A stretch of DNA of 40,819 nucleotides, taken from contig JAFUPZ010000028.1 of NCBI GenBank assembly GCA_017472545.1, positions 1 through 40,819 of the forward strand, in the 5' to 3' direction. Position 1 is the stretch's first letter, and each line of letters starts with the position of its first letter. A model generated the notes under the pieces. It did no database searches. It was given only the letters and a program-made list of their open reading frames with translations, and was not told the DNA's origin. Shown piece after piece: positions 1 through 40,819 of this stretch. The translations under genes and the position numbers were made by a program. Source of the stretch: a bacterium (GTDB lineage Bacteria > Cyanobacteriota > Vampirovibrionia > Gastranaerophilales > Gastranaerophilaceae).

Positions 1-2898
1 ATTTTCAGAAACCTTAACATCTTTTCCATATACCAAGTCTTGTAACTGATTAAATATAGAATAACTTGGCGGAATAAAATCTAATAATTTTCCTGAAATA
101 TTTAAAAATTCAGAAACATCTTCCTTCATTGTAATTACATCTACAACTGCAATATAGCCAACGCATTCAGCAACTAAATATTTGAATTCATTTTGAGTTA
201 TGCCAACGTAATTTATTGAATTTATTTTCTCATTATCTAAAACATTTAATACGTTATAACCAATATCTAAACAATCATCAAAAGCTCCGATATTGAACAA
301 AATTTTGACATAAATTATAGACATCAACAAGAAATTCAAATCAAAATCTGGAGATGCTGGATCTATTGAAGCATTATCTAATGATGATAAAACTCCGTGA
401 GTTAAATTCATCGCATATAAATAATCACCGTGCTCCATTGCACCTTGAATCATTTTAGTGCAGAGCATAATATATTTATCTAAGCTATGGTTTTTCTGTA
501 AGCTAGCTAATGTTTCTTCCGCAAGTTCTCTTGTTTTACTTGGGTCATATTCAAACATATTATTTGAAACATTTTCATATAAAGATAACTTATATTTTAC
601 TAACTCATCATCTGTCCATTTAGAAGCATATTTATCTAATGATTTCAAAATCTCTGTTGAACAATTCAAATATGATGAAAAATCTCCCATTGATAAGTTA
701 ATATTAGCTAATTTTTCCCATTCTGAAATTATTTTTTGAGTATTTCCTGACAAATCATACAAATAAGCTTTAACAGGACTTGGCATAGAATCTTCATAAA
801 CCAATCTAAACAAATCTTCTGCCACAGCTCCTAAATCTTCAGGCTTGATCACCTCTAACAAACATTTTCTTAAGATTCCATAATTTGGGAAATAAATACA
901 ATTATTGAATGAATACAAGTAGCCCATATTAGCCAATTCTTCACCAATTTTTTGCCAATCTTTTATACCCAAAGAATTGATTGTTTTTTCATCTACTCTA
1001 GTTCCCAACAAGACAAGCATTGTCAAGAATCGAATAGTATCAGCCTCATCTTTCAATAGATTTATGCGACGCATAATCAATTTTTCCAAACCAGATGGAA
1101 TAATAATCGTTTTTGGATTTACCATCATAATAGAATCTTCTGTATATTCATATACTCCAGATTCTACCAAATATTGAATTGCATAATCTAAGAATAACGT
1201 ACTTCCACACGCATATTTTGCAATACGTTGGAAATAAAAATCTGTCATTATATTTTTATAGAAATTAGCATCCGCTCCAACGATAATTTCAAACGGAGTT
1301 GGAGTGAGTGTAACTTCAGTATAATAAGGTCTTGATAGTAAGAAATGAGCCCCTTTATGAAGAGAAAATTCCTTATCATAAGAAACTAAATAACTTATAT
1401 TTAATTCATCAAAATGGTCAAACAATTGTTCTAAAACAAACAATGAACTTGAATCAATTTTTTCAAAATTTTCAATATAAATCAATGTATTAGGAATAGC
1501 TTGTAATAAAGCTAAAAACACATTACAATAATTTTCTCTTGTATCTTCTATATTTTGCATTGGTCTTTGGCTTAATTTAATCAAATCTTTCATCAAGCCA
1601 GCTTTATCTACGTTTGCAAACATTGAAAAATCATTTGTATCAAACAGCTTTTGAGAAATTGTATACTCAAAAATTGATGACGCTAATTCTCTAAAGAATG
1701 AATATGGAGAATACTTCATATCATCATGACAAGTTATCGGAACGATATTGTCATAAATACCCATTTCATCAACTGCTGATAATAGTTTCAGCGTATAAGG
1801 TTGATACATAGCAGAAGCTTTTAATGCCAAAACTCCTTTTGGAACTTGTTGAAGAGTTTGCACAACACAATCCAAGACATTAAAACTTTCAGTCTTAATA
1901 AATGAGCAATTAATTTCTTCAAAATTAATCATCTCAATATCATAAATTTCATCATCAGAAAGTCCATGTTCTTTATGTAATGCATCTTGAGTAATTTTTT
2001 CTTGATCCATCAATGCTGTTTGTACAAAGTTTGGAATTTCAATTTCATCGCTATTAGCTTCCTGATCTTTAAGAGCCTCGTTACGTAAAATATCCCCAAT
2101 ATTAACAAACTCTTTTAAATCCATCTCATAAAATCTTTTCATAACACCATCAACAAGTGCAGAATTCAAAGATTCCATTTTGTAATGTCCATTATAAAAA
2201 TCATAGAAGTTTTCATCCGTAATAACTTGGAATGAATCCAAAGCCTTCATTTCTTTTGAAGCACTTTGGTAAACCATATTTGCGTGAAATCTTGTATCTA
2301 TGTCATAAGGGTTTTTATCAGCATCTCGCTTCATGATAGTAAAGTTACATTTTAACCCTACCCCTTTTTTCTTCAATAATTTCACGTTTAATTTTGTAAT
2401 TATATTTAAAAGTTCAATAGTTGCTAATACCGCAGAATTAGCAGAGGCAGACAAAGTATAATCTTTGTTAAACCTAATTATATAAACATCATTATTTATA
2501 ATTTGACGTCTTACATTTAGAGATTGAACATAAGTTGCAATCAAGGCATCCAAATTTGTTCTAAATTTTTGATAAAGTTGATTTGAACCCAATTTAGCTT
2601 TTACAACATCACTATTTGGAAAATCTATTCTTAATACAGCAAAACTATCTGTGTTAGACTCACCTAAAACTGCACTAATCTCGTTATTGTAACCACACTT
2701 GATACATTTTTGATTTTTCATCAAATTTATCTTGCCACATTTAGAACATTTTGTAACAAGAATTTCACCACATTTTTTACAAGTATTTTTTGAGTTTACA
2801 GTCTTACAAACAGGACAAACGATTTTGAGTACCTTCTTACAATTCGGGCACACCATCGCATTTTTATTTATCTCTGCTCCGCATTTTGGACATTCCAT
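1..2898 (-). CDS. Zinc-ribbon, cyclase-like, STAND-ATPase-like regulator (partial, 966 residues seen)
   Basis: An open frame runs from an ATG at 2898 to the window edge with no stop, so the 3' end is missing. Residues 1-70 carry twelve cysteines in three CxxC pairs-of-pairs (C3/C6/C17/C20, C28/C31/C40/C43, C51/C54/C65/C68), i.e. three zinc ribbons. Residues ~80-260 look like a class III nucleotide-cyclase fold: LRID and NNDVYIIRF fit the two metal-Asp strands, but the usual N..R catalytic motif has no clear match. Residues ~330-500 resemble the ATPase part of cyclase-ATPase-TPR regulators. A Walker-B-like strand (LIYIENFEKIDSSSL, ~473-487) is visible, but where the P-loop should be (~347-366) there is no GxxxxGKS/T. 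The rest is helical and TPR-like. It is probably a cytosolic signalling or scaffold protein; enzyme activity is doubtful. Domain assignment is by eye. Confidence 0.7.
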   Translation of the reverse strand, partial: MECPKCGAEINKNAMVCPNCKKVLKIVCPVCKTVNSKNTCKKCGEILVTKCSKCGKINLMKNQKCIKCGYNNEISAVLGESNTDSFAVLRIDFPNSDVVKAKLGSNQLYQKFRTNLDALIATYVQSLNVRRQIINNDVYIIRFNKDYTLSASANSAVLATIELLNIITKLNVKLLKKKGVGLKCNFTIMKRDADKNPYDIDTRFHANMVYQSASKEMKALDSFQVITDENFYDFYNGHYKMESLNSALVDGVMKRFYEMDLKEFVNIGDILRNEALKDQEANSDEIEIPNFVQTALMDQEKITQDALHKEHGLSDDEIYDIEMINFEEINCSFIKTESFNVLDCVVQTLQQVPKGVLALKASAMYQPYTLKLLSAVDEMGIYDNIVPITCHDDMKYSPYSFFRELASSIFEYTISQKLFDTNDFSMFANVDKAGLMKDLIKLSQRPMQNIEDTRENYCNVFLALLQAIPNTLIYIENFEKIDSSSLFVLEQLFDHFDELNISYLVSYDKEFSLHKGAHFLLSRPYYTEVTLTPTPFEIIVGADANFYKNIMTDFYFQRIAKYACGSTLFLDYAIQYLVESGVYEYTEDSIMMVNPKTIIIPSGLEKLIMRRINLLKDEADTIRFLTMLVLLGTRVDEKTINSLGIKDWQKIGEELANMGYLYSFNNCIYFPNYGILRKCLLEVIKPEDLGAVAEDLFRLVYEDSMPSPVKAYLYDLSGNTQKIISEWEKLANINLSMGDFSSYLNCSTEILKSLDKYASKWTDDELVKYKLSLYENVSNNMFEYDPSKTRELAEETLASLQKNHSLDKYIMLCTKMIQGAMEHGDYLYAMNLTHGVLSSLDNASIDPASPDFDLNFLLMSIIYVKILFNIGAFDDCLDIGYNVLNVLDNEKINSINYVGITQNEFKYLVAECVGYIAVVDVITMKEDVSEFLNISGKLLDFIPPSYSIFNQLQDLVYGKDVKVSEN

Positions 2899-2904
2899 AC
2901 CTGA

Positions 2905-2910
2905 ATTATA
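2905..2910 (-). promoter_or_regulatory. Extended -10 promoter element (TGCTATAAT) 6 nt before the ATG
   Basis: TATAAT preceded by TGC on the minus strand ends 6 nt before the start codon of the zinc-ribbon gene. Transcription would start at or next to the ATG, and no Shine-Dalgarno is present. The -35 match is poor, as expected for an extended -10 promoter. Confidence 0.55.
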
Positions 2911-3002
2911 GCATAGGTAGGTAATTTTAAACTAATTCAAAAAGAGGATATTCGAAAAAAAAATTTTTGCTTAACTGTATGTAAAAATTTTTGCTTTCTT
3001 TC

Positions 3003-3030
3003 TTGTACAAAAAAATTTTAACTTTAAAAT
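3003..3030 (+). promoter_or_regulatory. Sigma-70-type promoter for the drug exporter
   Basis: TTGTAC (3003-3008), 16-nt spacer, TAAAAT (3025-3030). It is followed by a leader with AGGAAGAG just before the ATG at 3055. The spacer lies in very A/T-rich DNA, so the match is moderate. Confidence 0.4.
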
Positions 3031-3054
3031 TAAATCATACCCTTAGGAAGAGAT

Positions 3055-4608
3055 ATGGAAAAGATAGTCGAAGAAAAACAATGGAAACCCAAAGCTAGCC
3101 TTGCAATGATTACAATTGCCGTTATGATTGCGACATTTGTTGAAGTTTTAAATACATCAATTGCAAACGTAGCCTTAAAAAGTATCGCTGGCAGTTATTC
3201 TATTTCCGATGATGAAAGTTTGTGGATTGTCACCATATTCTTGATTGCATGTAGCGTACTATTACCTGCGACAGACTGGTGTTGTAGAGTAATCGGAAGA
3301 AAAAAATTCTTTTTACTTTGCGTTGCAACATTTGGAATCTCTGCTGCGGTCTGCGGTATGGCTCCAAGTTTTGAAGTAATGATTATAGGTAGAATTTTTC
3401 AAGGTCTTGGAGGGGGTTGTATTATCCCATTATCACAGGCAATTCTTCTAGAAAGTTATCCAAAAAGTGAACACGGAAAAGCAATGGCTATTTTCTCTTC
3501 AGGGATAACAATTGCACCTATTATTGGTCCAATTGTCGGAGGATGGTTAACCACAAATTACTCTTGGAACTATGTATTTTTTATCAGTTTACCATTCTGT
3601 ATAGCTGCATTCATTATGATTTCTATGTTTATCGAAGATCCTCCATATTTAAAAGTTATTGGACTCCATAAAATAGATTATATAGGTTTAATTTTACTTA
3701 TAATTTGGATTGCATCATTCCAAGTTATGGTTGATAACGGTCAAAAAAATGGTTGGTTTGACTCAAGCTATATCTGTAAATTAGGAATAACAAGTTTAAT
3801 CGCATTCATTGCATTGATTTGGTGGGAATTGAGAGCAAAAAGTCCATTACTTGATTTAAAAATATTCAAAAATTGGAACTTTACTTTCGGTACAATAATT
3901 TTGACAATAACCTTCGCAATTGCTTATGGAACAATCGCGATACTACCTCAATTCTTGCAAAGACTAATGGGATACACTTCATATTTAAGCGGACTTGCCG
4001 CAGGACCAATGGGTGTTGGATCAGTTATGGCAGTAATCTTTACTGGTGCAACAACGAAAATTATGGATCTTAGACATCAAACGTTTCTTGGTTTATCCAT
4101 TTTTGCAATCGGATGTTTTATGTTCTCAGAATTAAACTTGGCGATTGCAATTAACAATGTAATTATTCCAAACATCGTACTTGGTGCAGGTTTAACAATG
4201 GTAATTATTCCAACTACTACCATTTTATTCTCAACTGTTAAAAATACAGAAATGACAAACGCATCAAGTGTTCAAAACTTAATCAAAAACGTAGGTTGCG
4301 CAGTTGGAACATCTTCAGTTGGGGTTTTTGTTTCTAGATTTTCACAAATTCACCAAACTTATTTGGTAGATAGAATGACAGCCCTAAACTCATCATTTGC
4401 AGGAAAACTTAGCGCAATGGTAGGTTCTTTTGTACAGATGGGTCATGATGTAATTACAGCAGAAAAAATGGCATATATTTCTATATACCATCAACTTATG
4501 CAACAAGCTACATTAAGCGCATTTATGACATCATATAGAACTTATGCGATTATTGTTGTTTGCGTGTTACCACTAGTTTTCTTACTTAAAAAAGTAAAAC
4601 AGGGATAA
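3055..4608 (+). CDS. MFS drug exporter, DHA2 (EmrB/QacA) family
   Basis: The 517-residue polytopic membrane protein has about 14 hydrophobic segments, the usual size and topology of DHA2 proton-driven multidrug exporters. Visible family signatures are the first helix LNTSIANVALKSIA, the motif-A loop (DWCCRVIGRKK), GRIFQGLGGGCIIPLSQA, and motif C (APIIGPIVGGW), which marks antiporters. The ATG follows AGGAAGAG. EmrB homologues often sit next to an EmrA-type membrane-fusion protein; none is adjacent here, because the next gene is ruvB behind its own promoter. The partner may be elsewhere or it may act alone. The substrate cannot be read from the sequence. Confidence 0.9.
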   Translation: MEKIVEEKQWKPKASLAMITIAVMIATFVEVLNTSIANVALKSIAGSYSISDDESLWIVTIFLIACSVLLPATDWCCRVIGRKKFFLLCVATFGISAAVCGMAPSFEVMIIGRIFQGLGGGCIIPLSQAILLESYPKSEHGKAMAIFSSGITIAPIIGPIVGGWLTTNYSWNYVFFISLPFCIAAFIMISMFIEDPPYLKVIGLHKIDYIGLILLIIWIASFQVMVDNGQKNGWFDSSYICKLGITSLIAFIALIWWELRAKSPLLDLKIFKNWNFTFGTIILTITFAIAYGTIAILPQFLQRLMGYTSYLSGLAAGPMGVGSVMAVIFTGATTKIMDLRHQTFLGLSIFAIGCFMFSELNLAIAINNVIIPNIVLGAGLTMVIIPTTTILFSTVKNTEMTNASSVQNLIKNVGCAVGTSSVGVFVSRFSQIHQTYLVDRMTALNSSFAGKLSAMVGSFVQMGHDVITAEKMAYISIYHQLMQQATLSAFMTSYRTYAIIVVCVLPLVFLLKKVKQG

Positions 4609-4621
4609 TAAAGCGGTAAAC

Positions 4622-4651
4622 TTTACAGACCCCAATCGTTTATGCTATGAT
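4622..4651 (+). promoter_or_regulatory. Sigma-70-type promoter for ruvB
   Basis: TTTACA (4622-4627), 18-nt spacer ending in TGC, TATGAT (4646-4651). A GAGGAGAG ribosome binding site follows before the ATG at 4673, so ruvB is transcribed separately from the exporter and is conventionally led. Confidence 0.6.
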
Positions 4652-4672
4652 ACAAATAGATAGAGGAGAGAT

Positions 4673-5743
4673 ATGAGTATTATTGCTGACGATAATGATT
4701 TTGAAAGCATAAAAACAACAGATAAAAAAAATCCTGTTGTTAAACCTGAAGCAATAGATTTGGACAAAAACTTTGAAAACTGTATTCGTCCAAAATCTTT
4801 CGATACATATATCGGTCAATCAGGGTTAAAAGATACACTAAAAATCACTATTGAAGCTGCAAAAAAAAGAGAACAGCCTCTTGATCACTTATTATTTTAT
4901 GGTCCACCTGGACTTGGGAAAACCACTCTAGCAGGAGTAATTGCTCAAGAAATGGGTGTTGATATAAAAATAACTTCAGCTCCAGCACTTGAAAGACCTC
5001 GTGATATTATCGGAATTTTAATGTCATTACAGGGCGGAGAAATTTTATTCATAGACGAAATTCACAGATTAAATAAAGTTGCAGAAGAAATTTTGTATCC
5101 TGCAATGGAAGACTTTTACCTTGACATGACAACAGGTAAAAGCCAAACAGTTAAAACATTGAGGGTTCCACTACCAAAATTCACACTTATTGGTGCGACA
5201 ACAAAAGCTGGCGAACTTTCTGGACCATTAAGAGATAGATTTGGAATTATTCATAGACTTGAATTTTATTCAGAAGAAGAATTAGCTCAAGTAATTAAAC
5301 GTACTGCAGGAATTTTAAATATTGAGATAGATACAAAAGGTGCACACGCAATTGCTCGAAGATCTCGTGGAACACCACGTATCGCAAACAGACTTATCAA
5401 ACGTGTAAGTGATTATGCGTTGGTAAAATATAATGGGAAAATAACTCAAGACATCGCAAATGAATCACTCGATATTCTAAAAATTGACGAATTTGGACTT
5501 GATACAACAGACCGCAATCTTTTAAAATTAATCATTGAAAAATATGATGGTGGACCTGTTGGGGTTGAAACAATTGCAGCAGCCATCGGTGAAGATGTTA
5601 GAACAATTGAAGATGTTTGTGAACCATTTTTATTACAAGCAGGATTGCTACAAAGAACCCCACGCGGAAGAAAAGTTTCTCCTGCTACCTACAGACACTT
5701 AGGATATAAAACGAAAAACACAGCTCAACAAAGTTTGTTCTAA
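4673..5743 (+). CDS. ruvB: Holliday junction branch migration ATPase RuvB
   Basis: 356 residues. RuvB is the hexameric AAA+ motor that drives branch migration with RuvA during recombination and repair. Visible are Walker A GPPGLGKT (77-84), Walker [11 protein letters not shown], sensor-1 region [20 protein letters not shown], the sensor-2 arginine region GTPRIANRL, and the C-terminal winged-helix end ([14 protein letters not shown]). The N-terminus is about 15 residues longer than in E. coli, which does not disturb the core. The start is fixed by GAGGAGAG upstream of ATG 4673. ruvA and ruvC are not beside it. Confidence 0.97.
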
Positions 5744-5754
5744 AATAGTTCTAA

Positions 5755-6654
5755 TTAAGAACGTTTGTAGTGCTCATAAGTTTTAGTTGAATATATGGAC
5801 TTTATCTTTCCAAAACAGTCCATAAATTTTAAAATGCACTTATTCTTCAAATCCACATTCCATAAAGATAACAATGCCAACACTGAAAATACAATTTGGT
5901 CAAAAATAATTTTTATCAAAGTTTTATCAAATTGATTTTTTCCATTCTTTTTAGCTAAAAATATTTTCAAATAACCATTGTTAACTGCTCTATCTATTTT
6001 CCATTCCATAGTTTCACGATTTGATGGAATTATGTCATATAACAATTCCTTGTTACACCAAACAAACTTATACCCTTTAGCACTGGCACGAGATGAAAAA
6101 TCTATATCCTCCCCTGTCATCAAACCAAAATTTTCGTCAAACCAAATATCCGAGTCTTTCATTATTTTTGTCGAAAAAATCACACTATTTGTGCAGAAAA
6201 CTTTTCTAACAGAACCCTGTTTTCTTCTTTTGTAATTACTTGGAATAATTTGTTTAACCCCATCAATTACAGGGGTCGGATAACTTGTTGCTCCATCTGC
6301 CTCAAACAAAATCATTGTGTTGTACAATTCATCAAGCCACACAGGTGTTGGGTATTCATCATCATCCAAAAACGCAACATAATCAGCATCAATTTCAACA
6401 GCTTTCTTGAGTACAACATTGCGAACTGCCCCAATACTTTTTTTAGATTCATGTTCATAATAAATATCAAATGGAAAAATCTCTCTAATCTTCTCATAAA
6501 TCTGATATGCCCTTTTATCAGGATTATTATCTGATATGACTACCCTGATTTGACAATCTTTTGGGACCATCAAATTAGCAATACTTTTCAAACAATTATC
6601 CAATAATTCATTTCGATTGTAAGTTCCAACACCTATCAAAATTATCTTATCCAT
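5755..6654 (-). CDS. Glycosyltransferase family 2
   Basis: 299 residues from the preferred ATG at 6654 (MDKIILIGVGTYNR...); a longer frame to 6693 would run through the promoter. This is a GT-A fold transferase: the N-terminal strand IILIGVGTYNRNELLDNCL, VVISDNNP, and the DxD-type metal/nucleotide-sugar site YVAFLDDDEYP are typical of inverting GT2 enzymes. A GEDIDFSSRA motif supplies the likely catalytic acidic residues. A hydrophobic stretch near the C-terminus (FSVLALLSLWNV) suggests membrane association. It probably adds a sugar to a surface polysaccharide or glycan; donor and acceptor are unknown. It converges on ruvB with an 11-bp gap. Confidence 0.85.
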   Translation of the reverse strand: MDKIILIGVGTYNRNELLDNCLKSIANLMVPKDCQIRVVISDNNPDKRAYQIYEKIREIFPFDIYYEHESKKSIGAVRNVVLKKAVEIDADYVAFLDDDEYPTPVWLDELYNTMILFEADGATSYPTPVIDGVKQIIPSNYKRRKQGSVRKVFCTNSVIFSTKIMKDSDIWFDENFGLMTGEDIDFSSRASAKGYKFVWCNKELLYDIIPSNRETMEWKIDRAVNNGYLKIFLAKKNGKNQFDKTLIKIIFDQIVFSVLALLSLWNVDLKNKCILKFMDCFGKIKSIYSTKTYEHYKRS

Positions 6655-6664
6655 CACAACACCA

Positions 6665-6693
6665 AATATCTTGACAACGTTTATTCCAATCAA
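6665..6693 (-). promoter_or_regulatory. Promoter for the glycosyltransferase
   Basis: On the minus strand: TTGATT (6688-6693), exact 17-nt spacer, GATATT (6665-6670). The -10 ends 10 nt before ATG 6654, predicting a leader of only a few nucleotides and supporting the shorter start. Confidence 0.45.
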
Positions 6694-6747
6694 TTATTTC
6701 AAAAGAAAATAAACATACCATTCGCCACATAGGCAATATTTGCAATT

Positions 6748-6790
6748 CTACATGTTCTCGATTGAGAACATGTAGTTCTCATATTAGAAC
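6748..6790. promoter_or_regulatory. Two tandem inverted-repeat operators over the XRE regulator promoter
   Basis: Site 1 (6748-6775) is a perfect 12-bp inverted repeat CTACATGTTCTC/GAGAACATGTAG around GATT. Site 2 (6775-6790) repeats its core as GTTCT-N6-AGAAC. The two centres are 21 bp apart, two helical turns, so dimers would sit on the same DNA face. A plausible promoter (TTGAGA 6762-6767, 17-nt spacer, TAGAAC 6785-6790) has its -35 inside site 1 and its -10 inside site 2, so binding should repress the adjacent XRE gene. Confidence 0.65.
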
Positions 6791-6794
6791 AATA

Positions 6795-7064
6795 ATGAGT
6801 AATATGCAAGACAAAAAATTAAAATTTCAGAATTCACTCGCTAAGATTATTAAAAAACATCGACAAAATTTACAACTTTCGATGACAAAAACATCTGATG
6901 AAATTGGACTTACCAAATCAATTTGGTCTAATGTTGAAGCTGGAAATCGCGATCCACAATTAACCACAATTTGGAGAATGGCAGAGGCTCTCAACGTTCC
7001 ACTATCCAAAATTATTCTTGAACTTGAAAACGAACTTGGTGAAGATTATTTTTTAGAAAACTAA
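6795..7064 (+). CDS. XRE-family helix-turn-helix transcriptional regulator
   Basis: 89 residues from ATG 6795 (ATG 6804 would give 86). The frame extends upstream to 6762, but that start lies inside the operator palindrome and adds an unlikely peptide. A single Cro/C1-type HTH domain fills the protein: KIIKKHRQNLQLSMTKTSDE (helices 1-2), IGLTKSIWSNVEAGNRDPQL (recognition helix region), then IWRMAEALNVPLSKII. The acidic tail (ELENELGEDYF) has no second domain. It is flanked by recG (+) and the glycosyltransferase (-), with the tandem operators directly in front, which suggests autoregulation. Targets other than itself and perhaps the divergent glycosyltransferase are unknown. Confidence 0.85.
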   Translation: MSNMQDKKLKFQNSLAKIIKKHRQNLQLSMTKTSDEIGLTKSIWSNVEAGNRDPQLTTIWRMAEALNVPLSKIILELENELGEDYFLEN

Positions 7065-7074
7065 ACTACACAAA

Positions 7075-7103
7075 TTGTCTTATCCTCTATCTTGATGTAG
7101 AAT
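7075..7103 (+). promoter_or_regulatory. Promoter for recG, predicted leaderless transcript
   Basis: TTGTCT (7075-7080), exact 17-nt spacer, TAGAAT (7098-7103), then 7 nt to the recG ATG at 7111. No Shine-Dalgarno precedes the start, so the mRNA should begin at or next to the start codon. Confidence 0.6.
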
Positions 7104-7110
7104 TACTACT

Positions 7111-9507
7111 ATGATTGAGAACTTGGAGAAGATTAAAGCGGCAATAGAAATCGAAACAAAATATCGATACATCGATATTCACGGAAAAACGCAAAAATTT
7201 TCAAGTTTCATAAAGCAAGAAGCGCAAAAAAATTATAAAAAGTCAAAAAAAAATCCACGTTGGGCAGTGCTAATCGAAGCATTTGACGTTTACCCCTATG
7301 CATCAGTTCCTGAACGTAGAAAATCAATCGAACAATTAATCAGAACAATTAAAGCTGAATTGCAGCAAGAAAAAGAATTACAACAAGAAGAAGAAAACAT
7401 GCAACTTCAACGTCAAAAACATCCATCAGAAGTTGATGTAATGTATATCAAAGGTGTTGGTCCAAAAGTTGCTTATAAATTAAATAAACTTGGGATTTTT
7501 ACGGCCCAAGATTTAATGATGTATTTTCCTAAAAAACATATTGATTATTCTTCACGAACACTTATCCGAAATCTTAAAGAAGGACAAACTACAACCGTTT
7601 TCGGATATATTCGTTCTGTTTCAGCATTTAATACAAGAAACAATTTATCAGTAATAAAAGTTGTCATAGCCGATGAAAGTGGTAAGTTTGAGCTAAGCTT
7701 TTTCCAATCAAAAGGAAATAAATATATGCTTGAACGTACAAAAGCACAATTCCCAACAAATGCAGGCATTATGATTTCTGGTGTTGTAAAAATGAATTCA
7801 TACAACAACCAACTAACAATGGATAAACCCACATACTCAATTATGACAGGCGAATTTATGGAAGATTCTGACAGTAAAAATCTCAACATAGCAAGAATTG
7901 TTCCTATCTATACAGTTTGCGAAGGGTTAAGTATAAAAACTCTAAGACGTGCCATTTTTAACGCAATTGAACTATACAAAAACGACATCGTAAATATTAT
8001 TCCAGATGAAATAAGAACACGTTTAGGATTATTAGACAAGAAAGTTGCAATTGAACAAATTCACTACCCAGAATCAATGAATAGCTTGGAGCACGCAAGA
8101 TTTTCTTTGATTTTTGAAGAACTATTTTTAGTACAATTGAAACTAATTCGATTAAGAGAAAGTACCGCAAAAAATATTTCTTCTTATGCCTTAAAGGTTC
8201 ACAAAGACGGAATTGTCCAACAATTCATCAAGAATTTACCATTCGAGCTAACCTCAGGACAAAAACAAGCAGTAAACGAAATTCTTAACGATATGGATTC
8301 AGACACCCCAATGCAAAGATTATTACAAGGGGATGTTGGTAGTGGAAAAACTGTTGTAGCAACAATAATGTTACTTGCGGCAATTGAAAATGGTTATCAA
8401 GGAGCATTGATGGCACCAACAGAGATTTTGGCGCAACAACATTATAACAACTTAATCCAATGGTTAACCCCTATGGGATTAAGTGTAGGTTTATTCTTAG
8501 GTAGTCACGGCAAAAAAATCCGACAAAAATTCGAAACAGATTTGAAAAATGGTCAAACTCACATTGCTGTCGGAACCCACGCACTTATTCAGGAGAATGT
8601 AGAATTCAACAACCTTGGCGCAATAGTTGTCGATGAACAACATAGATTTGGGGTTAAACAAAGAAATGTATTAAAGAAAAAATCCCAAAACCCACAAATT
8701 TTAACAATGACAGCAACGCCAATCCCAAGAACATTAGCCCTAACTGTTCATGGAGATTTGGATTTGACAATTATTGATGAACTTCCAAAAGGTAGAAAAC
8801 CTATCAAGACAACAATGACAGGTTCACATAAGGCAGTTTGGAATTTAATAAAAGAACAAGTTGAAGAAGGTCGACAAGCTTATATTGTTTACCCTCTAAT
8901 TGATGAAAGTGAAACTCTATCTGCAAAGGCTGCGACAATTGAGGCTGAAAGACTACAAACTGAAGTATTCCCACAATTTAGAATAGGTCTTTTACACGGC
9001 AAATTAAAAAATGACGAGAAAGATGCCGTAATGAAAGACTTCAAAGACGGTAAATACGATATTCTAGTATCAACAACCGTTGTAGAAGTCGGAGTTGACG
9101 TTCCAAACGCAACAGTTATGGTTATTGAAAACGCTGAAAGATTTGGATTATCACAACTTCACCAATTGAGAGGTCGTGTCGGCAGAAATTCACTACAATC
9201 ATATTGTGTTTTAATAACATCTTCTCGCTCTCAAGAAACTCGCGAAAGACTTAGTATTATGACTGAAACAAACGACGGTTTTGTCATTGCAGAAAAAGAT
9301 TTGCAACTTCGTGGTCCTGGAGAATTTTTAGGAACTCGTCAAAGTGGGTTGCCAGATTTAATTATCTCAGACATAGTTCGAGATGCAAAAATATTAGAAT
9401 TAGCAAGAAACGAAGCTATTGATTTTGTAAAAACACACAACCTTGATAATTATCCATTACTTCAAAATGTAACAGCTTTAGAAATGTTTACTGGCTTGGA
9501 TATTTAA
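7111..9507 (+). CDS. recG: ATP-dependent DNA helicase RecG
   Basis: 798 residues. RecG remodels stalled replication forks and branched recombination intermediates. After an N-terminal extension of about 110 residues (basic and Gln/Glu-rich, including LQQEKELQQEEEN) come the helix-hairpin-helix-like IKGVGPKVAYKLNKLGI, the wedge OB domain, and the superfamily 2 motor: Walker A GDVGSGKT (407-414), DEQH box (508-511), TATPIPRTLAL, then motif VI region HQLRGRVGR. E. coli RecG is ~690 residues. A comparable N-terminal extension is known in cyanobacterial RecG, which fits the proposed lineage. The start is supported by a promoter ending 7 nt upstream; the transcript looks leaderless. Confidence 0.96.
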   Translation: MIENLEKIKAAIEIETKYRYIDIHGKTQKFSSFIKQEAQKNYKKSKKNPRWAVLIEAFDVYPYASVPERRKSIEQLIRTIKAELQQEKELQQEEENMQLQRQKHPSEVDVMYIKGVGPKVAYKLNKLGIFTAQDLMMYFPKKHIDYSSRTLIRNLKEGQTTTVFGYIRSVSAFNTRNNLSVIKVVIADESGKFELSFFQSKGNKYMLERTKAQFPTNAGIMISGVVKMNSYNNQLTMDKPTYSIMTGEFMEDSDSKNLNIARIVPIYTVCEGLSIKTLRRAIFNAIELYKNDIVNIIPDEIRTRLGLLDKKVAIEQIHYPESMNSLEHARFSLIFEELFLVQLKLIRLRESTAKNISSYALKVHKDGIVQQFIKNLPFELTSGQKQAVNEILNDMDSDTPMQRLLQGDVGSGKTVVATIMLLAAIENGYQGALMAPTEILAQQHYNNLIQWLTPMGLSVGLFLGSHGKKIRQKFETDLKNGQTHIAVGTHALIQENVEFNNLGAIVVDEQHRFGVKQRNVLKKKSQNPQILTMTATPIPRTLALTVHGDLDLTIIDELPKGRKPIKTTMTGSHKAVWNLIKEQVEEGRQAYIVYPLIDESETLSAKAATIEAERLQTEVFPQFRIGLLHGKLKNDEKDAVMKDFKDGKYDILVSTTVVEVGVDVPNATVMVIENAERFGLSQLHQLRGRVGRNSLQSYCVLITSSRSQETRERLSIMTETNDGFVIAEKDLQLRGPGEFLGTRQSGLPDLIISDIVRDAKILELARNEAIDFVKTHNLDNYPLLQNVTALEMFTGLDI

Positions 9508-9589
9508 AGTTAAAAATTCTAAAAACCCAAACCCATTTCAAAATAGCGGAATTTATTTCATTGACTTTACATAAAAATCCATTAAAAGA

Positions 9590-9618
9590 TTGATGTAATC
9601 CATCCAAATATGTAATAT
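9590..9618 (+). promoter_or_regulatory. Sigma-70-type promoter of the flagellar/type III export operon
   Basis: TTGATG (9590-9595), 17-nt spacer, TAATAT (9613-9618). A leader of ~50 nt with AGGGAT precedes ATG 9676. No sigma-28 motif was seen here, so this operon looks like an early, housekeeping-sigma unit. Confidence 0.5.
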
Positions 9619-9675
9619 TGTAGTTATGGGGAATATTGTCCAGATGTTCCGGGGATTAAACAAGGGATAGTCGTT

Positions 9676-10860
9676 ATGGAAGACAGATTACAAAATTCAA
9701 TATCAACTGACCAATTGTACAAAGAGTACCATTGGTATCAAAACGTGTTCCCAAGCATCATTCAAGAATCTTATGATGAGTTTTTTAATCCTGAATTCAA
9801 GCTTGAACTTATTGGTGTTAGCAAAAATATTAACTGTCTGATTGATAATGAATCTTGTTTTGTAACTAAAGTTAGAATTGATCACGAATACGATATGTAT
9901 TTTAGATTAACAGATAAAGCAATTGCGCTAATTTTAAACAAAGCCTTAGGTGAGTCTAAAAACAAATTCAATATAAATAAAATATCAGAATTAGAAGCAA
10001 AAGTTATAACATCTTTTAACGACTTTATGTTTGGGAACATAAAAAGAGTTCTCAACCCACCCCCACAAAATGAAATCAAACGAGTTAACTTCGATTTGAT
10101 ACATTTAACATTCATAATAAAAGAAGTTGAAGAATACAACCAAAGAGCTGGAAAAGTGATAGTTACATTACCATTATCTCTATTACATCCAGAAGTTGTA
10201 ACCTCAAGTGGCGAAAAATTTAACGAAACAAATTTCCCAAACACAGACACTTACGCAAAGGTATTTGTCGGAAAAACAAAATTTTCACTATATGATTTAA
10301 AACATCTTGAAAATGGTGATGTTGTTGTGTTTGAAAACAGCGATATTGAAAAATTAACCCTAACAATCAACGGACAAGATTTAGCGGTAAGTTTAAACAC
10401 AAATATGGATTTACTAATACCTGAAGATAACGACGGAGGAGAGATTATGAGTAATACTCAGCAAAATATATGGGACAGCATTGAAGTTGAAATGTATGCT
10501 GAATTTGATGCTGTAAAAATATCCCTCGGAGAACTAAAAAATATAGAAGATGGACTTGTTGTAGATTTAACATCACTTTACGACAACAATGTAACATTAA
10601 AAGTTGAAGGAAAACCAATCGCAAGCGGTTCACTAGTAATCGTAAACGATAGATATGGTGTAAAAATAAACAACGTAATCGCAGATTCTGGTGAAGCTAC
10701 GATGCCTAGAGCAAGCAAACAAGCTGAATCAGAAGTACCTCATCAAGAAGAAAGAGTACAATACCAAGAAGAAGCACCTCAAGTTCAAGAATCATACTCA
10801 GGAAGTGACGATGAAGAATTTGATTACAGCGATTTTGAACTAGAAGACGAAAATATTTAA
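9676..10860 (+). CDS. FliY/FliM-like flagellar switch (C-ring) protein with two SpoA domains
   Basis: 394 residues. Residues ~40-180 resemble the CheC-like middle domain of FliM/FliY (VTKVRIDHEYDMYFRLTDKA, then ELEAKVITSFNDFMFG). Two SpoA (FliMN C-terminal) domains follow: residues ~190-236 (TKFSLYDLKHLENGDVVVF) and ~270-335 (VKISLGELKNIEDGLVVDL, then VNDRYGVKINNV). The tail is Glu/Gln-rich and disordered. Such proteins form the cytoplasmic ring of flagella or the sorting platform (SctQ) of type III secretion systems. It is first in an operon with fliO, fliP, fliQ and fliR, which favours the flagellar reading. Residue 258 is a Met preceded by a very strong Shine-Dalgarno, suggesting a second, shorter product. 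The symbol is left open because FliM, FliN and FliY features are mixed. Confidence 0.8.
   Translation: MEDRLQNSISTDQLYKEYHWYQNVFPSIIQESYDEFFNPEFKLELIGVSKNINCLIDNESCFVTKVRIDHEYDMYFRLTDKAIALILNKALGESKNKFNINKISELEAKVITSFNDFMFGNIKRVLNPPPQNEIKRVNFDLIHLTFIIKEVEEYNQRAGKVIVTLPLSLLHPEVVTSSGEKFNETNFPNTDTYAKVFVGKTKFSLYDLKHLENGDVVVFENSDIEKLTLTINGQDLAVSLNTNMDLLIPEDNDGGEIMSNTQQNIWDSIEVEMYAEFDAVKISLGELKNIEDGLVVDLTSLYDNNVTLKVEGKPIASGSLVIVNDRYGVKINNVIADSGEATMPRASKQAESEVPHQEERVQYQEEAPQVQESYSGSDDEEFDYSDFELEDENI
10435..10449 (+). promoter_or_regulatory. Internal ribosome binding site and ATG inside the dual-SpoA gene
   Basis: GGAGGAGAG (10435-10443) lies in frame inside the coding sequence, followed 3 nt later by ATG at 10447; GGAGG is 7 nt from the ATG. 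This is stronger than the sites in front of most genes in the window. Confidence 0.6.
10447..10860 (+). CDS. Predicted internal-start product: FliN-like SpoA2 protein
   Basis: If translation initiates at the internal ATG (residue 258 of the full protein) the product is 137 residues holding only the second SpoA domain and the acidic tail, the size and content of a FliN subunit. Separate short SpoA products from internal starts are established for SctQ proteins of type III secretion (YscQ, SpaO). No separate fliN gene is seen in this operon, so the internal product could supply that subunit. This is inferred from the ribosome binding site and domain boundary; it is nested in the longer gene. 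Confidence 0.5.
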   Translation: MSNTQQNIWDSIEVEMYAEFDAVKISLGELKNIEDGLVVDLTSLYDNNVTLKVEGKPIASGSLVIVNDRYGVKINNVIADSGEATMPRASKQAESEVPHQEERVQYQEEAPQVQESYSGSDDEEFDYSDFELEDENI

Positions 10861-10900
10861 TAACCTAATTGTTATTAAGTAAGGGGAGACAAACAGACTT

Positions 10901-11446
10901 ATGGGCGGATATATAGTTAATTTTACAGTATACACAATGGCAATGCTTGGCTTAATATGCTTTGCTGTATTCGTGTTTAAAAAATTTACTGACGGCACAA
11001 TGAGAAGTAGCAGTTCAAAATTTTTAAACGTAGAAGAATCTATGAGCCTTTCTCCTAGAAAAACACTACACGTCGTGCGAGCTGGAAACGAAAAATTCCT
11101 CATCGCATCAGATATTGATAGAACAACTCTAATCTCAAAACTTGAAAGCTCTAACTCTATTCAAAAAACTGAAAACTTAAATAGATTTAGAAATATTGAA
11201 CTAGAACAACCTCAACAAGTTCCAAACTTCCAAGAAGAACTTCAAATCTTACCACAACAAGTTCATCTTGAGCCAATTAAAGGACGTAATCCTGAAGCTC
11301 CAACAAGAAGAGGCTTAGACAGAAGAGTATCAAGTAATATTGAAGTAAATAAAGGTCAAAAAGTTGTAACTTTAGATTTTGACACACCAAAAAACCATGG
11401 ATTTTCAACAATGAAAGAAATGGCTATGAAAATTAACGAACTATAA
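10901..11446 (+). CDS. fliO: FliO-like flagellar export assembly protein
   Basis: 181 residues. One N-terminal transmembrane helix (TVYTMAMLGLICFAVFVFKK, ~9-28) is followed by the compact FliO cytoplasmic domain: LNVEESMSLSPRKTLHVVRA, then EKFLIASDIDRTTLISKLE, matching the family pattern of 'l.pr..l.vv..g.e..Lig...'. FliO assists assembly of the FliP pore. The remaining ~90 residues are a Gln/Glu/Pro-rich tail with no recognised domain. The position directly before fliP is the usual one. AGGGGAG upstream is ~12 nt from ATG 10901, rather far, but no better start is seen. FliO is divergent, so the call leans on context as well as on the motif. Confidence 0.78.
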   Translation: MGGYIVNFTVYTMAMLGLICFAVFVFKKFTDGTMRSSSSKFLNVEESMSLSPRKTLHVVRAGNEKFLIASDIDRTTLISKLESSNSIQKTENLNRFRNIELEQPQQVPNFQEELQILPQQVHLEPIKGRNPEAPTRRGLDRRVSSNIEVNKGQKVVTLDFDTPKNHGFSTMKEMAMKINEL

Positions 11447-11459
11447 GGACTAATATAAT

Positions 11460-12101
11460 ATGGATCAACTACAAAATCTTAATCCCGTTTTACAAATGCT
11501 GATAGTAATGTCATTATTTTCATTACTACCTTTTGTATTTTGTTGTATGACAAGTTTTTTAAGATTTGTTGTAGTTTTTGCAATGTTAAAAACAGCAATG
11601 GGTACTCAACAAGTACCTCCAGCAATCGTTATTATCGGATTATCAATGATTTTAACATTCTATACAATGGGTCCAACTTTCCAAAAAATGTATGATATGG
11701 GTTCGGTTCCTTATCAAAAAAATCAAGACATGATTGCAGCGATTCACGAAGGTTCAAAACCTTTAAAAGAATTTATGCTAAAACAAACAAGGCAATCAGA
11801 TTTGGACTTTTTCTTAGAACTTTCGCATAAAAAGCAACAAGTAACCTCCCCTGATGATATTTCAATATGGGAAGTTGCACCAGCATATATCATAAGTGAA
11901 CTAAAAACCTCATTTGAAATAAGCTTTATTATATTCGTACCATTTATCATTTTAGACTTGGTTGTAGCAAATATCCTGCTCGCTCTGGGGATGTTTATGC
12001 TGTCGCCAACGATTATTTCGATGCCGTTCAAACTCCTGATATTTATCGCTGTTGACGGATGGGCGTTAATAGTACAAGGACTTGTTTCAAGTTATAACTA
12101 A
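11460..12101 (+). CDS. fliP: Flagellar type III export gate protein FliP
   Basis: 213 residues, four membrane segments. FliP forms, with FliQ and FliR, the helical entry pore of the flagellar type III export apparatus. Diagnostic stretches are SFLRFVVVFAMLKTAMGTQQ followed by VPP, IGLSMILTFYTMGPT, and the C-terminal FVPFIILDLVVANILLALGM with SPTIISMPFKLLIFIAVDGW. GTQQxPP is closer to flagellar FliP than to the GxQQVPSN of virulence SctR. It lacks the cleaved N-terminal signal peptide of enterobacterial FliP, so it is shorter (~213 versus ~245). AAGGA lies 9 nt before ATG 11460, close behind fliO. Confidence 0.95.
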   Translation: MDQLQNLNPVLQMLIVMSLFSLLPFVFCCMTSFLRFVVVFAMLKTAMGTQQVPPAIVIIGLSMILTFYTMGPTFQKMYDMGSVPYQKNQDMIAAIHEGSKPLKEFMLKQTRQSDLDFFLELSHKKQQVTSPDDISIWEVAPAYIISELKTSFEISFIIFVPFIILDLVVANILLALGMFMLSPTIISMPFKLLIFIAVDGWALIVQGLVSSYN

Positions 12102-12116
12102 CAAAAAGGAACCTAA

Positions 12117-12605
12117 ATGGAAGCGTTACTAGAATACTTAGCAAAAGGATTTTTAATGATGTTGGCAATCTCAATGCCTTGCGTACTTGTTGCCGCAGGT
12201 ATTGGTTTGGTTGTCGGTATTTTGCAAGCTGTAACCCAAGTTCAAGAACAAACAATTGCAGCGGCTCCAAAAATCTTAGGCGTATTTTTAGTAATCATCA
12301 TTGGCGGAGTAGGCTTTATCAAATTATTAACCAATCTATTCCAAGAAGGTATGGTTTTAGCATTCCAACACGTTCCACAAAACCAAGAATTCGTGCTAGA
12401 CGCTAATTATCATAAATATACGACTCCTTTTGAGTATGAAATGAAAGATAAATTTAGAAACATCGATGAAATTGATGAGATAATGAAAAATCCAGGAAAA
12501 GTTCCATATATCGACAACTATAAACGAGAAAGATATACTCCTGCAGCAAAAACTGCAAGTCCTAGACCAAACCAAGTTGAGGCAATAAGAATACTCGGAA
12601 GATAA
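12117..12605 (+). CDS. fliQ: Flagellar export gate protein FliQ with long C-terminal extension
   Basis: 162 residues, against ~90 for typical FliQ. Residues 1-88 are a normal FliQ: two transmembrane helices (LMMLAISMPCVLVAAGIGLV and PKILGVFLVIIIGGVGFIKL) linked by the conserved VGILQAVTQVQEQTIAAAPK. Residues 89-162 are an unusual hydrophilic tail, first acidic (FRNIDEIDEIMKN) then basic and Pro-rich (TPAAKTASPRPNQ), of unknown role and presumably cytoplasmic or at the pore exterior. The frame is clean, with AAGGA 7 nt before the ATG, and fliR starts 3 nt after its stop, so the extension is not a frameshift fusion with fliR. Confidence 0.93.
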   Translation: MEALLEYLAKGFLMMLAISMPCVLVAAGIGLVVGILQAVTQVQEQTIAAAPKILGVFLVIIIGGVGFIKLLTNLFQEGMVLAFQHVPQNQEFVLDANYHKYTTPFEYEMKDKFRNIDEIDEIMKNPGKVPYIDNYKRERYTPAAKTASPRPNQVEAIRILGR

Positions 12606-12608
12606 TAA

Positions 12609-13391
12609 ATGAATGAATTCTTTGTAGCACTAATGCAAATGTTCCCTAAAATAAACACCTACCTGATGGCAGGTGCATTAGTATTTGCAAGAATGATAGG
12701 TTTTTTCAGATTCTGTCCAATTTTTAACAGAAAAGATATTCCACCACTAGTAAAAGTTCCGTTTGCTCTTATCGTAACGGTTTTTATCGTTCCGTTTTTA
12801 TCACCTGAAAAATGTTTAACAGAATGTGATTCATTTGTTTTATCACTATTATTAAATATTGTAGTAGGTGCAATGATAGGCTATATGGCACAATTAATAA
12901 CCATTGCAATTGATTGTGGAGCAGAAATGATAAACATGCAAATGGGTTTGTCTTCTGCTACAGCATTAGATCCTACAACATCTTCGCAAGTATCAATACT
13001 TACAAAAATGATTTCACTTATGGGAATCTTGATATTTATCCACTTGGGTGGGATTTATTGGCTATTCAAAGCTTTAATAAGGAGTTTTGAAATATTTCCA
13101 ATGTATGCATCAGCCGTACCGTTAGCACAACTTATAAAAATGGATATGCTAATTAAAATGTCTTCAAACACATTATATATGGGACTCCAAATCGCCTCCC
13201 CTATTCTTTTGGCAACATTAGCCCAAGACATTATTTTGGGGGTTATCTCAAGAACAGCACCTCAAGTTAACGTATTCCAATTAAGCTTCTTATTTAAACC
13301 AGTTCTTGGTGCTGCAATTATGATTTGGATTTTACCAATGCTAATGAACGTAATTGAAGAATACTTCATGAGTTTTGCCAATATAATTTAG
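12609..13391 (+). CDS. fliR: Flagellar type III export gate protein FliR
   Basis: 260 residues with about six hydrophobic segments, normal for FliR, the single-copy subunit that closes the FliP5Q4R1 export pore. Recognisable stretches are AGALVFARMIGFFRFCPIFN, PFALIVTVFIVPFL, the conserved GAMIGYMAQLITIAIDCGAE then INMQMGLSSATALDPTTSSQ, and ISRTAPQVNVFQLSFLFKPV near the end. It begins 3 nt after the fliQ stop, so the two are translationally coupled. flhB and flhA, the other membrane export genes, are not in the window; a terminator ends the operon right after fliR. Confidence 0.94.
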   Translation: MNEFFVALMQMFPKINTYLMAGALVFARMIGFFRFCPIFNRKDIPPLVKVPFALIVTVFIVPFLSPEKCLTECDSFVLSLLLNIVVGAMIGYMAQLITIAIDCGAEMINMQMGLSSATALDPTTSSQVSILTKMISLMGILIFIHLGGIYWLFKALIRSFEIFPMYASAVPLAQLIKMDMLIKMSSNTLYMGLQIASPILLATLAQDIILGVISRTAPQVNVFQLSFLFKPVLGAAIMIWILPMLMNVIEEYFMSFANII

Positions 13392-13402
13392 CAAATATTT
13401 AA

Positions 13403-13426
13403 AAAGAGGTAAATACTTACCTCTTT
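13403..13426. terminator. Bidirectional terminator between fliR and the decarboxylase
   Basis: Perfect 10-bp arms AAAGAGGTAA/TTACCTCTTT around ATAC, flanked by A- and T-rich runs on both sides. It ends the export operon on the plus strand and overlaps the last codons of the minus-strand decarboxylase, serving both. Confidence 0.75.
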
Positions 13427-14844
13427 AAAACTTCAATAACATCATAATCTGCCAAATATGGTAAATGAGCCTCTGTAATCAATTCACCTGGAAGCAAAAT
13501 TGAAATACCAGGAGGGCATTCAGCCACAACCTCTCCAGATAATCTTCCAATCGCTTGCTCCTTAGGAATAATTTCTTTTTCAGAAAAATAAGCATCTCTA
13601 AGACTCTTTTCGATAATTGGAGTCAACATTGGCATATGTTTTTTATTTTCAAGATAATAAATATCTTTATAATCGCTTTCATCAATCTTTCTAAGGCATT
13701 TTACCAAGTACTCAAAATCTGAACGTTTATTACCAATATTACATAAAATCAAAATACCTTGATCAGAAGCACTTTCTACTTCAATTCCGAAATCAACTTC
13801 CAAAATGTATTCTAAACGTTTACCTGACAAACCATCTGCCTTGATAAAGACTTTAGTAACATCAGTTTTGTATCCAAAATCCGCTTTTAACTGATGAATT
13901 CTACTCATTTTATCAATTTCTGTGCGTAAATATTTTGCATTTGCAATAGCTCTTGATAATTGTTTTTGACCTCTTGGAGATTGCAAATTAGCACGAGCTG
14001 CATCCAAACTACCTAACAACATCAATGAAGGACTTGTTGTATGTAAAAGCATCAAAGCTCTTTCAACATCTTCAGCTGAAATAGTTGAATCTTCAGCTAT
14101 ATGAAGCATAGAAGATTGGCTCATACTTCCACCAGTTTTATGAAGAGAATGTACAACAATATCTGCACCTAATTTTAATGAAGTTGTAGGAAGTTTATCA
14201 TTAAAATTCCACAAGCAACCATGAGCTTCATCAACAATTAAAGGTATATTATACTTTTTACAAACTTTTGCAATTGATGCAATATCAGATACAACACCTT
14301 CATAAGTCGGATTTGTAATCCAAACCATTGAAACATCATCATTTGCAACTAATAATTCTTCGATAGAAGCAGCATCAATATTACCCCAGATACCCCAATT
14401 GTCTAATTTATTAGGAATAACCCACAATGGATCAGCACCTGAGATAATTAAACCTGTTAAAATTGAACGGTGACAGTTTCTATTAACAATTACTTTTTGA
14501 CCTTTTTTGGTTAAACCCATAGCAATAGCAAGGTTACCAACTGTAGAGCCGTTAAGTAAGAAAAATGTCTTTTTTGCACCAAAAGCCAATGCCGCAAGTT
14601 CTTCCGCTTCCTTTATCGGACCAGTAGCAGGAGTTAATGTGCCCAAATTATCAAACTCATCAGTTGTATCAACCATTAGAGCTTTTTTACCTACCAAATT
14701 TCTGAAATCTGGAAGAGTACCAAGACCTTTTGTATGACCTGGAATGTGAAACTGATAAGTCGGATTGTTATATGTAGTTTTTAAAGCATCAACAATCGGG
14801 GCTTTAACTTTGGTGTAAATTTTACGTTTAATTTTGTTTAGCAT
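13417..14844 (-). CDS. PLP-dependent Orn/Lys/Arg-type decarboxylase (SpeA-like, Bacillus type)
   Basis: 475 residues. Members of this fold-type I family decarboxylate arginine, lysine or ornithine to make polyamine precursors. Visible are the N-terminal FHIPGHTKGLG, the substrate/PLP region STVGNLAIAMG, PLP-ring Asp in LIVDEAHG (D205-H208), and the Schiff-base lysine in HSLHKTGGS (K236). Length matches the short biosynthetic Bacillus SpeA/YaaO type rather than the ~700-residue inducible enterobacterial enzymes. Which amino acid is used cannot be decided by eye; arginine is a reasonable guess. The promoter ends 6 nt before the ATG and no Shine-Dalgarno is seen. It is divergent from the porin gene. 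Confidence 0.88.
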   Translation of the reverse strand: MLNKIKRKIYTKVKAPIVDALKTTYNNPTYQFHIPGHTKGLGTLPDFRNLVGKKALMVDTTDEFDNLGTLTPATGPIKEAEELAALAFGAKKTFFLLNGSTVGNLAIAMGLTKKGQKVIVNRNCHRSILTGLIISGADPLWVIPNKLDNWGIWGNIDAASIEELLVANDDVSMVWITNPTYEGVVSDIASIAKVCKKYNIPLIVDEAHGCLWNFNDKLPTTSLKLGADIVVHSLHKTGGSMSQSSMLHIAEDSTISAEDVERALMLLHTTSPSLMLLGSLDAARANLQSPRGQKQLSRAIANAKYLRTEIDKMSRIHQLKADFGYKTDVTKVFIKADGLSGKRLEYILEVDFGIEVESASDQGILILCNIGNKRSDFEYLVKCLRKIDESDYKDIYYLENKKHMPMLTPIIEKSLRDAYFSEKEIIPKEQAIGRLSGEVVAECPPGISILLPGELITEAHLPYLADYDVIEVLKR

Positions 14845-14850
14845 AATATG

Positions 14851-14880
14851 AATATACTACAAAAACTACAAAAATAACAA
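14851..14880 (-). promoter_or_regulatory. Promoter for the decarboxylase, predicted leaderless
   Basis: Minus strand: TTGTTA (14875-14880), 18-nt spacer, TATATT (14851-14856), then 6 nt to ATG 14844. It occupies the same 60-bp gap as the divergent porin promoter, so the two could interfere or be co-regulated. Confidence 0.5.
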
Positions 14881-14886
14881 AATTTG

Positions 14887-14895
14887 TGCTATAAT
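14887..14895 (+). promoter_or_regulatory. Extended -10 promoter (TGCTATAAT) of the porin-like gene
   Basis: TGC-TATAAT ends 9 nt before ATG 14905, predicting a leader of only ~2-3 nt. No -35 consensus. It also shows that the upstream in-frame ATG at 14884 cannot be the start. Confidence 0.55.
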
Positions 14896-14904
14896 CTTTA
14901 CACA

Positions 14905-16290
14905 ATGAAAAAACTTTTGAGATTAATACTAATTTCAGCGATTTGTTTTATCCCAACAACACAGGCAAAAGCCGCTGATGATATAGCTGAAGACCTATTT
15001 GAAACAAAGTTCAAAGATGAAATTGTTCTCAACACAAATAGTAACATTTCTTCATCAAAAACTACAGATGTAGGAGTTGAAAGTTTTGAGAACGAAAAAA
15101 TTGCTATTGAAATCGAAGAAAATTCTGAAAATAAAGTTGAACCTGTTAGAAAAAAACTATTTAATTTTGATCCAAATGATGACGATGACAATGATGACAT
15201 TTTGGATAACACCGAGTTAGATTTCAAAATCTTCGAATTATTTGATCAAGATAAAGATGAAGACGGAAGAATCGACGAAGATACATTATTTGGGAAAGTT
15301 CTTCATAGTAAAATCCGAAGAACAGACGTCCCATCATACTTATTCAAAGATGATTTAACTTTTAAATTTGAAAGAGGACCTGTAAGCAGAATTCAAACAT
15401 ATGGAGGCTATAGAGGTTCTCTAAATTCTTGGTGGATGAAAGATAACTACACAACAGAGTATGATAATTTAACAACTCAATTTGGTATGTATGGACAATT
15501 TAGAAACCCAAATTACAAATTTAAACTTGCGGTAAATCCAATTCCTACTAGTGGAACAAACTATTTGGACAGATTTATTTCAGATGCTTATATTGTTAAT
15601 ACACAAATTCCAAATCATCAAATCGTAGCAGGTTATTCAAGAGTTCAAACAGGGGTTGAAGGTGGTACTTCTACTTACATTTTGCCATTTGTAGCGCGCT
15701 CACAAATTGCAAGAAATTTTGGAAGCGCTCGTTCACTAGCCGTAAAAGTTATTGGGAATTACCAATACATTGACTATAACTTTTCAGTAGGAAGCGCAGG
15801 AAGATATGTTACAAGCGGAATGCCTGGTGCAGAATTTAACAGCTGGGTAAACTTAAAACCACTTGGCAACAAAAGCAAAAAATATGGGAAAATAACAATT
15901 GGTGGAGGCTTTAACGGAGGTCATAACAGGATTGATTACTCAATTCTAAGCGGATATGTTGGATACCACCACAAAAAATTATGGTCAAATTTTGAAGTTG
16001 CAATCGCTGACGGTTACAATGGTTCTAGGGGAATTAGTGCAAATAAAGCTTGCGGTTACGCAGCTACAGTCGGTTGGAAATTTAATCCTCACTTACAACT
16101 TATTGGAAGAATCGACCAATTTGACCCTAATAGAGATGTATCAAATAATCTACAAAGAGAATATACTGTTGGCTTAAATTGGTTTATAAGAGGACAAGCC
16201 CTAAAAGTGATTCTTAACTACGTATTCTGTAATAACCAAAGCAGACCTGATAGTCATAAAATAATTTTAGCAACACAAATAATGATATAA
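14905..16290 (+). CDS. Outer-membrane porin-like beta-barrel with acidic EF-hand-like linker
   Basis: 461 residues from ATG 14905. A signal peptide (KKLLRLILISAICF, cleavage near QAKAA) is followed by a Ser/Glu-rich stretch and an Asp-rich segment (PNDDDDNDD). A calcium-loop-like motif DKDEDGRIDED lies around residues 116-126. From ~160 on the protein alternates as in barrels: short aromatic-ended strands (e.g. SNFEVAIADGYNG, EYTVGLNWFIRGQALKVILN) and a final amphipathic strand HKIILATQIMI. This suggests an OprO/OprP-like porin fold and implies a diderm envelope. It ends in I rather than the usual F. Substrate unknown. The linker could sit in the periplasm and bind calcium, though position 12 of the loop is Thr, not Glu. 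Confidence 0.72.
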   Translation: MKKLLRLILISAICFIPTTQAKAADDIAEDLFETKFKDEIVLNTNSNISSSKTTDVGVESFENEKIAIEIEENSENKVEPVRKKLFNFDPNDDDDNDDILDNTELDFKIFELFDQDKDEDGRIDEDTLFGKVLHSKIRRTDVPSYLFKDDLTFKFERGPVSRIQTYGGYRGSLNSWWMKDNYTTEYDNLTTQFGMYGQFRNPNYKFKLAVNPIPTSGTNYLDRFISDAYIVNTQIPNHQIVAGYSRVQTGVEGGTSTYILPFVARSQIARNFGSARSLAVKVIGNYQYIDYNFSVGSAGRYVTSGMPGAEFNSWVNLKPLGNKSKKYGKITIGGGFNGGHNRIDYSILSGYVGYHHKKLWSNFEVAIADGYNGSRGISANKACGYAATVGWKFNPHLQLIGRIDQFDPNRDVSNNLQREYTVGLNWFIRGQALKVILNYVFCNNQSRPDSHKIILATQIMI

Positions 16291-16316
16291 AAAAACAGGC
16301 ACAAGGCCTGTTTTTT
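16291..16316. terminator. Terminator after the porin-like gene
   Basis: 10-bp arms AAAAACAGGC/GCCTGTTTTT with loop ACAAG, plus-strand T run to 16316. The A run on the other side also makes it usable for the converging prepilin gene, whose stop codon it touches. Confidence 0.85.
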
Positions 16317-17136
16317 ATTTGTAATCAATGTAATCATTCCAATAATTATTCGACGATGTAACAGTTTTACCTTTTGCCGATTTTCCTGCAGGTGCAATAT
16401 TTTCTACAGGATAATTATATGGGCAAGTATCATAAGCACAACCATTACCTTTTTGACAAACTTGGTCTGACCAATCTATATTATTTATATTACTAGCAGC
16501 CAACTTATCCGCATCGCACAGAACAATCTGTCCTGAGTAATCATTTCCATTACCTGCATCGTTATAAATCCACTCAGCAACATCGCGAGCCCTCATAGGC
16601 ATAAACGCAAAAATATCAATATTATAAGTATTTGGCTTTGCAGAACCATTAATATCTACACAAATAGTTCTAGATTCAGCATTAAATGTCCAAATTCTAC
16701 CTTTTGAATCAATCCACGCACCATAGTTATCACAAAACACAGTACCAGAAACACGCCCTACCTGACGATTAAATCGATATGGTGGATGTGGCGCACGATC
16801 AGATTGATATAATTCTCTTAAATATGTCGCAGCCTTTGTATAGTCAGTAGTTGAACGATATGAGTTCCCACCTGATACCTTACTCATAAACTCTTTGAAA
16901 AACTCTGTATAAGCCGAACGTCTAGCATAATCTCCAACATCACCTTTTTCATAGTTAAAATAGGCACCAATTTGTTTAATATCACTATAAGTAGATCTAA
17001 ACTGTTCTTCCAAAACTTTTGACTTGTAGTTATATGCCAAAGTTGGAATAGTCAATGCAGATATTGCACCAACTAGGCCTAACGTAATTAGGATTTCTGC
17101 CAAGGTAAACCCTGATTTTTTATTCAAATTAAACAC
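16315..17136 (-). CDS. Type IV prepilin-like protein
   Basis: 273 residues from a GTG at 17136. The frame runs on to a TTG at 17172, but that TTG directly abuts a TATAAT box and would not be transcribed; GAGGAT precedes the GTG. The prepilin peptidase site is textbook: KKSG^FTLAEILITLG, with Gly at -1, Phe at +1 and Glu at +5, then a hydrophobic helix to ~A31. The globular part has cysteines (VFCDNYGAW, VCQKGNGCAYDTC) likely paired in disulfides. It is a secreted, helix-anchored pilin or pseudopilin. It converges on the porin gene and is not next to pilus machinery, although a PilB/GspE-like gene begins at the far end of the window. Confidence 0.87.
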   Translation of the reverse strand: MFNLNKKSGFTLAEILITLGLVGAISALTIPTLAYNYKSKVLEEQFRSTYSDIKQIGAYFNYEKGDVGDYARRSAYTEFFKEFMSKVSGGNSYRSTTDYTKAATYLRELYQSDRAPHPPYRFNRQVGRVSGTVFCDNYGAWIDSKGRIWTFNAESRTICVDINGSAKPNTYNIDIFAFMPMRARDVAEWIYNDAGNGNDYSGQIVLCDADKLAASNINNIDWSDQVCQKGNGCAYDTCPYNYPVENIAPAGKSAKGKTVTSSNNYWNDYIDYK

Positions 17137-17172
17137 TTTGCTCTTATCCTCATAATTATTTTGTATAGACAA

Positions 17173-17201
17173 ATTATAACGTATTTTTCAGGCTAAGTCT
17201 A
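17173..17201 (-). promoter_or_regulatory. Promoter of the prepilin gene
   Basis: Minus strand: TAGACT (17196-17201), 17-nt spacer, TATAAT (17173-17178). Placing transcription start near 17166 leaves a ~30-nt leader with GAGGAT before GTG 17136 and decides the start codon. Confidence 0.5.
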
Positions 17202-17217
17202 GAGGGACTATGTATCA

Positions 17218-18183
17218 TTAAAATTTCAAAAGAACTTTTAAAGTATCTTTTTCTTTGTTCTTTTCAAACCCATCCAAAGCCTCATCCACAGAATAAGTTG
17301 CTGAAATTAACGGAGAAAAGTCAACTTTACCTGATTCTAACAAGCGCAAAGCTGCTGGGAATTGTCCACATCTTGAACCCAATACTGTAATTTCATCAAT
17401 AACAATTGGAGCCAAATTAAATTCTTTAGATGCCGCAACTGTACTTTTCAAAACTAAAACTCCGCGAGGTTTTGTCAATGCTAATGCTGTTTCAAATCCA
17501 GAAATAGAACCTGTCGCTTCAACTACAACATCATATTTTTTCTCAATCACAAAATCGTTCAATAAAGAAACCTTTACCCCTTGAGCTTTTGCAATATCAA
17601 GTTTGTTTTGGTGTTTACCAACTAAGGTTACATCCAAATTTTGAGCATTTAATGCTAATGCTGTGATTAACCCAAGTTTTCCATCCCCTAAAACTACAAC
17701 TTTTTCAAAAGGTTTTATATGACGCTGTTCTGTAATTTCTAATGCTGCAGCAAGTGGTTCCACAAACACAGCTTGAGTATCAGGAACATTTTCAGGAACT
17801 TCGAATAAAACTTCTGTAGGCATAGTAAAATATTGTGCAAAAACTCCATCTTTCCTCCAAATACCTAAAGTGTGTCTATTTGGACAATGACGATACATTT
17901 TTTCTGCACACCAACTACAATCAGGCTCCTTGCAACCATAACTAATTTCTGGAACAACTCTTTTTCCTACTAAAGATTTGTCCTCCCCATTAACTTCTTC
18001 AACTATACCAACAGCTTCATGACCCAAAACACCAACATATCCCATATAACCTTTTGTTATCTCATAATCAGTGTTGCAAATACCTGCCAAAGTAACTCTT
18101 ACTAAAGCTTCACCTTCTTTTGGAACGGGTTTTTCATAATCATTAACAAGTTTTAATTCATTATCAAATACGACAGCTTTCAT
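17218..18183 (-). CDS. Zinc-dependent medium-chain alcohol/polyol dehydrogenase
   Basis: 321 residues. The MDR family oxidises alcohols or polyols with NAD(P). Catalytic zinc ligands appear as C36 (GICNTDYE) and H55-E56 (LGHEAVG). Structural-zinc cysteines are C84, C89, C92 and C100, with the first gap lengthened to C-x4-C instead of the usual C-x2-C. The Rossmann dinucleotide loop is VVLGDGKLGL. It is slightly short for the family (~340-350). It follows the solute-binding protein gene by only 10 bp on the same strand, so the two form an operon. Its substrate might be related to the ligand of that binding protein, but nothing in the sequence names it. Confidence 0.85.
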   Translation of the reverse strand: MKAVVFDNELKLVNDYEKPVPKEGEALVRVTLAGICNTDYEITKGYMGYVGVLGHEAVGIVEEVNGEDKSLVGKRVVPEISYGCKEPDCSWCAEKMYRHCPNRHTLGIWRKDGVFAQYFTMPTEVLFEVPENVPDTQAVFVEPLAAALEITEQRHIKPFEKVVVLGDGKLGLITALALNAQNLDVTLVGKHQNKLDIAKAQGVKVSLLNDFVIEKKYDVVVEATGSISGFETALALTKPRGVLVLKSTVAASKEFNLAPIVIDEITVLGSRCGQFPAALRLLESGKVDFSPLISATYSVDEALDGFEKNKEKDTLKVLLKF

Positions 18184-18193
18184 TTATATCTCC

Positions 18194-19420
18194 TTATTCC
18201 TCTATACTTTTCCAATCCTTTGCAACTTTATCAAGAATATCTTTTGTTTTAGATTTATCAAGCAAAATTTCTTGCGTGGCTGAATTCATAATATTATTTA
18301 TATCTTTTTGACCTTTTTTCGTTCTGTATACTGGTTGAACTTTATTAAGTTGTCTTGCACTGATAACACGGGCTTTTGCCTGTAAATCATTTTTATCATA
18401 ATTTGTATAAAATTCATTTTTCAAGGTCTTTTCGTTAACTGCCAAAACATTTGTCAACTTTGCTAATTCTAGTTGATTTTTATCATTAGTTAAAAATAAA
18501 GCAAACTTCAACGCTTCATTTTTATGTTTTGCTCTTAATGGAATAACAAAATTCATCAACGAAAAATCATTCTGCCCTAACTCCCCAGTAACTTGTGGCG
18601 CAACATCAGTATTTTTATAAGTAGAAGGCGCATTTTCTTTAATCATGTTCAAGAAATTCGCCCCAGCACCTATCATTACAATATTGCCTGACATATATTT
18701 TTCCAAAGACTCTTGTAATGTTATTGTCACAGTTTCTTTTGGTATCAAATTATTAGAATATAAATGTTTAAACAAATCTAAAACTTCTACAGCCTTATCA
18801 GAATTAACAGAAACTGAAGTTGCTACCCCATATTTATTCAAAATTTTCAACATTGTATCATTTTCAGTAATATTAGGAAGCATTATATAAGCCCCTGTTT
18901 TCTCCCTTACAATAGGTGCAAAATCAGCAACTTGAGAATAATTTTTAGGAACACTAACCCCTGCTTTATTCAACAAATCTCTGTTATAAATCGTAATTGC
19001 ACTTGTCGCATACCAAGGTATTGAGTAAATTTTACCATTGTAGCGCAATGAATTTAAAATCTCTTGATTAAATTGCCCTAACTCAGAATCATTAATTTCA
19101 TACAATGCACCTTTATGCGCCAAAGTTGCAGAAAAATCAGGGTTCAAATTCACCAAATCAGGAGGATTGTCACTCAAAACAGATGCTAAAGTCCTTTTTT
19201 CACCTTCTGAAAACGGTACATCTACCCACTTAATTTTTATATTAGGATTTTCTGCTTCAAATTCAGAAATAACATCATTTATATACGGTGCAAAATCAGA
19301 CATTTGTAGTGTCCAAAAGACAACCTCGTTATCTTTTTCTGTTGGTTTCATAAAAATAAATAACAAGCTTGTTAAGAATATAAATGTTGTTAAGATAATC
19401 ACGTAAAATAGCTTATTCAA
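18194..19420 (-). CDS. Family 1 extracellular solute-binding protein (ABC sugar type)
   Basis: 408 residues from a TTG start at 19420, with GGGGT six nt upstream; no ATG fits in front of the hydrophobic segment. Residues ~5-23 (FYVIILTTFIFLTSLLFIF) form a signal or anchor helix without a lipobox cysteine, so it is either membrane-tethered or released. The mature part has the family 1 signatures: ISEFEAENPNIKIKWVDVPF, NPPDLVNLNPDFSATL and PWYATSAITIYNRDLLNKAG. Such proteins deliver sugars or glycerol-phosphate compounds to ABC permeases. No permease or ATPase gene is nearby. It is cotranscribed with the dehydrogenase and divergent from rarA, sharing a 45-bp promoter region. Confidence 0.87.
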   Translation of the reverse strand: MNKLFYVIILTTFIFLTSLLFIFMKPTEKDNEVVFWTLQMSDFAPYINDVISEFEAENPNIKIKWVDVPFSEGEKRTLASVLSDNPPDLVNLNPDFSATLAHKGALYEINDSELGQFNQEILNSLRYNGKIYSIPWYATSAITIYNRDLLNKAGVSVPKNYSQVADFAPIVREKTGAYIMLPNITENDTMLKILNKYGVATSVSVNSDKAVEVLDLFKHLYSNNLIPKETVTITLQESLEKYMSGNIVMIGAGANFLNMIKENAPSTYKNTDVAPQVTGELGQNDFSLMNFVIPLRAKHKNEALKFALFLTNDKNQLELAKLTNVLAVNEKTLKNEFYTNYDKNDLQAKARVISARQLNKVQPVYRTKKGQKDINNIMNSATQEILLDKSKTKDILDKVAKDWKSIEE

Positions 19421-19431
19421 AATTACCCCAT

Positions 19432-19459
19432 TTGATTTTATACATCGCCCTGATATAAT
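19432..19459 (+). promoter_or_regulatory. Promoter for rarA, predicted leaderless
   Basis: TTGATT (19432-19437), 16-nt spacer, TATAAT (19454-19459), then 6 nt to ATG 19466. No Shine-Dalgarno. One of the clearest leaderless arrangements in the window. Confidence 0.65.
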
Positions 19460-19465
19460 TATACT

Positions 19466-20704
19466 ATGAACAATCTATTTACGGAACTTGAAAAACAAAA
19501 TAAACAAATACCTTTGGCTGAAACTCTTCGACCTCAAACATTGGAAGATTTTTTGGGACAAAGTAATGTAATTTCGCCACATAGTCCGCTACTTAACTTA
19601 TTAAAAACTAACAGATTGTTCTCATTAATCTTATGGGGTACTCCAGGTTGTGGTAAAACAACACTAGCTAGACTGATTGCAACAAAAACAAATGCTGCAT
19701 TCATTGAGATTTCCGCTGTAACCTCAGGAGTTAAAGATATAAAAGAAGCCGTAGACAAAGCAAAAGAAAATCTACGCGCAGGACAAAAAACAATTTTATT
19801 TATAGATGAAATTCATAGATATTCAAAAACCCAACAAGATGCTCTATTACCACATCTTGAAAATGGGACATTATTTTTAATCGGTTCTACAACTGAAAAC
19901 CCATCATTCCAAGTTGTTCCGGCATTATTGTCAAGATTACAAGTTATACGCCTAAATTCTATAGATGATGAGAGTATGGCTTCTATTATCAAAAAAGGAT
20001 TTTCTTACTTGGCGACAAATTACACACCTATGGAATGTGAAAGTGGAGTTCTAGATTTCATTATAAATCTTGCAAGAGGAGATGCTAGATACGCACTCAA
20101 TATTACAGAAAACGCATATTTTGCAAGCGACTTAAAAGACAACAAAAGACTTTTAACCGTAAAAACAATTGAAGAAATTTGCCAACAACGCAATACTAGA
20201 TACTCAAGACAAGAACATTATGATTGCGCTTCAGCATTTCAAAAAAGCCTAAGAGGAAGTGACCCTGATGCTGCAATCTATTATTTAGCAAAGATGATTG
20301 TTGCAGGAGAAGACCCTAGATTCATCGCAAGAAGACTAATTACTTGCGCAGCAGAAGATGTTGGAAACGCAGATCCAAATGCACTAAATATCGCACTAAA
20401 CGCCTATAAAGCTGTGGAATTATTAGGACTACCAGAAGGCAGAATTCCTCTTGCTCAAGCTGTAATTTACGTTGCTCGCGCACCAAAATCTAATGAAACT
20501 GTATGTGCTATTGATGCTGCAATATCAGATATAACAAGTGGAAAAGATTTTCCTCCACCAATGCACCTAAGAGATGCTCACTACAAAGATGCGTCAAAAT
20601 ACGGTTTTGGAATTGGATATGTGTATTCTCACGAAGCGCCAGAGGTTGAACAACAATTCTTACCTGATGAATTAGCAAACAGAAAATACACTAAAGGACA
20701 GTAG
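19466..20704 (+). CDS. rarA: Replication-associated recombination ATPase RarA (MgsA)
   Basis: 412 residues. RarA is an AAA+ clamp-loader-like ATPase acting at stalled replication forks. Visible are LAETLRPQTLEDFLGQ, Walker A GTPGCGKT (58-65), Walker [21 protein letters not shown], sensor 1 LIGSTTENPSF and the C-terminal tetramerisation part (MIVAGEDPRFIARRLITCAA, then GKDFPPPMHLRDAHYK). Length is near the usual ~420-450. With ruvB and recG it is the third fork-repair motor in this window, but the three are separate transcription units. Confidence 0.95.
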   Translation: MNNLFTELEKQNKQIPLAETLRPQTLEDFLGQSNVISPHSPLLNLLKTNRLFSLILWGTPGCGKTTLARLIATKTNAAFIEISAVTSGVKDIKEAVDKAKENLRAGQKTILFIDEIHRYSKTQQDALLPHLENGTLFLIGSTTENPSFQVVPALLSRLQVIRLNSIDDESMASIIKKGFSYLATNYTPMECESGVLDFIINLARGDARYALNITENAYFASDLKDNKRLLTVKTIEEICQQRNTRYSRQEHYDCASAFQKSLRGSDPDAAIYYLAKMIVAGEDPRFIARRLITCAAEDVGNADPNALNIALNAYKAVELLGLPEGRIPLAQAVIYVARAPKSNETVCAIDAAISDITSGKDFPPPMHLRDAHYKDASKYGFGIGYVYSHEAPEVEQQFLPDELANRKYTKGQ

Positions 20705-20723
20705 AGCACACCCTTCTGTCCTT
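20694..20723 (+). terminator. Possible hairpin at the end of rarA
   Basis: 8-bp arms AAGGACAG/CTGTCCTT with a 14-nt loop span the rarA stop codon. There is no T run, so it is at best a weak or factor-dependent terminator. Confidence 0.3.
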
Positions 20724-20761
20724 CGGATACCCTTAATGGGATCAAATCTATTTATTTACTC

Positions 20762-22906
20762 CTAATTTGAGAATAGAGCAAATGTTTTTTCAATACTTTT
20801 TGAAATTAGGTTTTTAACTGTGTCATATTCAGTTGAAAGTGAAGAAATTTCAGCATCTAATTTCTTAGTTTTTAAGTCGATTGAATCTTCTTTATAAGTT
20901 AATTCTGCTTTTTTAGATGAAAATTCAGCTTCAGCTCTTTCTATAGCGTCAGTATCAGAAACTTCGACCATATAACCTGTTTCATTGTATCTAGTTTGAT
21001 AATAATAACCATCTTGGTTCAATGAACTCATTGAATAACGTCCATCTTTCAATGCTGCTTCTAAATATTCATAATCATCAATTGCTGCATCTTCTCTCCA
21101 GCCATACTCTAAAATATTATTGTAAAGTTGATCAAAGAAGTCTGCAGATTTTGCTTCCATATCAGTAACAGCATCTTCTTCTGCTTGACCGATGTATACA
21201 TAGCTTAAGTTATCAGTAACATAAATAGTTGAGTCAACACCCTTACCAACAACATAATCTGAATTTGCACCTGATAGAGCATTTTCATAATATGTCAAGA
21301 ATGAGCGTAACATATTAGTCAAACTAACACCATAATATTCCGCACCATCAGTCATATAACCTACACGGTTATAATTTTCAGCATTTAGATATGCGCTGTT
21401 ATCAACCATTGATTTGTTATTTGTTCTAGAGCCTGTTCCGACAGCATCGTTCAAACTCAAGAAAGTTTTCTTGACCATATTATAAGCAAATGACAAAGCT
21501 GAAGAAGAAGCATCATCAACGTTCAATCCTTGACCTGACAAATCTTTAGTTTCAGAATAACCAAATATTGCAACCATTGAATCTAATAATTTAGTAACGT
21601 TTGAAACAAATGTTTCTAATCTTTCTTCAGAACTTGTACCAGCTAGATTGTTATTTGCCATCAACACAATATTACCAGTTAAAATATCTCCAATAGTCAT
21701 TTCTTGAAGTTCCGCCTGATAATGGTTAATAACACCGTTTTGAACAACTGAATAAGTAGAAGTAATTTGTGTAGTTCCATCATCATCAAGCTGATTAGTA
21801 CCTTTTAATGAGTTAACAGAAGTATTAAACTCACCTTGAATACTTTCAACATTTATTGTAGATTTTAAAGCTTTATGAGCATCCAAATCTGCTTGAAGCT
21901 GAGCTTTTATTGCTTCAAAAGCCGCATCTTGAGTAACTGGCTGTTTATTATGATCTAAAATTGGATTATTAGTAGCTGGATTAATTAACACAGTCTCTAA
22001 TTTATCATCACCATCAATATCTCTTTGATCTACATCATAAATATGTTGAGCTTGGTCAACCAATGACTCTAAACGAAGAGTTTCAGGATCAGCAAGAGGA
22101 TTTACAACACTATTCTTTTGGTTTCTATAATCAGCTTTTAACTGGTTAACAACATCATCGTCAACTTTTTTAGTGCCAAAACCTGAAACTTTTGATAATA
22201 AATCATTTAACCTTTCTTCTTCTCTAGAATATTCAAGAGAAGTTATTTGGTTTTCACCATCAAGAAGAATTTTTGCCCAGTCAACAAGCTGCTTACCCAT
22301 TGTTTCACTTAAACATAAATCTTCAAGCGTCATTGCATTTACAGAAGATTTATCTAAAGGTTCAGAACCCATACCTGCTGCAGGATTCCAAGAAATAGAA
22401 CTTATTGAAGGATTTTCAACATCATTAAATTCAAGTTTTCCAGTTACAGCATCTTTACCAGAAACTTCATAATCATATACAGTAATAGCCTTAGCTGTTT
22501 CTTCGGTAACAATACCACCATAAGCTAATGCTGATATAAATTTATCTCTTGAAACTTGAGAACCAACACCACCAGCTTTTGAAATACCTGCAGCTTTAGC
22601 CGCTGCAGCATACTCAGAATTCAATACGATTGCGCCTGATGGAGATGTTACCATATATGGGTTATAATCATTTGCTGCTGAAGGCATCATCAACAAACTA
22701 TAAGTTAACCCAAAATCATTTTCTACTGCTTCATTTGACCAAATCAATTTAGTAGCATTCATTGCTTGAGCATACTGAGTCGAAATATCACTAATTTGTT
22801 TTGTGATATCAAGCTTCTGCTGAGCAAGTTCTGTTGATCTGTATTCACAGTCAGCCTTTCTTGCTGTTATACATAAAAATCTAGCTTGTGAAGCTGCCAA
22901 TCCCAT
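20762..22906 (-). CDS. MGLAASQAR-type large helical protein, candidate flagellar/type III-secreted axial protein
   Basis: 714 residues with no signal peptide. The N-terminus (MGLAASQARFLCITARKADC) resembles the D0 helix of flagellar rod/hook-family proteins, which carry a similar 'gl.asq..l..ta.nian' pattern. It continues as a helix (ELAQQKLDITKQISDIS). The C-terminus is a coiled coil (IDLKTKKLDAEISSLSTEYD then ISKSIEKTFALF), again like axial proteins whose two ends pair. The middle, ~60-650, is acidic and Asn/Ser/Thr-rich, as in secreted structural domains; no enzyme motif was seen. A near-consensus sigma-28 promoter precedes it, which fits a late flagellar gene. I recall related N-termini in several proteins of this lineage, but no function. 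The assignment is inference. Confidence 0.6.
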   Translation of the reverse strand: MGLAASQARFLCITARKADCEYRSTELAQQKLDITKQISDISTQYAQAMNATKLIWSNEAVENDFGLTYSLLMMPSAANDYNPYMVTSPSGAIVLNSEYAAAAKAAGISKAGGVGSQVSRDKFISALAYGGIVTEETAKAITVYDYEVSGKDAVTGKLEFNDVENPSISSISWNPAAGMGSEPLDKSSVNAMTLEDLCLSETMGKQLVDWAKILLDGENQITSLEYSREEERLNDLLSKVSGFGTKKVDDDVVNQLKADYRNQKNSVVNPLADPETLRLESLVDQAQHIYDVDQRDIDGDDKLETVLINPATNNPILDHNKQPVTQDAAFEAIKAQLQADLDAHKALKSTINVESIQGEFNTSVNSLKGTNQLDDDGTTQITSTYSVVQNGVINHYQAELQEMTIGDILTGNIVLMANNNLAGTSSEERLETFVSNVTKLLDSMVAIFGYSETKDLSGQGLNVDDASSSALSFAYNMVKKTFLSLNDAVGTGSRTNNKSMVDNSAYLNAENYNRVGYMTDGAEYYGVSLTNMLRSFLTYYENALSGANSDYVVGKGVDSTIYVTDNLSYVYIGQAEEDAVTDMEAKSADFFDQLYNNILEYGWREDAAIDDYEYLEAALKDGRYSMSSLNQDGYYYQTRYNETGYMVEVSDTDAIERAEAEFSSKKAELTYKEDSIDLKTKKLDAEISSLSTEYDTVKNLISKSIEKTFALFSN

Positions 22907-22953
22907 TGTTTTCGTAATCCTTTCGACATGTGGTCATTTTTCGCTTAATCATG

Positions 22954-22980
22954 ATTACGGCATTTTTTCGCTAAACTTTA
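22954..22980 (-). promoter_or_regulatory. Sigma-28 (FliA)-type promoter
   Basis: Minus strand: TAAAGTTT (22973-22980), exactly 11 nt, GCCGTAAT (22954-22961). The enterobacterial FliA consensus is TAAAGTTT-N11-GCCGATAA, so the -35 is perfect and the -10 matches GCCG then differs. Transcription would start near 22946, giving a ~40-nt leader with AAAGGA before ATG 22906. A 12-bp palindrome (22946-22957) overlaps the -10 and the predicted start point. Confidence 0.65.
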
Positions 22981-23017
22981 AGATTTTAGCTCTCGTTTGT
23001 AACATTTCGTTACATAA

Positions 23018-23614
23018 CTATTCTTTAATATTAACAATGGTATAAGCATTAAAATCTAAGGATCCATAAACAATCTTCAACTGCTTATCTCCTTCAGGAA
23101 ACCATAAGGCAAATGTTATTAATTCTTGATCATAATCATCTTTTGTTTCTACAGCTGGAAATTGTGCCAACATAGTATGAGCTTGATAAAATTTTAAAAC
23201 AATCTCACCATTATCTTTTCGCTCACCTTGAATTTGATAATGACCAACAGGCAGAACACCTTCTCCTACTGCAATCTCAACAGGCAAACTTACTACAGGG
23301 AAAAATGAATTGTCAGAATGAACCTTCAAAACTTCTGATTCATTACTTTGTCTATACTCTTCCCCTTTTGGTATATTTTTATCTCTTTTTTTTCTACCAA
23401 AAAGTCCTCGACTTTGTTTGTCTTTAATTTGTTCAATAGCCTTATCAAATTCCTCATCAGAAACACCTTTTTTATCCTGACCATAGAAATCTTGACTTGC
23501 GCCATAATTATCCCACAAATCACCACTTGCAGGCAAGTCAACATCATCTGCAAACGCACAATTTACAGAAGACGCGAACAATACAAACATAAAAGCCGTC
23601 AAAAATCTCTTCAT
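23018..23614 (-). CDS. Small exported protein of unknown function
   Basis: 198 residues, not recognised. A clear signal peptide (KRFLTAFMFVLFASSVNCAF, cleavage near AFA-DD) predicts export. The mature protein starts with an acidic, Gly/Tyr-containing stretch (SGDLWDNYGASQDFYG), a charged helix (EEFDKAIEQIKDKQSRG) with a basic patch (GRKKRDKN), and a beta-rich C-terminal half (LPVEIAVGEGVLPVGHYQI, then LKIVYGSLDFNAYTIVNI). There are no cysteines after the signal. The promoter ends 6 nt before ATG 23614, so the transcript looks leaderless. It lies upstream of, and in the same direction as, the sigma-28 gene, but that gene has its own promoter. Confidence 0.75.
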   Translation of the reverse strand: MKRFLTAFMFVLFASSVNCAFADDVDLPASGDLWDNYGASQDFYGQDKKGVSDEEFDKAIEQIKDKQSRGLFGRKKRDKNIPKGEEYRQSNESEVLKVHSDNSFFPVVSLPVEIAVGEGVLPVGHYQIQGERKDNGEIVLKFYQAHTMLAQFPAVETKDDYDQELITFALWFPEGDKQLKIVYGSLDFNAYTIVNIKE

Positions 23615-23620
23615 ATAAAT

Positions 23621-23648
23621 ATCATAATGAATTTACACAAAAAGTAAA
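23621..23648 (-). promoter_or_regulatory. Promoter of the small exported protein, predicted leaderless
   Basis: Minus strand: TTTACT (23643-23648), 16-nt spacer, TATGAT (23621-23626), then 6 nt to ATG 23614. Confidence 0.5.
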
Positions 23649-23668
23649 CCCAACAATTATATGAAAAA

Positions 23669-25015
23669 TTACTCGGCAATTACTTCTTCAACTTGAAGTT
23701 CTTCGCGAACAATAAGAAGCTTAGTAATTCTTGCACCATCGATTTCTTTAACAGTAAATGTGAACTCGTGATACTTAACGACATCATCTAATTGTGCTAA
23801 GCGTCCAAGCTCTTTCACAACTAAACCAGCAATGGTATCAACGTCTTCATCTTCAAGTTTTTCATCAGGCACATCAAAGAAATTAGCCAACTCATCAAGT
23901 CGCATCATACCATTTGCCAAATAATGATTTGGTTTCAATTCTTTAATATCAAATTCTGCTTCTTCATCAAACTCATCTTGTACATCACCAAAGATTTCTT
24001 CCATAACATCTTCTAATGTGATAATACCTGAGGTTCCCCCAAATTCATCAACAACAATTGCCATTTGACCTTTGTTTTTCTTGAATTCTCTAACCAAATT
24101 ATCCATTGTAATGGTTTCAGGAACTAACATAATATTTCTTTGAAGATCTTGAACTGTACGAACTTCATCTTTTAATGCTAAAGAATATAAATCTTTTACG
24201 TGAACCAAACCTGTTATGTGGTCAATATCGCCATCATATACAGGATAACGAGTATATTGATTTTCTGCAGCAAGCTTATTCAAATCTTCAAAAGACATAT
24301 CATTTGGAACACAGATCATATCAGTTCTAGGTATCATAACTTCTCTTGCTGTCAAATCAGAGAATTGGAATACGTTATGAATCATATCTTTTTCAGTTTC
24401 GTTTAAAACACCTTCATCAAAACTTGCATCCACCATCAAGTCCAAATCCTCAATAGTATGAACAACTCTTGCTGAACTTGTTGGAACTTTAAAGATTTTC
24501 AAGATTATGTTACAAGACACATTCAATAACCACACAAACGGTTTTGCAATTGTCATAAACAAATCCATAGGTTTTGCAACATATAAAGAAATTTTTTCAG
24601 GATATTGTAGCGCAACACATTTTGGGACCTGTTCACCAATAACTACGTGTAATAAAGTTACAGTAAAGAATGCCACAACAGCAGTAATTATATGAGCCAA
24701 ATGACCATAACCTGCAGGTAAGTTAGCCAATACAGGAGCTAACATTTTTTCAACAGTTGGAGAACCAAACCAACCGATACCGATACTTGCAATGGTAATA
24801 CCTAATTGAACAGCTGCGATAAAATAGTTCATATCTTCTAACGCACGCAAAGCTAATTTCGCATCAACGTTGCCGTCTTTGGTAAGTTGTTCAATTTTAG
24901 TTCTTCTAGCCTTAACAATAGCAAACTCAGCTGCTACAAAAAATCCATTTACAAGTAATAGTATAAAAACTATTAACCAATTAGAAATTATTATTCCCAG
25001 ACTCGACTCACTCAT
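23669..25015 (-). CDS. CNNM/CorC-type membrane protein (DUF21, CBS pair, CorC_HlyC)
   Basis: 448 residues. Residues ~8-200 are a DUF21 (CNNM) transmembrane domain: NWLIVFILLLVNGFFVAAEF, then IGITIASIGIGWFGSPTVE-like and VVIGEQVPKCVALQYPEKI segments. Residues ~215-340 are a CBS pair (REVMIPRTDMICVP, then MAIVVDEFGGTSGIITLEDV). Residues ~355-435 are the CorC_HlyC C-terminal domain. Family members are implicated in Mg2+/Co2+ transport or resistance and are often mislabelled hemolysins. Length is standard. A GAGG-type ribosome site precedes ATG 25015. The phage module ends just upstream, with a strong hairpin between them. Confidence 0.93.
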   Translation of the reverse strand: MSESSLGIIISNWLIVFILLLVNGFFVAAEFAIVKARRTKIEQLTKDGNVDAKLALRALEDMNYFIAAVQLGITIASIGIGWFGSPTVEKMLAPVLANLPAGYGHLAHIITAVVAFFTVTLLHVVIGEQVPKCVALQYPEKISLYVAKPMDLFMTIAKPFVWLLNVSCNIILKIFKVPTSSARVVHTIEDLDLMVDASFDEGVLNETEKDMIHNVFQFSDLTAREVMIPRTDMICVPNDMSFEDLNKLAAENQYTRYPVYDGDIDHITGLVHVKDLYSLALKDEVRTVQDLQRNIMLVPETITMDNLVREFKKNKGQMAIVVDEFGGTSGIITLEDVMEEIFGDVQDEFDEEAEFDIKELKPNHYLANGMMRLDELANFFDVPDEKLEDEDVDTIAGLVVKELGRLAQLDDVVKYHEFTFTVKEIDGARITKLLIVREELQVEEVIAE

Positions 25016-25075
25016 CCTGTTATTTTCCTCTATATTACAAGAGTAATTATATTACCTAGATAAAAAAAATGCAAG

Positions 25076-25114
25076 TTTTCAAAAGGATTGAAATAAATCC
25101 AATCCTTTTGAAAA
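25076..25114 (-). terminator. Terminator at the left edge of the phage module
   Basis: 15-bp perfect arms (25076-25090 and 25100-25114) around a 9-nt loop. On the minus strand a run of eight T follows within ~10 nt. It separates the phage operon from the CNNM gene that lies downstream on the same strand. Confidence 0.75.
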
Positions 25115-25175
25115 ATATTAAATTTTCATTACTAATTTACTCTGGTCAACACTATCAATCTAGTCCTTTATTTTT

Positions 25176-25228
25176 GTTTCATTTTGTTCTCCTTTACTTC
25201 ATTTCAACATTAGACAGTCATAGATTTT
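25176..25228. repeat. Direct repeat copy A flanking the effector cassette
   Basis: 53 bp, identical at 47 positions to copy B at 26541-26593; all six differences are transitions. Read on the minus strand, copy A encodes the end of the small membrane gene (YDCLMLK, stop) followed by AAAGGAG and a start MKQK, i.e. a relic of a gene junction. Confidence 0.8.
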
Positions 25229-26126
25229 AATCTTTTTCAATAAAAACATGATTACCGTTAATGGTTACCCATCGACCATCTTGAGGATTTGCTGAATTAA
25301 TACGTTGTGATTTTTCTTTCTCATAAGTTTTTATATTACTAGGCAAATCTTTTTCATACGGAATCCCAATAGAATTAAGTTGAGCCGTTATTTCCTTTTC
25401 ATATCTCGTATATTCATCACCTCTCATTTTGCCAATATCTTCACGAGTAAAAATTCTATCCTTACCACTTTCAGGATTTTTATATGAGCCATAATCAAAT
25501 TTTGGAGGTTGATTAGTAATTAACCCTTTTCTAACCTGTTCCATTATTATTGATTCATTTTGAGCAAATTCCTCTTTTGTCATTTTGCCTATTTCTTCTG
25601 GTGTAAAAATTTTTTGGTATTGGTTTTGAGGTTGAACTATTGGCGCGGCAAAACCAGTTGACCGACCTTGTTGAAACTTTTTGCACTCATTTGGATTTGT
25701 AATCAATTTACCATCTTTCATTCTCTGCATTACTTTTTGTACTATAAGCTTATTTAAGTTTTCTGAAGGTACGATAGCCCCAACCCCATACTCTCGAATA
25801 ATCTCTTTTGCAATTTCTCTACCTTGAGCATTGTTCCAATTATCCATATAAAATTCCCCAGAAGTTTGTCCCATTTTTAAATTACCATCACGCTCATGCC
25901 AATCACCAACAAACTTTGCAGCATGTCTACCAAATAACAATGATAAATGAGCTTGCATGAATACATGTTTAAATGCATCCGCCTCATTATTCCAAGTAGC
26001 ATGTTCTCCACGCCCAATATCAAACCCATATTGTTTCTGATACTTTAAAGTTTCATCAAACATCCAACTACTGTACTTTTTAGCTGGATAATTAAAGATA
26101 TTAACATTACTTCTTTTTTGTTTCAT
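25227..26126 (-). CDS. Effector-like phage cargo protein with two virion-tag-like repeats
   Basis: 299 residues from ATG 26126 (AAGGAG upstream; an 18-codon longer frame lacks a ribosome site). Residues ~46-105 contain EADAFKHVFMQAH, GDWHERDG and MDNWNNAQGRE; from memory this D-H...H-E...D-N-N-GR pattern resembles domains at the ends of some secreted polymorphic toxins. Then come two copies of a helical motif: 172-205 (IFTPEEIGKMTKEEFAQNES...) and 224-257 (IFTREDIGKMRGDEYTRYEK...). The same motif ends the scaffold-like phage protein at 31954. The C-terminus RWVTINGNHVFIEKD resembles endings of phage minor head (MuF-like) proteins. I infer a virion-loaded effector; activity is unproven. It is last in the phage operon. 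Confidence 0.6.
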   Translation of the reverse strand: MKQKRSNVNIFNYPAKKYSSWMFDETLKYQKQYGFDIGRGEHATWNNEADAFKHVFMQAHLSLLFGRHAAKFVGDWHERDGNLKMGQTSGEFYMDNWNNAQGREIAKEIIREYGVGAIVPSENLNKLIVQKVMQRMKDGKLITNPNECKKFQQGRSTGFAAPIVQPQNQYQKIFTPEEIGKMTKEEFAQNESIIMEQVRKGLITNQPPKFDYGSYKNPESGKDRIFTREDIGKMRGDEYTRYEKEITAQLNSIGIPYEKDLPSNIKTYEKEKSQRINSANPQDGRWVTINGNHVFIEKD

Positions 26127-26155
26127 TTTAAATCTCCTTATGTTATTAATGTTGT

Positions 26156-26515
26156 ATGAAAATTTACAAATATATTTCACTAAATTTATTTTCGTTAATT
26201 TCTTATTTTTTTATATTTCTTTTTCTGTATTGTTTAATACAAAATCGAATTGTTATACAACATCCAATCCTATATTTAACACTTGAAAAATCGATAGAAC
26301 TATATGCACTCTTAATCTACACATTACTACTAACTGTAAGCATTTTTTTCGTCGAAACATATATCAGAAAAACAAATCCTAAAAAATTATTCAATATTCA
26401 TTTTAAAAATAAATTCAAAAAATACCTACACTTGGCATTTTTTCATTTAGGCTTTTTAGTTGGTTGTCTTAATTTATTTGCATATATTTTCTTTTTAATT
26501 GTTTCGACATTATAA
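26156..26515 (+). CDS. Small polytopic membrane protein divergent from the effector-like gene
   Basis: 119 residues, very AT-rich. Three to four hydrophobic segments (e.g. SYFFIFLFLYCLIQN, YALLIYTLLLTVSIFFVE, LHLAFFHLGFLVGCLNLFAY) with a basic loop (RKTNPKKLFN). No family recognised. It is the only plus-strand gene in the phage module, begins 29 bp from the start of the effector-like gene, and lies with it between two 53-bp direct repeats. A role as an immunity or superinfection-exclusion protein is conceivable but rests on position alone. No Shine-Dalgarno is seen. Confidence 0.6.
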   Translation: MKIYKYISLNLFSLISYFFIFLFLYCLIQNRIVIQHPILYLTLEKSIELYALLIYTLLLTVSIFFVETYIRKTNPKKLFNIHFKNKFKKYLHLAFFHLGFLVGCLNLFAYIFFLIVSTL

Positions 26516-26540
26516 ATAAAAACATAATCTATCTATTTCG

Positions 26541-26593
26541 GTTTCATTTTATTCTCCTTTGCTTCACTTCAATATTAGACAGTCATAAATCTT
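26541..26593. repeat. Direct repeat copy B flanking the effector cassette
   Basis: Partner of copy A (47 of 53 identical). On the minus strand it covers the end of the small membrane gene (YDCLILK, stop), AAAGGAG and a start ATG whose frame closes after four codons (MKPK), as if the following gene had been cut away. Confidence 0.8.
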
Positions 26594-26791
26594 GTCTATC
26601 TTATCTTTCATTTCACTAATTTGGCTTTTTAAATCTTCACAACTATCAATTGTTGCGAATCGACACTCAACCTCTTTTATAATTTCTCGATGTTTTTTCT
26701 CCAATTGCTCAGGTGTGACAACAATCCTTTCGTGAATTAAAAACATCAGCACTACTACAATCACAGGCGCATAATAAATAATATTATCCAT
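26564..26791 (-). CDS. Small phage membrane protein with coiled coil (holin/spanin-like candidate)
   Basis: 75 residues from ATG 26791 (GGAAGGAAAAG upstream; the longer frame to 26818 overlaps the terminase). One N-terminal transmembrane helix (YYAPVIVVVLMFLIHERIVV) is followed by a charged amphipathic helix (EQLEKKHREIIKEVE, then LKSQISEMKDKIDKIYDCL). This topology is found in holin-like and Rz-like lysis proteins, but no family motif is visible. It follows the large terminase with an intact frame. Its 3' end is duplicated in direct repeat A. Confidence 0.6.
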   Translation of the reverse strand: MDNIIYYAPVIVVVLMFLIHERIVVTPEQLEKKHREIIKEVECRFATIDSCEDLKSQISEMKDKIDKIYDCLILK

Positions 26792-26807
26792 AACTTTTCC
26801 TTCCTTT

Positions 26808-28097
26808 CTAAAGCACAATCGGCCAATAAAAATCTACCAAATATGATGCAGCATCAAACGGATGAGACAAAAACTTTAACTCTTTTGTTTGTTTTATCTG
26901 TGTATATGTAGGAATATCAATTTTGGATGTACCTTCTATATAACGTAAGTTATATATGTTATAAAGTAACTTTTCACATCTTGGAGATATATACAAACTC
27001 ACTTCTCCATCGGCATTCCTAACTTTTGCATTAAATGCTGCCACTCTATTTTTTATCGGAGGATTAAATCCCTTGATTTTTATTTCAACATCAAACCCAT
27101 AAGACTCTAATTTCTTTTTAATAATGACATAATTTGTATATTCACTTGTACAACTACGATTATCTCCTGAAGCATCACCATTTATAATGATTTTACCTTT
27201 ATGGTTAGGGTATCTGTTATAAAATTCTTCGCAAGTTTTTGCAGTCGTAGTGTTCTCTAGCACCAACTCATCAAAATAAAAAACTTTATCTTCGGTCTTA
27301 TGAGCCAGAACCCAAGCCATTGGATCAACGTTAAAGTCACAACTTATATGAACATCCAAATCCGCTTGATATTGAATATCGCGAACATTTTCATCCGTAA
27401 AATCTTTTACCACAAGATTTGTACTATAATCCCCAGCTTTACCCAATACAAAAATCTCATAATAACTCTTGTCATAAAGCTTTTTCAACTCTTCACAAAA
27501 CCCCTCAGGAAGATATTTATTCTGAGTGGTTGGCGCACAAATCAAACGATAATTCAATGGAGGATTATCATAAAAAGTTTTATATATCCACCCTTTTTGA
27601 ACTTCAGGATTTGTATGTCCAAAAATTCTATAAGTAAAATTATGCCAACAAGCACGCTTTCGCTGACGCATTCTAGCTAAAAGCATTTTGAACGTATCAT
27701 AAGGAACATCTGACATTTCTTCGATTTCTACAAACCCCAGATTTAATGATTTTAATTTATTTGGTTCATCAAAATGTCGAAATAAGATTTCTGACCCATT
27801 TTTGAAAACAAGTTTTTGCTCAGCGCTAACCCACTTGTAATCAACTTTATCGACAAAACCAATATTATCCAGATGCTCAAAATAAGTTTTTAAAGTTGTG
27901 TCACGCACAAGAGTGTAAGTTTGAGCACCCACAAGCCCAATTATTCCAGGAAACTTCAAAGCTAATAGAATTCCCAGCAAGGCTCCGGCAAATGTTTTAC
28001 CGGAGCCATAGCCGCCTTGGTATACTGCAACGTCCAAGGAATAATCGTGTGGAATCTCTAAAAACTTTCTCTGTGCGTCTAATAGTTTGTATTTCAT
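26808..28097 (-). CDS. Phage terminase large subunit
   Basis: 429 residues. The DNA-packaging motor cuts and pumps phage DNA into proheads. Visible are Walker A GGYGSGKT (28-35), Walker B LGFVEIEEMSDVPYDTF, the coupling motif region FGHTNPE, and nuclease acidic sites DFNVDPMAW, NGDASGDNRS and the C-terminal DAASYLVDFYW. This is a complete two-domain (ATPase plus RNase H-like nuclease) terminase of the PBSX/Terminase_3 type with normal length, so the motor looks intact. GAGGTG precedes the ATG. It directly follows the portal gene. Confidence 0.95.
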   Translation of the reverse strand: MKYKLLDAQRKFLEIPHDYSLDVAVYQGGYGSGKTFAGALLGILLALKFPGIIGLVGAQTYTLVRDTTLKTYFEHLDNIGFVDKVDYKWVSAEQKLVFKNGSEILFRHFDEPNKLKSLNLGFVEIEEMSDVPYDTFKMLLARMRQRKRACWHNFTYRIFGHTNPEVQKGWIYKTFYDNPPLNYRLICAPTTQNKYLPEGFCEELKKLYDKSYYEIFVLGKAGDYSTNLVVKDFTDENVRDIQYQADLDVHISCDFNVDPMAWVLAHKTEDKVFYFDELVLENTTTAKTCEEFYNRYPNHKGKIIINGDASGDNRSCTSEYTNYVIIKKKLESYGFDVEIKIKGFNPPIKNRVAAFNAKVRNADGEVSLYISPRCEKLLYNIYNLRYIEGTSKIDIPTYTQIKQTKELKFLSHPFDAASYLVDFYWPIVL

Positions 28098-28126
28098 ATA
28101 GACACCTCGAAAATTATAATTAAATA

Positions 28127-29779
28127 CTATTCTTCAATTTTATTTTCAGTTAGAAAATTATTTGCATTCTCAACACCGTACTGCTCCATTACAAACTTGA
28201 AGCATTCAAGCCAATCTATGCGATTTTTCACTACATCAATTTGCAAGAATGATTGAACAACCTCAAAAAGTTCTTTCATTCGAACTTTTCGTTCAAAAGA
28301 AGCTTTTCTATCGCCATAACGATAGATATAATCCGCATTTCGAACCTTGTCATCAACTTCCACAAGAAAAACTTTTCCTCTATCGTTTGCTAATACAGAT
28401 TCTTTACCTAATCTAAAGTTAGAAATAATTTCGGCTGTTTTTTCGACCATTGGAATAATTACTTTTCTATTTATAGATTCTAAAATCATATTCAATCGAG
28501 CTTCTTGCCCACCAACAGAATAATTCAATTCGGTAGCCGTACGCTCAGAACTTTGAAGATTTCCTGCCATATTTTTGAATATACCTGTCGCACTTTCTAT
28601 TGTCGATTTAAAATAATTCAGAAATTCCCAACCTTGCATTGCTTTATCAAAAGAAATAGGGGTCGGAGGAGTCGTCATTAAAGATGCATCATATTCAACA
28701 ATCTTGCCTGGACGAACATCCTGCTCCCCTTTAAAGCAACCTTTTGGGGCTAAATAAGGAGGATTCATCATCAATGCTAGTGCATCTAATTGTTTATTTA
28801 AAATAGTTGAAGATATATTATTTAAAATTAGGGCAACCCTTAATGGAGAAATTCCGCGTCCAGTTGTTGGACATTCAATAATATTAGCGTGAATAAATGG
28901 ATTAATGACAAACGGATTGTCCTCAAACCTAATTAAAACACAACGACCAGCAACAACTATCAATTTATTTTTTAAAATTTCACCATTTGAAAGCTCTATA
29001 TCTCCCCAATACTCAAGTAATTCCACTTTTCTTTCATAGGTACTCATTTTGTTCTTTTTAGAATTTTTTGCCACCACTCCTTTTAACATTTCCAACTTTT
29101 CAATATCCAACAAATTATTTGACTTGTTCTGAACTATCTCATCTATAGTTTGATAAGTTCTATAAATTTTTGCACAAGAATCCCAATTCCCAGCTTCTGT
29201 TCTGTCAAAAACAAAATCCTCATAATTAATAAACTTAACTTTCGCGTTATCGTACACAATCTTATCTTCAACGACAAAAGTTTCATCCGAATTTTTATTG
29301 AGCTGTTCTTTTAGAGAAATTGCACGTCTTGTTTTTCTTGTCTTGGTTTCCCAGCCAATAAATAAAGTAACTTCTCCTGTTTCTACAACAGAATCAATAA
29401 TTTTTTCCATTTCATCTTCAATTTTCATTGATTCAAATGTCGAAACTAACATTGCTTTTTGCTTATTAGCAAATTTTTGAGTCTCAAAATCTTTACCTTC
29501 AACATCAAACATCCCATCAGGATGAGAATACAAATTTTGCACAAGATGTGATTTTAAAGTTTGTGCTAACTCATAAATATCAGGTAATTGAATATTGCAA
29601 TCCCAAGCATTAACCTTCGGAATATCCGCATCATATATTGCATACTTAACTAACCTGTTATCTGTTAACTGAGAAGATCTTGCATCTTCGTAGTAATCGT
29701 ATTTTTTTATAATGTTGCCAAGCAGATACTGCTGTTCAACGTTATCCAAAAAATTTTTATCTAAATTTTCGCTAATCAT
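28127..29779 (-). CDS. Phage portal protein (podovirus type)
   Basis: 550 residues. The dodecameric ring at one capsid vertex passes DNA and binds terminase and the tail adaptor. The sequence has no catalytic motif. Assignment rests on size, position next to the large terminase and typical stretches: DYYEDARSSQ near the N-terminus, VVETGEVTLFIGWETKTRK, ALILNNISSTILNKQLDALA, MMNPPYLAPKG followed by VRPGKIVEYD, and SSERTATELNYSVGGQEARL before a C-terminal helical region. Such features are shared by P22-like and other podoviral portals. GAGGTT precedes ATG 29779. Confidence 0.87.
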   Translation of the reverse strand: MISENLDKNFLDNVEQQYLLGNIIKKYDYYEDARSSQLTDNRLVKYAIYDADIPKVNAWDCNIQLPDIYELAQTLKSHLVQNLYSHPDGMFDVEGKDFETQKFANKQKAMLVSTFESMKIEDEMEKIIDSVVETGEVTLFIGWETKTRKTRRAISLKEQLNKNSDETFVVEDKIVYDNAKVKFINYEDFVFDRTEAGNWDSCAKIYRTYQTIDEIVQNKSNNLLDIEKLEMLKGVVAKNSKKNKMSTYERKVELLEYWGDIELSNGEILKNKLIVVAGRCVLIRFEDNPFVINPFIHANIIECPTTGRGISPLRVALILNNISSTILNKQLDALALMMNPPYLAPKGCFKGEQDVRPGKIVEYDASLMTTPPTPISFDKAMQGWEFLNYFKSTIESATGIFKNMAGNLQSSERTATELNYSVGGQEARLNMILESINRKVIIPMVEKTAEIISNFRLGKESVLANDRGKVFLVEVDDKVRNADYIYRYGDRKASFERKVRMKELFEVVQSFLQIDVVKNRIDWLECFKFVMEQYGVENANNFLTENKIEE

Positions 29780-29786
29780 AATAACC

Positions 29787-30305
29787 TCATTTTTTGTAAT
29801 AGTAACTTCTATATATTGAGTAAACCTCTATATCTTGAGCCTTTCCGGCTCTTAAAGTTTCATTTTTCAAAGTGGCCTCATACTCAAATCCACAATCTTT
29901 TAAAAAATTTCGAACCCTGAAATTATCAGGATATATTTGAGCTTTTAGCTTTTGAAAACCAAATTCATCAAAGCATTTCTTCAAAAAAAACTTTGCACTA
30001 TATCGAGTAAAATTACCCCAAGCCTTTTTATCAAAACATGTTGTTATTTCTGCACTGTATAATTGAGTTTCATCGCCGACAAAATTATCCAGAAACACAA
30101 ACCCCATAAAATTTTCCTCATAATCCAAAATGAGCCAAAAGGAGGTGTTTATAATGACATTTGTTATATTTACGTGATTTGACTTGGCAAAATCATCTTG
30201 AATATATTTGGAATATTTATGCCAACACTTTTCAACTAAAGGGATATAGTGCAAATTTGAAGAACATTCTAAGGTAAATAATGATAGGTTTCTAAACTTA
30301 CACAT
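29787..30305 (-). CDS. GNAT-family acetyltransferase encoded in the phage module
   Basis: 172 residues. The GNAT fold is indicated by SFWLILDYEENFMGFVFLDN (strands 3-4), ITTCFDKKAWGNFTRYSAKF before helix 3, and the closing LKAQIYPDNFRVRNFLKDCG with FEYEATLKNETLRAG, the classic N-x-x-S/R...F...GF motif. The acetyl-CoA loop (Q/RxxGxG/A) is weak: KAWGNFTRYSAKFF. Similar small acetyltransferases occur between structural genes of other small phages; the target, protein or small molecule, is unknown. The start ATG sits one base after the stop of the preceding gene, implying coupled translation. Confidence 0.82.
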   Translation of the reverse strand: MCKFRNLSLFTLECSSNLHYIPLVEKCWHKYSKYIQDDFAKSNHVNITNVIINTSFWLILDYEENFMGFVFLDNFVGDETQLYSAEITTCFDKKAWGNFTRYSAKFFLKKCFDEFGFQKLKAQIYPDNFRVRNFLKDCGFEYEATLKNETLRAGKAQDIEVYSIYRSYYYKK

Positions 30306-30306
30306 T

Positions 30307-30657
30307 TTATACTTTTACTTTGACAAATTTAACAAATATATTTCCAGAAACAAAAGAATCTATGGTACCTGCTAAAAGCTTTTCTCTTTCGGCAGTTTTA
30401 TTACCCAAAAACCCTTCAGCTTGAACTCCGTTTATATAAGATTTTGTCTTACTGATTTTATTAATTACTTCATACGTCGCAAATTTTGTAAAAATTCTAT
30501 CCTTAGGTGCGGAAGAAATTTCTGTAATATAACCAGATTTTTCGGATTTTGATTTATCCAATTCTTGAACAAAATCCTGCTCTACTTTTGCTCTGATAAT
30601 TTCGTCATAAGACGCATCATTGAGTAATATTTTTTCAATATCTTTATTTTTATTCAT
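30307..30657 (-). CDS. Phage protein of unknown function
   Basis: 116 residues, unrecognised. The N-terminal half is charged and helical (KDIEKILLNDASYDEIIRAK). The C-terminal half is beta-rich (YITEISSAPKDRIFTKFATY, then SFVSGNIFVKFVKVKV). No membrane segment or cysteines. AAAGGTG precedes ATG 30657. It lies between the small terminase and GNAT genes, with translational coupling to the latter, so a packaging or head-completion role is possible but unsupported by motif. Confidence 0.7.
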   Translation of the reverse strand: MNKNKDIEKILLNDASYDEIIRAKVEQDFVQELDKSKSEKSGYITEISSAPKDRIFTKFATYEVINKISKTKSYINGVQAEGFLGNKTAEREKLLAGTIDSFVSGNIFVKFVKVKV

Positions 30658-30676
30658 AGGTTACACCTTTCATAAA

Positions 30677-31111
30677 TTAAATTTTTTCATCATCTAAGTT
30701 TGCAATGGTAATAATCTTAGCCTCATGATGCTCACCTTCAATTTGCTGCGAAGAAAATCCTAAATACTTACACAAAGATTCCAACGCTTTCAAACCTGCA
30801 GATGAATCGCGAAGCTTACGCTTTCCTGTAGAGTTGCCATCCTTATCCAAAATCTCCTCTTGCTCTAATGAAAATTCTGCAATTTGAAGGAGTTTTTGAA
30901 TGACATAACCTTTTTGGACGCTTAAAGACTCTATTTGAAGCTTTAATTGAGCTTTTATTTCTTGAACGACATAGTCTTTTTCCAATAAAGTAGATGCAAA
31001 AGATTTCAAATCCTTGCATTTATAACCAGCTTTTTTGGCGGCTTGCTCACCGTCAAGTGTCTTGATATACTCCGTTACAAACTTTTTTTGCTGTTGTGTT
31101 ACTTGTTTCAT
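30677..31111 (-). CDS. Phage terminase small subunit
   Basis: 144 residues of the Terminase_2 type. The N-terminal DNA-binding HTH is visible as TQQQKKFVTEYIKTLDGEQA then AKKAGYKCKDLKSFASTLLE, followed by oligomerisation helices (YVIQKLLQIAEFSLEQEEIL, then GLKALESLCKYLGF). The subunit recognises the packaging site and loads the large subunit. Here it is separated from the large terminase by three genes, an unusual order. The ribosome site is modest (AAAGAG). The 128-bp gap upstream carries a promoter and hairpin on the opposite strand. Confidence 0.88.
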   Translation of the reverse strand: MKQVTQQQKKFVTEYIKTLDGEQAAKKAGYKCKDLKSFASTLLEKDYVVQEIKAQLKLQIESLSVQKGYVIQKLLQIAEFSLEQEEILDKDGNSTGKRKLRDSSAGLKALESLCKYLGFSSQQIEGEHHEAKIITIANLDDEKI

Positions 31112-31134
31112 CTCTTTACATTTCTTATCATAAT

Positions 31135-31163
31135 TTGTATTTTTCGCGAATAACTTGTATAAT
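31135..31163 (+). promoter_or_regulatory. Strong plus-strand promoter inside the phage operon
   Basis: TTGTAT (31135-31140), exactly 17 nt, TATAAT (31158-31163). It points against the direction of the surrounding phage genes. Confidence 0.55.
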
Positions 31164-31169
31164 GAACAT

Positions 31170-31235
31170 GCTATTTATATTTCGGCTAGTGTAAATCTTA
31201 ACAGGGGGGAATGAAAAGGACTTCCTGTTTTTTTT
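31170..31235 (+). ncRNA. Candidate small RNA opposite to the phage operon
   Basis: From the expected start ~31170 the transcript would run ~65 nt to a 6-bp stem (AACAGG 31200-31205, CCTGTT 31224-31229) followed by eight T (31228-31235). No protein-coding frame of more than ten codons is present. It ends five bases before the 3' end of the gp4-like gene and would be antisense to the leader of the small-terminase message's upstream transcript. The stem is short, so termination is uncertain. Confidence 0.4.
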
Positions 31236-31239
31236 GCCT

Positions 31240-31878
31240 TTAATTCCGAAACATCTTGACTACAGGCGCATTTTGAACAGATGCGGCAGTCTTAGATTTG
31301 AGGTTTGCAAGAGCTTCTTTATACATGCTCATCCAATATGGAAACTTAAAATATTGAGGGTTTGCTTTCAATCTCAAGCATGTGCCGTAAACCAATAACT
31401 GCTCCACAAATGGCATTGGTATCATTGAAACATCATCAGCTTTTTCAAAATCAACTTTTTCCATGCCTGCATCATCCACTACACAATTTTTTGTAAAATA
31501 AATAACATCTAAAAGTTTATCCTCATTAAATTTTGGGAATAGTAATCTATCAGCAAATGAACTATATGTCCCAGACTTAGGATTTCCCTCCATAAAGGAT
31601 TCCACATCGTCGGTAAAGTCATATCTTTTACCATCAATAAACAAATACAAAATTCGTCCAGAAATCTCATTTTCAATTTCTGTGACACCTGCGGGCAACA
31701 AAATTCCTGTCCTTCTTAGTAAAAAATTCCAGTTTTCTATTGCACATAATTCTTTATTGATAGTGTTAAGAATTCCAATAATACGCTTGTGATCATTTTT
31801 AATAAGCTCAGAAAACGTATTAACCTGTTTATAATTTAATTCGAGTAAACATTTATTTATAAGTTGTAAATAATTCAT
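31240..31878 (-). CDS. Head-tail adaptor (P22 gp4-like tail accessory factor)
   Basis: 212 residues. Helical N-terminus (YLQLINKCLLELNYKQVNTF), a central beta part (RILYLFIDGKRYDFTDD) and a C-terminal helical bundle (MPFVEQLLVYGTCLRLKANP then WMSMYKEALANLKSKTAA). This arrangement is that of podoviral adaptors which dock under the portal ring. No catalytic motif. AAAAAGGAG precedes the ATG. A terminator-like hairpin just upstream may lower its expression relative to the coat and scaffold-like genes. Confidence 0.7.
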   Translation of the reverse strand: MNYLQLINKCLLELNYKQVNTFSELIKNDHKRIIGILNTINKELCAIENWNFLLRRTGILLPAGVTEIENEISGRILYLFIDGKRYDFTDDVESFMEGNPKSGTYSSFADRLLFPKFNEDKLLDVIYFTKNCVVDDAGMEKVDFEKADDVSMIPMPFVEQLLVYGTCLRLKANPQYFKFPYWMSMYKEALANLKSKTAASVQNAPVVKMFRN

Positions 31879-31892
31879 ATTTTCTCCTTTTT

Positions 31893-31935
31893 GAAAAAGC
31901 CCGAACGGGAAGTCAGCATTCTCGCCCGAGCTTTC
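31893..31935 (-). terminator. Intrinsic terminator between scaffold-like and adaptor genes
   Basis: On the minus strand a ~16-bp stem with several G-U pairs (arms about 31919-31935 and 31895-31912, GC-rich for this genome) is followed by TTTTT. It lies inside the operon, so it probably attenuates rather than ends transcription. Confidence 0.6.
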
Positions 31936-31953
31936 ACTTCTGAAATTGCAAAA

Positions 31954-32622
31954 CTACTTAATTAATCCTTGTTTAACTTGTTCCATGATTAATTTCTCAT
32001 TTTTAGCAAATTCCTCACCACTCATTTTGCCGATGTCCTCACGAGTAAATACCTTATTCATTTTTGTGTCAGAAGGAGTATTTTGAGCATAAGCTGTCAA
32101 CTTACTCTTTGCACGTGCGTTCTCGTCATTCAATGATTTCTCGTAAGCAGTCTTTTTCAAATAACCATCAACCGCTGAGTTTTCCAGACCTTCAACGAGC
32201 TGAGCTATTCGAAGGATTTCATCTTTGTCCATGTCAAATCCTTTGATATAATTCAATACATCACCACGCCCCTCAGCCTCAAAAAAGCCTGGACGTTCTT
32301 GATTGAACAAATCCATAGGATTTTGAGTTTGTGCTGTAGGTGCTTGAACATTTTGCAAAGGTGTTTGAGAATGAATTTGCGCATTTTTATACGCATTGAG
32401 TAACTGAACTTTCTGAGATAACTGTGCCAACAGATATTGCCCTTGTTGTTGTGATAATAACCCTTGCGCAACTAGATTTTTGACGTTTTGAACATCATTT
32501 CCAATTACTTGTTCTAAGTGATAATAAACATCTTTATATCCAATATTTGGATTTGCCTGAGGATTTACGGCAGGCAATGAAATCCCATTTTGAGGTGGCA
32601 TTGCACCAATTTGATTTTGCAT
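31954..32622 (-). CDS. Scaffold-like phage protein with C-terminal tag motif
   Basis: 222 residues, Gln/Asn/Pro-rich N-terminus (GAMPPQNGISLPAVNPQANP), a central helical part (QVIGNDVQNVKNLVAQGLLS then QQGQYLLAQLSQKVQLLNAY) and another helix (EILRIAQLVEGLENSAVDGY). The last ~34 residues are KVFTREDIGKMSGEEFAKNE followed by KLIMEQVKQGLIK, closely matching two repeats in the effector-like protein at 25227. Location next to the coat gene, low complexity and a short basic C-terminal helical element all resemble phage scaffolding proteins, whose C-terminus binds coat. It may instead be an internal virion protein. AAAGGAG precedes the ATG. Confidence 0.65.
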   Translation of the reverse strand: MQNQIGAMPPQNGISLPAVNPQANPNIGYKDVYYHLEQVIGNDVQNVKNLVAQGLLSQQQGQYLLAQLSQKVQLLNAYKNAQIHSQTPLQNVQAPTAQTQNPMDLFNQERPGFFEAEGRGDVLNYIKGFDMDKDEILRIAQLVEGLENSAVDGYLKKTAYEKSLNDENARAKSKLTAYAQNTPSDTKMNKVFTREDIGKMSGEEFAKNEKLIMEQVKQGLIK

Positions 32623-32626
32623 ATAA

Positions 32627-32875
32627 CTATTCTCCTTTTATTTCTGGCAATGAATTCATGTAATCTACAGAAATTTCAACAACATCATCAATGAAACTAG
32701 ATAGCAAAATTGATAAAATTGTTTTAACTATTGGAGCAAAAGGTAATCTATTCACAATATAATTGATAGCAAGTTGTTTCTTTTCTTGCCCTTTACCAGA
32801 TCCCAACTCAGCTTCTGCAAAAATTACAGCTTTTTTTGCCAATTCTTTAATTTTATTTTTTACATTCGAAAACAT
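32627..32875 (-). CDS. Small phage helical protein
   Basis: 82 residues. N-terminal basic/amphipathic helix (NVKNKIKELAKKAVIFAEAE), LGSGKGQEKKQLAINYIVNR, then a hydrophobic segment (FAPIVKTILSILLSSFIDDV). The AEAELGSGKGQEKK stretch is reminiscent of LLH-type holins, but the hydrophobic segment is in a different place. Its role could be lysis or virion-associated; no firm family. It starts with GGAG upstream, 11 bases after the coat terminator's T run, and ends 4 bases before the scaffold-like ATG. Confidence 0.6.
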   Translation of the reverse strand: MFSNVKNKIKELAKKAVIFAEAELGSGKGQEKKQLAINYIVNRLPFAPIVKTILSILLSSFIDDVVEISVDYMNSLPEIKGE

Positions 32876-32886
32876 ACTTATCTCCT

Positions 32887-32946
32887 AAAAAAAATGTACT
32901 CCCACGAAAAATAAGTAAGGGTAGAAGAAGTTCGAAGGAGTACATT
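32887..32946 (-). terminator. Intrinsic terminator after the coat gene
   Basis: Minus strand: perfect 10-bp arms AATGTACTCC/GGAGTACATT (32937-32946 and 32893-32902) with a 34-nt loop, followed by eight T (32887-32894). It lies between coat and downstream structural genes, consistent with high coat expression and attenuated readthrough. Confidence 0.7.
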
Positions 32947-32957
32947 CACCCCAAAAA

Positions 32958-33812
32958 CTATGCTGCAGAAACAATCATTTTAGCCAAAGCTTTTGGTTGT
33001 ACTGTTTTAGCACCGTACAAATATAAGCCTCTAACTAAATCTGAGAAACTATCTTTATCTCTTAAGCTTTCAATTTTTGCTAATTGAGAAGCAAAAGTAA
33101 TAGCATCATTTGTACCTGCTAAAACATAATACTTGCCATCAACTTCTGTTAAATTTGTACTTACTAAAACATCCATCCCAGCAATTCTACCGATTGAACC
33201 TTCACGTAATGTTTCATCTGCAACATTGTATGCTGAAATAAATTCAGGACTTTGTAATAGATAAGCTTCAACATTAGGATTGATTACAACCCAAGGTTTT
33301 ACACCAGAGTGAACTGCATCTGAATTTTTCAAAGCTAGAGATAATTTTACAAATTGTTCATAGATAGTTGTTTTATCTAAAGCAATAGGAGATTCTTCAG
33401 TACCAACAGTATTATCTTCGGTTACATCAGTATGTAATGACAATAAATAAGAATCTTGAACTTCTTCAATAGCCTTTTTAGCATTACCCAAATGAGCTTC
33501 CATAATATCGCCATTTGATTGAACTTGAGCAACATCATCAATCTTGAAAGCAAAGAATTTTTTCTGATCAATAACCAAATCTTGAGAAGTCGGTGTAAGT
33601 GCTGCATATTCAATATTATCAGAAGTTAAAGTTGAAACTGTAACATCTGCTGGAGTAATAATTTTTACAGTATCACCCTGATTTTTAATTTCACCTTCCC
33701 AATTTCTGTTTACACATTGAAGCATTACACAGTTTTTGTCCAACATATTGCTTAATTTTTGGCTCCACAATTGTGGAATAAAAGCTGAATAACTAGATTG
33801 TAATTCTGACAT
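32958..33812 (-). CDS. Major capsid (coat) protein
   Basis: 284 residues. The opening SAFIPQLWSQKLSNMLDKNC, the strand pair GEIKNQGDTVKIITPADVTV, IDQKKFFAFKIDDVAQVQSN and the C-terminal ADETLREGSIGRIAGMDVLV with YYVLAGTNDAITFASQLAKI, SLRDKDSFSDLVRGLYLYGA match HK97-fold coat proteins of podoviral and related phages. There is no N-terminal prohead-protease-like delta domain of obvious kind, which agrees with a separate scaffold. AAAGGA lies upstream of ATG 33812. A terminator directly follows. Confidence 0.88.
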   Translation of the reverse strand: MSELQSSYSAFIPQLWSQKLSNMLDKNCVMLQCVNRNWEGEIKNQGDTVKIITPADVTVSTLTSDNIEYAALTPTSQDLVIDQKKFFAFKIDDVAQVQSNGDIMEAHLGNAKKAIEEVQDSYLLSLHTDVTEDNTVGTEESPIALDKTTIYEQFVKLSLALKNSDAVHSGVKPWVVINPNVEAYLLQSPEFISAYNVADETLREGSIGRIAGMDVLVSTNLTEVDGKYYVLAGTNDAITFASQLAKIESLRDKDSFSDLVRGLYLYGAKTVQPKALAKMIVSAA

Positions 33813-33879
33813 TTTCTGATCCTTTCATTTTCATAACTAAATACACAATATTTATTTTGAGTGGTGATTTTTAAATTAT

Positions 33880-35400
33880 TTAATCATCGTTATAGATTTC
33901 CCTGAATTGAAGCCCTACAATTGCACAATTACAGGTCAAATCATTACCTTCTATACATAGTTGAATCGAATAATTACTGTCACAAATTTCCGCTTTTTCT
34001 GTTGCACTAGTACTTATTGGCCAAACTGGAATTTCTGACTCTCCATCAGACCAACAATATTCAGCCGTACTTGGAGTATCTTCTCCAGCCCAAACGAAGT
34101 GACTGTAATGTTTTGCATAAATCAATTCAACATCATCTTTATATTCACTGTCATAATCTTTGAATAAAGAAAATTTGAATTTATTATCGTGAATATCATC
34201 TAAGACAAAATAGAACTCATCTACCAATTTTCTATGTAGAACATTACCTAGCGCCAAAAACGGAGATTTCCACATAAATTTTATAGCTTCTCCATTAAAA
34301 GAGGTTCCAAAATCTTCCCTATAGATTTTGCCATCAACATCAGCTGTAAAAATGTGTGAATTAAAAGTACAAGCTGAGGTAATTTTCTGAGGCAAAACTC
34401 GTTTAAACCAAGCTTTATTGTAATAATCATTTATCCAAATTACAGAAAAGTTTTCATTATCAAGATAAGGAAAGAAAAACCAAACCTGATGCTTATTTTG
34501 ATAATGCAAAACAAATGTATCATCTAACCTTGATTCATCAAACCTATTAAATTCCTCTTTGATATTTTGAGAAATCTCAGAGCCTAAACGGATTTGATTT
34601 AATTCGCCAACTTGTTCTAATGCATAAATTCCATTACTTAAAAAATACTGTTTATTATCAACATTTACTATCGCATTTCTTGCAATAGATCCTTTATCTG
34701 CAAAAAGGGTTATTGCAAAGTCTGTAGGATTTGAACCAGTCAAAAGATAAACTTTATCCCTTTTATAAATTGCCAAATAATCCTTATAGGTTTTCATCGT
34801 AACAATATCTGCTGTATCAGTATGAAAATCATTGATATATCCTGCATCTTCATCAGTTTCAAAATCATTATAAGTTCCTAGTGCAGAATAATATATTGTA
34901 GATTCATCGCAACACCACACTCGCCCTTTATAAACAGTTATGCAATTCGGATAACAAATATTTCCACTTAAATCTTTCAAATTGCAATCGACTATATCAA
35001 AAGTTTCATTATTTTTGATATAAAACATCGCATCTGATTCAGTTGCAACAATAATTCCACGAAGAAATTGAGCAAAAATTGGCTTTGATCCAGTTAATAC
35101 CTTATCTAATAAAACTAACGCCTCTGAATTTTCATCATAAATATAAATTTTTCCTGATTCTGTTATAATAACTAACTTGTAGTTATCATCTGAGCACATT
35201 TCAGATAAACCAATAATTTTTTCAGATTCTGGTAATTCAAGTATTAGACGATTACCTTTTTGTCTAACAATACCTTTATTGTTGTAAATTTCAATATTTT
35301 CAGAATCAGCCCAATAGATTTTTTTAGGATTTAAACCCAATTCCGTTTTAGTAGTTGCCTGATTAATTCCACCTGATAAATCAAAATAATTAATATCCAT
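33880..35400 (-). CDS. Phage tail/DNA-stabilisation protein (P22 gp10-like)
   Basis: 506 residues. The opening DINYFDLSGGINQATTKTEL followed by WADSENIEIYNNKGIVRQKG is typical of beta-propeller tail-hub or DNA-stabilisation proteins that plug podoviral portals. Repeated beta segments fit a propeller: KLVIITESGKIYIYDENSE, IVTMKTYKDYLAIYKRDKVY, QYFLSNGIYALEQVGELNQ. The C-terminal ~100 residues (YCWSDGESEIPVWP) may be a separate beta domain. No enzyme motif. AAGGGG precedes the ATG, 3 bp from the amidase gene. Assignment is by overall pattern and context. Confidence 0.72.
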   Translation of the reverse strand: MDINYFDLSGGINQATTKTELGLNPKKIYWADSENIEIYNNKGIVRQKGNRLILELPESEKIIGLSEMCSDDNYKLVIITESGKIYIYDENSEALVLLDKVLTGSKPIFAQFLRGIIVATESDAMFYIKNNETFDIVDCNLKDLSGNICYPNCITVYKGRVWCCDESTIYYSALGTYNDFETDEDAGYINDFHTDTADIVTMKTYKDYLAIYKRDKVYLLTGSNPTDFAITLFADKGSIARNAIVNVDNKQYFLSNGIYALEQVGELNQIRLGSEISQNIKEEFNRFDESRLDDTFVLHYQNKHQVWFFFPYLDNENFSVIWINDYYNKAWFKRVLPQKITSACTFNSHIFTADVDGKIYREDFGTSFNGEAIKFMWKSPFLALGNVLHRKLVDEFYFVLDDIHDNKFKFSLFKDYDSEYKDDVELIYAKHYSHFVWAGEDTPSTAEYCWSDGESEIPVWPISTSATEKAEICDSNYSIQLCIEGNDLTCNCAIVGLQFREIYNDD

Positions 35401-35403
35401 AAT

Positions 35404-35901
35404 TTAACCCCTTAAATTTTCCTTGTACCAACGAACTTTTGAACGAATAAAATTTCCAATATCATCTTTTGCTACCCACGGATAAGCTGGTAGATACGTT
35501 ATATCAATTTTTCCAAAACTAGTCGTTTTTGGATTATTTTTCCCAAACTCATAATGAGTTAAAACTGTTAATGGAGTCACATTTAATTTATATTTTTGAG
35601 TGAGTTGTGCAACAAATTTCATTGCAGCTTCAAACTGTACTTTTGAAATAGGAAAATCTCCACAATTAATACTTGATTTGTAACCATACATCCCACACAA
35701 ACAAACACCTATAGCTCCAGTGTTGCCTCCACCTGTATGTGCCGCATAATGACCATCACAACAATTCTCGTTATCTTCTGGTAGGAAATCACCTTGATAA
35801 ACATTACCCTCAACATCGATTAAATAATGATAATATTTCTTCTCAAATTCGCTAGGGTAATATCTACCTGCACTCCAATGTAAAACTATACGTTTGACCA
35901 T
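35404..35901 (-). CDS. N-acetylmuramoyl-L-alanine amidase (endolysin)
   Basis: 165 residues from ATG 35901, which follows GAGGTG by 5 nt (a GTG two codons earlier would overlap that site). Amidase_2/PGRP fold: zinc ligands H8 (IVLHWSAGR), H116 (LTHYEFG) and, in the position of the third ligand, D133 (GKIDITY); H55 in HYAAHTGGGNTGAIGVCLCG marks the substrate cleft. It cleaves the amide bond between muramic acid and the stem peptide. No signal peptide, so a holin would be needed for release, or it may be virion-borne. It is the first large gene of the phage operon, an early position for a lysin. Confidence 0.88.
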   Translation of the reverse strand: MVKRIVLHWSAGRYYPSEFEKKYYHYLIDVEGNVYQGDFLPEDNENCCDGHYAAHTGGGNTGAIGVCLCGMYGYKSSINCGDFPISKVQFEAAMKFVAQLTQKYKLNVTPLTVLTHYEFGKNNPKTTSFGKIDITYLPAYPWVAKDDIGNFIRSKVRWYKENLRG

Positions 35902-35910
35902 ATACACACC

Positions 35911-36114
35911 TCATAATACATCCCACCTCGGATGATAATGTTTGTACAATGCGACTGCATTTACTCTATTTCTGGCATTTAATGCTAGAATTACTGAAGA
36001 AAGATGTGTTTGTACTGTTCGCTCTGAAATTTGTAACTTTTGAGATATTTCTTTATCTGTAAAACCTTTAGCAACTAGAGTTAAAATTTGTACCTTCTTT
36101 GGGGATAGTCTCAT
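35911..36114 (-). CDS. LuxR/GerE-type helix-turn-helix regulator
   Basis: 67 residues consisting only of a GerE domain: LSPKKVQILTLVAKGFTDKE, then ISQKLQISERTVQTHLSSVI with the classic recognition helix (SERTVQTHL), and ARNRVNAVALYKH. No receiver or sensor part. It is the first gene of the phage operon, ahead of the amidase, with AGAGGT upstream. It probably controls the module, perhaps as a late-gene activator; candidate sites are direct repeats of AAACTTA just upstream (36137-36180). A GerE-only protein is an unusual choice for a phage. Confidence 0.87.
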   Translation of the reverse strand: MRLSPKKVQILTLVAKGFTDKEISQKLQISERTVQTHLSSVILALNARNRVNAVALYKHYHPRWDVL

Positions 36115-36188
36115 TTAATACCTCTAACAGTTTTATTAAACTTATATTACATTAAGCTTTATTATAAAACTTAATAATAATTCCACCT

Positions 36189-36247
36189 AAAAAAATAAGA
36201 GAGGATAATTTACACAAATTAGGATAGGGAAAATCCTTATCCTCTCT
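36189..36247 (-). terminator. Terminator-like hairpin upstream of the phage operon
   Basis: Minus strand: 11-bp perfect arms AGAGAGGATAA/TTATCCTCTCT (36237-36247 and 36198-36208) followed by seven T. An inner alternative stem (AGGAT/ATCCT, 36221-36237) competes with the main stem, so it could work as an attenuator or end an unannotated upstream transcript. Confidence 0.6.
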
Positions 36248-36445
36248 AGGTTTAGTCTAAGCAGAGAGCTTTATAATATAGATATGAATAGTAAATAAAA
36301 TCTTTTCACTAACTATTAGAACTTTTTCATAAATTTAATATCCCAATAACACATTTTCTTGATTTTATATAACCATTTGAAAAAGCCTTGAACCTCTTCC
36401 GTTTGATTACATACACAGAATAAACTATTTTTTTTATAAAAAAAA

Positions 36446-36475
36446 TCCGTATTTTTACGTACGTAAAATTACGGA
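36446..36475. repeat. 30-bp near-perfect palindrome centred on ACGTACGT
   Basis: Arms match at 14 of 15 positions (TCCGTA...TACGGA outside, TTTTACGT/ACGTAAAA inside). It sits immediately before a TTGACA and ~150 bp upstream of the histidine kinase. A dimeric regulator site is likely; no T run on either side follows closely enough for a good terminator on the plus strand. Confidence 0.65.
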
Positions 36476-36588
36476 CTTGACAAAGCTGAAAAATATTCTA
36501 ACAAAAGAAATTCCAAGATATTTTAACTTAAATCATTTACAAAATTTTACAATATATTTTCGGATAATTTATACATTATTTTAAAAAC

Positions 36589-36616
36589 TTGCCATTTAAT
36601 TTAGGCATAATACAAT
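36589..36616 (+). promoter_or_regulatory. Promoter of the histidine kinase gene, predicted leaderless
   Basis: TTGCCA (36589-36594), 16-nt spacer, TACAAT (36611-36616), then 6 nt to ATG 36623. No Shine-Dalgarno. Confidence 0.5.
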
Positions 36617-36622
36617 TAGATT

Positions 36623-38341
36623 ATGGGGAATATATTACTAATTAGCGAAAATGATGAAACTTTTAACAAGTTCAAGAAATTATTAGATACTGAAAACTAT
36701 AATTTCAATTCTTGTTGCACCCCTACGTCTATATTTGATTTAATCGAAATTTCCCCTATAGATGCAGTTATTATTGACGAGGTAACTGAAAACCTAAATC
36801 TTAATTTAACAATAAAAAGAATTAAATCAAAACAAGAAAACACCCAAATATTACTACTTACAAACGGGGAAAATATAGATGAGGAAATTTCAAAACTTGT
36901 TAGCGGATTTATTCTGAAAAATTATTCTGATAACCTTATTATTTCTACAATAAATTCTCATCTTAAAAACAAAGAAAAACTAGATATTTTATCAGGAAAA
37001 AACAAAGATTTAGCAGACAGCTTATATAGACTTAACGTTCTATATAACACAAGTTCGCAATTTGCAGGAACACTTGATATTAAAGAACTTCTTAACTATA
37101 TGATAGAAGGTTTAGACAAATCTTTAAGCTTTGACTTAACCTGTACATTATCTTTTGGTTTTGAACAAGAACCAGTTCTTATTATCAATTCTCTTTATGA
37201 TATTTCTGAAGAAATCATGAGCGCACTAAAACTTCGTGCAATCCTAAATTACAAATCGTTGTTCGAAAATGGACAACCACCATTTGAAATTGATGATAAA
37301 AACCTCAAAATCATCAAAAATATCAAAAACCCAAATAACAAATTTACCTTCACAATTTTCCAATTTGATAACATGTTCGCTCCAATTGACTTAGGGGACA
37401 ATTTCTTTGGATGTATTGAAATATTTAAAGAAAACCCATTCACAACAGATGATGCGACATATTTTCAAACTATAGTACAACAAGTTTCACTACCACTAAA
37501 AAGTGCAGGGTTATACAAAGAAATTATTCACAAAAACGAAGAATTGGAAAAACTTGAACGAGTAAAATCTGAATTTATATCAATCGTATCACACGAATTG
37601 AGAACCCCTCTTACCCCAATAAAAAATGCACTTAGTATACTCGCTAGTGGAAGATGCGGCCAACTCGAAGAAAACGCTATGAAATTTGTTGATATGGCAA
37701 AAAGAAACGTTGAAAACTTAACAAATATCATCAACGACATTCTTGATATTAACAAAATTGAAGCTGGGAAAATGGATTTCAATTACAAATTAATGAATAT
37801 TCATTCCGTCATAGAAAACGTTAAAACCAACTTTGATTGCGTAGCAAAAGAACACGAAATATTATTCAATACAGACGAGCAAGAAAACTTGCCAGATATT
37901 TATGCTGACTCACAAAGATTAGGCCAAGTTTTAACAAACCTTGTTTCTAACGCAATTAAATTCACCCCTAAAGGTAAGAATATAACCATTAAATCTGAAC
38001 TTAAAAACGCAAATGAAATTTCTGCAAACCCTCATTTTGAAAACGAATTAAAAACACTTGAAGGGAATTATATTATTGTTAGCGTGATTGATGAAGGTAT
38101 CGGTATCAAAGAATCCGATTTAATAAAAACATTTGATAAATTTACACAAATCGAAAATTCGCTATCAAGAAAAGTTGGAGGTACAGGATTAGGTTTACCT
38201 ATTGCAAAACAACTTATCAAAGCACATAAAGGTACAATTTGGTGCGACAGCGAAGAAAATATTGGCTCAAGCTTCCACTTTGCACTTCCTGTAACCACAG
38301 AAACTATCGAAGGAAAAACAATCCAAAAAGAACTTTTGTAA
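36623..38341 (+). CDS. Histidine kinase with N-terminal receiver-like and GAF domains
   Basis: 572 residues, soluble. Residues ~1-120 look like a receiver domain: ILLISENDE, VIIDEV with D52 as possible phospho-acceptor, LLLTN and ILKNY for the Thr and Lys; the acidic pair is Ser-Glu instead of Asp-Asp, so it may be atypical. Residues ~135-300 resemble a GAF sensor (LYNTSSQFAGTLDIKELLNY). After a short coiled coil come HisKA with H324 in VSHELRTPL, the N box NLVSNAIKFTP, G1 DEGIGI, and G2 GGTGLGLPIA. It should autophosphorylate H324; ligand unknown. No transmembrane segment. The lone receiver at 40270 is a possible partner. Confidence 0.9.
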   Translation: MGNILLISENDETFNKFKKLLDTENYNFNSCCTPTSIFDLIEISPIDAVIIDEVTENLNLNLTIKRIKSKQENTQILLLTNGENIDEEISKLVSGFILKNYSDNLIISTINSHLKNKEKLDILSGKNKDLADSLYRLNVLYNTSSQFAGTLDIKELLNYMIEGLDKSLSFDLTCTLSFGFEQEPVLIINSLYDISEEIMSALKLRAILNYKSLFENGQPPFEIDDKNLKIIKNIKNPNNKFTFTIFQFDNMFAPIDLGDNFFGCIEIFKENPFTTDDATYFQTIVQQVSLPLKSAGLYKEIIHKNEELEKLERVKSEFISIVSHELRTPLTPIKNALSILASGRCGQLEENAMKFVDMAKRNVENLTNIINDILDINKIEAGKMDFNYKLMNIHSVIENVKTNFDCVAKEHEILFNTDEQENLPDIYADSQRLGQVLTNLVSNAIKFTPKGKNITIKSELKNANEISANPHFENELKTLEGNYIIVSVIDEGIGIKESDLIKTFDKFTQIENSLSRKVGGTGLGLPIAKQLIKAHKGTIWCDSEENIGSSFHFALPVTTETIEGKTIQKELL

Positions 38342-38347
38342 TATAAT
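38342..38347 (+). promoter_or_regulatory. TATAAT box 6 nt before the dxr ATG
   Basis: TATAAT overlaps the region just after the kinase stop codon and is followed by 6 nt and ATG 38354. No clear -35 and no Shine-Dalgarno. dxr may also be reached by readthrough from the kinase gene. Confidence 0.4.
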
Positions 38348-38353
38348 TAAAAT

Positions 38354-39502
38354 ATGGATACAAGAAAGAGAAAAATCAGCATATTAGGTTCTACCGGTTC
38401 TATTGGCACACAAGCTCTTGAAGTTATTGAAAAACTACAAGATAAGTTTGAAATAATAGCATTAGCAGGTGGAAATAATTCTGAACTTTTAAAACAACAA
38501 GCTGAAAAATTCCAACCAAAATTTATCTGCGCAACCTGCCAACCTGACGACTTAAAAGGCAAACATAACGCAAAAATTCTACAAGGGTCAGAAGGATTAG
38601 AAGAAATATGTTCAAATAAAGAAAATGATATTATACTTGTTGCCGTATCAGGAAAAATTGGATTAAAACCGACACTAACAGCTATTAAAAATGGTATCGA
38701 TATAGCTTTAGCAAACAAAGAAACTCTTGTTATGGCAGGCGATATTGTTATGCAGAAAGCAAAAGAAGCCAGTGTTAATATTATTCCTGTAGATAGTGAA
38801 CATTGCGCAATTCACCAATGCATAAAAGACATTTCTCAAGTAGAAAAACTTATAATCACAGCAAGCGGTGGTCCATTCTTGAGAAAATCTATAGATGAGA
38901 TGAAAAACGGCACAGTAACAGAAGCACTTGCCCACCCACGTTGGAACATGGGGCGCAAAATTACTGTTGATTCTGCAACTTTAATGAATAAAGGTTTAGA
39001 AATAATTGAAGCTCATCATTTATTCAATATGCCTTATGAAAAAATCGAAGTTGTAATCCATCCACAAAGTATTATTCACTCTGCAATAGAATACGTTGAT
39101 GGTAGCGTGATAGCACAAATTGGGCTTCCTAGTATGCATATTCCAATCCAATACGCAATCACATACCCAGAACGCTACGAAGGCATCAAATCAAAAAGTT
39201 TTAGCTTTTCTGAAATTGCACGCCTTGATTTTGAAGAACCAAATTATGAAAAATTCCCAACCCTCAAACTTGCATACCAAGCTGGCACAGAAGGCGGAAG
39301 CGCAACAGTTTGCTTGAATGCCGCAAACGAAGAAGCTGTTTTTGCATTTTTAGATAATAAAATCAAATTGTTTGATATTTATACAATTACAGAAAAAATA
39401 ATGGCTCAACACAATATTATAAAATCCCCTTCAATTGACGAAATATTTGCAATTGATAAAGAAATTAGGATAAAAACACAAGAACTAATTAAACAATTTT
39501 AA
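38354..39502 (+). CDS. dxr: 1-deoxy-D-xylulose 5-phosphate reductoisomerase
   Basis: 382 residues, standard length. Dxr converts DXP to 2-C-methyl-D-erythritol 4-phosphate with NADPH and Mn/Mg, the committed step of the MEP isoprenoid pathway. Visible are the NADPH loop ILGSTGSIGTQALEVI, ALANKETLVMAG, the metal/substrate site IIPVDSEHCAIHQC, ITASGGPFL, HPRWNMGRKITVDSATLMNK with GLEIIEAH, and the C-terminal AANEEAVFAFL. It starts 12 bp after the kinase gene and converges with the downstream minus-strand gene, overlapping it by 18 bp. Confidence 0.97.
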   Translation: MDTRKRKISILGSTGSIGTQALEVIEKLQDKFEIIALAGGNNSELLKQQAEKFQPKFICATCQPDDLKGKHNAKILQGSEGLEEICSNKENDIILVAVSGKIGLKPTLTAIKNGIDIALANKETLVMAGDIVMQKAKEASVNIIPVDSEHCAIHQCIKDISQVEKLIITASGGPFLRKSIDEMKNGTVTEALAHPRWNMGRKITVDSATLMNKGLEIIEAHHLFNMPYEKIEVVIHPQSIIHSAIEYVDGSVIAQIGLPSMHIPIQYAITYPERYEGIKSKSFSFSEIARLDFEEPNYEKFPTLKLAYQAGTEGGSATVCLNAANEEAVFAFLDNKIKLFDIYTITEKIMAQHNIIKSPSIDEIFAIDKEIRIKTQELIKQF

Positions 39503-40180
39503 TGAGCTGTCTAGAATAAAAATAATTCCGCTCAATAAACAATATAACAATTTTACAAAAACCCAAGCAGACGCAAGAAGCGCAATTCCTAGTGGGACAA
39601 TCGCAAATACTAATTCGGCAAACAACAACACCCCCGCTTGCGCCCTACCTGTTTGCTCTTTTGATTTAACAAATTCACTAACCACACCAGATTCAATATA
39701 AGCTTTCACCCCATCATCAATATATAAATGAGCTTTATTTGGGAAATATCGACATAATTCAGCTTTTACAACAAAAAACTTTTCAGCACCCAACATTGTT
39801 GCTGAATTATATTTTAATAAATCAAAACGAACACCTTTTTCTAAAACCAAAACTATTTTCTTTGACTTTTCAGAACACTCAACATCTAAAATTTGGTCAA
39901 CAGCAATAAACTTTTCCACTTCAAAACGGCCTTTTTTCTTTTTTAATATTGATATTCCGTCATTTGAAAATTTTAGTATTTTAGAATTATTTTTTAAATC
40001 CAAAACTCCCATAACTATACTAAAAACAAAAAACAAGAAAGCTAAATACTTTGAAACATCAGAATCAAAAGCCCTAAATGCCCAAATAGCTACAACGCCA
40101 CCCCAAAAAATTATCGGAAGTACACACAACACAAAAACAAAAAACGAATTTCTTTTTAACTCCAATGTTCTTTCAAGCAT
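39485..40180 (-). CDS. Membrane protein with PH-like central domain, unknown function
   Basis: 231 residues from ATG 40180, chosen because AAAGGAGAG lies just upstream; the frame extends 11 codons further but without a ribosome site. Two hydrophobic hairpins flank a soluble core: N-terminal FFVFVLCVLPIIFWGGVVAI and YLAFLFFVFSIVMGVLDL, and C-terminal AELVFAIVPLGIALLASAWV with FVKLLYCLLSGIIFIL. The central part (ILKFSNDGISILKKKKGRFE, then KKIVLVLEKGVRFDLL) is beta-rich like bacterial PH-type domains. No family is certain. The last 18 bp overlap the end of dxr on the other strand. Confidence 0.75.
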   Translation of the reverse strand: MLERTLELKRNSFFVFVLCVLPIIFWGGVVAIWAFRAFDSDVSKYLAFLFFVFSIVMGVLDLKNNSKILKFSNDGISILKKKKGRFEVEKFIAVDQILDVECSEKSKKIVLVLEKGVRFDLLKYNSATMLGAEKFFVVKAELCRYFPNKAHLYIDDGVKAYIESGVVSEFVKSKEQTGRAQAGVLLFAELVFAIVPLGIALLASAWVFVKLLYCLLSGIIFILDSSLKLFN

Positions 40181-40212
40181 AACTCTCTCCTTTAAAAAGA
40201 ATTGTAACATCA

Positions 40213-40242
40213 TTTACACCATTTGCAAATATATGCTATACT
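40213..40242 (+). promoter_or_regulatory. Sigma-70-type promoter of the receiver gene
   Basis: TTTACA (40213-40218), 18-nt spacer ending in TGC, TATACT (40237-40242). A leader with AGGGGAAAG precedes ATG 40270. The same layout as the ruvB promoter. Confidence 0.55.
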
Positions 40243-40269
40243 GTAAACACAGAAGGATTAGGGGAAAGT

Positions 40270-40635
40270 ATGAAAAAAATTCTTATAGTAGATGATGAAC
40301 AAGATATTGTTGAAAGTCTAAAGTTTGTGCTTGAAAACTGTGACTATTCTTGTTATTGCGCGTATAACGGCGAAGACGGATTAAAACTTGCCAGAGAAAT
40401 CGTTCCAGATTTAATCATCCTAGACGTTATGATGCCAAGAATTAATGGATTCAAAATTAGCAGATTATTAAAATTTGATGCAAAATACAAAAACATCCCA
40501 ATTTTAATGATTACAGCTCGTTCTCAAGAAGAAGACAAACTTATTGGTGAAGAAACTGGCGCTGATGAATACATTACAAAACCATTTGATCTTGATGAAG
40601 TAGTAAAAATTGTTCAAAAATACCTAGAAGGGTAA
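40270..40635 (+). CDS. Stand-alone receiver (CheY/PleD-like) response regulator
   Basis: 121 residues, a single receiver domain: acidic pair D8-D9 in ILIVDDEQD, phospho-acceptor D52 in LIILDVMMPRINGF, Thr in ILMITARS, Lys in EYITKPF. All key residues are present, so it should be phosphorylated. No output domain: it would act by protein contact. It is cotranscribed with a PilB/GspE-like ATPase gene 13 bp downstream, as in PilG/PilH-type regulators that control type IV pili. The hybrid kinase at 36623 is one possible phosphodonor. Confidence 0.93.
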   Translation: MKKILIVDDEQDIVESLKFVLENCDYSCYCAYNGEDGLKLAREIVPDLIILDVMMPRINGFKISRLLKFDAKYKNIPILMITARSQEEDKLIGEETGADEYITKPFDLDEVVKIVQKYLEG

Positions 40636-40648
40636 GTCTAATAAAACG

Positions 40649-40819
40649 ATGAATATCATTACAAATAAAACACTTGAAACATTAAAATATGACTTAGTTC
40701 GAGAAGGTCTTGTCCAATACGAAGTTGTTGAACAAGCGGAAGAAATCGCAAACGCTCAAAACATCAACATCGGACAAGCCTTAATTAACTCTGGATTTTT
40801 GACAGAAGAACAACTAATA
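40649..40819 (+). CDS. Start of a PilB/GspE-type secretion ATPase (partial)
   Basis: 57 codons from ATG 40649 to the window end, no stop. The sequence TLKYDLVREGLVQYEVVEQA, then AQNINIGQALINSGFLTEEQ matches the N-terminal MshEN/GspE_N module (short helices with a 'l...G.it..q...A......lg..L...g.i.e..l' pattern) of type IV pilus extension or type II secretion ATPases. The ATPase domain lies outside. No good ribosome site; translation may be coupled to the receiver gene just upstream. Confidence 0.75.
   Translation, partial: MNIITNKTLETLKYDLVREGLVQYEVVEQAEEIANAQNINIGQALINSGFLTEEQLI

What the first reader, a model, noticed from the sequence alone, without database searches (positions are those of the whole stretch)
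20762..22980. Sigma-28 promoter in front of a 714-residue MGLAASQAR protein: candidate new axial or secreted protein
Seen: TAAAGTTT-N11-GCCGTAAT on the minus strand, a perfect FliA -35 with the right spacing and a GCCG -10, placed ~45 bp before the gene. Seen: no signal peptide, an N-terminal helix similar to rod/hook D0 helices and a C-terminal coiled coil. Known: sigma-28 drives late flagellar genes. Inference: the protein leaves through the flagellar export gate encoded at 10.9-13.4 kb and forms a filament, cap or sheath component specific to this lineage.
Basis: partly seen in the sequence, partly recalled or inferred. Interest (0 to 1): 0.8.

Follow-up and report, generated by a model that had tools for sequence, protein, structure and literature searches.

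The report
Flagellin-like cargo of hookless flagellar exporter
A gut relative of cyanobacteria that has no flagellar filament, hook or motor still keeps the flagellar export pump and the flagellar switch protein sigma-28, and seems to use them to make a family of flagellin-shaped proteins, one of which is this gene, so its 'broken' flagellum may really be a secretion machine.

Summary
A sigma-28-type promoter (22954-22980, minus) lies 47 bp before a 714-aa ORF (20762-22906, minus). The host is a Candidatus Gastranaerophilales bacterium. FliA is present. The motif occurs 15 times in its genome (reversed control 0) and precedes all five MGLAASQAR family genes whose upstream DNA is held. It is conserved in front of 63 of 72 orthologues (shuffled 0.06).

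The twist is what is missing. The window's genus has no flagellin. It and eight further flagellin-less genomes have no FlgE/FlgK-length hook protein, no FliG and no MotB, yet this lineage keeps FliE, FliF, FliH, FlhA, FlgB, FlgC, FlgF/G-like rods and FliOPQR. FlhA of this set forms a clade apart from canonical FlhA, and flagellated relatives carry both. The long form of the protein and flagellin never co-occur in 97 genomes.

Two AlphaFold models show long terminal helices flanking a variable middle, paired as in flagellin, but without sequence homology to flagellin or rod proteins.

Best reading: a sigma-28-driven substrate of a hookless, motorless flagellar-type exporter. Control by sigma-28 is strongly supported, export is inferred, filament formation is open. 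Published work reads these partial gene sets as loss. New variant of a known kind.

The parts
20762..22906 (-). 714-aa MGLAASQAR-family protein (long type): N-terminal helix 2-49, variable globular middle, C-terminal helix 652-713
   Evidence: no Pfam, NCBIfam or PHROGs family
22973..22980 (-). sigma-28 -35 element TAAAGTTT
   Evidence: conserved as T[A/C]AAG[T/A]TT in 65 of 72 orthologues
22954..22961 (-). sigma-28 -10 element GCCGTAAT, 11-bp spacer (11 or 12 in orthologues), 47 bp before the ATG
22998..23014 (-). TGTAACGAAATGTTACA, element upstream of the -35; possible activator site
   Evidence: TGTTACA or TGTAACA in 43 of 72 orthologue upstreams versus 26 of 429 other genes
22919..22924 (-). 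ribosome binding site GAAAGG
   Evidence: sequence; GAAAGG-like in orthologues
9676..10860 (+). C-ring protein with SPOA (FliMN_C) domains; best PDB matches FliM-FliN fusion and FliN
10901..11446 (+). FliO
11460..12101 (+). FliP, export gate
12117..12605 (+). FliQ, export gate
12609..13391 (+). FliR, export gate

Best explanation
The gene is a late-class, sigma-28 (FliA)-transcribed gene of a Gastranaerophilales bacterium that has no canonical flagellum. Its product is most likely a substrate of a hookless, filament-less and motor-less flagellar-type secretion machine. It would leave the cell unfolded through FliPQR/FlhA and a short rod of FlgB, FlgC and FlgF/G-like proteins, then fold outside with its N- and C-terminal helices packed as an antiparallel coiled coil and the fast-evolving middle exposed. 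Shown: the promoter, its conservation, FliA, the gene content, and the separate FlhA clade. Predicted: the fold. Inferred: export, destination outside the cell, and any assembly into a filament or surface structure (I put polymerisation at about 40%).
For: Motif: one in the window, 15 versus 0 in the genome, before 5 of 5 paralogues with upstream DNA, and before 63 of 72 orthologues versus 0.06 in shuffles and none of about 423 unrelated genes in the same loci. FliA (TIGR02479) at 240 bits, over its cut-off, in the genome and found in 97 of 97 family genomes. Flagellin absent in the genus. Hook and FlgK lengths absent, FlgB/FlgC and FlgF/G-like present. FlhA present as a distinct clade, 100/100. 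FliE, FliF, FliH, FlhA in one cluster of G073. FliG_C and MotB below cut-off in all 12 flagellin-less genomes tested, present in all three flagellated ones. Long form and flagellin exclusive: 38 long only, 42 flagellin only, 17 neither, 0 both of 97 genomes. Two models with paired terminal helices. Conserved ends and variable middle. No signal peptide.
Against: No direct evidence of secretion. No sequence homology to any known flagellar or T3SS substrate. Structural matches to flagellin (Z 8-9) do not exceed generic coiled coils such as Smc5/6 and MukB (Z 11). How substrates would cross the outer membrane is unknown. FlhB, FliI, FlgH, FlgI and a chaperone were not searched for. The flagellin exclusion is not corrected for phylogeny and may reflect few events.
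Confidence: 0.62

Rival explanations
1. It is a remnant regulon: the flagellum was lost and FliA, gate genes and MGLAASQAR genes are decaying leftovers.
For: Published reading: MEL.A1 lacks filament, cap, junction and L/P rings, taken as ongoing reduction (PMC3787301); Soo et al. infer loss of functional flagella (PMC4040986).
Against: The machine genes are retained across genera, FlhA of this set is a separate clade also present beside canonical FlhA in flagellated relatives, promoters are conserved, and the family is present in every Gastranaerophilaceae genome sampled. Decay would scatter, not conserve.
Confidence: 0.08
2. It is a cytoplasmic or membrane-associated protein that only shares FliA control (for example a scaffold or assembly factor), not an exported one.
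For: The sigma-28 regulon also holds HD-GYP proteins that should act in the cytoplasm. No experimental localisation.
Against: Flagellin-like layout with conserved ends and a length-variable, fast-evolving middle (516-850 aa in all), several paralogues per genome, no membrane segment.
Confidence: 0.2
3. The protein belongs with the neighbouring domesticated phage-like cluster (capsid, portal, terminase) and serves particle release or DNA transfer.
For: A TerL homologue lies upstream on the same strand in 43 of 78 loci and in many is separated only by a 76-aa ORF.
Against: Paralogues elsewhere in the genome have the same promoter without phage genes. Only this gene, not the phage genes, carries the motif. 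No PHROGs family. Only 7 viral contigs encode it, and those also fetched with TerL carry the domesticated-type TerL at 77-88% identity. The order in the window's genus is interrupted by CNNM and a 198-aa gene.
Confidence: 0.1

Closest known systems
Flagellin (FliC) under FliA control
   Same: sigma-28 promoter, no signal peptide, conserved helical ends that pair as an antiparallel coiled coil in the model, variable middle
   Different: no Flagellin_N or profile homology; long form present only where flagellin is absent
Bacterial flagellum (hook-basal body and export apparatus)
   Same: FliE, FliF, FliH, FlhA, FliOPQR, SPOA protein, FlgB, FlgC, FlgF/G-like rods, FliA
   Different: no FlgE, FlgK, flagellin, FliG_C or MotB over cut-off in flagellin-less genomes
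Non-flagellar T3SS, especially the 'Myxo' type without needle and outer-membrane channel (Abby and Rocha 2012, PMC3459982)
   Same: flagellum-derived export core without a filament
   Different: keeps the flagellum-specific rod genes FliE, FlgB and FlgC, whose absence defines NF-T3SS in that paper, and a sigma-28 regulon
T3SS tip and filament proteins (IpaD, SipD type)
   Same: helical coiled-coil layout; IpaD and SipD appear among weak structural matches (Z 3.7-5.5)
   Different: no sequence relation found; Foldseek E above 7

Membership tests
Sigma-28 (FliA) regulon | FliA-type sigma factor in the genome | tested here: met
   G000:C5:17375-18037, 240.5 bits, over TIGR02479 cut-off
Sigma-28 (FliA) regulon | FliA-type promoter, more than chance and conserved in orthologues | tested here: met
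Sigma-28 (FliA) regulon | transcription by FliA holoenzyme | not testable with these tools
   needs in vitro transcription or RNA 5' ends
Flagellin family | Flagellin_N/Flagellin_C sequence domains or profile homology | tested here: not met
   no Pfam hit; hhalign to Gastranaerophilales flagellins probability 0.1%; PF00669 finds nothing in the genome
Flagellin family | N- and C-terminal helices pair as an antiparallel coiled coil | tested here: inconclusive
   predicted in two models, aligned to flagellin cores with Z about 8-9 over 97-108 residues, but generic coiled coils score as high or higher
Flagellar rod/hook family (FlgBCEFG) | Flg_bb_rod / Flg_bbr_C domains | tested here: not met
   no Pfam hit; hhalign to FlgG/FlgF probability 0.2%
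Canonical flagellum (the host machine) | hook, filament, rotor FliG, stator MotB | tested here: not met
Canonical flagellum (the host machine) | export gate and proximal rod | tested here: met
   FliOPQR in window; FlhA, FlgB, FlgC, FlgF/G-like
Non-flagellar T3SS (injectisome) | absence of FliE, FlgB, FlgC | tested here: not met
   FlgB and FlgC present in G000; FliE found in relative G073; definition from PMC3459982
Non-flagellar T3SS (injectisome) | secretin | not tested
Substrate of the flagellar-type exporter | gate-dependent secretion | not testable with these tools
Phage structural or lysis protein | PHROGs family, or presence in phage genomes | tested here: not met
   only 7 viral contigs encode it, mostly with the domesticated-type TerL

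The most novel reading that the evidence does not exclude
Gastranaerophilales own a second, ancient flagellar-type machine without hook, filament, rotor or stator, switched by FliA. In lineages that lost (or never had) the swimming flagellum its main late substrate is an unrelated flagellin analogue, the long MGLAASQAR protein, which builds a non-rotating surface filament or coat facing the gut.
Probability: 0.35. Interest if true: 0.9.

Novelty: new variant of a known kind. Interest (0 to 1): 0.74.

Why it matters
Partial flagellar gene sets in this common gut order are described in the literature as loss of motility. If they are instead a conserved secretion machine with its own sigma factor and a flagellin-shaped cargo family, they show a route from flagellum to secretion system apart from injectisomes, and name candidate surface or secreted proteins through which non-photosynthetic cyanobacteria meet their host. 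FliA in a non-flagellated cell, with a regulon that is not flagellin, is surprising and directly testable.

Tried and rejected
Pfam, NCBIfam and PHROGs scans of the protein: nothing. PDB sequence profile search: only a designed helical bundle and STP22 at E 0.05-0.15. Foldseek against PDB and BFVD: no match at E under 0.001; the top row, a cyanophage pre-ejectosome at E 0.31, is not significant. Rod/hook D0 kinship rejected by profile comparison. Flagellin kinship rejected by sequence. Phage-protein idea considered because of synteny with a terminase cluster and put low. Flagellin promoters of flagellated relatives were examined expecting the same motif: 0 of 23 strict, 3 with a looser TAAAGT-N-TCGATA. 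Literature searches for a described second flagellar system in this group found none.

Full report
Observation. The minus-strand ORF 20762-22906 encodes 714 aa starting MGLAASQARFLCITARKADCE. The sequence TAAAGTTT-AGCGAAAAAAT-GCCGTAAT lies at 22954-22980 and is the only match in the window, with none expected from shuffles. The genome that holds the window (1.51 Mb in 148 contigs, 82% complete) has 15 copies of TAAAGTTTN10-12GCCG and none of the reversed pattern. With a slightly different pattern the counts against control are 16 v 1, 22 v 1, 11 v 2 and 10 v 3 in the four genomes of the genus.

Who it is. Named relatives are Candidatus Gastranaerophilales (Melainabacteria, non-photosynthetic cyanobacteria) from animal guts.

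Promoter and regulon. All five family members in the own genome whose upstream DNA is held carry the motif, 70-74 bp before the ATG where measured (the fifth gene is cut off by a contig end). Among orthologues of the long form from other genomes, 63 of 72 carry it within 110 bp, against 0.06 for dinucleotide shuffles and none of about 423 other genes in the same loci; the six background hits in that list are the same gene family with an earlier start codon or a variant start. The consensus is T[A/C]AAG[T/A]TT, spacer 11-12, [G/A]CCGTAA, median 74 bp before the ATG. A second element, TGTTACA or TGTAACA, occurs in 43 of 72 upstreams against 26 of 429 other genes. In two flagellated relatives (G024, G086) 40 motif sites were read: downstream genes include MGMSASQAR-type paralogues (6), an HD-GYP protein also under the motif in the own genome, an 89-aa helical protein also shared, and EF-hand-like proteins; none is flagellin. 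Of 23 flagellin genes from flagellated relatives none carries the strict motif. So FliA here drives a regulon other than flagellin.

The sigma factor. TIGR02479 (FliA_WhiG) matches in 97 of 97 family genomes, over the cut-off in 93, at 240 bits in the own genome. The model covers FliA and WhiG together.

The machine. In the window: an SPOA-domain C-ring protein, FliO, FliP, FliQ, FliR. Flagellin_N is absent in all four genomes of the genus and in 55 of 97 family genomes. Flagellin-positive genomes mostly have 7-9 Flg_bbr_C proteins including FlgG, FlgE and FlgK lengths; flagellin-less genomes nearly all have 0-4, and the listed ones are about 150-165 aa. A closer look at 15 genomes shows, in the flagellin-less ones, FlgB (about 115-131 aa), FlgC (about 148 aa) and a 238-aa FlgF/G-like protein in one cluster, with no protein of hook or FlgK length among the matches over the cut-off. 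In G073 the cluster holds two FlgF/G-like proteins, and a second cluster holds FliE, FliF, an unknown 339-aa protein in the FliG position, FliH and FlhA. FlhA sequences form two clades with full support: one only in flagellated genomes, the other in all genomes where a full-length FlhA was retrieved, flagellated or not (in G000 it is split over two contigs and in G045 it is fragmentary). FliG_C and MotB_plug pass their cut-offs in the three flagellated genomes and in none of the twelve flagellin-less ones. So this is a separate flagellar-type system without rotor, stator, hook and filament, not simply a swimming flagellum in decay.

Distribution. The family occurs in every Gastranaerophilaceae genome sampled, in three genomes of the same order and one of the same class, and in no other cyanobacterium sampled (174 of 386 genomes). 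The long form (best E under 1e-25) and flagellin never co-occur: 38 long form only, 42 flagellin only, 17 neither; by genus 13, 20, 8 and 0. Fisher p is 1.6e-5 at genus level, but genera are related, so this is suggestive only.

The protein. N- and C-terminal regions are conserved and the middle varies in length and sequence; the two closest paralogue segments in the own genome match only residues 1-146 (51%) and 526-711 (42%). AlphaFold models of this protein (pLDDT 87.7, pTM 0.69) and of a 516-aa orthologue (pLDDT 88.7, pTM 0.62) agree: helix 2-49, globular middle, final helix of about 62 residues. VIA alignments place the two terminal helices together on antiparallel coiled coils: flagellins Z 7.7-9.1 (97-111 residues, rmsd 1.7-3.0), FliD-type cap complexes about 7-9, but also MukB and Smc5/6 at Z 11. 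Sequence profiles see no relation to flagellin or rod proteins.

Mechanism. Most likely FliA turns on this gene as a late gene and the product leaves through the FlhA/FliPQR gate and a short rod. Steps shown: promoter, sigma factor, gate and rod genes, absence of the motility parts. Steps inferred: export, folding outside, assembly.

Known or new. Di Rienzi et al. (PMC3787301) noted that MEL.A1 lacks filament, cap, junction and outer rings and read this as genome reduction; Soo et al. (PMC4040986) inferred loss of functional flagella. No paper found here describes a separate system, its sigma-28 regulon or this protein family. It is therefore filed as a new variant of flagellum-derived export systems. 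It is not a member of the flagellin family, and by the published definition (no FliE, FlgB, FlgC) the machine is not a non-flagellar T3SS.

Noticed in passing
window 25227-35907 minus; same order in many loci L065-L140: A compact podophage-like cluster (endolysin, virion protein, N4-gp56-type capsid, small terminase, portal, TerL) sits upstream of the MGLAASQAR gene. TerL was found in 43 of 78 loci with this gene from many genera at 75-94% identity, more conserved than the MGLAASQAR protein (34-62%). This looks like a domesticated prophage or gene-transfer-agent candidate of Gastranaerophilales.
   Followed up: partly
L128 5653-5883 and equivalents in 32 loci: A 76-aa protein with one N-terminal membrane helix and a coiled coil lies between TerL and the sigma-28 promoter in most genera; may be a holin-like lysis gene.
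   Followed up: no
L205 8398-9870 (G000:C109), and equivalents in the other genomes: A soluble FlhA paralogue of about 495 aa that keeps only the C-terminal (chaperone/substrate docking) half of FlhA is present in flagellated and non-flagellated members alike.
   Followed up: no
L198 7294-8313; L203 1836-2837: A 339-aa protein of unknown family occupies the fliG position between fliF and fliH in the second flagellar-type system.
   Followed up: no
L342, L348, L356, L361, L367: Several sigma-28-motif genes of flagellated relatives encode 420-650-aa proteins with EF-hand-like motifs near the N-terminus and no evident signal peptide in the N-termini read; one passes the Pfam EF-hand cut-off, others approach it. 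Possible further substrates.
   Followed up: partly
window 22998-23014 and orthologue upstreams: TGTAAC-N4-TGTTACA element just upstream of the sigma-28 -35; TGTTACA or TGTAACA in 43 of 72 orthologues suggests an additional activator.
   Followed up: partly
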